Shown: in pieces, positions 1-64,000 of the stretch
Numbering within the stretch: the stretch's first letter is position 1
How the letters are laid out: the number at the start of each line of letters is the position of its first letter
Origin: Selaginella tamariscina
Lineage: Eukaryota; Streptophyta; Lycopodiopsida; Selaginellales; Selaginellaceae
DNA length: 64,000 bases
Direction of reading: 5' to 3'
Assembly (NCBI GenBank): GCA_003024785.1
Contig: PUQB01000116.1
Location: forward strand, 326,001 to 390,000
Position numbers and translations under genes: made by a program
Notes under the pieces: model-generated
The model's input: only the letters and a program-made list of their open reading frames with translations
What the model was told of the DNA's origin: nothing
The model's database searches: none

Positions 1-701
1 GCAACAGCCTCAACCTCCATCGGAGCAGGTCCATCCCCAACATGAGTGGAACAAGAGCACGTGAAGGCGCAAGTGGGAGGGTGACGACTCATATCGTTGT
101 GCCAGCCTCAAAGCATCGTCAAGAGTCACTGGAGCTAGTGCATGCACAAGCCCCACAAGGTCTTGACGAAGTGCTGGCCACAACATACCTAACTTGATGC
201 GTTCCGACATGTTAGGTTCTGCACGCAGCAAAAGGCTTCGAAAGCGAACACCAAACTGCATCACCGACTCAGATGGCTCCTGACGAATACGATGCAACTG
301 CTGAAAAGCATCATCACAGTCGTCCGCATGCCCAAATGCACGTTTGAAGATCTCTGGAAGAATATTCCAATCTCCACGAGTTGCAACGTCCAGACCATTG
401 TACCACTGCAACGCCGTCCCTTGAAGACAAGTAGGAAACTCGCGCAAACACTGAGCACCGTCCCACGAATGATATGTGGCAACCACAGTGAAGTGGTCAA
501 ACCAATGGTACACATCATCTCCAGGATTTCCGCGAAAGAAATCCGGCGGACACGGGGGTTTGCAACATGAGTAGGAGGAGTACCCTGGACTGTGAATGCT
601 GCCATCAACTGAGAATGATTGTTCAGTTGCACACGCATGGCATCCAACAACTGCATGAGTAACTGCTCCACAGACAAGGGATTTGCCTGTTGTGGATTCA
701 T
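1..701 (-). pseudogene. Ty3/gypsy-type retrotransposon gag (partial, frameshifted, runs off left edge)
   Basis: The minus strand reads a start at 701 (MNPQQANPLSVEQLL), then after a one-base frame change near 550-570 a capsid-like gag domain. Its features are a WFDHF segment, CLQGTALQWYNGL and a following RIRQEPSESVMQFGVRFRSLL stretch. This is the usual layout of the retrotransposon gag (PF03732-like) region in plant Ty3 elements: Trp/Phe-rich helices, then an xQGxAxxWY-type motif. Gag would form the intracellular particle that packages element RNA. The zinc knuckle and pol would lie to the left of the window and are not seen. No LTR could be delimited upstream (702-1000). The frame break could be decay or a base-call error. 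Confidence 0.75.
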
Positions 702-1070
702 GGATGAAGAAAGAGACAAAATCCACAAGAAAGGAATAGATCTAGACAATGGAAAAGCTAGACCTAAGAAGACAAAAAAATTGAAAAGACACAAATCCGA
801 GCACTCCGTAGGGACAATTAAGGTGCCCCTCACCTCCACCAATGTGAGAGCTCGGAATATAGAAATGTGTATATCCATTAGTTCAAAACCCTAATTATAT
901 ATACAAGAGCGAGTGGTCAGATTGAATCCAATCCGACGGCTATAAAATCCACTACGCTAATAATAATAGTATGTGCACATGCACCGTACACGTGGATCTT
1001 ACAATATTAATTATATAAAATCACACTTTTATATTATTATTATAAATAATAATAACCCTACTATTCAGCT
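702..1070. other. AT-rich spacer: retroelement leader and SET gene promoter
   Basis: No gene is seen. The left part should hold the untranslated leader or LTR of the minus-strand gag, but no LTR ends could be recognised. The right part is the upstream region of the plus-strand SET gene. It contains one G-box hexamer (CACGTG at 989-994, in the context ACACGTGG) about 77 bp before the ATG at 1071, and several TATA-like stretches (TATAAAA near 941 and 1013). Regulation by a G-box factor is only a possibility. Confidence 0.4.
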
Positions 1071-1673
1071 ATGGCGGATGTTCTGGCGGAGCTCAGAGGA
1101 GCGGCGTGCCCTGCAGTAAAATCGTACAAGAATCCGAAGATTCACCTTAAGTTAGACTGTCAGACCGAGCGAGGTGTATTTGCCAGTGACGACATAGAGG
1201 TGGGTGAGCTTCTGATTGTAGAGAATCCGTTATGTGTTGTTAAAGCTGGCGAGGAGAAAGTCGTTGAGTATCTTGGTATGGCTGCCACCCTGATTGGAAG
1301 TTGTAATGGAGCCACTGATGTTGCTAACACTTTGCTTAAGCCGTCCAAGATAGTTAAACGGAACGAGCATATGGATGCAGACACAGTTGTGAATCTCAAC
1401 AGTTTTGCAATTGGGTTGGGAGTGGACAGGGCCGTTGGGAGATGCTGCAGCCTTTTCAAGCATTCGTGCTCACCAAACACCGATATAAATATGTCTCTCC
1501 ACAACACTGTTCTCACTGCTGTTGCGATTGAGCGTATTAAAGTGGGGGAGGAATGCTGCATCACCTACATAAGCGACATCGATCAGCCACTATCCATTCG
1601 AGCGGATGCATTGAAAAAGTTTACAGGCATTGAGTCATGCAATTGTACTCGCTGTACTCTAGAGCGGGGTTAA
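1071..1673 (+). CDS. SMYD-like SET-domain protein (200 aa, intronless)
   Basis: A SET-domain protein, probably a lysine methyltransferase acting on histones or other proteins. The 200-residue frame starts MADVLAEL and is uninterrupted. It shows the opening strand ERGVFASDDIEVGELLIVE (about residues 33-51), the core motif FKHSCSPNT (about 129-137, normally NHSCxPN, so Asn is replaced by Lys), the catalytic-strand motif GEECCITYI (about 159-167) and a C-terminal post-SET Cys cluster CNCTRC. There is no MYND zinc finger, so it is shorter than animal SMYD proteins. Two paralogues lie at 43203-43879 and 44439-45066 on the other strand, both damaged; this is the only intact copy. The N-to-K change in the substrate-pocket motif may affect activity. 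Absence of introns could reflect a retrocopy origin. Confidence 0.8.
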   Translation: MADVLAELRGAACPAVKSYKNPKIHLKLDCQTERGVFASDDIEVGELLIVENPLCVVKAGEEKVVEYLGMAATLIGSCNGATDVANTLLKPSKIVKRNEHMDADTVVNLNSFAIGLGVDRAVGRCCSLFKHSCSPNTDINMSLHNTVLTAVAIERIKVGEECCITYISDIDQPLSIRADALKKFTGIESCNCTRCTLERG

Positions 1674-1727
1674 GAGTGATATTTTTTGATGTGTCTGTTT
1701 ACCATATATGACATGTACTGATAGTTC

Positions 1728-3007
1728 ATGATAAGAAGTTTAAGAGATGCTGTGAGTGAGCTTGAAACCATATCACTACTTATGCTCGCGTGCATCAGAA
1801 ACAAGGCACTGGCCGAAGGTAAACGAGTTCACAACCATCTCTGGAGGAGCCATGCAGGAAACAATCGGCCTGTTCGTGCCAATAACTGGTGTACATGTAT
1901 AGTGTTTACAAGATGCCTGCTCAGTGTTCGATAACATGCAGGAGAGGAATGTATATTCCTGGAACATCAACCCAGAACGGGCATCTACAGAATGAAATGA
2001 CCGAGAGGAACGCTGTTTCATGGAATACCACCATCATAGCAGGCGTTGCAAGTACTTTTGATGTGGATTCTGCTACACTCATGTTTTGAAAGAATGCCCG
2101 CATGGGATGTCTACTCGACGGACACTCTCATTGCAGCATTTGCATGGAATGGGAAAATGTATCGAGCTCAAGACCTGTTTAATACAATGCTTGTTCGCTG
2201 GAATACCCTTCTGCAAGGTTATGTTCAATGCGAGGAAAAAAACCATGCAACCGGTTTGTTCAACAAGGTACCGAAACACAGCACTCAGATAAAGCACTCA
2301 ATATCTTTGAAGAAATGTTAGAGCGAAATGTGTTTTCCTGGCATGCGGTGCTCCATGCTTTCCTTGTCTCTGGTCTGGTCCCATGGAGGATGGCAATTTA
2401 CTGTTTGAACTTACTCCACAACGAGACCTTGTTACCTGGAATGCCATCCTCACCACAAGAAGGAAAGATGCGGACGTTGTGTCGTGGACAACACTCCTGT
2501 GTTCTTGTATAAACGAGGAGAACTTGAGCTTTGCAAGAAATGTGTTCGACAGGATGCCTCGGATGAACATTGTGTCATGGACTGCAATGCTTGGATCAAA
2601 TGCCACCTTGAGAGAGCTATCAAGTGCCAAGGGTATTTTCGATACCATTCTTGTGAAAGACATGGTTTCATGGAAAACGATGGTTTTTGCATATGCCCAA
2701 TCTGGGCAACTGCATGATGTGAAGAGAGCTTTCGACATGGCACTGAGTTGGACATGAAATATACTTGTGCAGTCGTATACCCAGAAAGGGCATACGGGTG
2801 TTTGAGGGTTTGGAGCTTAATCTGGCTGTTAAGCATTATGCATGTATGGTAGATCTCTTAAGCAGAGCTGAGAGGCTGGAGGAGGCAGAGGAGGGGCCAA
2901 GTATATGCTACGTTTTCTTCGTGGATGAGCTTGTTGCTTCTTGTAGCAACCTTGGTGACGTGAAAGTTGGTGCTCAACTGAGTGTCATTTGCCGGAGGCA
3001 GGAATAA
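1728..3007 (+). pseudogene. Decayed PLS-class pentatricopeptide repeat (PPR) gene
   Basis: Fragments in all three plus frames line up in order as one PPR protein. The series runs LACIRNKALAEGKRVH near 1780-1835, VSWNTTIIAG near 2015, then RDLVTWNAIL, DVVSWTTLL, FARNVFDRMPRMNIVSWTAM, KDMVSWKTMVFAYAQSG (2400-2715) and the E-domain-like HYACMVDLLSRAERLEEAE near 2835. Plant PLS-class PPR proteins bind organellar RNA, and many guide C-to-U editing. Here frameshifts and stops separate nearly every repeat and no DYW domain is visible, so it is not functional. It lies 55 bp downstream of the SET gene on the same strand but is unrelated to it. Confidence 0.8.
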
Positions 3008-3128
3008 TATGAACACTTCCCACACTTAACACTGTTGAAATGACAGTTTAGTTGCATTAACTAATACTATATTGAGCTCCACAGTCAGTTGGCTTGAATC
3101 CAACCGTTTCATGAACAACAAGGAGGTG

Positions 3129-3407
3129 TCACGTAATCTGCACCACCTGGAAATGAAACGTAATAGCCGGAAACTCCCCTTGAGAACTCTGAAAGCACGC
3201 ATTCGAGCCGTTGATCTCAGTAAATTCCACCCCAGGAACAACTGATAGCAAGGATCCCTTTACGAAATTCACAACTGCAGATGGCAGCATCGTGAAGATG
3301 GTCGCTCTTTTTGTTCCGGAATTGTAAGCACTCTCAGGAAGACCCAGGAGTGTGTTCCCCACTGAAATTTCCAGCAGTTTCACGCTGAAATATGCAGAAC
3401 GATCCAC
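3129..3407 (-). pseudogene. A1-family (nepenthesin-like) aspartic protease fragment
   Basis: A 92-residue minus-strand frame contains AYFSVKLLEISVGNTLLGLP, then SGTKRATIF and a run ending in EFPAITFHF. This matches the part of plant secreted pepsin-like proteases just before and around the second active-site loop (consensus YYVxLxGISVGGxxL...DSGTxxT) and the following strand. The second catalytic Asp-Ser/Thr-Gly is not preserved in a recognisable form, and neither the first lobe nor a signal peptide is present. It is a gene scrap next to the PPR relic, in opposite orientation. The assignment rests on motif order only. Confidence 0.5.
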
Positions 3408-5100
3408 AATGGGGTGTATAGGCTATCCATGTATCACCAAACACAAGTGCAGTGCTGGAAGCATTTTTTCTTAGGTTTATTATTAATAAACTCTCTCTCT
3501 CTCTTTCTCTTTCTCAAACACGAGACAGGCTAAGCTGCCACACGTCAATCCTTAACTTAACATCAAACTTACTAAAAATGTTGTCCATTCTAGTCACACA
3601 CACACCTCGCTAGCACCGGGGGACCTGTAGCAACAATGGTACGTTGTAGTTATATCGATAAGCAGTAGACTTATATGTATAATATGTGTTTGAAACCTGT
3701 AACAGGCCAACTGGGTGAGTTCTGATGGTTCTGTTATAAATAAGTGTTATAACAAAGGTGGTTTGTGTCATTGTGTTATATGTTGCTACATGTTTAGGAA
3801 TAAAGATTTACTCGGCTCCTCAGGTGACACGTGGACGACATTGTACACATCAACAATATCCTGTTTGTGAGTTGGCACGTCGGAGCATCTAATATAAACT
3901 ATGTTATTAATATAACCATGAACCTGCGTACTCATGCACACACATTATGCTTTACCATATATTTAGTTATATGTGGTCTGCATATATATACGTATAAAAG
4001 TAATGAACATACGTTGATACGCTACAACATCCATATGTCTGTATTTATATATGTACATGACTAACCTTCTTAGTTATTAAGAATAGCTTTTTATGTGTTG
4101 AACTTATTTAAAAAGCTAGACAATATTGATTGAATACCATATGTACTTACAATGTGTGTGTGTGTGTATGCTTACAAGAATAGCATTCATGAAAAAACAC
4201 AACCACAAGCAAGCATGTGAGAGATTCATTAATAACACACCCACAAGCATGCATGGGAGAGATTCATAACATTAGGTTTTTGTTACACAACACGGTTCTT
4301 CAATAAGACTGTAGGTTTAACGTTCTTGCTTTTAAAACATTTCTAATTTTTGCTAATAATAATTTTCATTATTATTTTTGTTTGTTTTCCCTGTCATTGG
4401 CTTCAACTAATGTACGATAACTCCACTTCTCAACATCATGCCGTTCAGAATCTCTCTCTATATATATGTGTGTATGTATGTATAATGAAAAGGTACACAT
4501 GATGTACTTTAAATGAATCATTCTTTATTTCTATATATACATATATATAGAGAGAATGAAACTTCAGTTTTCATTCAAGAACGTTAAGGTTATTAACCAG
4601 AATGCATATGCTCATACAAGCCCACTAGGATTGTGTGTGTTGTGTGTGTCCATGTACGAGGTGTATATATATAGTATGTTTTCAGTTCAACTTAGAATAC
4701 ATATCTAGAATTTCTCCTGTATTTGTGTCTCAGCATTCCGTATGTCTATTATATTTGTGAATTTAAATGTTATAATTATAGAAAAGAAGAAATGCATTCA
4801 GTGATATACAGGAGAGAATATTTAAAGTAACTGAATGTTTTCCTTATTAAGATTTTTTACTTATTTATGAAAATCACTATTTTAATGATTGAAATATATA
4901 AAGGTGTTAAAACAGAACATATAGAATTCAATATATATAAACCTTCTTTATGTTTAGTTTTCCATAGAGTCCAGCGTGCCTGTGTGTAAGATGTTCAGGT
5001 ACTGTTTGTAATATAATGTACTGTATATATTAGTTCGTTACTAAAAAATATAAAGCGGAATGCTTATAAATATTTAACATATTCTACCAAGGTAACTGTG
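3408..5100. other. AT-rich intergenic DNA with microsatellites
   Basis: No gene is recognisable. The tract holds a (CT)n run near 3492, short (TG)n and (TA)n runs (4150, 4460, 4640) and scattered short open frames with no family resemblance. Confidence 0.6.
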
Positions 5101-5642
5101 TGTGAAACTCTCAAAAGCTGTGTCTTGCCTCTTGCAAAAGAGAGACTCTCTTATCAAAGTGTGTGTGTCTATATATATATGCCAAGTCTTACTGCCCCAT
5201 ACGCATTTGGTCAGCTTCTTGCTCTCTACGAGCACAGTATTGCAGTGCAGGGTTTTAAACTGTTTTGATCAGTGGGGTGCTGATCCCGGCAAAGGAAAAT
5301 GTGTATGTGTGTATCTATCTATCTATCTATCTAGATAGATAGATAGATCCATTTATACTACATCTCATAATTATCTTTAATCAATCTATATGTTGGACTT
5401 TGTCATTATCTTTTACTAACTTATATTTCGTATGTGGTCATCATTATTATAGTTATATTATAAAGATATACTATATCCGTTAAAAGAATAAATAAATATA
5501 TATAGTAAATTATTGAATTTTAGTGTAATGACCATTTAGTTTCTCAGGTTTTGGCTTCTCGTGTACTTACTCAAAAGAATGCTCTTGCACTAAAGGAAAG
5601 ATTCAACCACAGCACTATCACACATCTCAACCGCTACTTAAA
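5100..5642 (+). pseudogene. Glucose-6-phosphate isomerase relic (two C-terminal exons)
   Basis: Two exon-like pieces resemble the C-terminal part of plant cytosolic glucose-6-phosphate isomerase (PGI, glycolysis/gluconeogenesis). At about 5182-5300 one frame reads PYAFGQLLALYEHSIAVQGF, and after a small deletion another reads NCFDQWGADPGK, matching the family's GQLLAxYEHRxAVxGF...NSFDQWGVELGK stretch. At 5549-5642, after a TTTCTCAG acceptor and before a GTGTGTC donor, the frame reads VLASRVLTQKNALALK, then FNHSTITHLNRYLK, matching the following family segment (GFNxSTxxLLxRYL). The residues between GF and the FDQWG block are lost and no other exons are seen, so this is a remnant rather than a working gene. 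Confidence 0.65.
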
Positions 5643-6742
5643 GGTGTGTCAATGTGTGTGTGTGGAAAAGTGTGTGTGTGTGGATGTCTATGACATGTGT
5701 AATAGCGTGTGTATAATGTACATATATGTATCCGGAACCACACGATGTATTCCCATCGAATATTCTTGTGGGAGGAGAGTCATTGGAGGAAGAGGATTGC
5801 TGTGCACTGTGAGAGAATTCGACGACAAATAAGGTGCGATATGATTAATTAGTAATGTCTCCTAATAATGACAATTTACTTGAATATTCATGGGTGCGCC
5901 TTTAAGTTTTAATTATTTAATTGAGGTCAGTGATAAAATCCGTAGCGGAAAAATGCTACGGAAATGTTTAATTACTAATTTAATTATTAATTTATTAATT
6001 ATTAATTTAATTTAATTATTAATCTGTAACATTTTTTTACTACTGCGTATATCACTGACTAAGGTTCCTTGGTAAGTTTGGTAAATGAAATAATTAAAAA
6101 GTTCTTATATAAATATATTGTTGATGATCTTCAGCAAGGAGTTTTTCAATTTAATAATAAAATTAATTAAATACATCAACTTATTTAGATATGCATGCTT
6201 GTAAAAGCGCATTAATAATTTATTATTATTAAAATGCTTAAATATTTCTTTTCTTTTTGTTGAAAAATAATTATTGTGTGTATACGATATGAGTCACAAG
6301 TACCGAGGTGAATTGAACGCATTAACCAACTAAACTATACATATTCTATACTTATATGTATATATGTACGTATATCATTAATGCATTCGAGAATTCATGC
6401 TCTAAGAATTGAATGTATTGAATGTATATGTACATGTATATAGTACGCCCCTGTCAATTTACCCTTCGCTCGCGCACACATAACATATAGATAAATAAAT
6501 GTATCTCTCTCTTTCTCTCCCTCACACAACACACGCACACACCTTCTGTATGTGTGTGTGAAAGAGAGGGAGACGAAAATACCAACCATGGTGGGCTTTT
6601 TTCACAAAGTTTAAATTAAATAGAAATAGAAAGAAGGTTAATATTTATATCATTAATATATATATATGTTTGTAAAACACAAAAGTTTGAACTTTGTAAG
6701 GCCTATATTCTGATCTGCTTTATATATATATTTTTTCAAATA
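5643..6742. other. AT-rich intergenic DNA
   Basis: No gene is seen. There are (TG)n runs at 5650-5690, ATTAAT-rich tracts at 5960-6030 and 6160-6240, and a CT/CA-rich patch near 6505-6560. Confidence 0.6.
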
Positions 6743-7239
6743 CAGTAAAACCTGTTTAAATTAATACTGTTGGGACCAAGGTGGCAGTATTAGGTTAATT
6801 AAATATAAATATTTAATAATTAATGAATTAATAACACATAACCACATATAAACTCTATTTATAAGCAAATTATTGTGAGTATTTTATCATATTTAAATAT
6901 CAATTATTATAATTATTATTCTAAGTGAAAATGTTAATAATTTCTCAAGAAATAACTAGAAAGCTATCAAAATTATTAGTTTAATATTTCACACACACAC
7001 ACAAAACCAATCTAATATGCCCATTTACAACTTCTTTGCTAGTGTTTAATAAGTGTTTATACATAAATTTACACCATTTTATACTTAATATATAATAAAA
7101 ATCAATTTGCAAAATTGTTGGGACCAACAAAATTATATAATTATTAATTTGTGAAGGTTTATTAATTTTTATACAAGGCCCAAGTTAGTAAAGAATTATA
7201 TTAATTTACACAAGTTATTAATTTAAACAGGTTTTATTG
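6743..7239. mobile_element. Emigrant/pogo-like MITE (about 497 bp)
   Basis: The left end reads CAGTAAAACCTGTTTAAATT and continues into TAATAC. The right end, read on the other strand, gives CAATAAAACCTGTTTAAATT and continues into AATAAC. The terminal inverted repeats therefore match over about 24 bp with one or two differences. An inner GTTGGGACCAA motif follows the left terminal repeat (about 6769), and the same-strand motif recurs near 7117. This terminal sequence closely resembles what I recall of the Arabidopsis Emigrant/Lemi1 group of pogo-like (Tc1/mariner) elements, which duplicate TA. The left flank is TA and the right flank has changed to CA. No transposase is encoded, so it would be non-autonomous. 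Confidence 0.7.
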
Positions 7240-8029
7240 CACATTGTTCCAAAATTTTGACATTCTCTTATGTACAAGTATTTAAAACCATTAATTTAAT
7301 GAATGCAGCTGAGTTTTGACAAGGTAAACTATGTTGAATAAATAAATATGGTTTATCATTATTAATGCCATGTTTAGTGTCTTGTTGTATGTGTATTTTG
7401 TATGTATATACACTTAATAAGACCATGGATAAATGGTTGGGTGGTTGCCTTTTGACTTTGCCTCAACATTATTATAATATTTTATTTTATGGAACAAATA
7501 TCATTATCTTTTGGATTTGGAAGGTCGCAAGATAATAATAATTTGACATCTAGTTTTTTATATTTTATTTTTACATATAATTTTAAATAACATTTCTTAT
7601 TTCTTAATTACTCTAGAGCTTTTATGAATTGTATTAGTTAGTTTAAAGCTTCTTTGCAACCTTTTAACATATACATGTATCGTTTACACTTTTTGAGTCT
7701 TTGTATTTATTTGATGAACTCGTTTAAATAAATTATGCATTATTCGGTTAAATAATATTAATTGGCCCTTTGTTAAAGAGAAAAGATAATACTCTTATAT
7801 TTTAAAATATAAATTAAAGAAAGAATTATCTTCAATGTATAAACTTTGGTTATTTTATGTCGCATTTGACCTTTTAATTCTTAAATATTTAGTATATGAA
7901 CATTCAAATTTTAACATTCAATTCTAGATAATATAGTTTCTCCACATTTAATTCCTTATTACCCTATTTCTTAGCATGTTAAAGTACAAAATGATAATTT
8001 CTTTATTAAAATAAAATGCTCTATTTGGC
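7240..8029. other. AT-rich intergenic DNA
   Basis: Nothing recognisable; low-complexity AT-rich sequence. Confidence 0.6.
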
Positions 8030-8172
8030 TGGGAATGGTGCGTGTGAAGAAGAATAATGAAGGCAAGGGCCGTGGGGCCGTCGGCGATGATCCCAAACCA
8101 TTCGATCGTCGAGCCGGGGTGAAGATGGGACGCGCCGGCCGCAGACCCGGCGGCCCGGCCCGGCAACCCCGA
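8030..8172. other. GC-rich island of unknown origin in very AT-rich DNA
   Basis: About 140 bp of strikingly GC-rich sequence (for example the run of GGCCG/CCGGC words at 8130-8170) sits between flanks made almost entirely of A and T. The minus strand is open across it and reads a short peptide including STIEWFGIIADGPTALAFI, which I do not recognise. It could be a captured exon, a piece of foreign or organellar DNA, or a relic of a GC-rich transposon. No rRNA or tRNA structure was recognised. Confidence 0.4.
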
Positions 8173-11100
8173 TTAAATTAAATGTTTAAGAAATAAATGA
8201 TAAAAAACATAATGTTAAAAAATAGAATATTGAAGAATTTTTTCCTTAACATGAATTCTTTAACATATTGTTTATCGACATCACTTTAATATTTAATTCT
8301 TCAATATTTTATTTTTAATTATTTATTTCATGAACATTCAATTCTTAATTTATAAGTAACTCTATTATTTAATGTTCATCTTTAAACACTTTTATAATGA
8401 CCTTTGACTTAAGATTAATACATTTTTATTTTATACTTTTGCTTTAATCTTCTTTTTCAACCACACATTCTTTATCTTGATTGTGTATGTTTCATATTTA
8501 TTAATAGTTAATTATTTTTTTAAATTCAATTATAAATCTCTAACATATTTTTCCTCGTTACCCTCAAGTACATAGATCATCAATGTTTTTGTTAAAAAAA
8601 AAGAGTAATGACTTATAAAACAAAGAAACAAATCATGGTTAAGGAATGAAGCACAATTGGCCTAAAAACCTAGCCTTGATTATTATACACTGTGAGTTTA
8701 TATGAAGTGGCTTATTATGAACATTTATAATTACAACTTAGGAAGGTCATAATAATAATTACAATTATGGCCTAGGTGGGTTGTAATATTTATAATAGTG
8801 TGTGTATACATCATACCGCTTCAACTTACCAATGACATGAAAATAAACGAAGAAAATATCATTAACATTGGGGCATAACATGTCACATAAGGAAGCATCT
8901 AATGATGCTTCACAATCATTTTTTTTTTTATATTTATAGCATACGAATCTAAAATTCTTAAAGTGTGATACACAATAGCACGACTTATTTGGAGTGATGT
9001 TTTATATAACATATATGTGATCATAATAAAAACATTAGGCTGGTGTAGAACTACTTCATGGCAATAAACACAAAAATAACTTTGTAACATTTATAACTTT
9101 TGAATTTTAAAATGTCGATCCATTTGTAAGTATGTAGAATATGGTATAGAATTACACAATTGATTCTTAATTACTTTATAATATTATATTATAAATTACA
9201 ATAAATAAGAGCTTGAATCTTAAGATATCAATATGTATAATTCAATGTTATATATATATCAATATCAAGAGAGAGAAAGAGAGAGAGACGTTTGTCTGCA
9301 CCACCATTATATACTTATGAATATAATTCTAGTGCAAAAGATTATATACATACTAATTGTGTTATATATGCATCTTGTGCGTATATATAGCACCATTTCT
9401 ATATAATGTTCTAACTTTTAGCTATGATTATATAATGACATTATAAAAACTATAAAGAATAATACAAATTGTCAGGTTTATATATTAGCATTTAGAATAA
9501 ATATAATTAGCAATTAGCAATTAGCAGTTTTATAAATATTCAATAGGTTTTAAATTTTATATATTATAAAGGTTAAAAAGGGTGTATTTTAAAATGACAA
9601 GTATTTAGGTACTAGTTAATTATACAAATTTAGAGGTGCATAAGAAGAATAAATAAAAATTAATTAGATTTTAAGTTTTGATAGGGTTTAAGATTTATAT
9701 ACAAAGGTTCATATGTCTAATATATTTAAGAATCTATATTTAATTTGAATAACATGAAAAGGTGTATTTGAAAATGATAAGTATTTGCGGCTAGTTAATT
9801 ATACAAATTTATGGTGTGTAAGGAGTTTTTATTTAACTTTTTCTATTTAGCATTTAGAATAAATATAATTTAATTAAATTTTAAGTTTTAGGGCTATATC
9901 ATATGTCTAATATATTTAAATTTAATTTATTTTAAAGAAAAGAAAAACATGAAGAAGTGTATTTTAAAATGATAAGTATTTAAGGAATATAAACTTAGTG
10001 TGTGTAAGGGGTTTTTATTTCACATTTTTCTATTTGTAATCCATATATACGAGTGATATCCAAATGGATAAAATATATAAAGTAAATGGAATGTTTAAAA
10101 ACCTCCATTTAATAAGATAAATCATTCATGAAACCAATTAATTTTAATGAAATCAATATATATATAAACTTTCTTTATGTTTAGTCCCTCTGTACGTGTG
10201 TGAAATTTTAGGTATGAAAAATATAATGAAATTTATGTGATAATATAATGTATATATTATTTGTTTTAGAATTAAAATATAAGGTGGATCCATAAATATG
10301 AATAATAAAATAATAAATCTGTGTATGTATGAGGAAATAAATAAGGAAAACATATTATTAAAAATATTTAACAAGTTCTATGAAGGGAATGATTTATGTG
10401 GGAAGTCTTGCACAAGAATTGGAGATAACCTATTGAGGCTCGTTACTAATGTGTTCCAGTTATCTACTTCATTCCTTCTCTTCCTCTCCACTTCTTCATA
10501 GAGAGGAGCCATTGCTAGTGCACACTTGTCCGGCTTAAGTCAATTGACACTTAGGATGATGTCATAGATTTGGCTTGACATCACATACAACACAAGCACA
10601 TGTGCAATTTTATGTAAAATAAATTTTTAAAAAAATTATCGAGTCATTATTTAAATGAAATGTCATGTTTCCATACATTCATGATATGTGTGCATGTCCA
10701 TTATGCCATGTTGAATAATTATGCACACATGAATACACCATTCATCGTGTATATATGGTTTGTTCTTTAATATTCACTTTGTGATTAATTGGGTTCACAA
10801 AGTGAGGAGTTGTGTCACATCATGAGTTAACCTTTTTTTTTATAAATCAATCGGCAAGTATTAAATCCTCATTTTGTAAATCAATTGGCTCACAAAGTGA
10901 GCATTGAAAAATAAGTAGTAACATATAAAATATTAATGTAGTTTATTAAAAATATATTTTTGATGCCTACAATATTGTATATACAATTTCGTAGTCCTTA
11001 TCTATTTTATATAATTTTTTTAATGTCTTCTTTTTACAATGTCATTCATTTAATCCAATTTTGTCAAAAAATCAACTGTGTTTGAAAATAATAATAATTA

Positions 11101-11583
11101 TGCAATATTATGTTTGTTTTATACACCAATGTATTATACTTTTATTATTTCCAAAATAAATATTTATGGTACATAGGGTTTGAAAAATAAAAAAAGCCTT
11201 TTGCATCTTGCATTGGTATACTCGTAAACACTAATATACTAAATTATATGTATAAAACGGAAATGATGAATCTGTGTATACATGAATGTATGAGAGAATT
11301 ATCAGAATAAAAATGGTAACCACATATGATATTCCTAGAATGATTAAAAATAAATATTTTATGAAGCTTTTTTATACTAAATTTTTTCTCATTAAGTTTT
11401 TTTTCTTTTTAAGGTTTAAAATAAATGCCAATATTACTTTAACAACTGTCATGCATAAATAAATTGCTAATAACCCACATAGCTGTGCCCTAGATAAATA
11501 CACACACAGACATGTGTGTTTAAATGTATCTATATGAGTCCTAGCAACACTTTACACACACAACAAGAGAGTAAACATTGTAA
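8173..11583. other. AT-rich intergenic DNA with a small inverted/direct repeat near 10780-10900
   Basis: No gene is recognised. At 9470-10070 there are several short degenerate direct repeats (TTTAGAATAAATATAATT, AAAATGATAAGTATTT). At about 10770-10900 the motif CACAAAGTGAG occurs twice with a related TCAATTGG(C/G) context, and its complement CACTTTGTG also occurs, suggesting a small decayed MITE. Its ends cannot be fixed. Confidence 0.45.
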
Positions 11584-11610
11584 TGCACGTTGTAACTAAA
11601 GTGGGCATGA
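11584..11610 (+). repeat. Left terminal inverted repeat of the large element
   Basis: This 27-bp end begins TGCACGTTGTAACTAAAGTG. Its reverse complement recurs at 25221-25247 with three mismatches, and a copy with one extra G opens the second element at 61051. Inside it lies a long ATTAATTAATT-rich tract and then palindromic GAATATTC words at about 11751 and 11774, which also occur just inside the right end. Confidence 0.8.
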
Positions 11611-11870
11611 TACGTGAAAATGGGAATATAAAATAAATTACTAATTAATACTTAAGTTTTAATTATTAATTAATCATTTAATTAATATGTAATTAAGCCT
11701 TAAATATTAATTAATTAATTAATTAATCCTTCAATAACCTTACTTAGTAAGGAATATTCCTAAAATATCTTAGAATATTCATATTATTCTAAAAATAGTT
11801 TACAATAATGAAGAAATACTATCAAACATAATTACAAATGAAATCATTTCTTATCAACATGTTAATTTAT

Positions 11871-13058
11871 TTATAAATACTTTCTTCTAACCATACAGAG
11901 AAATCTCCTCATTTTGTCTAAATCATCACTCTCCGGATTAATCAAATCATTTTGGTCAATATCTTGATGTTGTTGCCACCACCTAACACTCTCACGAATG
12001 CAATTGGGAGTTGCCATCCTTGTTAATACATAAGATGTAATAAGACCAGGTCTGCATAAAGGCTCATCTAAAAATGACGTTCCTTAAGAATAATATTATA
12101 AAGCGCCCGGTTGCTATCCTTCATTTTATAAAATTCAAAATCACGAGAAAGAAAAGCTTCAGGAAATGTATGATACGGTGGATACTGCTCACAAAAATTT
12201 TCGAGATTCTTCTTTCTGAGGCACGTATCCAAGTAGTTCACTAGCTCATCCATGATATGTATCAGAATATGGATCGAAAGTGATTGGATGAATACAAGCA
12301 ATGTTTTGGTTGAGCATAGCCTTCTGAGGAGAGTCGTCTACTACTAAGATATGTGCATTCTTCATTATCCTTAAGCGACTGATCTCCCCATGAGTCCCAA
12401 TTATTCTTTCATTCTTGAAGAAGTATGGCTTGCTTTCCTTTCTTATATTGTGAAATTCGAGAGGTTTATAACACATTCGCTGGTCAAAAATCCAATCTTT
12501 ACGAATCACCTCTTCTGCAACACTACAATGTTTCTTAAGCAAATTCAACAGCGGTGTTAAGTTATGAATCTGCATGCATGACCAAATCCCCACAAGCGCA
12601 CCCATCTCCTTAAGCTTTTGAAAGAGACGATCCAACCCTGGACGAAAAATAATATCATATCGAAATTTACCATGACAAGGAATGAAATCTCCTTGTTTGA
12701 TTTCTTTTTTCCTATCCTCGGGCCTTTGTCGATGAAGCAGAACACCATTGACATCCAACAACACAATATGGCCATGAGTAACATGAGATAGCGTTGCCTC
12801 TTGAATACTTTGCAAATCACTTGTTTGCTCCCTTTCACATTTATCCGTTGCCACTATCTCGTTGCCTATCCCTTCATCATTTAATTGTACATCATCCTTA
12901 CAAGATTCAGATATTGCATGCGCTGAAGAAATTGATTTCGGAACTGAAGCCAATAAAAATGATGATGAAAAAACTGAAGTGGCCCCCATGGTAACGATGT
13001 TTTGAGCTGCATTATTATCCATTTCCTGCATGAACTCTGTCATTCTGACATGTGGCAC
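11871..13058 (-). CDS. HAD-superfamily FCP1/SCP-like phosphatase carried by the element
   Basis: The protein starts MPHVRMTEFMQEMDNN and has an N-terminal tail of about 95 residues, then an HAD fold. Motif I is VLLDVNGVLLHR, motif II GIWSC and motif IV ILVVDDSPQKAM. After DPYSDT a frame change near 12255-12262 leads to MDELVNYLDTCLRKKNLENF. A further change near 12072 leads to DEPLCRPGLITSYVL and an end at 11871. The family dephosphorylates proteins such as the RNA polymerase II tail. The acid/base Asp of motif I (DxD) is Asn here, a state also known to me in plant-specific members with an LDLNGLL motif, so catalysis is uncertain. The second copy of the element carries the same gene at 61340-62527. 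The frame breaks differ between copies and look like base-level errors. Confidence 0.75.
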
Positions 13059-13312
13059 AAGAAATTGTCGCCAAACCCCTCTCTTACCTCATGCCAATGC
13101 TGAAAATCCATGTTCTCAATTGTTTCATTACATCTGCAAAATGATAATTAGCTGACCTTAAAATTATCAAGGTATATTATTTACCTTGTTAATGTGTGAC
13201 CCATGTTTGAACTAAAAGCTTCATTAATCCTTGAGAATTTATTTTCTGTACAAATATAAACGAAATATACAAAAATGCCTTATGTTACACTCATTTACAA
13301 CTATTCGTCACT
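13059..13312. other. Spacer between the two left-hand element genes
   Basis: About 250 bp with no gene. It would contain the 3' end of the ParB/methyltransferase-like transcript and the 5' region of the HAD gene. Short extra HAD exons here cannot be excluded. Confidence 0.4.
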
Positions 13313-16300
13313 CTAAGAACTCATTAACAATTCTTCTTCGCTATTACCTTCTGAGTGAGGCGAAGAAGGTCTAAGCCGCTTGTGAGATGGTTCAAGATCT
13401 TCTGTATCTTCTATTGATGTTTCCATGGGTAATGGAGTGTGCAAATGTTCTGTACTCCTCGAGATAACTTCCGGTCTAATATCTGATTGAAGTTCGTCCT
13501 CAGACTCCGACATTGAACCAGATTCGTCTTCAGAGCTATCGCACTTATCTGGAGGGAACTTTCTCAAATACTCCTTTATGGATTCGTTGGGGTAGTCAGT
13601 TGAGAACCTATCTATCCACTTGTTCAGGTCCTCAACCATGGTCTTATCCTTTTCAACGGCAAAACACATGTATCCGAAGGTAACACTCCTTCAAGACGGA
13701 CCCCCTAGTGCAGTAGTCAAAAACCCACGCATCACTGTGAGGACCCCTGATCAAGTTGACGATGCTCCGTGCCGCTTGACTTGTGATGTTTGGATAACGT
13801 ACATTGCCGAATACGTCACTCTCCTATCGGTGTATCGGATGGAGGTTCAGGGCCGTTGGAGTGCAAACAGATGCCTGGCCAGTCATTTGGAAGTTTGAAA
13901 CTGTTTGGCGCATTCCTAACAACCAAGTGAACAACCGAATCAATGCACTTCGGATCAGCATCATTCATATAAAATCCTGTCCAACGATGTTTATTCCTCT
14001 TGGCAAAGGAGAAGGCAAAGGTATCGGTGACATGAGCAAGAATCAAGAAATAAATACCTGAAAACGTAGATATCAGTCAAGAGTGCAAGTATGAATTCAA
14101 TAATAAATACCTTCTTTGTAATACTTGCACGGCTAAGTTTCTCCACCAAATCCTCTAGTGTCCTGTCTGTCAAAGGATTTTTTGACACCCGCCGATCCAT
14201 CACGAACAATTGAAACGGTTTCCTACAAGCAGTGATGGTACCCCATAAAGTCTCCGAATCCAACAACAAACATCTGTAGGGCTTGTCGTGATTCGTAGCA
14301 TCCTCCTTTATAAGGTTCAACTCGGTTCTCCGCTGCTGAAGGACTGCCATAAGAGAAGGCGTCATCGCAATGTTCTCCTTTTTGGCGTTGGCGTGCAATA
14401 GATTCTTGCCCAGATCTTCCGATTGATTCACCCATTCGACAAGCATATCATCATTTGTCACATGCAAATATTTGCTGACCTCTTCGTATGTTGAAGCCGA
14501 AATCCAACCCAGTTTGTGGCAGTGTATTCCCAACCACTCCTTGAAGTGCCTGACCGTCTTCAACTCCATTGCCTTGAGATGAAAAGGAGAGGTGGGCTGC
14601 TTGTTAATCTGTAATTTGCCATCAATCACCAAATCAGCCAAGACTTCCATCTCCTCCATCGTTGTTCCATTTAAAGGCTTCAACCATGTGAGCTTGAAAT
14701 CGTTGTCTACATCCTTTATAGATTGAACAGACTTAGCCTTCGGCGTCTTACTGGGTTTCTTTGCAGACTTCTCTGAGGGCTCCACTTCACTTGTCTGCTT
14801 CTTCTTCAGTGTTCCTTTTGCAAAGGATTCCATAATCCCCAACCATTTCGCAAAGATCCTATCCTCGGGACAAGAAATCAACATCATCAAAAAGGATGTT
14901 TCCTTCCCGCCCACCTGGGCAAAATCAACTGCTACAATTTCTTCAACTCTCTGAGAAAAAAGACAGATTAATATACCGGCGAGATAAATCCCGCCCAAAC
15001 AATTTGCTTACCCGGTAGTCCGCAGATTGTGTATTCCCTGCGGTAGCTCTTTGTGGTCGCTGAAGAGATTCCCACACGGCTCGCGTGTGTTTGAACTTCT
15101 CCCATATTTTGCTGTTGTAGTGGTTGGTGTCTGCAGCGTCCCATTCCGCCGATAACTTATGGTACTGCTCGATTGTGAGATTCGGCTTCGCTAAAAACGC
15201 CGATCTTTTCGTCAGCTTCTCACGGGTATGCTCGGAAAGTTTTGTTGCCATCGTTCCTTTGTTGTGTTCGTCGAGAAGTCGTTGGGCTGCCGTTATTGTG
15301 TGCTGGCCACTAATGATGTAGTACTTAACTGATTTTCTATTCTCCGTCTGAACCTTCCTCATTTGTTCCGGTGTTGTGATCCACACTTTGTCAGCGCCTT
15401 TGTTTCTCTCGTAGTATGCGCACAAAACAGCATTATGTGGAACGGTGTAAGAATTGTCGTCCTTCATCTTCTCCATGAGCTCAGCTACACGTTCCTGATT
15501 GAGTGGCCTGTAATTGAAGTTTGGGTTGACGCTGCAATACTTAACCCTACACTGTAAATCCTATCATCCAACATCATTTCCTTGTGGCTTATTGCAGCAT
15601 GGGACGCCACAGGTGCAGCTGACAAAACGACTAATGATTTTCTTCTACGATCCGAATCAACATGTGTGATCCCCGATTGATGCTGTTCTAATGTTCTCCA
15701 CACTCTTCCAGCTCCCGAAATTTGCTAAGCAAATTGAACGTGATCTGTAAAGAACCTGAGACCAAGCCACCCTCTCAATCTCCTTATGATGTCGCTGTGT
15801 TCTTCTTCAATGTGAAGAGGGACGATTGCTCCACTTGTGGATTTTCTGTATTGTGAAGCAATATCTCCTGAGAATACACCTACTCGATGAGTCTGAAGAT
15901 CTTCGAAGTAGACATCCAGTTGGATCCCCTCCATAGATGGGCTTTCGTTGAGTTGAAGAAGAACTCCAGGTCAACATCATTAGTGAACACGTGAACGTCA
16001 TTATCCACAAGTCGACAAAACCACCCGAAATTAATGTTGTAACTGGCGACCTCTGGATCCGAGAACGTGACATTGGATGGAACAAGGCATATGTGTCGAG
16101 CATCGTTCAATCTGGGTTCACAGCATGCTTTCGGATGCTTGACTAGCACACCCACTTTCCATTGTTTTGCTTGTCCATGCGATGTGACAGAGGTTAGTTT
16201 GACAGCAACCATGGTTGTTCCAATGCGCTTCCCATTTAGTTTGAAATATGGCCAAGTTGATTCCAGAATCCCCCTGCCCATCTCTTCTCCTGCTTCGTCT

Positions 16301-16407
16301 TTAATGTCACCTCAATTCCACATCTGAATACAAAAATGATTAGTTCACATATCCGAGTATAACAGATTTTATTTTAATTCTTACCCAGAATTTGACGACG
16401 ACTCCAT
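13313..16407 (-). CDS. ParB/Srx-like plus DNA-methyltransferase-like fusion protein carried by the element
   Basis: Multi-exon minus-strand gene, start MESSSNSG at 16407. Visible introns are about 16324-16384, 14951-15011 and 14057-14089. Domain order: an unrecognised N-terminal region (16323 to about 15560); a ParB-like domain with NPNFNYRPLNQERVAELMEK (about 15477-15535) and YYIISGQHTITAAQRLL (about 15282-15332); a Lys-rich linker (KKKQTSEVEPSEKSAKKPSK); a region with LFVMDRRVSKN at the position expected for motif IV (normally DPPY); and AWVFDYCTRGS...CVFAVEKD, resembling the S-adenosylmethionine motif I of N6/N4-type DNA methyltransferases. It ends in an acidic Ser-rich tail. ParB-methyltransferase fusions are known in phages. 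The DPPY-like motif appears lost and the ParB GxHR Arg is Thr, so the protein may bind DNA without catalysis. Several one-base frame changes occur; copy 2 (62782-64000) reads correctly across one of them. Confidence 0.65.
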
Positions 16408-16734
16408 ACTAATGACTCGATCTCCTTGTTTAATTAAATCGTCCTTCTGCAAAATAATACACTATGAATACAAATCATATAAAAACGCACACACACTTGT
16501 ATAAACCCGAATATACAAAAATAATACACAGAGAGAAGTAGACGGAATTAACTGTCCAAAGCTCACTTTGTGCTAGTCAAAGAAAGATAACATTTCGTTT
16601 TAGAACCACCACAAATGTGAGCTCTGGACAGTTTTACATAGTTTCCTAGCTTTTACTCGAAATATTATGATAAGATGATAAAAGTAAATAAAATGAGATA
16701 TGCAACTTATATATACTAATACACATATATATTC
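16408..16734. other. Upstream region of the ParB/methyltransferase-like gene
   Basis: A CAG acceptor at 16447 shows that transcription begins further right. The 5' exon and promoter therefore lie in or beyond this stretch, towards palindrome array 1. No further coding exon was recognised. Confidence 0.4.
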
Positions 16735-17640
16735 ACATGGAAGGTGCGGCGGGATTAATCTCGCCACCCCTTCAATGCCTCCTGAAAGAGTGGGCGGGAT
16801 TAATCTCGCCACCTTTCTGGAGGCCTTGAACGGGAGTGCGGAATTAATCTTGCCACCCTTCTCGGTCTCAGAGAGAACTGGGCAGGATTTATTTGGCACA
16901 CCCCTTCAGTGACTCCAGAAAGGAGGCGGGATTAATCTCGCCCACCATGTAAGGGATGGTTAAATGAATTTCCCCACCCTTCCCAGTTCTCTCCATTGGT
17001 ATGTTGTAAACCTTCTACGTCTCAGACAGAAACGTTTGGGATTGGTCCGACTCACCAATGGAGAAAAAAAGGAAGGGTGGCGGGATTCATTCCTCCAACA
17101 GGCATTGAAGGCTCGGCGGGATTAATCCCGCCGCCCAGGGCCTTCACTCGGTCCCTACGCGCGGGATTAATCCCGCCGGACGCCAATTCCCTGCTCGAAT
17201 CGGGCGGATTAATCCCGATTCTGCGCAGGCAGCGGGATTAATGCCGCCGGCCTCATCGGCTAGGCGGCGGATTAATCCCGCTGGACGCCAATGCCTTGCG
17301 CGGAATCGGGCGGGATTAATCCCGCCGCCTAGGCCCAAGTGAAGGCCGGGGCGACGGGATTAATCCCGCCGGACGCCAATGCCCTATGCGGAATCGGCAG
17401 GATTAATCCCGCCGCCTAGGCCCTTCAGGCAAGCCAATGGCGACGGGATAAATCCCGCCCGATTCCGCGCAGGGCATGCGTACGCGGCGGGATTAATCCC
17501 GTCGCCCAGGCCCTTCACTCGGGCCTTAGTCGGCGGGATTAATCCCACCGCCAAGTGGCTAATTATATAGCGGCGGGATTAATCCCGCCGCTACACACGT
17601 CTCACCATATAGTGGCGGGATTAATCCCGTTGCTACACAC
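16735..17640. repeat. Palindrome array 1 (about 19 copies of GGCGGGATTAATCCCGCC)
   Basis: The unit is an 18-bp perfect palindrome. Copies near 16749, 16796, 16838 and 16927 are variants ending in TCTCGCC or TCTTGCC. Those from about 17115 to 17613 are mostly perfect or one base off. In that part centres are about 41-47 bp apart, apart from two closer ones near 17231 and 17263. The sequence between units varies. Both strands read open through the array because the palindrome encodes GLIPP/GINPA-type peptides, but this is not evidence for a protein. The array lies just upstream of the minus-strand ParB/methyltransferase-like gene. Confidence 0.9.
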
Positions 17641-18183
17641 ACACACACATATATATATATGTATATGTGTGTGTAGGAGAGTGCGTGTGTGCCAGAGATA
17701 GTCAAATCAGATAAAATTATACAGATACACACACACACACATATATGTATATGTATATGTATATATGCGTGTGTGTGCGAGAGATAAATAAATAAATAAA
17801 ATTATACAGATACTGGTACACATAATATATGTATGTATACATAGGTATATATATATATATATGTGTGTGTATATGTATATCGTGTGTATGCGTGTGTGAA
17901 ACAAATAAAATCATACAGATAAACAAACACACACACACATATATATATACAGGAGTGTGCGTGTGTGTAGAGATACAATTAACAAATCAATAAAATTATA
18001 CAGATACACACACACACACACATATATATAGATAAATAAATAGAATATATATATATATCTGTGTGTGTGTGTATATGTATATATATATTTGTGTGTGTAT
18101 ATGTATACGAGTGTGCGTGTGTGCGAGAGATAGAGATCTATAGAGAAGAGAGAGAGAGAAGGTGATATATATATATATATACA

Positions 18184-18230
<47 letters not shown>

Positions 18231-18304
18231 GTGTGTGTGTATATATATACAAGTGTGCATGTGTGTGCAAGAGATAGAAATCTATAGAGAAGAGAGAGAG
18301 AGAA

Positions 18305-18384
<80 letters not shown>

Positions 18385-18560
18385 GTGTGTGTGTGTATAT
18401 GTATACGAGTGTGCGTGTGTGTGCGAGAGATAGAGATCTAAATTATATTATTAAGATACACACACATATAAATATATATGTGAATAAAATAAATAAATAA
18501 ACTCAGAGGAGTGTGCGTGTGAGAGAGAGAGAGAGATCTCACCTGTGTGAGAGAGAGAAG
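17641..18560. repeat. Microsatellite block: (TA)n, (TG)n/(CA)n, (GA)n
   Basis: Almost pure simple repeats, including a (TA)n run of about 75 bp at 18306-18382 and another at 18187-18228, interspersed with TGTGTGTG and GAGAGAGA. A GAGATAGA-containing motif and a TATACGAGTGTGCGTG motif recur every 150-200 bp, so this is also a degenerate higher-order tandem repeat. Long TA runs can extrude as cruciforms and are difficult to assemble, so length here is uncertain. Confidence 0.85.
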
Positions 18561-18579
18561 GAGATTTCCACGCCGCCGC

Positions 18580-18735
18580 CACCGCCGCCTTACAAACCCT
18601 AGGAATATACTTAAACCCTAAAAGGAATAGAATATATATTAACCCTAATCGAATATTCCTTTTAAGAATATACTTAAACCCTAAAAAGAATAAACTATAG
18701 ATTCGCCCTAAACGAATATTCTTTCATTATATTAT
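18580..18735. repeat. Duplicated telomere-like (CCCTAAA) segment
   Basis: AATATACTTAAACCCTAAAA occurs twice about 70 bp apart (near 18603 and 18666), each followed by an ACCCTAA or GCCCTAA word and a GAATATTC word. The CCCTAAA words match the plant telomere unit and also the telo-box promoter motif. Confidence 0.6.
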
Positions 18736-18899
18736 CAGCGTGTGCGTGTGCGTGGGTGTATCACATACACCCTAAGAATAAATATCATGCAAGGGTTTAA
18801 CACGTGTGTGTTCATGAGAGTGTTAAAGTTTCACGTGCAGCGATACATATATACACACATAGTATTATACACATAGACATACATACATATTAGTACATA

Positions 18900-19440
18900 T
18901 TAATATTAGAGAGACAGAGTATAGGATCATGTATGGTGTGTATGTATGAGAGAAGAATGACAATACATATTATGGATTATGCATCGTGTGTATGTTTGAG
19001 AGAAGAGAGACAGTACATATTTACATGGATCATGCATGGTGTGTATGTATGAGAGAAGAGTGAGAGTGTTAACAAATTAAATTCATACACATTGGATATA
19101 TTAGTACACACATATACATACACACGTGTATACACACAGACGTACATACATATTACATGTGTAAATTCAATGTAGGGTTTAGGGTTTAGGGTTAGGATGG
19201 ATCATGCATGGTGTTTATGTATGAGAGGAGTGAGTGTTATACAGATATACATTATACATATTACATAATATTGTAACATCAGTACATATTATGGATCATG
19301 CATGGTGTGTATGTATGAGAGAAGAGACATGCTACATATTATGGATCATGATCATGCATGGTGTGTATGTATGAGAGAAGGGATTACGCATGGTGACACT
19401 GTGTATGTATGAGAGAAGAGATAGAGTGTTAACAAATGAA
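18900..19440. repeat. Minisatellite of GGATCATGCATGGTGTGTAT units
   Basis: At least six imperfect copies of a unit containing GGATCATGCATGGTGTGTAT followed by GTATGAGAGAAGAG occur between 18925 and 19420. Spacing is irregular (about 50-130 bp). Embedded at 19174-19194 is a short interstitial telomere run (TTTAGGG repeated about three times). No coding content is seen. Confidence 0.7.
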
Positions 19441-20784
19441 AATCGTACACATTGCATATATTATATTAGTACACATATATACATACACACGTGTATACAC
19501 ACAGACATACATATATATTACATGTGTAAATTCAATGTGTTACATACACACACACTGAGTACATATAGATCATACATGCGTTGAACATGATGTTTTTCAA
19601 TAAAGAAGCAACATATAATTTCTCAAGTTTGGTTTAGGGCAATGTGCATGTGTATGCATATGTGTCTCTGTAAGTGCTTCTAATGCGTGTGCACATGTAT
19701 ATATAAATTTATGATTGTGTTTATATATAATATGTGCAAAACAAACATGGAATAATTAAGAAAATAATATTAATATACACACTATGAACATATTTTAAAT
19801 TATACATAATAATATATGATTTTATCTAATATATAGCCATATATAGTTTAATAATATATATTAATTTAATATTGATAATAAGGTTTAACACATGAATATT
19901 CTTGAAATAATAACAAATTAATTGAGAAAATCCCATTAATATATACAAATGTAGAATAATTACTGAGATAATTAAGAATAAGACTAATTTAATTATGATA
20001 ATCATGTTTAATATTGGAATATTCTTTGAATATTAAGAAAATAACAAAGAATATCCCATTAATAGTAGGAAATGTAAATTAATTACTCGAGTAATTAAGA
20101 AAATAATAATAATAAACAGACTATGAATATATTTTAAATGATACATAATAATATATCAATTTATTTATTGTATTAGTGTATATATATATATATATAATAT
20201 AAACTTACTAATATATACTTGAATATTAAGAATGTAGAATAATTACAAAAATTTCGTAATATTAAACAGCTTGAAGCACTTGAATGACATTAAATGCAAT
20301 TTTAAAACACTCATTGGAATTGGAGAGTATATATGTCAGACTGTCGTTATTTGTTTCAACTCATCTTAAATTTTCTTTTCTGTTATTTCAAAAATTTCGA
20401 ATTTTCTGACATAAGTATTATCAGTCTGACATGTAAATTTAAAAATACATTTAATTTCCCACTTAAATTCAGATCTGGTTCTTTCTCCGGCAAGGGTTTC
20501 TTCATTTTCACTCTTCAGATTTTCTTTTTTCTTCTTAGTGATCAGCTCAGGAGCGACATTAAATTGGGTGCGCTATTGTTTATAGGAAAGCACGGCGCCT
20601 TCAGTGCTGTTTATAAGTAAATATTATAAACAAATTTAGATATATTTATAAAGATTCACTCTCTTACATTCTCTCTTAAATTTTAGAATTTAGGGATTTA
20701 GGAATGCATTAGGATTACAATATATTCTATTAGGGATTTATCCCGTTTAAATATACTTTTAACTTAATATTTTCGGTTAGCCGG
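19441..20784. other. AT-rich spacer inside the large element
   Basis: Mostly AT-rich DNA with GAATATTC words (19898, 20019). A 95-codon open frame at 20333-20620 (MSDCRYLFQLILNFLF) is hydrophobic and matches nothing I know. It could be a 5' exon or leader of the transposase transcript, but support is lacking. Confidence 0.4.
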
Positions 20785-21500
20785 GGGGGCAGGATTAATC
20801 CGGCCATTTTTTCATCTCTTTGAGGAGGTGGCGGGATTAATCCCGCCACCATCTCTTTCATAACTATGGCAGAATTAGTTCGGGCAATGCTTCTCCGCCT
20901 CTTAAAAAGAGCGGCGAGATTAATCCCGCCAATAACTTTCTCAACTGATAATGATTTACTTGAATTTATTAGAAAGAGTTGTCGGCGGGATTAATCTCGC
21001 CAACCATTTTAGGAGGCAGAGAAGGGGTGGCGGGATTAATCTCGTCACTACTTCCCTGTTTTAAATATTTGTGGGCAGAATTCATCCCGAATCTCTTTGA
21101 AATCATAATTTCGGAGAGAGTTGTGGGCGGGATTAATCCCGCTGCTTATTCCCCGTCATCAGAGTTGTGGGAGGGATTAATCCCGCCGCCTATTCCCGTC
21201 GTCAGTGTGTGGGCGGGATTAATCCCGCCCCCTCTTCCTCGTCGGAGGAATTTGCGGCGGGATTAATCCTGCCGCTACTTCCTCGTTGGAGGGAGCCCGC
21301 GGCGGGATTAATCCCGCCGCTACTTCCTCGTCGGGAGCCCGCGGCGGGATTAATCCCGCCGCCTCTCTCCGACGGGGTAGAGTCGGCGGTGGGATTAATC
21401 CCGCCGACTCTCTCCGACGGGGTAGAGTCGGCGGCGGGATTAATCCCGCCGACTCACTCTGAAGGGGTAGAGTTTGCGGTGGGATTAATCCCGCCCATCA
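20785..21500. repeat. Palindrome array 2 (about 16 copies of GGCGGGATTAATCCCGCC)
   Basis: Same 18-bp palindrome as array 1. Left-hand copies (about 20791-21073) are degenerate. From about 21128 to 21479 nine copies lie 40-47 bp apart, most matching perfectly. It ends 140 bp before the first recognised transposase exon, so it occupies the promoter or leader of that gene, mirroring array 1 upstream of the opposite gene. Confidence 0.9.
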
Positions 21501-21640
21501 GTTATATTAATAAGCATGAGATATTATTTTATATATAATTATATATTATTGCACATGCATTATTAAGCAACTGCAGTTATGATTTCTTAAAAAATATTGC
21601 ATAAACAGATATCATAAATAACACAATTATTTATGTGCAG

Positions 21641-24600
21641 GACAATATGTATAATACTGGAGATAAAGTATGTCTTCTTCGGAACAACGAGATAGTTGGC
21701 ACTGGAACTATGGAAGTTCGAGATGATAATGCATCATGTCACAATATTGCCTAAGAATCTTGTGTGTACGTATGAGTGAACACCATTTTCAAGCATGTTG
21801 AGGTTCATGGAATGGAATTTGAGGAGGGTTCTCCTGTATTGTGGAATTTGGATGAAGTCAAGGCTGACACAGAATATACAGAGTCACAAACAAACAGTAG
21901 CACGAGTTTTCCAGATGATGGCTTGCCTACTGTGATGGATGAGGTGATTCTCTTTCTTCATGAGATTGAGGTTGGGAGAGGCATCATCACAGCTATAAAT
22001 CTAATGGAAGCAGTGTCAGAAGAGAAACTAGGGTCTGACTTCGTGGTTAGTTGTGACAGAGGTTTCACCTAATGGCACTTTGCATCTTGGATCCCTCGTG
22101 GGTGGCGAACATCTGAATTAAGACGGCAAGATGGTTCAACATATTCGGGTTGGATTTCAATAATAACAACCTGGAAGAACAACTCATATTTGAAAGAGGT
22201 TCCTTGCATTGGTCCTATTATAAGAAAAAGGCGATTCATGGGTTGCAGATCTTCCCCTACATGTTTCAGCAAGAGGATGAAGATGGATCCTACATCTTTC
22301 GAAAGTGTTACGAGCATTTCCACGATTGACTGCTGCAAGAAGAAGTGTTGTCAGATGGCAGACCGAATGAAATTACCCAATGTAGACATGTCTTTCGTAC
22401 GCTCACCCAAAAGCAAAGGCATGAGTTTGTATATGCTGCACTAACTGGGTGTATTGATGGAATGGCTTTGGACACAGTTATCAGAGTACATCCATGGTAT
22501 TTAATAAGGTGGCCATCTGCTTCAAAGCTTGGTAAGTATATGGGATCCCAAAGACCACGTTCTACCGTCGGAGGGATGAGTGGTTAGATGGAGCGAACCT
22601 CAGTACATGGGAACACTGGCTTGGTCAAAACCCGCTCTCACATTATGGCAGCCATAGAGATACTCAAGGCTTTTGTGGAAGCAAATGCAGACAGGATGCC
22701 TCACAAATGCCGAACCACAAATGCAGGGTTAGGGAAAATCTCAAGGTTTTGCCTTCGATCTACACTCAATTGAAGCTGTGTGAACATGTGAACAAGTGCC
22801 TCAGCTTGATGGGGCTGCAAGCAATCTGCACTGGTACCTTCAACAACATATGGAATACTCATTTTAAGGATGTGGAGATTGCAAAACACTCTAGCTTTTC
22901 CAAGTGTGACACTTGTACATCATTGAAGGCTGCAGAGGCTTGTGCAAAAACCTTGGTGGAGATCACTGCCATTCAAAAGAAGATGGAGGCCCACATGATT
23001 GCGCAACAAACTTGCCGGTCTCAGTACTATGCACACCGCATGCTTTCTGTGTCACACCCATCAGAGTACCTGTGCTTGATCCATGACAAGATGGATCATT
23101 CAAAGACCAGCATTCCAAAGCTCGTTGCAACACCAAAGTGCCTTGGAAATGTCATGAAACTTCCGATTTCATTGACAGGTGTGCTAACACATGGACACGG
23201 TTGTGAATCATATGGACACTTTTCACTTCCACATTGGTCTAGCGACTCCAATTTCACTATTGGGTCGTTGGCCATGTGTTTCAGAAACCTTGAAGCCCAC
23301 TCACAGACAAGTCCTATCGGTGATCTCAAAGTGAAGAAACAACACCTTCAACCTTTACATAATGCTCTCATGAACACGTCTGCACTTGAGGCTACTTGGG
23401 AATATGAGAGGCATTGTCAGCAACCTGCACAAAAAACAGATGGCCTTGTTGAGAGTTCAGGTTCAGTGGAGGGATCTAGCTCAAATAGTGTACATGTGTC
23501 CTCAACATCAAATAAGCTTCCTCGTCATTTGCTTTTACAGATGGATAATTGTGCAGGCGAGAACAAAAATAGGTAAATCATTTTACTTAAGGGTTTCTCA
23601 AGCTCATACTTACTTTTATTTTCTAGATATGTGCTAGCATACTTGTCAATGCTTGTTGCCAAAGGTGTGTTTGAAACAATCACGCTCAGTTTTCTTATGG
23701 TTGGTCACACTCATGAAGATATTGATGCGTTCTTCAGCAAGGTCTCCAACTCTACAAAAAGGACAAGTGCACTTACCTTACCACATATGATGAATCTTTT
23801 TGAAAATTGCATCTCCAAAAAAAGTTGTGCTTTGCTTGTGACTGAGGTGCCAGACTTCAAAAAATTTCTCAAGGAGTATATAAAAGAGGGGAGTGATTCT
23901 TTAGTTGGTCACCTTGTGCCGCTACAATTCTTTTTCTCCATACGAGATGGTATACCTATTATGCAGTACAAGTTACGGCCATCAGAGCAGGAGTGGTTAC
24001 CGAAAGAGGGGTTAATGCTCTTCAAAAGTGGAGAGAATGGAAAGCCAGACCCTATTCCATTGAGTGCCCAACTCAAGGAACAAGAGGTTATTATTGATGG
24101 CATCAAAAAATATGTGGCATGGGTTCAAAAATCGATGCCAAAGAATTCTGATAAGGCAACTGGTTACTCAGAACTATATAAGCATGTGGTTGGACTATTG
24201 GGAGACTGTTGTTCGAGAGTTGGAAGGGCCTACTGTCACAAGTACAGAATTGCAACACCCTTTTTTGGCCTAAAACAAGGTGGCGAGAGGAGATTGAAAT
24301 GACATCACTGAGCACATAGACGACATAGAAGCCAGTAGTGATGTGGAAGTGCAAACCCCACACTTTGTTGGACAAAGGAACCAAAAACCTAAAGCATACT
24401 TTGATTGCTGCCAGGATCTTCAAAAACTAATGATGGTTCTCATTACTCCAGATGCGTCATATAATCAGCCTATTTGGATGGGTCAAATTATCGACACACC
24501 TGAAGTAATCACAAAAAATAGTAATTGTTAAGGTTGCATGGTTCAAACCACAAAAAAGGCGACACGAGAAGGAGAGCGAAAGATATAATGGATGCCTAGA

Positions 24601-24757
24601 GAAAACATGGTCTCCCAATCAAAAAGACCCAGCATGTTTTATAAATGTTAAATCCATTCGATATGGGTGGATGTCAAGAAGCGTTGATAAAGTCACGATT
24701 ACAAAACTGCAAGGGAATGTATGTTTTCTGAAGCTTAAAGCAATTACAAAATTATAA
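21641..24757 (+). CDS. DUF7869-type putative transposase (RNase H-like), frame-broken
   Basis: The first recognised exon follows a TTATGTGCAG acceptor (MYNTGDKVCLLRNNEIVGTG). Next come a short beta-rich region (FKHVEVHGMEFEEGSPVLW), a Cys segment (TIDCCKKKCC, HVFRTLTQKQRHEFVYAALT), a zinc-finger-like FSKCDTCTSLKAAE, and the core. The core shows CLIHDKMDHSKTSIPKL (about 23073), LLLQMDNCAGENKNR (to 23572), a 54-bp GT-AG intron (23573-23626), then YVLAYLSMLV and FLMVGHTHEDIDAFFSKVS (about 23699-23755). DKMD, QMDN and GHTHEDID are the usual acidic blocks of the DUF7869 family, which I take as a DDE/RNase H-type transposase. The C-terminus has a YNQPIWMGQII...VKVAWFKP segment typical of these proteins. 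Frame changes occur near 21752, 22330, 22590-22720, 24290 and 24529. Confidence 0.75.
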
Positions 24758-25220
24758 AATATCATATATTTAATATTCATTATAATTATTATAAACTCTT
24801 TAATAATAGTACCAAATTGTTTTACTTAACTATATAAATTTAAAAAATGATATGGAAGATTGACTATATATAATTATAGGATTATATATATATATTTACT
24901 ACTACAAATTTTTAATTAATAATGCTATATTTAAATATTAATATTTTAATAACAACATCAATATTTATATAATGTACCTCTTATGCTCTTCCTTAATTGT
25001 TATATTAGGCATAATTATTATATAATAATACCTTCTACTTTTATAATGTTATTAATTTTTGTTCAATGAATGCTATAATTTATTAAAGGGTAGAATACAA
25101 AATAGAATATTCTAAAGAATATTCTATTTTCAAACATATATTCTAAAGAATATTCCTTTAATATTAGAAAATACTAATTAAATAGCTAAAATTGCTAATT
25201 ATTAGGAAATGGGACTATAG
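24758..25220. other. Right subterminal region of the large element
   Basis: AT-rich and non-coding. It contains four clustered GAATATTC-type palindromes (AGAATATTCTAAAGAATATTC at 25105-25125, and a related pair at 25140-25152), the same word found inside the left end. Such subterminal motifs are often transposase-binding sites, but that is inference here. Confidence 0.55.
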
Positions 25221-25247
25221 CCATGCCCATTTTAGTTACAACTTGCA
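25221..25247 (-). repeat. Right terminal inverted repeat of the large element
   Basis: Reads CCATGCCCATTTTAGTTACA and ends ACTTGCA. Its reverse complement matches the left end at 11584-11610 at 24 of 27 bases. The right flank continues TTTAGTCTTA and does not obviously duplicate the left flank ACATTGTAA. Confidence 0.8.
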
Positions 25248-26695
25248 TTTAGTCTTATACCACCTGCAACACATGTTCAAAATAGTTAATGAAGAAAAGC
25301 ATATAGCATTGTCGTACATGAATAGAAGTTCCTATATTATAGAAACAATCTTATATAATATGACCACATAACATAAGCATCAAAAGGTGCTTGCATTTAA
25401 TTAAATGCAATATTAAAAATATTAAAAATAAAGAATATATATTAAAAGCAGTATCAAAGCTAATTAGTACATATATTGATTGAAAGAAATATATGTATAA
25501 TTTGCAAAACCTAATTAAAATAACTAGTATATTGGGTGTTGATTCTCAATATCTAAAGAAAATTGTAAATCTCATATAGTTTATAACCATCGATCTTTAC
25601 ATTGACATTTGGATTCTTATATGATTTCCCTACAAAACAAGTAAATGAATGGACTGCCCTTCTTTTTCTCAAAGTCATCTCCTTTGTAAATAGTGTGCAT
25701 GTAGGTTAACCCAACACTACTAAGGAAAAAAGAAAAATGTATCAAAATCAAAGTCATTAGTAAAAAAATTTTAATTGTTCATCTGCACTTAATTATCATA
25801 CAACCCAAAATCAACCTTAGTACTTATTGTGGTATGGTACCCTTAAGATGTACATTCTTGTCTTGTACAAGTATCAAATCCATTATGTTTATCCACTAAA
25901 TATTGTTCTAATTAAAAAACCATCACGATAACTTCTTATGCAACAATTATGACATGGATTTTGAAGACCACCATCAAACAATAGCTTTGAAAGGTAAATA
26001 TTTTATATTTAAATGCAATGATGTGTTAAAACCAGTAGTTGTGGTCATATTTATAAAGAAAATATTTTAATAGTGCTATAATAACTCTTGTAATTAAACC
26101 TCTTGTTAATTCCTCTACCACTTACACACTTCCCAAAATACTTCGGTAAAGGTTTGGAGTCCCTCAATGCTGAGGACATGATGTTTGAAGCCTTTAGCTT
26201 CCCCAAAAGATTGCACTTGATAAAATTACTTCAAAGCATCACTTATGTCAGAGTTTTAACATGAAGGGCTAACATGTGGTAACACGTGGTTACTAAGTGA
26301 CATTAACACATTGTGTGAGCAACGCTAAGTCTTCCAAGGCAACCTCAAAAGTTTGACTTAAATGCACAAGACTTAAAAGTCCTACCTTATTTCCCAAACC
26401 CCAGAGAGTAGCCTTTAGGATCATGCCCTAAGAGACCTAGATAGGCTAATGTTCTAATCTCACCAAAGAAACGTGTTTAACACATATACATGTGACAAAA
26501 CTAAGGCATCGTCACTTCCCCCTTGAAGAATCACCCTCATCTAGAAGTACAACCCCTTTACGGTGACAAAGGGTACCATGACCCACGATTAACCTTGCGG
26601 ATTTGAGTAGCTGAGGCATACCCTAGTCCTAAGGCTAGTACTTAATAAGGACATGAGTGTGCACTGTAGGAAAACACTAGTCTTTATGGATAACC
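25248..26695. other. Intergenic DNA, no recognised gene
   Basis: AT-rich to about 26100. From 26100 to 26690 base composition becomes more balanced and repeat-like (for example GGTAACACGTGGTTACTAAG at 26278), which suggests retroelement debris. No open frame or LTR boundary could be supported. Confidence 0.4.
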
Positions 26696-28105
26696 CTGAG
26701 CATGCAACCATGTGAGTGTCTCACCTGCTTTGGAGATCCTGATAAGTATTGGTTCGCATGCATGAAGTTACGAAAGCTCACTCAAGGATCCCGACCAACT
26801 TCCGTCGATGCATTCGAATTTCAGCAACTTTGCATAAACATTCCATGGGACGAGATTGCATTGATTGAAAACTTCCGTTTTGGGTTGAGGGATGACGTGA
26901 AGGACCTTCTTCTTACGTTATCGGATGCCCAAACATTAATGAAGATCATGCAATAAGCCATTCGCTGCAACAACTGTTTGTTTTGAGCGTTGTTAAGAAA
27001 GATCTCGTTAGCAGTTCCTGCAAACCAATCCTGCAGCTATGGTACATGTTCACCTTCTGGAGTAGTTCCTATGGAGGTTGAGAAATCCAAGCGTGGCCCT
27101 CTTTCCACTACTGAGAAGCAACGTCGCCATAGTGAGAACCTATGCTTGTATTGTGGTGAAATAGGACACAAGGTGGTAAAATGTCCTATTAAAGCCAGGA
27201 AGTTCAAGATGCGTAAAGTCGAAACTGAAGTTCAAGATGCGTGAAGTCGAAGCTGAAGCTCAGTCAGAAAACTTCAATGTTCACTTCGTCTAGGAGCCGC
27301 GAGGACGTAGGTGCAGGCTCTATTGGTGCTACTCATACCATTCCATCACTCAAGTTTCCTGTACACATTTATCTCAATACTCAAGGAGTTATCCCTGTTA
27401 GACACTGGTGCAAATGCATGCTTCATGGATGACACTTTTGCAACTCAACATAGCATTCCGGTGGTGAAGTTGAAGCATGCAGTTCCTATAGAGGTGGCCG
27501 ATGGTTATTTGCTTCTAGTGCAGTTACCCATGCTACCAAACTTCTCTCTTGCAGTCATGGCACATTCAACTGTTCGATTTCCTTCAACTTAATCAAGACT
27601 CAATCGACTCCCATCATTTTGAGCATGCCATGGTTCGTTGTTGCAAATCCGCAAATCGACTAGAGATCTAGGACGCTCATGTTTTCCTCCCTGGCAGCCA
27701 GGATCAATCCTATACCTCCTTGCATGCAGGATACATCCTTAGTATCTGAGGCAGTACAAGCTACAGGATTGACCGTGCCTATTCCTATATCAGTGTTGAT
27801 GACTCCTCAATAGGATTCACCTCATGTCAGTTCCTCAGCACATCCGCAAGCTCTCCCCACTCCCATAAGTTTTCGGATTCCTGTACAGGGTTCTTCCAAT
27901 CCTGTATCAGTGTCGAAGGTTCCTCCTCAACAGGATCCACCTCCTGTTGGTTCGTCAGCACACTCGTAGGCTCTCCTCACTCTTGTGCAACCACGGACTT
28001 CTATACAAGATTCTTCCAATCCCGTACACTCATCAACATCCACATAAGTTTTTCCCAATCCTGCCTCTTTTCGTTACTCTGCTTTTGTTCCACCCCCAAG
28101 ATCCT
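26696..28105 (+). pseudogene. Ty3-type retroelement gag-zinc knuckle-protease, copy 1 (decayed)
   Basis: The piece opens with a gag fragment (FEFQQLCINIPWDEIALIEN) after an internal deletion that joins GCATGCAACCATG to the GGAGATCCTGATAAG part of gag. A CCHC zinc knuckle (CLYCGEIGHKVVKC, about 27147-27190) and a retroviral-type protease with LLDTGANACFMDD (about 27395-27433) follow in other frames, then a Pro/Ser-rich linker. Several stops and frame changes are present. The end of the linker (about 28105) runs directly into gag of copy 2, making a tandem gag-protease arrangement. Confidence 0.8.
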
Positions 28106-31100
28106 TACTCAACTGATGTACAAAAGGTTGGCCTTTTGGCATCCTTACTAAGTGGATCTCCACGGGCTTGGGTTGCCCCCTTGCTGGAGCGTGACGACCA
28201 TTGATGATAGACTTTGAAGGTTTCATGGCTGGCTTTGAAGCTTGCTTTGGAGATCCTGATAAGTACTGTTCCGCATGCACGAAGTTACGGAAGCTCACTC
28301 AAGGATCCCAATTAGCTCCTGTCTATGCATTCGAATTTTAGCAACTTTGCACGAACATTTCATAGGATGAGACTGCATTGATCAAACACTTCCATTTTGG
28401 GTTAAGGGATAACGTGAAGGACCTTCACCGGATGCTCAAACATTAACGGAGATCATGCAAGAAGCTGTTCGTTGCGACAATCGTTTGTTCGAACGTCGTC
28501 AGGAAAGATCCCGTTAGCAATTCCTGCAAACCAATCCTGCAGCTATGGTACATGTTCCTGCACCATCTTCTGGAGTAGTTCCTATGGAGGTTGAAAAATC
28601 CAAGCATGGCCCTCTTTCTGCTGCTGAGAAGTAACGTCACCGTAGTGAGAACCTATGCTTATATTGTGTTGGAGCAAGACACAAAGTGGCAGAATGTCCT
28701 ATTAAAGCCAAGAAGTTTAAGACGCAGGAAGTTGAAGCTGAAGTTCAGTCGAAAAACTTCAATATCCACTTCGTCTAGAAACCGGGAAGTTGGACGTAGG
28801 TGCAGGCTCCATTGGTGCTGCTCATACCATTCCATCACTCAAGTTTCCTGTACACATTCATCTTAATAATCGAGAGCTCAAGGAGTTTGCCCTGTTAGAC
28901 ACTGGTGCAAATGCATGTTTCACGAATGACACTTTTGCAACTCAACATGGCATTTCGGTGGTGAAGTTGAAGCGTGCAGTTCCTATAGAGGTGGCCGATG
29001 GGCATTTGATTGCTTCTGGTGCAGTTACCCATGCTACTGAACCTCTCTCTTGCAGTCATGGCACATTCAACTATTCAATTTCTTTCAACTTGATCAAAAC
29101 TCGGTCAACTCCCATCATTTTGGGCATGCCATGGTTCGTTGTTGCAAATCCGCAGATCGACTAGAGGGCTAGGACGCTCACATTTTCCTCTCTGGCAGCC
29201 AAGATCAATCCTGTACCATCTTGCGTGCAGGATACATCCTTAATATTTGAGGCAGTACAAGCTAGAGGATTGACCGTGCCTGTTTTTGTATTAGTATTGA
29301 AGACTCCTCCTCGACAGGATTCACCTCATGTTAGTTTCTCAGCACATCCGCAGGCTCTCTCCACTCTTGTAAGTTTGCGGATTCCTGTACATGATTCTTC
29401 CAATTCTGTATTAGTGTCGAAGGTTCCTCCTCAACAAGATCCACCTCCTGTTGGTTCGTCAACACACTCGCAGGCTTCCCTCACTCCTGTGCAATCACGA
29501 ACTTTTGTACAGGATTTTTCCAATCCTGTACACTCGTCAACATCCACACAGGTTTCTTCCAGTCCTACCTCTTTTTGTTACTCTACTTCTGTTCTACCCC
29601 TCAAGATCCTTCCTCTTTTTCAGTCATAGCTCCCTCCTTCTCCTCTCCGAGTTCTTACCACTACCATGCATGAACTTGCCATTGATCCTGCTCCTTTCCA
29701 CCTTTTTGCCTTTCAAGTAACTCCTACGTCCTCTTTTACCTTCCTGTATCTGACTCTCTTCTCCTTCTCCTCCTTCCCTACCATCTAAGTATCCTCCTTT
29801 CAAGACTTTTTGACAAGCACAAGGCTGTAGTTCTTCCTGTTCACATGTCCTATGACTATCCTATTGATCTTGCGAAAGGAAAGACTCCACCGTTCGGACC
29901 GATTTATGCACTGTCACCCACAGAGTTGGAGGTTCTTCGTCAGTACATCGAGGACAACTTGGCATCCGGCTTCATTCGTCACTCAAAGTTCCCTGCAGGA
30001 GCACTTATCTTCTTTATTAAGAAGAAGGATGGGAGTTTACGTTTGGTTATGGACTACAGGGGTTTGAATCAAGTCACCATTCGGAATCGGTACCCGTTGC
30101 CATTGATCCCGGAACTTCTCGATCGGCTGCAAGGAGTAAAGGTGTTCACGAAGATCGACTTACGAGGGGCCTACAACCTTGTACGGATTCGTCCAGGCAA
30201 TGAGTGGAAGACTGCCTTTCATACAAGGTATGGACACTTCGAGTACACAGTGATGCCCTTCGGCCTTACCAACGCCCCAGCCGTGTTCCAACACATGGTG
30301 AACGACATTTTTCATGACTTTTTGGACCAGTTTGTGGTGATCTACCTCAATGACACTTTAATTTTTCCAAGGACCAGACGGCACATGACAAGCATGTACG
30401 ATTAGTTCTACAGCGGCTTCACGAGTATGGCCTGTACGCGAAGTTGGAGAAGTGTTTTTTCGACAGGGATTCTGTGGAGTTCTTGGGTTACATTGTCTCT
30501 CCTGCTGGTGTTTCCATGGACATGCACAAGGTGAAGACCATCGTGGAGTGGGAGAGGCCCAAGTCTGTACGAGATGTACAATGTTTCCTTGGCTTTGCAA
30601 ACTTCTACAGGCAGTTCATACAGGACTTCTCTAAGCGTGTACTTCTACTCACGGAACTCACCAAGCGCACAGGGGTTTTCTCTTGGTCCGACAAGGCGGA
30701 ACATGCATTCACAACACTCAAGGACGCTTTCATAACAGCTCCGATTTTAGCACATCCTGACCCTTCTCGTCCTTTCTTCGTTGAAGTAGATGCCTCAGAT
30801 TTTACAGTAGGATCCGTCCTATCACAAATTGGAGAAGACAAGTTGCTTCATCCTATAGCTTTTCACTCTCGTAAGTTCCTTTAAACGAAGATCAATTACG
30901 AGATTTATGACAAGGAACTTAAGGCCATTGTGGATTCGTTCAAGGAGTGGTGGCATTTCCTGAAAGGTGCTGCGCATCCTGTACAAGTTCTTACGGATCA
31001 CAAGAACCTGGAGTATTTTTAAATGGCTCGAGTTCTCAGTCGGCGACAGGCTAGGTGAGCGGAGTTCCTATCACGTTTTGATTTCGTCATCATCTACAGG

Positions 31101-31850
31101 CCCGGTTTTCGAAATGGCAAGGCGGACGCATTATCTAGGCACTCTTACCTTGCACCGACCCCGGGCGATCCTGCATATGACTGTCAAAGGCAAGTGTTAT
31201 TGGGTCTTGATCGATTCCGGCTTGTGGCACTACAGGTTCATCAGGCTTTAGCAAATTCAACACTCTTACAGGACATCCGTTTGCAGTTGGCTACAGACAA
31301 CTTGGCAAAGAATGTGTTCTCACACATTTGTCCTGACATCGCAAGTTCCTCTTCCTCCAGTTCCTATTCCGAGTACAAGTTGTTCGCCATACAGGATGGA
31401 CTCCTGTACCGGGAAGGTCTCATGTACGTTCCTGTTGGTATTTCCAGGACTCGTGTGGTACAGGATTGTCATGATACCCACGCTACAGGACATTTTGGTG
31501 TGGCTAAGACAGTAGAGTTGGTGACTCGCAACTATTGATGGCCTGGGTTGCAAGGTTTTGTGGAAAGGTTTGTACGGAGTTGTGACACCTGTAACAAGTT
31601 GAAAATGCCTCGTCATGCATCCTCTGGTCTTCTTCATCCTCTTCTGTTCCTTTTACTCCTTGGAGATCCATTTCTATGGATTTCCTCACAGATCTTCCTT
31701 CTTCTTGTGGATTCGATGCAGTTCTTGTGGTGGTTGACTGTTTCACCAAACAGGCTCATTTCTTACCCTGCAACAAGACAGCTAGAAGACAGACAACTAC
31801 TGAGTTTGTCACTGGAAAAGTTCCAAAAAACTCCATAATAAAACACATAC
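28106..31850 (+). pseudogene. Ty3-type retroelement gag-protease-RT-RNase H-integrase, copy 2 (decayed)
   Basis: In order: gag (TDVQKVGLLASLLSGSPRAW), CCHC knuckle remnant (near 28655-28690, first Cys pair damaged), protease (FALLDTGANACFTND, about 28885), Pro/Ser linker, reverse transcriptase 29845-30405 ([31 protein letters not shown]), RNase H (FFVEVDASDFTVGSVLSQ, about 30775) and the integrase N-terminal HHCC region (about 31480-31610) plus the start of the catalytic core ([15 protein letters not shown]). The gag-to-RT order with integrase last is the Ty3 order. The RT active-site YxDD is read YLND, a change at a metal-binding Asp. Similarity stops inside the integrase core near 31835, so no 3' LTR remains. 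Confidence 0.85.
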
Positions 31851-32247
31851 GCAAAGGTAAAGAAACATGTGTATGGATGTTTTACGTTGAAAACTTAGAA
31901 ACATATGTAAGAACTCATATGTTGAGTGTGTTTTTTTACGATTTTTTTTTCATCTTAAGAACACATAGGCATTTCGGTTTGATTAGTTTGTGTAGTAGTT
32001 CATTTTGTTATCTTCTTTTTTGTGTACATGTTTCAAAAAGTAACACAGAAATATATGCTAATATTTAAATCTATTTAACAAAAAATACAACTTTATGATC
32101 AGATACTACTTTCTTCTGTACTTCAAAAGACTTGACGATTGAATCCCATGCAAGCCAAGTCAGGTTCGGGAGATCCAACAAAATTTTAGGTAATTAGAGT
32201 CATCATCATCAATTTTTTTAAGCCAAGTGACCTTCACTTTCTTCAAA
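31851..32247. other. Junction region, no recognised gene
   Basis: AT-rich DNA between the truncated integrase and the tnp2-like element. Neither inverted terminal repeats nor a target duplication could be identified here. Confidence 0.4.
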
Positions 32248-35200
32248 TTATACTCTACCTCTGTCACCAAACCGTTTGGCATACTTTGGAGCTCGAAGTT
32301 GTATAATATCACCAGACACTGGGTAGATTAATGGCGTTATATTTGTGTCCACATTTTGAAAGAAGCGACTGGCTGTGAGGTTCTTGATCTCCCATGCGAG
32401 CTTTATACCTGGGTGCTTTCCATCCCTAATTGGCAAAATACAAATCTCACGTTGAATGAAACTTACTGGCAAGATGCATTTAGATGAAAACTTCTTCTCC
32501 TGTTTTTGCGAGTAAGCGCATTCTGCTAAATTGATCAATAGCCACCTTCCTCTGTACAACTCATAATGATACTGATCCGCTGCAAACAATACCTATAAGT
32601 CAGGGATGTTAGTTACACCCACATATAAACTATTGTATATTTACCTTGTATTGGCCATCGAGGTATACAACAAAAGCATACCTGAATCTTGCAATTATAG
32701 GAAGATCCATGATGTTGTTGTTCTTGATGAACCAAATTCAAGTTTTTCCGTCCAAAAATACTGCCAGCCATTAGAAGTTGTTGGAATACAATGACCTCTA
32801 TGCCCTCCAACACAAGCGGATCCTTGTTGTACATAGCTACCAATGCACCAACCTCAACTTCATCAATTTGTCTGACCTTTCTAGCTCCAATGACTACTCC
32901 TTTCTCAGCTATTAAATCCTCCCAATCAGAGTCTGTAGCTCTTTCCCATATCTGCTTTGCAATGTCTTGACTTCCAGCATTTATGTAACCTTGTTAAAAA
33001 AAAGCCAAATTAGCTACAAACAAAGAAATAAATACTATTTCTTACTTGAATTTGGTTTCCCATGTTCTGCTCCAACAATGCATGTTAATAAAACATGTTC
33101 CCACCTCTCCTCTGGGTTCAATCCTTCTTGTTCACTCGAAAGTAACCTTTGAATCCTTGAGAAAAAAAGCCTGTTATGATGCCTACTAAATGTTATCTCC
33201 ATCTGCTTAGAGTTTGTCTTCACCCTGTTGAGCTCTGAAAATAAACACTCAAAAGTATAACACCAAGTACAGTCGCACGGCCCAATTCGACGGATGTCAT
33301 CAAAAAGATGTTCAGCACCTACTGCATGTAGCAATATCATCGCATCCTCTCCATGCCTTTCCACCCACTTCACATGCCACGCTTGACAAAGTTTCTGCAC
33401 TATGTGTAGTGTGTCATCAAACCAGCCATTGTCCCTTGCATAATCATAAAAAAGTCGGGTGATCTCTGTCATGAGCTTACAAAGCTCCTCATCCCTAGGA
33501 TCAGAAAATAAGTTTGCAAAAACATAGTTGGCATACCACTGTGAAAAATGTTGGTGCTCGTCCGCTTTCCAGAAACTAATCCACTCAGACGGCTTGTCAG
33601 GTGGTCATCCTCTTCTCATCTATGAGGTCCTGGCTGCAAGCATGGTTCTTAGTTGTGCTTCTGCAACTTTTGCCTTTTTCTCCTTCTTCAAAGTTTCCCA
33701 CATCACCTTGTTTGTCACTTTACACAATTTCAATGCAATTGTGTGTAGTGCATCCCAGACAGTATCATACAGAATATCAAATCCTTGTTGTTCCCAAAGC
33801 CTCATAAGCACATATTTACCTCTCACTCCAAGATCCCAAGCCTCTGATTGGGAACCTTCTTCAAGATGTTTAACCCTAGCCTCAACATGCTTCATATGTC
33901 GGCTGTCATCTGGGAAGCGTGTCTTCTTCAGTACCTCAATGTACTTCCTGTTATTAGTAGTACCAAGCAATGTCTACACGGTACGCTTCCCACTAAAAAC
34001 CAAAATCAGAACCAAACATTGATATGAAATATCTATTTCTTCAAAAACAAAAAAAATTACTAAATGACATCTTCACGAGCTCACAGGTTGCCACCAAATC
34101 AACAGTTAATGCAAAAACCATGGCACGTTGTTGAAATTGATGTGGTTGTCCATTGATCTCCATTGCATACTGAACTGGAACGCCTTCATAGAATAGTTGC
34201 TCGAGCTCAGTCACTAAGCGGTTGAAAAAAATATCCAAGCAATCTAGACCATGTTGCAGTGGTTCCTTGTTGACGTATAAGCTCAGCAACACAAGCTCCT
34301 CAACCTCTTTAAGACCACGGCTTCCACCGTTCATAACCACGACATTGAAGGCATATACATTCTTCACTCTTGTAGTATTTGCCTTGAATCCATCTGCATG
34401 AATCATAAGGGCCAAATTCCGTGGGTTGCCTTTGACATATATTGGCCTGTGGTTGAATTTCGATTTGCATGTAGGGCACTGAACTTCATACACACCATCC
34501 CGTGTAGCTGCCTTCTTTGCTTATAACAAAGCTTCATGCTTTGAAGGCCAACTTGAATGTATCTGGAACATTTACAGTGTGTTGGTAATTCTCACTCCAA
34601 TCTTGGATCCCAAAAAGTAGAGTAGCGTTCCCATATTGCACAGTGCCAAATCTCCTTCCGATTTTTCTTGTTGGTGAAGTCTCGAAAGGGGGTCAAGTCG
34701 TTGTAGTTCACAGTGCTAGACTTGCATCTTACTTGTAACCGAGGTACTAAGGGGATATAAATATATTCCACAGCTTGTTGTCGATACTTTTTGCAAATTG
34801 GGCATTGTTCACTCTTTTTAGCTACTGTCATCTTCTGGTCAATGTACATGGGGAATTCATAAGGTTTGGCCTCATGTATGAAAGCATATTGCATGCCTCT
34901 CAAGCTCTGGAATCCCAAGAAGCCTATACATACTCTTCAAAGTGTCCCAACTATGTGGGACTTTATGTTTGAAGGCGGCCATTCCAATTTCCTCGGGTGC
35001 TCAATAATGTAGCCAAGCACTCCCCTTCAGGACCTCTCTTCCCAAAAATTATCTTCAAAAGTTTGTCGATGAAAGATTCAGAGCACATGTGTTGATGGCA
35101 AATTGACAAAAGCTCTAAAACTTTCATGAAAATTTGGTCATCACGATGTATGGGTTTCGACACTTGGAGAATTGGCCGCAAATCTTGTTGGGCATCTAAA

Positions 35201-35690
35201 TCTGCTGCATCCAAGGCATCATCTACGTCCTCAAAAGCTTCCTCATGATTAGAGGGTGCCTCAACATCCATTCCAGTCTGTGCAAAGAGCTTAGCCTCTA
35301 TATCATCTACACAAATGAACAAAATAAATTATAAACATCAAGGCAATAAAGATATGTACCCTGTCCTTCAAATGAACATTGTGATGCTCGAAGGACGGCT
35401 TCAATGTGTTTGCTGTGCCCAGACCTCTGCCGCCAAATCCCTTCACCTTGGTCATTCAAACACTTAGGGCACTTACACTAAAAGACATCGACATTCTTGC
35501 TTTCCTGATGCTGAGATTGAGCTTGCTTGATTGATAGTCTTGGCATTTCTGTGAACATGAGTTAGCTGGGGAGAAATCCACAACCCTCTTGTGCCACACC
35601 TTTTGCAGAAGCATTGAACGTCTGCCCTATTCGGCGGGGCCATCACATTGTCCCTCCTACTCACAGTATCAAACAAAATGAACCCTAAAT
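32248..35690 (-). pseudogene. tnp2-like (CACTA/Plavaka-type) transposase relic
   Basis: Minus-strand pieces in order. An N-terminal Cys/His region (CFCKRCGTRGLWISPQLTHV, about 35560-35625) is followed by an acidic stretch (35000-35320). Then come CPICKKYRQQAVEYIYIPLV (about 34750-34810), ALMIHADGFKANTTRVKNVY (about 34360-34420) with following VTELEQLFYEGVPVQYA, DALHTIALKLCKV (about 33710-33750), and the DUF4218-like HAVGAEHLFDDIRRIGP...YTFECLFSELNRVK (about 33200-33330). This order (Cys-rich region, DGxN/F segment, LH..cK block, DUF4218) is that of tnp2-type transposases. The pieces are in different frames with possible introns, so activity is unlikely. It lies between two retroelement pieces of the opposite strand. 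Confidence 0.65.
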
Positions 35691-36634
35691 GCTAGTTGTA
35701 GTTTTGCCCCTATATATTCAATCTAATGGATGTATATGATGAATATGATTTTTGTGCTGATTTCATGGCCATGCTAGAGTTGTATGATGCTGTGCAATCT
35801 CCTACAGATTCGTGCTACAAACGCCTTGGAAGATTTTTCAAGTTTCAAGTTTCAAGTTGCTATTTTTGGTGTGTATGGGCCATTTGTGTTGCTGTTGTAG
35901 TGGCCTTAGCATGCTTTAACTAGAAGGAGTAGTGGTAGAAATGCTTGAAGTGGTAAAACGCCTACACCAGCTTTGGTACAAGTATGTTCACAAATGCTAA
36001 CTAGTGAATCCAAGTGGTGCACGGTGGGAGCCTGATCATCATGGAGCTAGCTGCATATATAGGGTTTGAGCTGAGGTAGAGTGAAGTTGATAGAGCCAAA
36101 GTAGTGTGCAAGAGATATGTTCAGATAACAATGTCTAGTATGTCTAGCTACACTGACATATAAGATCTCAAAAGTAGCTAGGAAACCACTTCTCGCTTCC
36201 AAACAACTGATGAAACATCTGCAAAGTAGACTAACAGATGTTACTGGTTTGTGAAACTTGAGAGGCATACCTTCTCTGTTGATGCTATAACAGGTCTATA
36301 GTCAAAAATTGAACCACAGATTGGATAATATTCTTTGCATCAAAAGTACTTTTTGCAATTGTGGAGATTTGAATAACATAATTGCATATTATTTTTGCTC
36401 ACAAGCAAGGAAGCATCCGTAATGCATATACACTACTAAGAACTATTTTCTCACTATATAGCATCTGCTCAGGTTTGGTGTGTACCTCCTTATATTGTCT
36501 TGTTTCCTACAATCGTAATAAATTATATTAAAGAGAGCTAAAAAATGAACATGTTCATCTTGCTGTTTCAAGGATTTGACGTATGTGTCATGAAAGTGCT
36601 TTGTAGATTGATGGTTTCCATTCTTTTGGAACAT
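35691..36634. other. Non-coding region upstream of the tnp2-like gene
   Basis: No supported gene. A 65-codon plus-strand frame at 35726-35923 ends in a hydrophobic Cys-containing helix (CYFWCVWAICVAVVVALACF) but resembles nothing known. A CACTACTAAGAACTA word at 36431 is reminiscent of a CACTA end; no matching inverse was found on the far side. Confidence 0.4.
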
Positions 36635-38955
36635 GTGTCACGACCCGATACAGGATACAATATTCCGGATACAGGATACGGGTTGCAGGATATTTCTACA
36701 GGGATTCCGATTGCAAGATATTCCTACAGGATATGCCACAGGATATGCCTAGAGGATAAGGGACATGTGGACTCATCTTAGCCTCTGCATGCATGCAGCC
36801 ACTTTTAGATGCATGCAACCACTTTTAGCACTCATGCCTAAATTAGCTCTTGGAGTTGTGAGCATAAAAGCTCCGACCTAATTGTTGTACAATCAGTTAC
36901 TATCAATACCAGTCTTACTACGATCAATCTTGTCTTATCCTGTTCTTGTCTTGCTCCTTGCTTCTTGTTCTCTCCTTGTCTCGCTCCTAGATCCTGTCTT
37001 GCTCCTGTCTTGCTCATGGATCCTGTCCTGCGCCTTCCTATCTTGCTCTCGGATCCTATCCTGTTCTTGTCTTGCTCCTGGATTCTGTCCTGCACCTGGT
37101 CTTTTCCTGAGTTCTTAGTTTATGTTCTGCTCTTTGTTCTGCTCCTGAGTCAAGCCTTCTTGTTCTTGGAATCCTGCTCTTTTCTTGGTTCCTAAATCAT
37201 GGCTTGACAGTTTGATAGTAACTCCTTTTATAACTCTCCATTTTCTAGTTACTTTTTTTTTTCTTGATTCTTTTCCTTTGTTTTCCTCTTTTTTCTTTCA
37301 TAGATCATGGCTAATTTTGAGCACTTTCAACATGAGCACCAAATGTTGCTTCATGATATGGTCACTTTGCGCCAAGTGGTCACCAATCTGCAAGGTTCCA
37401 CCAATGCGGCACATGCAGCTACTAATGCATCCTCCAAGGATGCTGCACAGGCTTTTTTTCAAGCATCGATGGTTCCCTCTTCATCGAACTTTTCTTTGGA
37501 GCCAAAGCTTAGCATGCAAGAAAAGTTCAGTGGCAATTGTGTTGATTTCCAAGGTTTCCTAAATTAAATTTGGCTCTTGATCCGCATGCAACCATGCCGC
37601 TACTCAACTGATGCACAAAAGGTTAGCCTTTTGGCATCCTTACTAAGTGGATCTCCACGGGCTTGGGTTGCCCCTTTGCTGGAGTGTGACGACCCAATGA
37701 TGGAAGACTTTGAAAGTTTCATGGCTGCCTTTGAAGCATGCTTTGGAAATCCTGATAAGTACCGTTCCACATGCACGAAGTTACGAAAGCTCACTCAAGG
37801 ATCCCGACCAACTTCTGTTTATGCATTCGAATTTCAGCAACTTTGCACGAACATTCCATGGGATGAGACTGCATTGATCGAACACTTCCGTTTTGGGTTG
37901 AGGGATGACATGAAGGACCTTCTCCTTACGTTATCAGATGCTCAAACATTAGCGGAAATCATGCAACAAGCTGTTCATTGCGACAATCGTTTGTTCGAGC
38001 ATCGTCAGGAAAGATCCCGTTAGCAGTTCCTGCAAACCAATCCTGCAGCTGTGGTACATGTTCCTACACCACCTTCTGGAGTAGTTCCTATGGAGGTTAA
38101 GAGATCCAAACATAGCTCTCTTTCCACTGCTGAGAAACAATGTCGCCGCAGTGAAAACCTATGCTTGTATTGTGGTGAAGCAGGACATAAGGTGGTAGAA
38201 TGTCTTATTAAAGCTAGGAAGTTCAAAACGCGTGAAGTTGAAGCTGAAGTTTAGTCGGAAAACTTCAATGTCCACTTCGTCTAAGAGCCGCGAAGTTGGA
38301 CGTAGGTGCAGGCTCCATTGGTGCTACTCATACCATTCCATCACTTAAGTTTCCTGTACACATTCATCTTAATAATCGAGAGCTCAAGGAGTTTGCCCTG
38401 TTAAACACTGGTGCAAATGCATGTTTTATGGATGACACTTTTACAACTCAGTATGGCATTTCGGTGGTGAAGTTGAAGCGTGCAGTTCCTGTAAAGGTTG
38501 CATATGGTCGTCTAATTGTTTCTAGCGCAGTTACCCATGCTACCATACTTCTCTCTTGCACTCATGGCGCATTCCATTGTTCGATTTCCTTCAACTTAAT
38601 TAAGACTCGGATGACTCCCATCGTTTTGGGCATGCCATGGTTCATGGTTGCAAATCCTCAAATCGACTTGCTCACGTTTTCCTCTTTAGCAGCTAGGATC
38701 AATCATGTATCCTTAGTGTTTGAGGCAGCTCAAGCTACATAATTGACCATGCTTGTTCTTGTATCAGTGTTGAAGATTCCTCCTCGACAGGATTCACCTC
38801 ATGTTCGTTTATCAACACATCCGCAGGTTCTTTTTACTCCTGTAAGTTTGTGGATTCCTATACAGGGTTCTTTCCAATTCTGTATCAGTGTCGAAGGTTC
38901 CTCCTCAATAGGATCCACCTCATGTTAGTCCGTCAGCACATTCGCAGGCTCTCGA
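36635..38955 (+). pseudogene. Ty3-type retroelement 5' part: possible LTR, gag, knuckle, protease (copy 3)
   Basis: A possible LTR begins TGTCACGACCCGATACAGGA at 36635, and a TATA-like word (CATAAAAG) lies near 36863. A C/T-rich leader of repeated CCTGTCTTGCTCCTGG-type words runs to about 37180. Gag starts MANFEHFQHEHQMLL at 37307. After a stop near 37565 it continues TDAQKVSLLASLLSGSPRAW to 38023. A CCHC knuckle (CLYCGEAGHKVVEC) and a protease with FALLNTGANACFMDD follow. The protease DTG catalytic triplet is read NTG, which should abolish activity. The element stops within the Pro/Ser linker near 38955, before RT. No primer-binding site could be fixed. Confidence 0.75.
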
Positions 38956-41900
38956 TAGAAGACCCCTTATTAGGTTCGAAAGATCTCTTTCATGTTGTTA
39001 AGTGATTAGATGTCTTTAATAAATACAACTTTCAAAAATATTAGCTTAGCCAAAGCAATATTACAAGAACTTGACAAGAAGAAAAAGTGTCATAGCCATA
39101 ATAGATATGATATGTAACTTTTTTTGGCCTTGCTAACTTTCAAGTTTTAAAATTTATTTTCTAGTGTCTTGGTAACAACATGATTGTGCTCATTATACAT
39201 GTTCTTCTTGGTCATGAAAATGTTTCGATGGATTCAGGTGAGAAGCACTATGACACTTTAAAAAAGTGCTTGTAATTTCATTTGATGGCCAAAGCAACAG
39301 GTTTCAACTACTAAGCTTGTTTTTTTTTTGTTTCTCTAACCATGACAATTGTTTATTGTGCTTTTGTATATAGATGCCCATTGACTTCCACTAATAAATT
39401 AGTAGAAGAAGAGGAGAAGTAGAAATGAAAATAATGTGTTCCAAAGTGATGTTTAATATCACAACAACCAAGGTTAATACAAAGAATGACGTCCTTAGAG
39501 CCTTGAATATACAAATAGTGGATGAAATGCTTAATCTCTAGAGGTACTTTTCATTGAATCAATTTCTCAAAGTTATATTAAAATCAAGGATGTAGAGGTA
39601 GCAAATGGCTGAGTTTGAGTTGGGCTTCACTGGCTCGGCTCCAATTCAATTGTAATTTTAAAGATTTATCAATTCATAGCTCACCTTGTCTCTTTATTGT
39701 TGAGCTAGCATATGTGTGAATTATCTTTTTGTATTTCACATTGTGACACCAATGTGCTCCATTAAGCCACAGTACAATGAATTGTAAAAATTCATTTATC
39801 TTGCTTATCTATTTATTTCCCCTAACTCACGTATAATAACTACAACAGCTCAAGCCAGTTGAACTCAAGTTCGACTCAAAACTTATGAGCCACGGCTTAG
39901 CGCCAACTCAGAGCCAAGTCGAGTCAAGTCAAACCATTACCACCTTTACAAGGATGATGTTTTAATAAAGTCAAAATGGGAATTGAAAACGGTGAATGTA
40001 ATTTTTAATTTTAAATGTATTGTTGACTAACTAATGAGCTTCTTTGAACATGTGCTTAGCAATCAAATCAATATTACTTATTATAAATCTTTTGATTAAG
40101 GATATTACTAAATAGTACAATTTATGTATTTTAATAATGTTTTTGGTATAATACTTTGTTAAAATAATGCCTAGAAATTCTAAAAAGAATATTATTTTTA
40201 TTTATGTGTACTCTTTTAAGATTATAGTTTGTTTTTGTTTAACAAGTTTGAAGTAAGTCTATGTAAAAATGTGTAACATGGTGTTAAGAAAAAACATTAT
40301 TCCTTAATATTACTTTTAGTACATAAATTTTTATCTTAAGAAAGTCATTTTATAACTTGTGACAATAAACTAAAATACCAAGTTACGATAAAATATGTAA
40401 GTTATGATTTGAAGCTACGGTAATAATTTATGCAATTAGTTACAATAATAAATAATCATGTGTTTCTAATATGATATGTTAAATTCAAATTTTAGTTACA
40501 GGTGGTCAAGAACGTAGGTTTTCCATAAAGAATAATCATGAATAAACTCAATTGCGATCATGTGTTACGATTTTAAAAGTAAGAACATACTTGATATAGT
40601 TTTACTTTTGAAAATGTATTGAGTTTGTGAACTTTATTGAAAAAGTTCACAAAAATTATTAAAACATGAAACCTCAAACTTTATAAATAATATATTTCAG
40701 CTATTACTTACTATTTCTAAAAGATTATTCAATTATACATATATGTATATTTTATTTATTAATTTACTTATAGCACTTTTTTTAGATAAACTAACTTCTG
40801 ATTGAATTATTGAGACTTTTGAATCGTTTAAAATAATTTATTAAAATATAAACAATTTATTAAGTAAAGTCAATTTAATTTATTAAAAAAAACACTATTT
40901 GATGTTTCCAACGTTTTGAAACTTTATCTAATTCAAATGGAAATACATAAATTACAGTCTCTTTTCAGTAAGTATATAAAATAAAGCAATTCTATATTAT
41001 TTATCTTTTTGATAAGTTTAGTTTAACCTTTACTAAAACCCTAAGCCCTAGGTTATGATGTGTTGCATTTGTGTATAATCATGCAATGTGCAGTTTAATG
41101 TTCTTAATACGCACAAAAATCATGTTTTATTCATTTAATACGCATTTATATTCATTATTGTTATAATCGCTTTAAAATGTCCCTTTTGTGTATGTATATT
41201 CATAGTTCGTAATCTGCTAAGAGATCCTTTTATGCTTCTACATGAAATTGATGATTTTGGATTTTAATGTGTTCAAAAGCTCTCAAAAGTGCCTCTTTGT
41301 GCATAATCTGTTTGCAAAAGATCATGCATTTCCACATGGAATTAATCAATTTAAATTGTTTTGCCTGAATAATCCATATTGATTCAATCCGGATTCAATA
41401 ATCAGGTTTACAATTCCAATTTTAATATGCATAGATATCCCAGCTTTATGCATTTCATATGGGAGCCACACACACATGTCTATACACAACATCTTGCATT
41501 ATACACATATACATATGATACGTGTAACGTCGTGTATAAATAAGGGGAGTGTGTCAACGTAGTATCATTATAAGTTATGGTACTTTTATGTGAAAAACAT
41601 TAGAGATAAGTATAAATCATCGTGTAACTATTAATGTGTATATATGAACCTCTAATTTGCATATAGATACAATGTTCATAATCCTTAGAGACATGTCTGT
41701 GGTCTGCTAATAAGCTACAATTGTTCTAATATTACTCCATTCTGACCTGCACATTATATATGTGTGTGTGTGTGTATGTAGTACGTTAAAGCACATACGA
41801 GTATACATATATTAGCAGGGAACGTGCCACCTCAGGGACCGGATGCCATTCACGTGTCAGCTGGGGGGGAGCACGTGTCGGCTACCAATATTGATGTAAT

Positions 41901-43202
41901 GTAAATGCTAGGTGTATGCGTGTGTGTCAAGTTATGTTTGCATATGGGAGCTCTTTTCTTAATATATATTAGATATTCATAGAGCCTACTATGTTTGTAA
42001 CACTAATTCATATGACAGACAGAAGCAGGATCATAGGAAACTTTAGGTGAAGAAGCTCAACAAGTGGTATGAACACACACACACACACACACACACACAA
42101 AGTATACACGTTATTAACAACGCCAATATTTTCTGGCATTGTGTGCGTTGAGAGAGATAGAGTTAGTTTGTGCAGATGAATACGTAACAGCTTACATTTG
42201 CCTAACAGGAAATAGGTGATGCAAATGCAAGCACCAGCGGGAGCAACACAAACGTATGTACAACATATGCCACAGCCATACACGTACTCACGCACAGGGA
42301 CATATGTTTTAATTATATGATTGTATTCAGGTTAACTACAACAGTAATCGGCACAGAAAGTAACGTTACTAAAAACACACAATCCCATACACATATTGAT
42401 GTACGTTAGGGTAGTGTATAAATTATGTGTGTACTCTATGAAGTGTGAGTGTACATGTATACACGATATGTTTTCTTTACACACACACACACACACATAT
42501 TTATAGTTGTAAAAATTTATTCAATAAAACAACACTCATACATCAAAAGTATGTATTTATAAAAAATAAATATGCTTTATTCATTATTATTAATTAAAAT
42601 TAATAAGGATTTAAATTACTTAAACAACAAGTTTAATAGAGAACAGTATGGCGAGCAATGGTTTTTAAGCAAATTTTTTACATTTTTATGATTATTTCAG
42701 TATTAATGTACATATTTGTTCTCATCGCGCTTGTACATGCATAAATACACATGTATAAACTAGTGCATCTGTGCACATGTGTTATATATATATATATATA
42801 TATATGAGTCCCTATCATATTATTATTAGCAACAATATATAAACTATAAAACTAAATACATGGTATATGGAGTGTTAGGTATATGAAACTTTTATTCATG
42901 GAACTTCAACTGGATGTGTATATAACGAGTATATATTGAAAGCGGATCAAAGATAATGAGAACATATATAAAGTTTGTAAAACCTGGTTAAAACAGCTCA
43001 ACTTGCAAAAAGAAAATTGTAAATATCTCGTATCCATCAACCCCTATAATGGAAGCCCCGTGTTATCATGTGTGTGCATATCGATATATATAGTTTATAT
43101 AACTAACTATATAATATACACTTGTATATAATGTAGAACATAAACAAAACGAAGAAAACAGAGAACTAAACCATATATAAAAAATTAGAGAGATACCTTG
43201 AT
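38956..43202. other. Long AT-rich intergenic region
   Basis: No gene can be supported over 4.2 kb. Two identical CACGTGTC words (41851-41858 and 41872-41879) form a paired G-box/ABRE-like site. They lie about 130-160 bp before a short plus-strand open start at 42013 (MTDRSRIIGNF) and a later exon-like patch at 42210-42296 (MQMQAPAGATQTYVQHMPQP), so a small gene is possible but the frames do not join. (CA)n and (TA)n runs occur at 42076, 42481 and 42786. Confidence 0.45.
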
Positions 43203-43879
43203 TTAAGCAGCTCTTTCCATAGCGCATTTGGGACAGCTGCAACGCTCGATACTCGCGTAAGTGTTCAGAGCAGCTTCACGAGCGGCCAGTGACTCGTCGA
43301 GGTGTTCGTATATATAAGACATCGTGCATTCGTCACCGGCTTGAATGGGCTTGTGTGCAAAGGCAGCAGCTACTGTGAAATCGAGGGCATCGTAGAAAAT
43401 CACATTGGGAGAGCAGGAGTGATTGAACATGCTGCAATATCGAGCTACAAGCATGAGATTCTCCTTATCTCCAGACGCAAACCAGTTCCTCCTGGCAATT
43501 CTCCGAGCATCCATACTCGACTCAGCAGCTACTAGTTTTGATGCAGCCAGTAGAATGCCAGCATCCTCCAAGACAGGACAGGACACACCATCTGTCAGGA
43601 AACGGGCAGGAGAAAGGAATTTGATCACTCCTGCAGTCTCTTCCGTGCAGACACACATGAAATTCTCAAGCATCAGAAGCTCCCCTTCATCTATGTGCCC
43701 GTTAGCAAAGATACCTCGCTGCCCAGACTCACCATCGACTACCTGTACATTGATCTTCGGATTCCTGTACGATTTCACCGCAGGACAAGCAGCTGAACGA
43801 ATTGCCCTTTTTTCCCCAAAGCAATCTCCTCTGCCGACAGTATATGTTGCAACATGCGGGGTATTTCTCTGTCCGCCAT
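43203..43879 (-). CDS. SMYD-like SET-domain protein, paralogue 2 (5' frame uncertain)
   Basis: The body reads AACPAVKSYRNPKINVQ, GQRGIFANGHIDEGELLMLE, the full core motif MFNHSCSPNV, GDECTMSYI and the post-SET cluster CSCPKC, ending MERAA. All SET signature residues are kept, so the catalytic part looks intact. It is a putative protein-lysine methyltransferase related to the intact gene at 1071-1673, which shares the ACPAVKSY start region. The only ATG giving the same MAD start (43879) is one base out of phase with the body. Either there is a one-base indel between about 43785 and 43870, or translation begins elsewhere. No introns are needed. A (TA)n run at about 44017 lies upstream. Confidence 0.7.
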
Positions 43880-44438
43880 AGCCAGGACCGACTGCCCTGA
43901 ATCGAACTCCTTGTGTTACCGCTATTCTATCACGATAGACGTACGTTCTAACAGAGAATGCTGTTGTGTATTTAATGCCTCTTATTATTTAATGATAATT
44001 TAAAAGACTTTTAATATATATATATATATATATTATATATAAAAGAACCATGTAAATATTTGTCTGCTGGGATAGAACTCGTTATATACATGTGTTTATA
44101 ATGTGTGTGTATGTGTGTGTGGAATGTAGAAAGCAGCCGAAATATAAAGTCTTATGCATACCACTTCTACGTATGTATGTATGTATGTATGTTTATATAA
44201 CTTATATGCCTACAAGATATATACATATCTATACATATTTTGGTTTATACATGTAAAAAAGAACACGCTCTCTCTCGCACACGCACACGCACATACAAAA
44301 AGCACGTCCAAAGTTCCTCACTGGGTTTCATATAGATATTCGATTAGTTCACAGAAACTATACAATATAACATTAAAACCATGGAATAAAGGATGAAATC
44401 AAAAGAGATAAAGGACCTTATATGTAAATATACTGTTC
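43880..44438. other. Intergenic DNA between SET genes
   Basis: AT-rich with (TA)n near 44017, a (GTAT)n run near 44172 and a CT/CA-rich patch near 44260-44300. No gene is seen. Confidence 0.5.
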
Positions 44439-45066
44439 TCATTTACGCTTCTTGCGCTCGTTTGGTTTGACGAGCAACTCCGACCCTGCAGGAATATCCC
44501 TGGCTGCCTTGGCAATCAAAAGCGTCCTTCTGAGCCGCATGAAGACATCTACGTTCGCATCCTCGGCTCTGTTGAAGACGTGACCGATTCGTCCCATGAC
44601 ATTGTATCCATCCTGTAGAAAAAGCTTCTCGCCATGTTGAAATTTGAACTTGAAATCCGTTGTATCTCCCCCAGAGGACATAGAGAGGTCCAGGTCGACG
44701 GGCTCACGGAGCGTCTCAATGGGAGCATCCAGAAGCTCGGTCCAGTTGAGCAGCTTCAGCACTTTGACTGTTCTTTAAAGCTGCATAGGGATTCTCTACG
44801 AGAAGCAGCTCACCTGCATTAAATTTTCCTATGAATCTCTGTCTTCTCTCGCCTTCTACAGGCGCTTACCTGCAGAGATGTCTTGGTTTTGCAAATAGTC
44901 CACGACCGGAAGCGACTGGTTTAGCCTCGACCTTGGACTGATGAATGTTTCGACACCCGGACAGGCGGCATCCGGATCGTTTTGTAAGACATGCTCGACG
45001 AACTCCACCACTTCCATTACAGAGGAACCCTATTAGGGCGTTGATGTGTGCTGTTTGATATGCCAA
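44439..45066 (-). pseudogene. SMYD-like SET-domain relic, paralogue 3
   Basis: The 5' piece reads VEAKPVASGRGLFAK and, one base out of frame, DISAG at a GTAAGC donor (44868). After an acceptor near 44819 the frame reads ELLLVENPYAALKNSQSAEA. A further frame change leads to a 107-residue stretch ending LLIAKAARDIPAGSELLV. The motif normally NHSCxPN is FNRAEDANV, so the key His/Cys residues are lost, and no post-SET Cys cluster remains before the Lys/Arg-rich end (PNERKKRK). The alignment with the SET fold is clear in the opening strand and the xxAxRDIxAGxEL strand. It is probably a non-functional third family member. Confidence 0.6.
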
Positions 45067-46352
45067 CGTGGATTATAATCGAGCCGTCCGTCTAATTAAT
45101 ACGAACGTGCATGAATCTGGTAAACAGCGTTGTACGACTGAACTGAATTGGTAAGAGTGGGAGTGGTTAATGTTAGGATAGTAATTTATAACTCTTTAAT
45201 ATTTGGTCAACCACGATTTTAGGCTACATAAAGTGGAAGTTATATACTAAGTATGGTGTTCCTTGTTGTTATATTATAATAAAAAGAATTTTTGATAAAA
45301 ATGGTTAGGAGTTTCTAACACATAACAAAAAAAATAAATTATAAATAATCTTTTTATATTCTATATTATTTATGAAACCTGTGAAACAATGTGTGAACCC
45401 TCCTAGTTGTAAGAAACCAAGAAAAGATTATTATGAGTTTATTACTTGAATATGTACTACGGTCTTCGATAATTCAGTTACACATAAGAAAAAATGCTAA
45501 TATATTTTAATTTTATGATTTCTTTTATGTAAATTCAAATTAAAAAGAGATTGATTTTTCTCTCCTTTGATCATATTATATTATATATTATACTAAATAT
45601 ATATATATCAATGTATATATTTCGAAATATATTAAAAATCACATTGCTGATTTTAAAATGAATAAATACGTGATTTCCATCTTCGAACTTTTTTGCTGGT
45701 TTAAATATCAAAATTATAAAATATCGATGCTTATAAATTTATGTTTTAGATTTGAACTTAAGATAATTTCATGATAAATTTGCTACATGTGAGAGAAAGA
45801 GCGTGTGTTTGAGTGTGAAAAATTATATGAGAGATATGTGTGTACGTGTGTGTGCGTGTGTGTGTAGAGAGAGAACGATGATGTGTGTGTGGATGTGAGA
45901 GTGTACGTCATTTGTGAGATAGAGCGTTAGTGGGTGTGCAGTAGCTAAAACAATTCTACTGATGTGTAGTAGTTAAAACATTTAGAATAATTTTTATTTT
46001 TATAAATAAATATTTACGTAGGGGAAGGAGGGAGAGAGAATATTAGCGGAAGCTCTTAATAAGTTTTAAACTAAAAGAAGGTTATTTGTACGTATAAAAA
46101 TGATGTTAACGTACACTATTTAGAATTATACGTATATCACACGACATTATAAGGGAAATGGCGCAGATCTATGGTTTAACATTCTCAACGGTTCCCCGCA
46201 TAATAAATTAAAGGTGTTGCAAAGGAAATCGTGAATCTCGATAGGATCGAAAGGGCGTGGCAACACCTTTAAGATCGAAAGGCTATTTGAAGAAGGGAAG
46301 GATCAAGTAGGGCCGATGACAAGAGGACAAGAGCAGATAACAAGTTATAGTT
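45067..46352. other. AT-rich intergenic region
   Basis: No gene. A (TGTG)n/GAGA patch lies at 45790-45910, and TA-rich DNA elsewhere. The right part is the upstream region of the F-box gene. Confidence 0.5.
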
Positions 46353-47489
46353 ATGGCTAAGCGCTGGGATACACCTCGTGTCAGTGGCCGCTGGATAGTT
46401 GGGATGATGGTCGGAAGCATAAGAGGATTAGGCGCTGTGATGATGCTCGGAAACCTTGTGAAATCGAGCGTCTGACTGCTGACATGCTGTGCAACATTTT
46501 AGAGCGTGTTCCAGTGAGAACCATTTACAGGAGCCGGATGGTTTCCAAGTTTTGGAATGCATCTATTGGAGACCACAATTGGTCTCCTGTATGGAACAAG
46601 GAAGAACCGTGGATGGTTCTTCAAGAGGGTAATGCTTATAAGCTCTGGTTCTCTGCATCTGACGAGGAGGAGTTTTGGCACCATCGACCTTATTTGCCCA
46701 TTTTCTTTTGTACATCAGTTGGGGGCCTTACTGTCCATTATTCATCACCAACGGAAAAGCTGGGAAACGGGTACTATGTGGGGAACCCGTTGACGAACCA
46801 GTTTAGGTTAGTGGCGAATCCGTGGTGTTCTATTCGCTGTAGACCAGATTTGTGCGACGTAGATGCTGCTTCTGGTACTTACAAGCTCGTTCAATGTGAA
46901 GCCAAGGCGGTGCGTACGTATGATCGAGCAACTGGTAAATGGGATTTTCGTGCCACAGACGAGAGGTTCCTGCAGCAGGGTTTTGCAGGATGCGTACAGG
47001 CTGCCTCCTTGTCCCAGGACATGCCGTTGGTCTTCTTTGTCAAGCAGTTTGAGTTCGACCACTTGTCCAGCCTCGCTGTACCTGGGAGCGATACCACCGT
47101 TGCCTACGAAAAGCAATGGAAGGGCGGACCCCATTACACGCGACTTCCCCAGGAAACTCGTTCCAGGATCCACACTTTCAACTGGAATGGCCGCTGCATT
47201 AGTGGCGATAGAAAAGGAATGTGTATTGGTGATTAAAGTCTACGAGCTTCTGGCAGGTAAAGGGACATGGACGTTGTTGGGCCACATGGTGTTGGATCCC
47301 CATTGTATCGGGGATGACATTGTTATGTATCTTATTTCATGTGCTGAAGGTCTTGTTGCATTCTGGCCATGGAACGATGATGATCCACGTCCACCAGCTG
47401 TCTTCAACGTTGCGACCCTCACATGGAATATACTCAGAGCCGGGACTAAGGTGATTTCCATTTTCAAGCCCAACCTTCTTGCCCCGTGA
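46353..47489 (+). CDS. F-box protein (two apparent frameshifts)
   Basis: The ATG at 46353 opens MAKRWDTPRVSGRW. One base later in phase the frame continues WDDGRKHKRIRR, a basic patch, then ERLTADMLCNILERVPVRTI with RSRMVSKFWNASI, which matches the F-box (LPxDxLxxILxRLPxxxLxRxRxVCKxWxxxI). F-box proteins are substrate receptors of SCF ubiquitin ligases through SKP1. The rest reads FFCTSVGGLTVHYSS, LVANPWCSIRCRPDL, SGTYKLVQCEAK and, after another one-base change near 47190, ALVAIEKECVLVIKVYELLA and WNILRAGTKVISIFKPNLLA. This beta-rich C-terminal half resembles the galactose-oxidase/kelch-like associated domain of land-plant F-box families. The conserved continuation across both breaks suggests base errors rather than a dead gene. 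Confidence 0.7.
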
Positions 47490-47943
47490 TGATTTGATGA
47501 TGTCTAGTGATGTGTCTGTGTGTTCGAGGAGATTAACAAAGGAAAATGTTAAGTGGTATTTTTATTTTGTTTTAGTTACAATTTTTTAAATTTGTTTGGT
47601 TGTTTATATGAAATGTTGTTAAATATTTATTTAGTTCTTATTTACGAAATGATATACAATGACATTTAAATATTATCCTTGTTAGAATATTCTTAAATAT
47701 CATAATAATAATGATCATGTTTACTACAGGCAAAATTGAATATAAATATATATTCTTAATTAGTTATATATAAAATGTTCTAAATTATTTTAACGCTATC
47801 ACCGTGATATAATGTAAAATAGTTTATGAAAACTATTATTATCAATAATATATTATAGTATCGACTCATAATATTATTTAAGTGTGTCTATAATGTTTAA
47901 CACATTTTCATGGTCTAATATATTTGAAAATGGTTATTCAAAA
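47490..47943. other. AT-rich 3' flank
   Basis: No gene. Likely 3' untranslated and intergenic DNA downstream of the F-box gene. Confidence 0.5.
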
Positions 47944-48409
47944 GGGCCGCGCTAGGGACACACCCCCCGTTACTGCGCACACACCCCCCTATTAGCTGGA
48001 GCTTAGTGGCATGCTTACATGGAATGCTGATTAGATATTGTTTATTCGTAAGATAATAAATGGAGTCGGTTACACAGCTGAGAAGCGGCAAGTGGGTGTG
48101 GAGTTTACAGCGCCTCAATCTCCAGCGCCTCAATCTCCTGAATTTCTAGTTCTAGCTACGGGAGTTTTTTGATGGATCACACTCATGCTTCATTGTCTGA
48201 TGCTGAATCACATGTTCAAAGATATGCGATCTCACAAGGTTTCACAGTTTCAATATATTTGTGAAACTCGATTCAATCTAGAAAATAATCCACTGAGTTC
48301 CATGTAAGCATGCCACCTAATCGCCAGCTAATAGGGGGTGTGTGCCACCTAATCGCCAGCTAATAGGGGGTGTGTGCGCAGTAAGGGGGGTGTGTCCCTA
48401 GCGCGGCCC
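47944..48409. mobile_element. hAT-like MITE, 466 bp, with 8-bp target duplication
   Basis: The left end GGGCCGCGCTAGGGACACAC and the reverse complement of the right end match, and the inverted repeats extend about 75-80 bp to the CATGCTTACATGG motif. Both sides are flanked by the perfect 8-bp direct repeat ATTCAAAA (47936-47943 and 48410-48417). An 8-bp duplication is typical of hAT elements. No transposase is encoded. The right arm contains an extra tandem copy of a 32-bp unit (CCACCTAATCGCCAGCTAAT plus the following GGGGGTGTGTG), which the left arm lacks. Confidence 0.9.
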
Positions 48410-48417
48410 ATTCAAAA

Positions 48418-48705
48418 ATACATTTTAAGAGAATGAATTCGAATACTTTTAAGCATGGATCTCATTTATAAAATGGAACACACTTTTGTGAAAGAAATGA
48501 AATATGAAAAATATAATAGTTTTTATTAATCAACACTTAAAATATTATTCATATCAATGTAATCAGAGATATTAATTCACTGAATATAATACTTAAAAGA
48601 TATTTAATATACTTAAACATTACTGATAATTATAGACACCCAACAACAGTAATTTTCAAAATATAATTTCAAAGATGTAATATTATTATTGCCATAACAA
48701 TGAAA
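48418..48705. other. Short AT-rich spacer
   Basis: Non-coding; 3' flank of the minus-strand BAHD gene. Nothing recognised. Confidence 0.5.
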
Positions 48706-50240
48706 TTAGATATTCTTTACGTGAACAGCGAACTTTTGCATGATTTCACGTAACATATACGCAGTCACCTCAATGTTCTTGCCACCTTTAGGGCTTGTGT
48801 CCAAGAAGCAGAATCCATCCCATAAAATCCTAGCGTGTCGCACAGCGACAGGTGTTCCCCATCCGAAATCTATCTTGTACAGGGGATGCGTCAGTGAGCT
48901 AGCGACGTATATATCCACCCCTTCCTTGATACCTTGTGCCATTGGATTAAGCTTTAGAAAATTCTCATGGTAGCTCCGTACTTGCGTCCGTACCTCCTCC
49001 ATTCCGAACTTCCGTACCGATTCTCTCACTAGCTTCGCTGCTTCACCAGGTTCCATGAGTTCACCGGCTGAAACACCATGTGTAAAATGTGTGTATATAT
49101 ATATGTGTCTGTGTGTGTAATTTGCCCATCTACTGTAAATGTATATATATAAAGATTACCTGTGGTGCCAGACAGTCCAACGAGAACAACGTTCCCAAAG
49201 TACTCAAAAGGGACAGGTGGCACAACCCTGTGACGGCAGTTAAATGCCATCTGGCACTTTGTCACTTTACCATGAGGTAATTCACGCGCTTTAGTTAGAG
49301 CAACCCACAGATGCGAAGTAATTGCTTGATAGGTACTAAAGTTACTATTACCAAGCTTCTGTTTGATTATTTTGACCTCATCCTCGTCAAAGTAGAATAT
49401 TCTCCCCTCTATTCCGCTAGTTACATCCCAGTCATACTTGTATTTCAGAGGAGCGTCTTCAAACGGAGCTATACACGCCATTAGATCCTCGTTATTTCTC
49501 TCAAACCAACGGTCGTGATTAGGTTTTACAGAGATTTGTTTTCCCTGGTTAAGCTCTCCCCATGACGTCATGAAATGCATCATGGCAATACCGTCGATCA
49601 TTATATGGTCGAACGACCAGGCCACTGATAAACCTCCACATTTGAACTTGGTAACCTAAACTTCATCTTATAATTTAATTTAATACACATATAATACACA
49701 CGTACCTGAAGAGCTAGAAGAGGCAGTCCCAGACATGGTTGTCTCTTCATAATTCCCCCTCTGTATAAACTTCTTGAGTATTTCAGGAGAATATTCTGAT
49801 AAATCAATATCTTCCAGCTTTACATCGGTTACAGCAACGCTAAACTCCACACCAGCATCATTGCAATCTAACTGAGGTCTGGCAGTTCAAATAATTGATA
49901 TTAATATGTTTACGTGATATAATTTTATTTTTTATAATCAGTGATAAACAATTATTATATATCATATACACACCTGCCTGTGGAAGTGAAGTGTAGTCTT
50001 CCTGAGATGGGATAGAAATATACTAGTAGATCTTGAAGGCTTTTCTTAAGATTCTGTATCAATCCATCGTGGGAATGCTTACTACTGCATACATACTCGT
50101 AAAACGCTACTCTCTGGAGGAAAGGCATGGCGTCTCTTTTGCATCAGATCGAATGTAGTGAATGGCAAAAAATGTCTCTTTGTAGGAGTCGTAGGAGATA
50201 TCAGACTTACCTCTGTGATCTTCACCTCAAAGTCCTCCAT
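48706..50240 (-). CDS. BAHD-family acyltransferase (four exons)
   Basis: Cytosolic acyl-CoA-dependent acyltransferase making esters or amides of specialised metabolites; the acceptor is unknown. Exons: 50240-49974, 49878-49706, 49655-49160 and 49067-48706, all with GT-AG introns. The start MEDFEVKITEVSLISPTTPT is the usual BAHD opening. SHDGLIQNLKKSLQDLLVYF and YPISGRL follow. The catalytic HxxxD is in VAWSFDHIMIDGIAMMHF (exon 3), where the His deprotonates the acceptor. The structural DFGWG is kept in KIDFGWGTPVAVRHA (exon 4). One-base phase changes occur in exon 1 (near 50125-50135) and in exon 2 (near 49750-49790), with conserved sequence resuming immediately. Total length would be about 430 residues, normal for the family. 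The closest class (hydroxycinnamoyl or spermidine type) cannot be decided by eye. Confidence 0.85.
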
Positions 50241-50663
50241 TGTTGCTAAATGAGATATCTATCTATCTATTATATGTATATATTATCATCGTTATCTCAA
50301 AAGAATATTTTAAAATATTCTAATTATATAAAACTATCAGATTATAAGACCAATAAGACATTATTATTTTTTATTATTATTGTCAAAGAATATTGAAAGT
50401 CAGTCTTTCAAGTGTTTTGTCAGGTTATGCTAAATTTTTAATATAAATAATTATTAATATATTAATATTTAATTTATTAGTTATGTCTTTGTCTAGTCTA
50501 CAGATGTATGTACGTGTGAGTACTATATGTGTGTTTATTTAGTGGTGTATGTATTTGAGAGGGGGATTTATTGAGTTGTCTACACGACACACAACACACA
50601 CACACACACACACACACAGAGAGCTAAGTTTGATTGAGATTGCACTTTCAAAAGCGAGTGAAG
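50241..50663. other. Spacer between BAHD gene and small secreted-protein gene
   Basis: AT-rich, with (CA)n at 50591-50618. It would hold the BAHD promoter (minus strand) and the 3' end of the neighbouring minus-strand gene. No other gene is seen. Confidence 0.5.
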
Positions 50664-51192
50664 TTAGAAATCCTGAGGGAAGAAGGCGAAGCTATTGTTG
50701 TTCTTCTTGTAGCGTTTGCATACGACCTCACTTTTCTTGAACCTGTTCTCCTCCTCGGCCTGGAGACGTACGTTGGTCACCATGAAGATGTCCATGAAGT
50801 TTGCAATTGACGTGGTCATGTTCATCCTCCCAAATGGGACCGTCACGAACCCAACCTCCTGCTTCTCCTCCTCGTCTTCCCAAGCAAACTCGTCTTTCCT
50901 ATCATAATACAAATAGCTCACCTGTGTACAAAAGCACATAAGTTCACACACACACACACACACGAACGTACGTGTATGTATGATAAGGCATAGCTTACGT
51001 CTGAAAGAGCTAAATGCAGTCTGAAGATATACTTACTATGTCCATACATTTATATGTAATCATTTATTCGGGAAAAAAAATCTCTAATAATGTAATGAAA
51101 GTACATGCTATGCAAATATACGCACAGTTAAAAATTCAAATACACACACGCACATACATGAACATTACCAACCAAACACACACACAGAAACA

Positions 51193-51233
<41 letters not shown>

Positions 51234-51371
51234 TACCTGCTCCCCGTCATTAAATTCGATGAGCTTGGAAGCATTGATATCCACGAGCTTAAACTTAACC
51301 GGGAAGACGACTGCCTCTGCTGCAGTGCGAAGAACAAACAGCAAAACCAGCACAACCTTCAACATTCTCAT
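50664..51371 (-). CDS. Small secreted protein of unknown function (two exons, about 131 aa)
   Basis: Exon 1 (51371-51237) encodes a signal peptide (MRMLKVVLVLLFVLRTAAEA) followed by VVFPVKFKLVDINASKLIEF. Exon 2 (50921-50664) continues VSYLYYDRKDEFAWEDEEEK, GFVTVPFGRMNMTTSIANFM and a Lys/Arg-rich C-terminus (RYKKNNNSFAFFPQDF). The intron (50922-51236) has GT and AG ends and falls between codons. The mature protein would have about 110 residues, with few Cys, one potential N-glycosylation site (NMT) and an acidic segment. I recognise no family. A TATA box (TATATAG, minus strand, about 51419-51425) lies about 50 bp upstream of the ATG, supporting this start. Confidence 0.7.
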
Positions 51372-51413
51372 AATGAATGGAAAGAAAGAAATAGAAGCAA
51401 ACTATGGGTAAGC

Positions 51414-51428
51414 GTCTTCTCTATATAA
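51414..51428 (-). promoter_or_regulatory. TATA box of the small secreted-protein gene
   Basis: The minus strand reads TTTATATAGAG about 50 bp upstream of the ATG at 51371, a normal distance once a short 5' leader is allowed for. Confidence 0.5.
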
Positions 51429-51761
51429 AGAACCCTTGACGTTAGTTAGCTTAACCGTTCTTGTTAACGCAGTTCACAGTTGGTGGGAAATCTTTTAGCT
51501 AAGAGTTAACTGCGTTAAGCAAGTCGGTGTGACATGTACAAAAGATGTGACCGAACACCACATTTGCATGGTTATGTACGCTCATGTCAGTTTTGTTACA
51601 TATGCTTATACTACAAGCTAAAGTATATACATGTTCTACAAAACACGTGTGTGCGTATTAGGGACATACACATGTAAGCACGTGGTAACACAGAGACACA
51701 GAATGCATGTAGATGTCATGTATATACATACATAAAGATATTTAAAGATATTAATATTAAA
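51429..51761. other. Upstream region of the secreted-protein gene / 3' flank of PLMT
   Basis: No gene. It contains a GTTAACGCAGTT...AACTGCGTTAAG inverted repeat (about 51463-51520) that could form a stem, and an ACACGTGTGTG word near 51645. Confidence 0.45.
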
Positions 51762-52219
51762 TTAATTGTTCTTCTTGACTCTGGTGGAGATATCCTCGTG
51801 CCTCTCAAGGTACATCATGAATACGTACCGGTACACCAAAGAGCTATGTATGGAAATGGTACCCAGTAAAGGCAACCAAGGAGGCTGAGAATCGAACCCA
51901 TGTACTGCGGATCCCTCATGTAGCCGTACGGAAACTTGCTCACCCAGGGGATATTCTTGCCGAACCGTACTCCATAGTAAACTCCGTCCTCACCAAGTAG
52001 CTGGTAGACTCTGCACAAAAACGAAAAATCCGAATAAACACATGTGATGCATATATATTTTTACAAATGCATACACATATACACCAATCAATATAGCTCC
52101 ATATACACAAATAAATATGTATCTATGTGCATCGTATATAAAATTGAACTCAAGTATAAAATCATAATAATATAAATATCCGCATTAGATAATTTAACCA
52201 TAGAGAGGGGGGAGTTGAA

Positions 52220-52274
<55 letters not shown>

Positions 52275-52781
52275 CTACATACATACATAATATGCATATA
52301 ATGCCATTATTCCTGCGGGTATATGCTTGTGAGAACGTGTTACATTCTCCATACATACAAATGGACATCAAAAACATTATATTTAAAATGCACATTCATA
52401 TACAGTACATATGTATATGTATGTGTCCGACACGTATCTGCGAGTCATAAACGTATAAAGTTTACACCTTTTCACATCCAATATGTACCCACCCACAGAT
52501 TGAAATTATTGTATGCATATACATACGCACCTGGAGTTCAAGGCTTGGCCAAGAAAGATTAAGATCCAAATCCAGAATGGGGGCAAAGGAGATTCAAGAT
52601 TGACAACAGAACCGAGTGCAAAGAGCTGAATGAACTTCAATACAGAAGACACCGTCGCCATTGTATGACATGGGTCCTTCGTTCCGCATAAATTAACCCA
52701 TACCGTAGGCTGTGTCCACAGAAGCCAGTAGAATGGGAAGGGTAGCAGCATTCCGACACACACCAACGCCTCGTGCAACAT
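51762..52781 (-). CDS. PLMT: Phosphatidyl-N-methylethanolamine N-methyltransferase (PLMT type)
   Basis: Membrane enzyme of the endoplasmic reticulum that uses S-adenosylmethionine for the later methylations of phosphatidylethanolamine towards phosphatidylcholine. Exon 1 (52781-52531) encodes MLHEALVCVGMLLPFPFYWL, then VWVNLCGTKDP and FLGQALNSR. Exon 2 (52010-51762) continues VYQLLGEDGVYYGVRFGKNI and PWVSKFPYGYMRDPQYMGSI, strongly conserved in plant PLMT proteins. The intron (52011-52530) is GT-AG and splits an Arg codon. Near 51825 a one-base deletion would end translation early; in the next frame the expected C-terminus resumes (YVFMMYLERHEDISTRVKKN, stop at 51762). Given how exactly the sequence resumes, an assembly error is likely. 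Length would be about 166 residues, as in Arabidopsis. Confidence 0.85.
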
Positions 52782-53166
52782 GATTCTCCTCAAGAACCCT
52801 AAGCCTAATCCTCTAATCCCTAATCGATGTGGCAGATCTACTAGGGTTTGGAAATATCCCAGAACCCTAATTATGAACCAATTTAGAATATCCTTGGAAT
52901 GTTTCATTAACCCTAATTGTGAACGATGAGGAATATACTAGTCGATTCAGAATATCCTTGGAATGTAGACAGACATTTTGAGCTATGTACGTTTCATTGA
53001 AGTAGATGTACATTGATCGATACTTTATCAAAGAAATATATATATACATAATAAACAAGCGATTAAATAAATAAATAAAAATTGTAAATGGCGCACGTTT
53101 AAGATATTGAATTAGCAACATCAGACTGCATGAAGCAGCTCCTAACAAAAACTCATTATAACAAAA
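52782..53166. other. PLMT upstream region / eL30 3' flank
   Basis: Contains several CCCTAA/AACCCTAAT words (52796-52915) and a partial tandem repeat: TTTAGAATATCCTTGGAATGT (about 52880) recurs as TTCAGAATATCCTTGGAATG (about 52945). No gene is seen. Confidence 0.5.
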
Positions 53167-53402
53167 TCACTCGGCACTCATGGACCTGATAATGTCCGAA
53201 TCCCCTGCACCAAACAACGAAAGCCCCAAAATCATATATAAATACATTCTACATTTGCCAGCATATAGATAAGAAAACCCACCGGGATCTGTGATACTGA
53301 GACAAGAAACTCGGTAATACTTCCCGCAAGCAGTGCCCATCTCGACGTTATCTGCAAAAAGCGCACAAATAAAACCCACATACGCAGAGAGAGAGAACGC
53401 AG

Positions 53403-53464
<62 letters not shown>

Positions 53465-53865
53465 TATATATTATAGACACACGAAAAAGCTTACTTCCGC
53501 TGTAGTGATGGACATTAGTCTTGGAGAGCATCGCGTAATACTCAATCTCGGACTTGCGGAGAGGTGGGCAATTATTGGCAATGAGGACGAGTTTACCTGG
53601 AAGAGAATTCAGTAAAAATTAGTATCCAAAGTCCCAAAAAGGGCTTTTTGGGAATGCCCAGAAAAGGGCGTACCCCTTTCCGCTCCTGAGAGACTTCAGC
53701 ACCGTCTTGAATCCGAGAGTGTATTTGCCGCTCTTCATCACAAGAGCCAATCTGTTGTTGATACTCTCCTGTGTCTTCTTCTGCGATGCACAGAACAGAT
53801 CTACAATGAGGCGCCATAGCTAATTGCATGAGGAGAAGGCTTACCGTCTTCTTGCCGGCCACCAT
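53167..53865 (-). CDS. RPL30: 60S ribosomal protein eL30 (five exons)
   Basis: Component of the large cytosolic ribosomal subunit. Exons on the minus strand: 53865-53845 (MVAGKKT), 53780 to about 53672 ([20 protein letters not shown], ending SGKG), 53596-53495 ([33 protein letters not shown]), 53351-53283 ([23 protein letters not shown]) and 53204-53167 ([11 protein letters not shown]). Together they give about 112 residues, the normal family length, and align end to end with plant eL30. The donor after exon 2 sits in a GGGG run with one G more than the reading phase allows, probably a homopolymer error. It is divergently paired with the presenilin gene. The upstream region holds CCCTAA-type telo-box words, usual in plant ribosomal protein promoters. 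Confidence 0.9.
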
Positions 53866-54342
53866 CTTCGCCGCCCTCTCTCGCAAGAACCCTAACCCTC
53901 GTAAAGGGAATCTCAAGTTCAAATCCCGTGCCCATCTAAACTCCCGTGGACGGCTGAGATCTCACAATCATATCAAACGGTTCAAATCACACATTATGTT
54001 AAACCTCCGGTTTAGGGTTCATTCTTGAACAGAGAATGCTGCTAGTATCAAAATGCGAGATTTATGTGACTATTTATCTCTAGCATTTGTACTAAATGCG
54101 AGCTTTCTCTGCCTCAATTGCCTGTGTTCTTGTGAAAATCCGTGCGACCTCCTGCCGCCGATTACGCATCCAAGAACTGTACAAGCGAGGATCGGTGAGA
54201 TTTCACCTGGGAAGAACCCTAGTTCGCATTGAAGAGCTCCGGAACATCCGAGGAACGAGAATGTGTCGGGAAGACCAAGGTACGAAGATTCATGCTCCAG
54301 TATAGAGGTTTCATCGAGTAGCCCTAATCTGCATCAGAGAAC
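53866..54342. promoter_or_regulatory. Divergent promoter between eL30 and presenilin
   Basis: The two start codons face away from each other, 477 bp apart. The stretch contains AACCCTAACCCT (53888-53899) and TTTAGGGTT (54011-54019), which resemble the telo-box of plant ribosomal-protein promoters, and is less AT-rich than the surroundings. Short open frames across it have no family resemblance and are probably leader or promoter DNA. Confidence 0.55.
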
Positions 54343-56969
54343 ATGGAAACCCCCGACAGGAGACAGAATTCGAGCCTCCTGGACAACCTCGGGTCGGAGC
54401 TGATAAGCATCCTTGTTCCGGTTTCGACCTGCATGCTCCTCGTTGTGATCCTTGTCCGGGCATTAAACGGAGTTGGGACTCCCTTTGTGTCCTCTGGGTT
54501 CGTGGTATATGCTGAAAATCCGTCAGCCTCCAATACGGAGAAGCTCGGAGGAGCGATTCTCAATGCACTGATCATTGTCGGGTTTGTCACTGTGGTCACG
54601 TTTCTCATCGTTGCGCTATTCTACTTCCGCTGCACGAGGTGCATCAGAATCTACACGAACTTCTCAGTGTTCAGTGTCCTCTGCTACATGGGCGCTGTTC
54701 TAGGCGCTCTCATTGTCCAGGTATGTGTGTGTGCGTGTCTGGGTGTAGGTTTGCACTGTATAAAATTCCTAAACATCACACACAAACACACACAGACACA
54801 CGTTCACAAGAGCAAAGAGATAATGCGTTATTGTTTTAGTTTATATCATGTGATTATCTGAAGCTGATCCTCTAGTCGTAGGAGTTCATAAACTTATGTG
54901 AAGTGTTGATTTTTCAGACATTCTCTATCCCCATTGACATCATCTCATTTGTAATATTCTTCTTCAATTTTGGGGTTGTTGGTGTTCTCGTTGTGCTGCC
55001 TTCCATGCCTGTTCCTATCATCTTCACCCAGGTGAGTAGTCTTTCCGGATAAAATATAGCATACTCATACACACATGTATATACACATGCACACACGTTA
55101 CATATGAAGTCTGTTTTAATGTAGGGATACTTAGTTCTCATCGGAGTGATTGCTGCATTTTGGTTCACATTCTTTCCGGAATGGACAACTTGGACCCTCC
55201 TCCTTGCAATGGCGGCTTATGATGTTGTGGCTGTTTTGGTTCCTGGTGGCCCACTGAATTTGCTCCTTGAGCTCTCCATGAAGCGTCAAGAGCAGATTCC
55301 TGCTCTTATTTATGAGTCTCGACCTGTTGTTCGTGGTAACGTTCCTGCTCCGCAACAACAGGTGAGCTCCTTTTCTGAACTTATAAACGGCATTGAGTAT
55401 GCCTAAACATTTAGAGGTCTACATCCGTATGTATGTATAGATACATATTTACAGGTCTGGATTGTGACTGTGTGTTGTAGAAGAAAACGTAGTGAACTGT
55501 GTGTGTGTTTGAAAACTAGTTACCTAATATTTGTTATATGATATCATATACACTTTTTTCTTCCTGCACACATGATTTCTTTGAGTGACAGATGAGAAGA
55601 TGGAGAAGGAGGAGACTGGTTAGTACTGCTCCAAGTGCTTCGTCTGAATCATTTTTTAAGAGAATATTCGGCTTTGCTCCCCAAACCCTGAAGAATTTCC
55701 CCAAGAGACAGGTAATTATACCAGTTAATCTCTCTCTCTCTCACTCTCTATCTATGTACATACGTATGTGTATGTATATGTATGTATATGCAATAACTAG
55801 TACTTAAAGATCTAAATTGCATTATGCATCACAGAGCAACACGACACAGCAGGGGAAGGCTCAATGGAAGTTGAGTCCGTCAATTTGAGACAGGAAGGTC
55901 TCTTTTTAATTTAGTTTGAATTATAAAAATGCACGTATATATGTTGTTATGTAAAACACTCACACACACACAGACACACATATGTGTGTGTGTGTGTGTG
56001 TGTGTGTATAATTCTAGTTATATATATGTAAATATTCAATTTGTTCTTTATTTTGCAGTTTATGAGGAACAAAGCAGGAATAATGAGGAGGAAGCTCTTC
56101 TGCTGGCGAGAAGGAGAAGTACTAATCCTGCGTCTAACTCGAGGATATTAGGCTCCGCTTATGGGAACAATGACTCTGAAGAAGTTTCTTCCCAGGTATA
56201 ATAATGTTTATTACTATCGTATTATTATGCTATAATTATTTTAGATTCACCGGTTTGATAGACACTACCAATTACTTTGTTAATTGTACCAGAGCGTTCG
56301 AATACTTTCTCTTAATGTGCATGATATTGTATACATTAATATTCATGTATAAATGAATGTGTATATATTATGAGTATTATGTAGATATACGTACACATGA
56401 CTCACTTATGGTAACAATTACACCGATGAAGTTCTATGTTTCTCCCTCGATCTTTTCTTTGTGTTGCAGAGTTCAGCTGTTGCTTTGCAAGAAGAAGCTT
56501 CTGGGACATCAGAAGAATATGGATATGCACAAGGTGGTACTTCTGTACAAGAAGGCAACCAATCTGTGCAAGATCGTATTGAAGAGCAAGAGGTGCGGAA
56601 CAGGAACAAGGATGAAGAGTCTGTTCCTTTGATTAGCCGGCACATTGAACACAGGGTTGATACGGTTAGCGGTCTCATTGCACATGAGGAGCAAGCTGGT
56701 CAGGCCCTTGCACAAGAAGAACTCCCACAGGTTAATACACAAAACACACAGACAAATGTCCACGTTGTATCTATATATAGATACTATAGTATCTATATAT
56801 ACTATCTATATACAGGAGTCCGATATTGAGGCCGGGAAGGATAGAGTCTGTAATGGAAGGTGGAATTAAGCTCGGACTCGGTAAGTATATACATATCGTA
56901 GTGCTTTTGGCTATTGTCGTCCTATCTGTTCATATTCATAAATTATATCAACTCATGTGTCAATCAATC

Positions 56970-57038
<69 letters not shown>

Positions 57039-57316
57039 TAAGCTGAAGTCTTTTTGTTTATGTTATTATAGGAGATTTTATCTTCTACAGCGTGTTAGTG
57101 GGGCGTGCAGCAATGTTCGATCTTATGACAGTTTGGTCATGTTACTTAGCAATAGTTTCTGGACTGGCTGGGACACTGGTCCTACTTGCAGTTTGGAGAC
57201 GGGCCCTCCCAGCTTTGCCCCTCTCCATCTCCTTGGGTGTCTTGTTTTATTTCTTAACAAGGTTGATCGTGGAGCCTTTTGTTATGCAACTCGATACTCG
57301 CCTCGTTTTCTTCTAG
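54343..57316 (+). CDS. PSEN: Presenilin (gamma-secretase catalytic subunit), nine exons
   Basis: Intramembrane aspartyl protease of endomembranes. Exons: 54343-54720, 54918-55031, 55125-55361, 55592-55711, 55835 to about 55901, 56059-56195, 56470-56730, 56816-56880 and 57072-57316, all at GT-AG sites. The first catalytic Asp is in MAAYDVVAVL (codon 55221-55223). The second is in the GLGD motif, formed across the exon 8/9 junction (IKLGLG then DFIFYSVLVGRAA). The PAL motif is at 57209-57217 (RALPALPLSI). About six hydrophobic segments precede a long, hydrophilic, Glu/Gln/Ser-rich loop (exons 4-8), and three follow it. The total is roughly 540 residues, long for a plant presenilin because of the loop. 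Exons 5 and 8 each join one base out of phase with their upstream exon, which may be indel errors or alternative splice sites. Confidence 0.9.
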
Positions 57317-59035
57317 AGGTACTTGTAATAAGTTATATTATAGTATTGATTTATTGTTTATTTTATACGACACGTGTGAAAGTATTAAAATTTAAAGATA
57401 TTCTTGGTCGGACGTCCAATGCGTGTGAATTTTATTACGTGATTTTGTTTGTCCGAAGGATTTAAAATCCGGCATTTATGCATCTGTATACTGTTGTTAA
57501 TATTATTTAAATTATTATTACTCGTTGGGCAGGAGAGTTTGAACTATAGTTGGGTGGTGAGTTATTAAAGTTGATCACAGGTTTATTATTCGTTACTATT
57601 TATATCGTTGCTTGTCACTTTGATTTTGTCTTGTTTTATAGCTAATAAAAAAAAGGCTAATTTATTGTGATGAGATATTCTAGGAGACCTTCAACTGGTA
57701 GATAAAATTAGATAGTTATGTGGCAGTAACTACAAGCATATAATACACATATTAACATGTTCTTCTCATAAATATTTTCTAAATGGTATTGGACTTAACA
57801 CTAGTTAATTGTTTTAAAGTTGCTTTGAAACCAAGAATTATGAGTCATGTTAAAGATTTAAATAAGTAATTACTCACTTATTTAATTAATTTATAAAAAT
57901 GAAATAAGAAGCCAAGATGAGGGTTAGGATAATCTTGGTATATTTTAAAAGTATCTCAAGTATACCTGTATAAGGACGTTGGAAGCTCACATAGAACAAA
58001 TCCCAATTTGCAAGAGTTCATCTTTTGGCACATACCAAGTGAGTCTCGTGAAGCTCCTTTAGTTACTTATGTTATGTGATTAAAGAAGTTTTTCTTGTGA
58101 AGGGGATAATGTAAAGTAATTAAGATATATAAAAAAAGTAATTTTGACATATTCTAGAAGAATCTTATAATCAGAATAAATTATTATTAATTTATAGGTT
58201 TGGCTAATCCTATAACCATTTCTAAATATACTCAAGAATATATCTTTTTTTATATATAAACCCAAAGTTTCAATACAAAAGATACTTGAGTTTTCTGTCT
58301 TTTATTGTGTATTTATTATGTTGTGTCTTAAGGTTCTCACACTTTATAAATTATAAGGTTTTTAATAAGAGTTTGTCTTTGTCTTAATAATTAAAAGAGT
58401 TAAAAAATTGAAATAATGATTTCAATTGTCACTTGTACAAGTTGCACATGAACGATAATATATTTATTAGTTTTAATTGTTTTTCAAGGGTTTAAAAATT
58501 GAAATAATGATTTCAATTATCACTTATATAATTTGCACATGAATGATAATATATTTACTCTCTTTTTGGTTAGTTTAATTGTTTTTCAATTATTTCAAAG
58601 TTGCACATTAAATTTAATAGTGTGAAGTTGAAATTCCTTCTTTAAACAGAGTTAGAACACTATTGAATGAATAATGTCGAAGTTGTTTTAAAAGTTCTAC
58701 ATGTAGAAAGCCCTAACCCTAACTAAGTACATTTAGTATATAAGAACTCATTTGACTTATGAATTACATATAAAATAATATGAATCTACACATCTTTATT
58801 GTGGCCATTGATATGACTCACAATTCATTTTTACTTTTAAAAACTAAGTACAATAACATCACTTTATAGGAGTGTCTAAATGCACATGGTTACATAATAA
58901 CTGCACCATTCTTTATGTAATTTAGTCATCCATACTTATAATTAATCTAGGTGGTGTACCTATTGAATTACTATCTTATTCGATGACCTTCCTCTATTAC
59001 TGATCTACCCACTATCTCCCTCATTCACCTTTGTA
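57317..59035. other. AT-rich intergenic DNA with a tandem duplication
   Basis: Presenilin 3' flank, then AT-rich DNA. At about 58400-58590 a unit of roughly 95 bp is present twice in tandem, each copy containing AATTGAAATAATGATTTCAA (itself nearly palindromic) and TGCACATGAAYGATAATATA. No gene is recognised. Confidence 0.55.
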
Positions 59036-61050
59036 ATGGACCCCTCAACTTGGTCCCCTTCTACTTCCCTTTATGTGGACCTTATTTATGACAATCTAGA
59101 AGCTACAAAGGTTGTTTTACAGTGTATGCAAAGAAGAATGGCTAAAGACCTCCTAAGGGTGGGGCAATCTATCAATATTCAAAAAGGTGCAGATGCATTG
59201 CATGCAAGAAAGAAACTATCAATTGAATGCTCTATCAATATTGAGGGAAGGAAAAACCAAGAAACTAAGTTATGGTTACGAATTGGAGCTCTGAGAACAT
59301 GGTGGGGTATGGACAATGCACTTAATCATGTGCATGCATGAAGGTGCACCCATGGTGAGATGACAATATGCAACTTACAGCCCTTCTAACAACTCAATGA
59401 GCCTAATGTGGAGAAGATCATTTATATGCACCATGCTAGAGCGTCACCATTGGTTATGCAATAGTCTCTCCCAACAAACGTTCTAGTCATAAAAAATGAC
59501 ATTCACAACGTCGTTCAACAAGACAAGCACATGTGAACTCATGGTTTCATAACAATGGAGGCACTTATGGAGCACCTCAAGCATCAACCGGTGGTGTTAA
59601 CAATCAAGGTTGACAAGAACAATTGTGTGACACATTTTTTCTTATAGTTGAAGGTGTTGAAAAAGTTTACAAGGCAATATTATAGTGGCGAGATCCTTCT
59701 TATCAATTGCACTTATAAGACTAACAAATATGGGATGCAGTGTATGCACATTGTCAATGTTATTGTCACCAATCAAACCTTCTCATCCTCGTTCTTCTTT
59801 CTTGCCAAAGAAGAGACTTTTGTGAGCGATTGTAGAAGTCAATAGAACCCTCCCAAGATCGCTAGAGGTTAGTTATTGTTGACAACAAAAGGGTCTTCAT
59901 TGCCACAATAGAAGAGGTTTGGCCATCAAAGAGGATCATCCTATGTAGGTGGGACATTGAGAAGAATATAGCAACACACTGCAAAAGAACTTCCAGAGGA
60001 GCAGCAATGGCAACAATAATGACAACGGGCCAGTAAATGGTAAAGATAAGTGGGGTGCTTTTATCCAATGGTGGAAGATCGTTGTTGGTGCATCAATGAT
60101 TGAGGAATTCAATGCTCATTGATAGAAGCTCAAGGATGATGCCCTTGCTAACTCAAATAGAGTGGTTTACATCGAAGCCAATAAGCTCTTATTTAAGGCT
60201 TATTTTGTGACCTTCTTTATTGACAAATACATGCATTGCGGGCACATTGTCACCTCCTGCCTAAAAGGAAGTCACTAGAACTTTGTGAAGAGTAGGTTGA
60301 GGGGCGCCAATAGTAATCCCCTTGCCAAATACGACCATCTAGTAGAAGGTACAAATCTACATCATCATGACATCATCCACCACATTGTGAAAGAGAAGAT
60401 TGAAGCGTTGATGCGCCTTCTGACCTTCCTCAATCCTCTACATCATTGCATTTCCTAGTACACATTGCTACTTGTCAAGAAGTAGTATGCTCAAGCAATT
60501 CAAAGTTAAGAAGAAGATCTATCGTGTCATAGTTCTAACTTGGTGGGTTGACCACTTGGGTAAAGATTGTGGGATATGTAGGATATGTGTGAAAAAGACC
60601 CAAGTGGACCTGGATCATCATGACTAGGGTTCTCTCATAATACTAATTGGCCCTTTGCTTAGTTGACTTAAGGGGAGAGGGAAAGGTTTTGACATTTAGT
60701 ATCAGAACTAAACCTCTCGATTACATGTGTACAACCATATGTCTATGAGATCACTTCTAAGCTGGGTGCAAGACATGCATGTGTAACCATCACAATCACA
60801 CCATGACTAGGGGCCCTCTTATAAACACTAATTGGGAAAGGTTGTGACATATTGCCTTGTACCCATCACAACCGCACCATGACTAGGGGATCTCTTATAA
60901 ACACCAATTGGGAAAGGTTATGACTTTGTAGCCATCACAACTGCACCTATACAATATCCATTGCACACACAATGTTTGGCAATGTCTTGATGGGAACAAT
61001 GCTCTTTATTGGACAATTCTATCTGCCAAACATCTTGATAGGAACAATGG
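59036..61050 (+). pseudogene. Very degenerate retroelement-like tract with short tandem repeats
   Basis: Less AT-rich than its flanks. A 101-codon frame at 59036-59341 (MDPSTWSPSTSLYVDLIYDN) is of unknown nature. A broken CCHC-like motif (YMHCGHIVTSCLK, about 60227-60265) suggests a gag remnant. Near 60690, TAGTATCAGAAC resembles the initiator-Met-tRNA primer-binding site (TGGTATCAGAGC) just after a CA, as at an LTR end. Three related units containing ACCATGACTAGGGG and CAATTGGGAAAGGTT occur at about 60615-60925. None of this is strong enough to define an element. Confidence 0.35.
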
Positions 61051-61339
61051 TGCACGTTGGTAACTAAAGTGGGCATGATACGTGAAAATGGGAATATAAA
61101 ATAAATTACTAATTAATACTTAAGTTTTAATTATTAATTAATCATTTAATTAATATGTAATTAAGCCTTAAATATTAATTAATTAATTAATTAATCCTTC
61201 AATAACCTTACTTAGTAAGGAATATTCCTAAAATATCTTAGAATATTCATATTATTCTAAAAATAGTTTACAATAATGAAGAAATACTATCAAACATAAT
61301 TACAAATGAAATCATTTTCTTATCAACATGTTAATTTAT

Positions 61340-62527
61340 TTATAAATACTTTCTTCCTAACCATACAGAGAAATCTCCTCATTTTGTCTAAATCATCACT
61401 CTCCGGATTAATCAAATCATTTTGGTCAATATCTTGATGTTGTTGCCACCACCTAACACTCTCACGAATGCAATTGGGAGTTGCCATCCTTGTTAATACA
61501 TAAGATGTAATAAGACCAGGTCTGCATAAAGGCTCATCTAAAATGACGTTCCTTAAGAATAATATTATAAAGCGCCCGGTTGCTATCCTTCATTTTATAA
61601 AATTCAAAATCACGAGAAAGAAAAGCTTCAGGAAATGTATGATACGGTGGATACTGCTCACAAAAATTTTCGAGATTCTTCTTTCTGAGGCACGTATCCA
61701 AGTAGTTCACTAGCTCATCCATGATATCGTATCAGAATATGGATCGAAAGTGATTGGATGAATACAAGCAATGTTTTGGTTGAGCATAGCCTTCTGAGGA
61801 GAGTCGTCTACTACTAAGATATGTGCATTCTTCATTATCCTTAAGCGACTGATCTCCCCATGAGTCCCAATTATTCTTTCATTCTTGAAGAAGTATGGCT
61901 TGCTTTCCTTTCTTATATTGTGAAATTCGAGAGGTTTATAACACATTCGCTGGTCAAAAATCCAATCTTTACGAATCACCTCTTCTGCAACACTACAATG
62001 TTTCTTAAGCAAATTCAACAGCGGTGTTAAGTTATGAATCTGCATGCATGACCAAATCCCCACAAGCGCACCCATCTCCTTAAGCTTTTGAAAGAGACGA
62101 TCCAACCCTGGACGAAAAATAATATCATATCGAAATTTACCATGACAAGGAATGAAATCTCCTTGTTTGATTTCTTTTTTCCTATCCTCGGGCCTTTGTC
62201 GATGAAGCAGAACACCATTGACATCCAACAACACAATATGGCCATGAGTAACATGGATAGCGTTGCCTCTTGAATACTTTGCAAATCACTTGTTTGCTCC
62301 CTTTCACATTTATCCGTTGCCACTATCTCGTTGCCTATCCCTTCATCATTTAATTGTACATCATCCTTACAAGATTCAGATATTGCATGCGCTGAAGAAA
62401 TTGATTTCGGAACTGAAGCCAATAAAAATGATGATGAAAAAACTGAAGTGGCCCCCATGGTAACGATGTTTTGAGCTGCATTATTATCCATTTCCTGCAT
62501 GAACTCTGTCATTCTGACATGTGGCAC
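61340..62527 (-). CDS. HAD/FCP1-like phosphatase, second element copy
   Basis: Same gene as at 11871-13058: MPHVRMTEFMQEMDNN start, LLDVNGVLLHR motif I, GIWSC, LVVDDSPQKAM and the MDELVNYLDTCLRKKN continuation. In this copy a base is missing just before motif I (near 62254), splitting the N-terminal tail from the domain. The first copy is continuous there, while both are out of phase around 61725-61730. The phosphatase domain itself is unchanged in sequence, including the Asn in place of the second motif I Asp. Confidence 0.7.
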
Positions 62528-62781
62528 AAGAAATTGTCGCCAAACCCCTCTCTTACCTCATGCCAATGCTGAAAATCCATGTTCTCAATTGTTTCATTAC
62601 ATCTGCAAAATGATAATTAGCTGACCTTAAAATTATCAAGGTATATTATTTACCTTGTTAATGTGTGACCCATGTTTGAACTAAAAGCTTCATTAATCCT
62701 TGAGAATTTATTTTCTGTACAAATATAAACGAAATATACAAAAATGCCTTATGTTACACTCATTTACAACTATTCGTCACT

Positions 62782-64000
62782 CTAAGAACTCATTAACAAT
62801 TCTTCTTCGCTATTACCTTCTGAGTGAGGCGAAGAAGGTCTAAGCCGCTTGTGAGATGGTTCAAGATCTTCTGCATCTTCTATTGATGTTTCCATGGGTA
62901 ATGGAGTGTGCGAATGTTCTGTACTCCTCGAGATAACTTCCGGTCTAATATCTGATTGAAGTTCGTCCTCAGACTCCGACATTGAACCAGATTCGTCTTC
63001 AGAGCTATCGCACTTATCGGAGGGAACTTTCTCAAATACTCCTTTATGGATTCGTTGGGGTAGTCAGTTGAGAACCTATCTATCCACTTGTTCAGGTCCT
63101 CAACCATGGTCTTATCCTTTTCAACGGCAAATACACATGTATGCCGAAGGTAACACTCCTTCAAGACGGACCCCCTAGTGCAGTAGTCAAAAACCCACGC
63201 ATCACTGTGAGGACCCCTGATCAAGTTGACGATGCTCCGTGCCGCTTGACTTGTGATGTTTGGATAACGTACATTGCCGAATACGTCACTCTCACCTATC
63301 GGTGTATCGGATGGAGGTTCAGGGCCGTTGGAGTGCAAACAGATGCCTGGCCAGTCATTTGGAAGTTTGAAATGTTTGGCGCATTCCTAACAACCAAGTG
63401 AACAACCGAATCAATGCACTTCGGATCAGCATCATTCATATAAAATCCTGTCCAACGATGTTTATTCCTCTTGGCAAAGGAGAAGGCAAAGGTATCGGTG
63501 ACATGAGCAAGAATCAAGAAATAAATACCTGAAAACGTAGATATCAGTCAAGAGTGCAAGTATGAATTCAATAATAAATACCTTCTTTGTACATGCTTGC
63601 ACGGCTAAGTTTCTCCACCAAATCCTCTAGTGTCCTGTCTGTCGAAGGATTTTTTGACACCCGCCGATCCATCACGAACAATTGAAACGGTTTCCTACAA
63701 GCAGTGATGGTACCCCATAAAGTCTCCGAATCCAACAACAAACATCTGTAGGGCTTGTCGTGATTCGTAGCATCCTCCTTTATAAGGTTCAACTCGGTTC
63801 TCCGCTGCTGAAGGACTGCCATAAGAGAAGGCGTCATCGCAATGTTCTCCTTTTTGGCGTTGGCGTGCAATAGATTCTTGCCCAGATCTTCCGATTGATT
63901 CACCCATTCGACAAGCATATCATCATTTGTCACATGCAAATATTTGCTGACCTCTTCGTATGTTGAAGCCGAAATCCAACCCAGTTTGTGGCAGTGTATT
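62782..64000 (-). CDS. ParB/methyltransferase-like protein, second element copy (3' part only)
   Basis: Covers the methyltransferase-like half of the gene; the ParB-like half lies beyond the window. It reads QLFVMDRRVSKNPSTDRTLE, and at the intron (about 63526-63580) the phase is correct here: RASMYKEG joins IYFLILAHVTDTFAFSF, whereas the first copy has a small change (near 14130) that breaks it. AWVFDYCTRGSVLKECYLRH and CVFAVEKD (motif I-like) are also continuous here. It ends with the same acidic tail, with a base lost near 63019. The DRRV triplet change at the expected DPPY position is present in both copies. Confidence 0.65.

Follow-up and report, generated by a model that had tools for sequence, protein, structure and literature searches.

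Sola elements leave 4-bp target duplications. One of them, Sola1-1_Ec32 of the brown alga Ectocarpus, is 21.5 kb long and carries an accessory gene with ParB-like and N4C/N6A DNA methyltransferase parts (PMC12477816), and the same text cites the Kyakuja-Dileera-Zisupton (KDZ) elements as giant transposons with accessory genes. In phages, ParB folds have been described fused to methyltransferases (PMC12704722). The prokaryotic ParB/parS system of P1 resembles the locus described here in the placement of a ParB-like motif beside clustered palindromic sites, but the present element is nuclear and eukaryotic, no statistical homology was found between the two, and no ParA was seen.

The window analysed is a stretch of 64,000 nucleotides from Selaginella tamariscina (C180:326001–390000), and 268 kb of this 554-kb contig were compared. 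The window contains one copy (copy B, window 11583–25248, ~13.7 kb) of a DNA-transposon family measuring ~13.5–15 kb (Table 1). The accessory gene of Sola1-1_Ec32 and the large cargo gene found here both lie on the strand opposite the transposase, and the 4-bp duplication of the Selaginella element has the length seen in Sola1; this likeness is one of duplication length and accessory-gene description. From Sola1-1_Ec32 as described there, the element differs in its land-plant host, in an additional NIF-like HAD gene and palindrome arrays, and in the seeming loss of methyltransferase motif IV. An accessory gene of the ParB-methyltransferase kind had been described before for the algal Sola1. 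The original prediction had called the element previously unfamiliar, which is too broad in that DUF7869 proteins are widespread and the Ectocarpus accessory gene has been described, but holds for the element itself: no description of it was found, and DUF7869 was not mentioned by name, in the literature searched (PMC12477816, PMC12704722, PMC4455052, PMC9033089 and PMC10045372, in the parts available, with most subscription journals outside this scope).

Table 1. Positions of the features of copy B and of the second copy that begins within the 64,000-nucleotide window.
Feature	Window position	Strand	Remarks
Left terminal inverted repeat ATGCACGTTGTAACTAAAGTGGGCATGA	11583..11610	+	common to copies A, C and C2; 6 of 9 left-end windows, chosen by distance
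Two subterminal GAATATTC palindromes	11752..11780 (11752, 11773)		motif scan; candidate transposase-binding sites
HAD/NIF (FCP1-like) phosphatase-family gene	11890..13140	-	ORF 12246-13088, continues with frame breaks to ~11890
Large cargo gene	13313..16407	-	~4 exons by eye: 16407-16385, 16323-15012, 14950-14111, 14057-13313; N-terminal part unassigned; several frame breaks
Single palindrome-like site in cargo-gene intron	14978..14995		seen in A, B, C, D and C627, all of the copies scanned
Palindrome array 1, GGCGGGATTAATCCCGCC at ~44-bp spacing	16748..17634		upstream of large cargo gene
AT-rich microsatellite/repeat centre between arrays	17635..20787		repeat analysis
Palindrome array 2	20788..21498		upstream of transposase gene
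DUF7869 transposase gene	21647..24750	+	exon 1 ~21647-23572, exon 2 ~23627-24750 by eye; frame breaks
Three subterminal GAATATTC palindromes	25105..25155 (25105, 25117, 25148)		motif scan
Right terminal inverted repeat	25221..25248	-	common to copies A, C and D; 10 of 12 right-end windows, chosen by distance
Copy C, start of second copy	61050..64000	+	continues to contig position 400582; 99.4% over 2954 bp; duplication AATG

An abundant, recently amplified cut-and-paste transposon

The element is a very abundant, recently amplified plant cut-and-paste DNA transposon. Its 27-bp termini, TGCACGTTGTAACTAAAGTGGGCATGA from 11584 on and 25221–25247 read in reverse complement (TGCAAGTTGTAACTAAAATGGGCATGG), agree at 24 of 27 positions, just as had been claimed; the true termini lie one base further outward (11583 A, 25248 T), because in other copies the 4-bp duplications are found directly outside ATGCA...TGCAT. 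The terminus consensus is ATGCA(C/A)GTTGTAACTAAA(G/A)TGGGCATG. A pattern search of the genome (300.7 Mb, 1391 contigs) with a 26-bp terminus and at most two mismatches returned 2097 + 2000 = 4097 places, which lump full elements, truncated copies and MITEs, whereas a reversed control pattern returned 0 + 0 places in the same 300.7-Mb genome. A nucleotide search with the 117-bp left terminus gave no match; this type of search skips common words. Among the matches listed (the first 100 of the 4097 places), 38 neighbouring termini were less than 25 kb apart, and 20 of these were inward-facing; left-right pairs accounted for 16 of the 20, and 12 of the 16 span 13.8–15.0 kb (range 10.2–22.2 kb). 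The terminal inverted repeats are common to dispersed copies with unlike flanks.

A perfect 4-bp target duplication was present in 10 of the 19 copies for which both flanks were read. In a joint comparison of 18 of these copies, 10 had identical 4-bp flanks, 7 had unlike flanks (copy B among them) and C1 matched if its last T is absent, while the nineteenth, C285, had the unlike flanks AAGT and CTTT. Given the base composition, a chance 4-bp match has p ~0.005 per site, and for 10 of 17 p is ~1e-19. One copy, C269, is nested in a second copy, within its cargo gene, and has ATGG on both sides of the element; the corresponding empty site, AAGACC-ATGG-TTGAGG, is uninterrupted in 5 of the 6 copies scanned, copy D lacking an exact string match. 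A TGCA duplication with TGCA-specific insertion was dropped as an interpretation, since C269 duplicates ATGG outside ATGCA...TGCAT. CACTA/EnSpm elements are characterised by CACTA termini and a 3-bp duplication, and membership in that group is ruled out by the ATGCA... termini, the 4-bp duplication and the DUF7869 domain in place of TNP2 (PF02992).

Four copies were found in the 268 kb of contig: A (291129–305157), B, C (387051–400581) and D, which is in reverse orientation and cut by the contig end. Self-comparison of the window showed that the sequence outside the terminus differs between B and C, and that within the window these two copies differ by 13 gaps, mostly of a single base, and 4 mismatches. 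Copies A and B differ by ~1–1.5% mismatches and D by ~3–4% in long blocks, and the repeat centre is more diverged. Two further copies were taken from elsewhere: C627, a full element of ~14.9 kb chosen for its long open frame, which spans 478 aa over cargo exon 2, and C2, chosen for its variant end, which includes a run of N. In copy B the genes are divergent around the repeat-rich centre, and the transposase, HAD and large cargo genes occur in the same order in all five whole or near-whole copies (A, B, C, C627 and C2). Among the matches listed, 25 HAD-cargo pairs and 17 HAD-transposase pairs had the expected arrangement and none was wrong, and cargo-transposase pairs were as expected in 9 cases and otherwise in 2. 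The proposal of a large cargo element that moves as a unit is supported, as the ends co-occur, target duplications and an empty site are present and the gene triplet is complete in 5 of 5 copies; ends that never co-occur, or left genes always separate from the transposase, were not encountered.

Several irregularities concern copy B itself. It has several frame breaks and no matching 4-bp duplication (TGTA on the left, TTAG on the right), and in comparison with copy C its mismatch rate is 0.3% in the left 5.8 kb and 3.5% in the right 3.9 kb, uneven rates from which it follows that the copies are mosaics. Near-identical 14-kb copies could have been misjoined in the assembly, some of them, B included, being chimeras. 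This explanation in part by artefact we regard as possible though on the doubtful side; it would account for the missing duplication, for a right flank of 1.5 kb that B has in common with A when the left flank is not, for the mosaic structure and for the two copies of the window differing mainly by single-base gaps, but true recombination likewise yields mosaics. It is also compatible with the mechanism proposed below for the family, and the 10 perfect duplications among 19 copies together with the empty site of C269 establish the family independently of what took place at B. The right flank common to A and B (C180:305158–306657 and 351248–352724, the latter being window 25248–26724) differs by 6 mismatches and 43 gap positions, and duplication, aberrant transposition and misassembly are all candidates for its origin. 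No additional right terminus that would explain copy B by macrotransposition was found in the 268 kb of contig.

Smaller relatives of the element were also encountered. A 246-bp MITE with the termini of the element and ATAT on both sides is located at L064:6490–6735, where it borders a truncated element. A pair of termini 6.7 kb apart (C84) was considered as a new family and rejected, being a truncated element with a nested 246-bp MITE. Two left termini ~275 bp apart, possibly nested or rearranged, were seen at C1:2394829/2395079 and C80:563732/563981, once facing outward and once in tandem, and C180:493464–493566 is a degraded relative of the left-end region with 86.5% identity over 104 bp.

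The transposase and the two cargo genes

The plus-strand ORFs match DUF7869 (PF25273) in Pfam above the gathering score, with E values of 9.1e-13 and 4e-27, in agreement with the DUF7869-type transposase of the original prediction. The main transposase ORF has at least 117 matches in the genome at 88–100% identity. A total of 95 DUF7869 homologues were found, including proteins of a liverwort, a moss and a sea cucumber, with query coverage up to 86% and best identities of 48–50%. The long N-terminal part has no strong Pfam match, and PF03017 (TNP1/EN/SPM) was matched in the transposase only at E 0.07, below the cut-off. The DUF7869 protein is probably a DDE-type transposase, to judge from its invariant aspartates, a VGHTH-D-D block and the RNase-H-like core in the predicted model of homologue P0001; the structural matches include Argonaute-type chains and so support an RNase-H fold more than any single transposase family. 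Its pN/pS was 0.10 and 0.16 between copies B and D and 0.41 and 0.04 between B and C627, these and the ratios given below being lowered by the dropping of codons in poorly aligned windows. KDZ elements resemble the Selaginella element in large size and accessory genes, but their transposase family (PF18758) is unlike DUF7869, and Pfam gave no KDZ match in the ORFs of the element. Ends, duplication length and cargo are now attached to a transposase family that had been on record solely under the heading of a domain of unknown function; we know of no element structure or cargo for the DUF7869 proteins of other organisms.

The HAD ORF matches PF03031 (NIF) in Pfam with an E value of 1.3e-10, or 1.2e-12 in a longer reading, and has at least 138 matches in the genome at 97–100% identity. 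The catalytic motif I of HAD enzymes is DxDx(T/V), in which the second aspartate is catalytic; in copies A, B, C and C2 it reads DVNGV, which departs from this pattern. The gene varies too little between copies for an estimate of selection.

The large cargo gene contains the ParB-like motif SGQHTITAAQ in ORF 14943–15560, and the stretch NPNFNYRPLNQERVAELMEKM ... KYYIISGQHTITAAQRLL of its product resembles by motif the ParB N-terminal domain, which has a G-x-H-R-type box and a beta-alpha order. A region resembling methyltransferase motif I is found near 13650–13760 (VFDYCTRGSVLKECYLRHTCVFAVEKDK). Beta-class N4C/N6A DNA methyltransferases carry the motifs DPPY and FxGxG, and at the position of DPPY the large cargo protein has DSET. 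The names ParB-like and methyltransferase-like therefore rest on motifs and are used here as putative labels. Searches of Pfam, NCBIfam, PHROGs and the PDB, and two of a set of 5.8 billion proteins, lent them no support; in particular, no ParB N-terminal profile (PF02195 or equivalent) was matched in Pfam, NCBIfam or PHROGs, and among phages, plasmids and viral contigs there were no convincing relatives, a single plasmid match having an E value of 8. When aligned by hhalign to an alignment of YbdM (at most 47 relatives), the motif fell opposite YEIVDGFHR with a probability of 0.26%, within the range of 20 shuffles, and the ParB-like ORF, when modelled from its one sequence, reached a pLDDT of 43, too low to carry weight. 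Two designed dTor proteins in the PDB (E 1.2e-5 and 0.02) were taken as chance matches, as no stretch passes alone. Of the cargo pair first proposed, the HAD/FCP1-like member is thus supported by PF03031, whereas the ParB/DNA-methyltransferase fusion is a matter of motifs to which the searches lent nothing. If the labels are right, the gene would extend the idea of a ParB-methyltransferase accessory gene from an alga to a land plant.

For ORF 14943–15560 (205 aa) of the large cargo gene the genome contains at least 150 matches with 95–100% identity, and among the matches listed the cargo genes have mostly open frames, with frames of up to 651 aa for this ORF. In the two main exons pN/pS between subfamilies was 0.15 (B–C627, 177 codons) and 0.20 (273 codons), and in the N-terminal part it was 0.35–0.42, which shows purifying selection on the gene between subfamilies; within a subfamily (B–A) there were few changes, with ratios of 0 to 1.10.

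Palindrome arrays and the possible role of the cargo

With up to five mismatches allowed, GGCGGGATTAATCCCGCC-like sites number 45 in copy A, 34 in B, 26 in C, 49 in D and 44 in C627, and 16 were found around the masked centre of C2 and 16 in C84. The 34 sites of copy B compare with 0 elsewhere in the window and a mean of 0.13 in 30 shuffles of the element, so that the two palindrome arrays and the divergent genes around them were rightly recognised at the outset. Column scores were taken for B, D and C627, where the palindrome cores carry 1.2–2.0 bits per column as against at most 0.6 bits in the spacers. Conserved cores with free spacers are the pattern expected of binding sites for a dimeric protein, and the GGCGGGATTAATCCCGCC arrays are candidate protein-binding sites. 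In A, B and C the palindrome GAATATTC occurs close to either end, and it also occurs centrally; it was found near the right end of D, of which the left is missing, and near the left end of C627, of which the right end lay outside the scan.

We consider it probable, with appreciable doubt, that the element transposes by a DDE cut-and-paste mechanism and that its cargo proteins act on its behalf through the palindrome arrays. The transposition part of this mechanism is well supported; the cargo part we infer. The DUF7869 transposase would bind the ends, perhaps together with the subterminal GAATATTC palindromes, and would then excise and insert the element. The GGCGGGATTAATCCCGCC arrays upstream of both divergent genes may be bound by the large ParB-like/methyltransferase-like protein or else by the transposase. 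The array-bound protein could act in self-recognition and regulation, whether as a repressor, as a copy-number sensor or as a chromatin mark, and the NIF-like protein would be its putative partner. Since both cargo enzymes lack a key catalytic residue (DVN for DxD and DSET for DPPY), a binding or scaffold role is favoured over catalysis. The chromatin or segregation role proposed at first stays hypothetical, the labels being motif-based and DPPY and the second HAD aspartate absent. The element may bring along the means to manage its own DNA, and if an element-encoded protein recognises the arrays, this would be a self-addressing system in a transposon of a eukaryote, one whose natural targets are present in very many copies in a single genome. 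A more specific version, unlikely as it stands, is that a catalytically dead ParB-like/methyltransferase-like protein binds the 26–49 palindromes of each copy and bridges or marks all copies in the nucleus, analogous to parS clustering but in a eukaryote. A dead CTD-phosphatase-like partner would have an effect on transcription or silencing, and in this way the element would control its own copies.

The arrays could instead be sites of the transposase itself that were displaced to the centre, both other genes being captured passengers. Plant transposons such as CACTA often bind repeated motifs, array 2 is immediately upstream of the transposase gene and the transposase has a long N-terminal part to which Pfam offers no strong match, but the arrays are central, ~4–10 kb from the ends, and it is a different palindrome, GAATATTC, that is subterminal in A, B and C. 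Array 1 and the intron site moreover belong to the cargo gene, which is itself under purifying selection, and we consider this alternative rather unlikely. Plain passenger capture, in which a host-like phosphatase and another gene hitch-hike and the arrays are functionless unstable repeats, accords with the frequent capture of genes by plant transposons and with the varying number of array units (26–49 sites), but is made quite improbable by the presence of both cargo genes, at high copy number and mostly open among the matches listed, in all five near-whole copies, by the low pN/pS of the two main cargo exons and by the conservation of palindrome cores and not of spacers.

Sequences surrounding copy B

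To the right of copy B, the flank that it has in common with copy A stops at ~26725, where pieces of gypsy-type retrotransposons begin (window 26726–29615 and 37601–38953, 81.5–85.5% identical to each other), together with ORFs at 29686–32068 and a reverse transcriptase ORF. A fragment of a CACTA tnp2 transposase (PF02992, E 8e-7) is present outside the element on the minus strand at 34041–34520. ORFs with a SET domain (E ~4e-10) are located at 1056–1673 on the plus strand and 43203–43988 on the minus strand, and other ORFs of the window match the PF02458 transferase family and F-box proteins.
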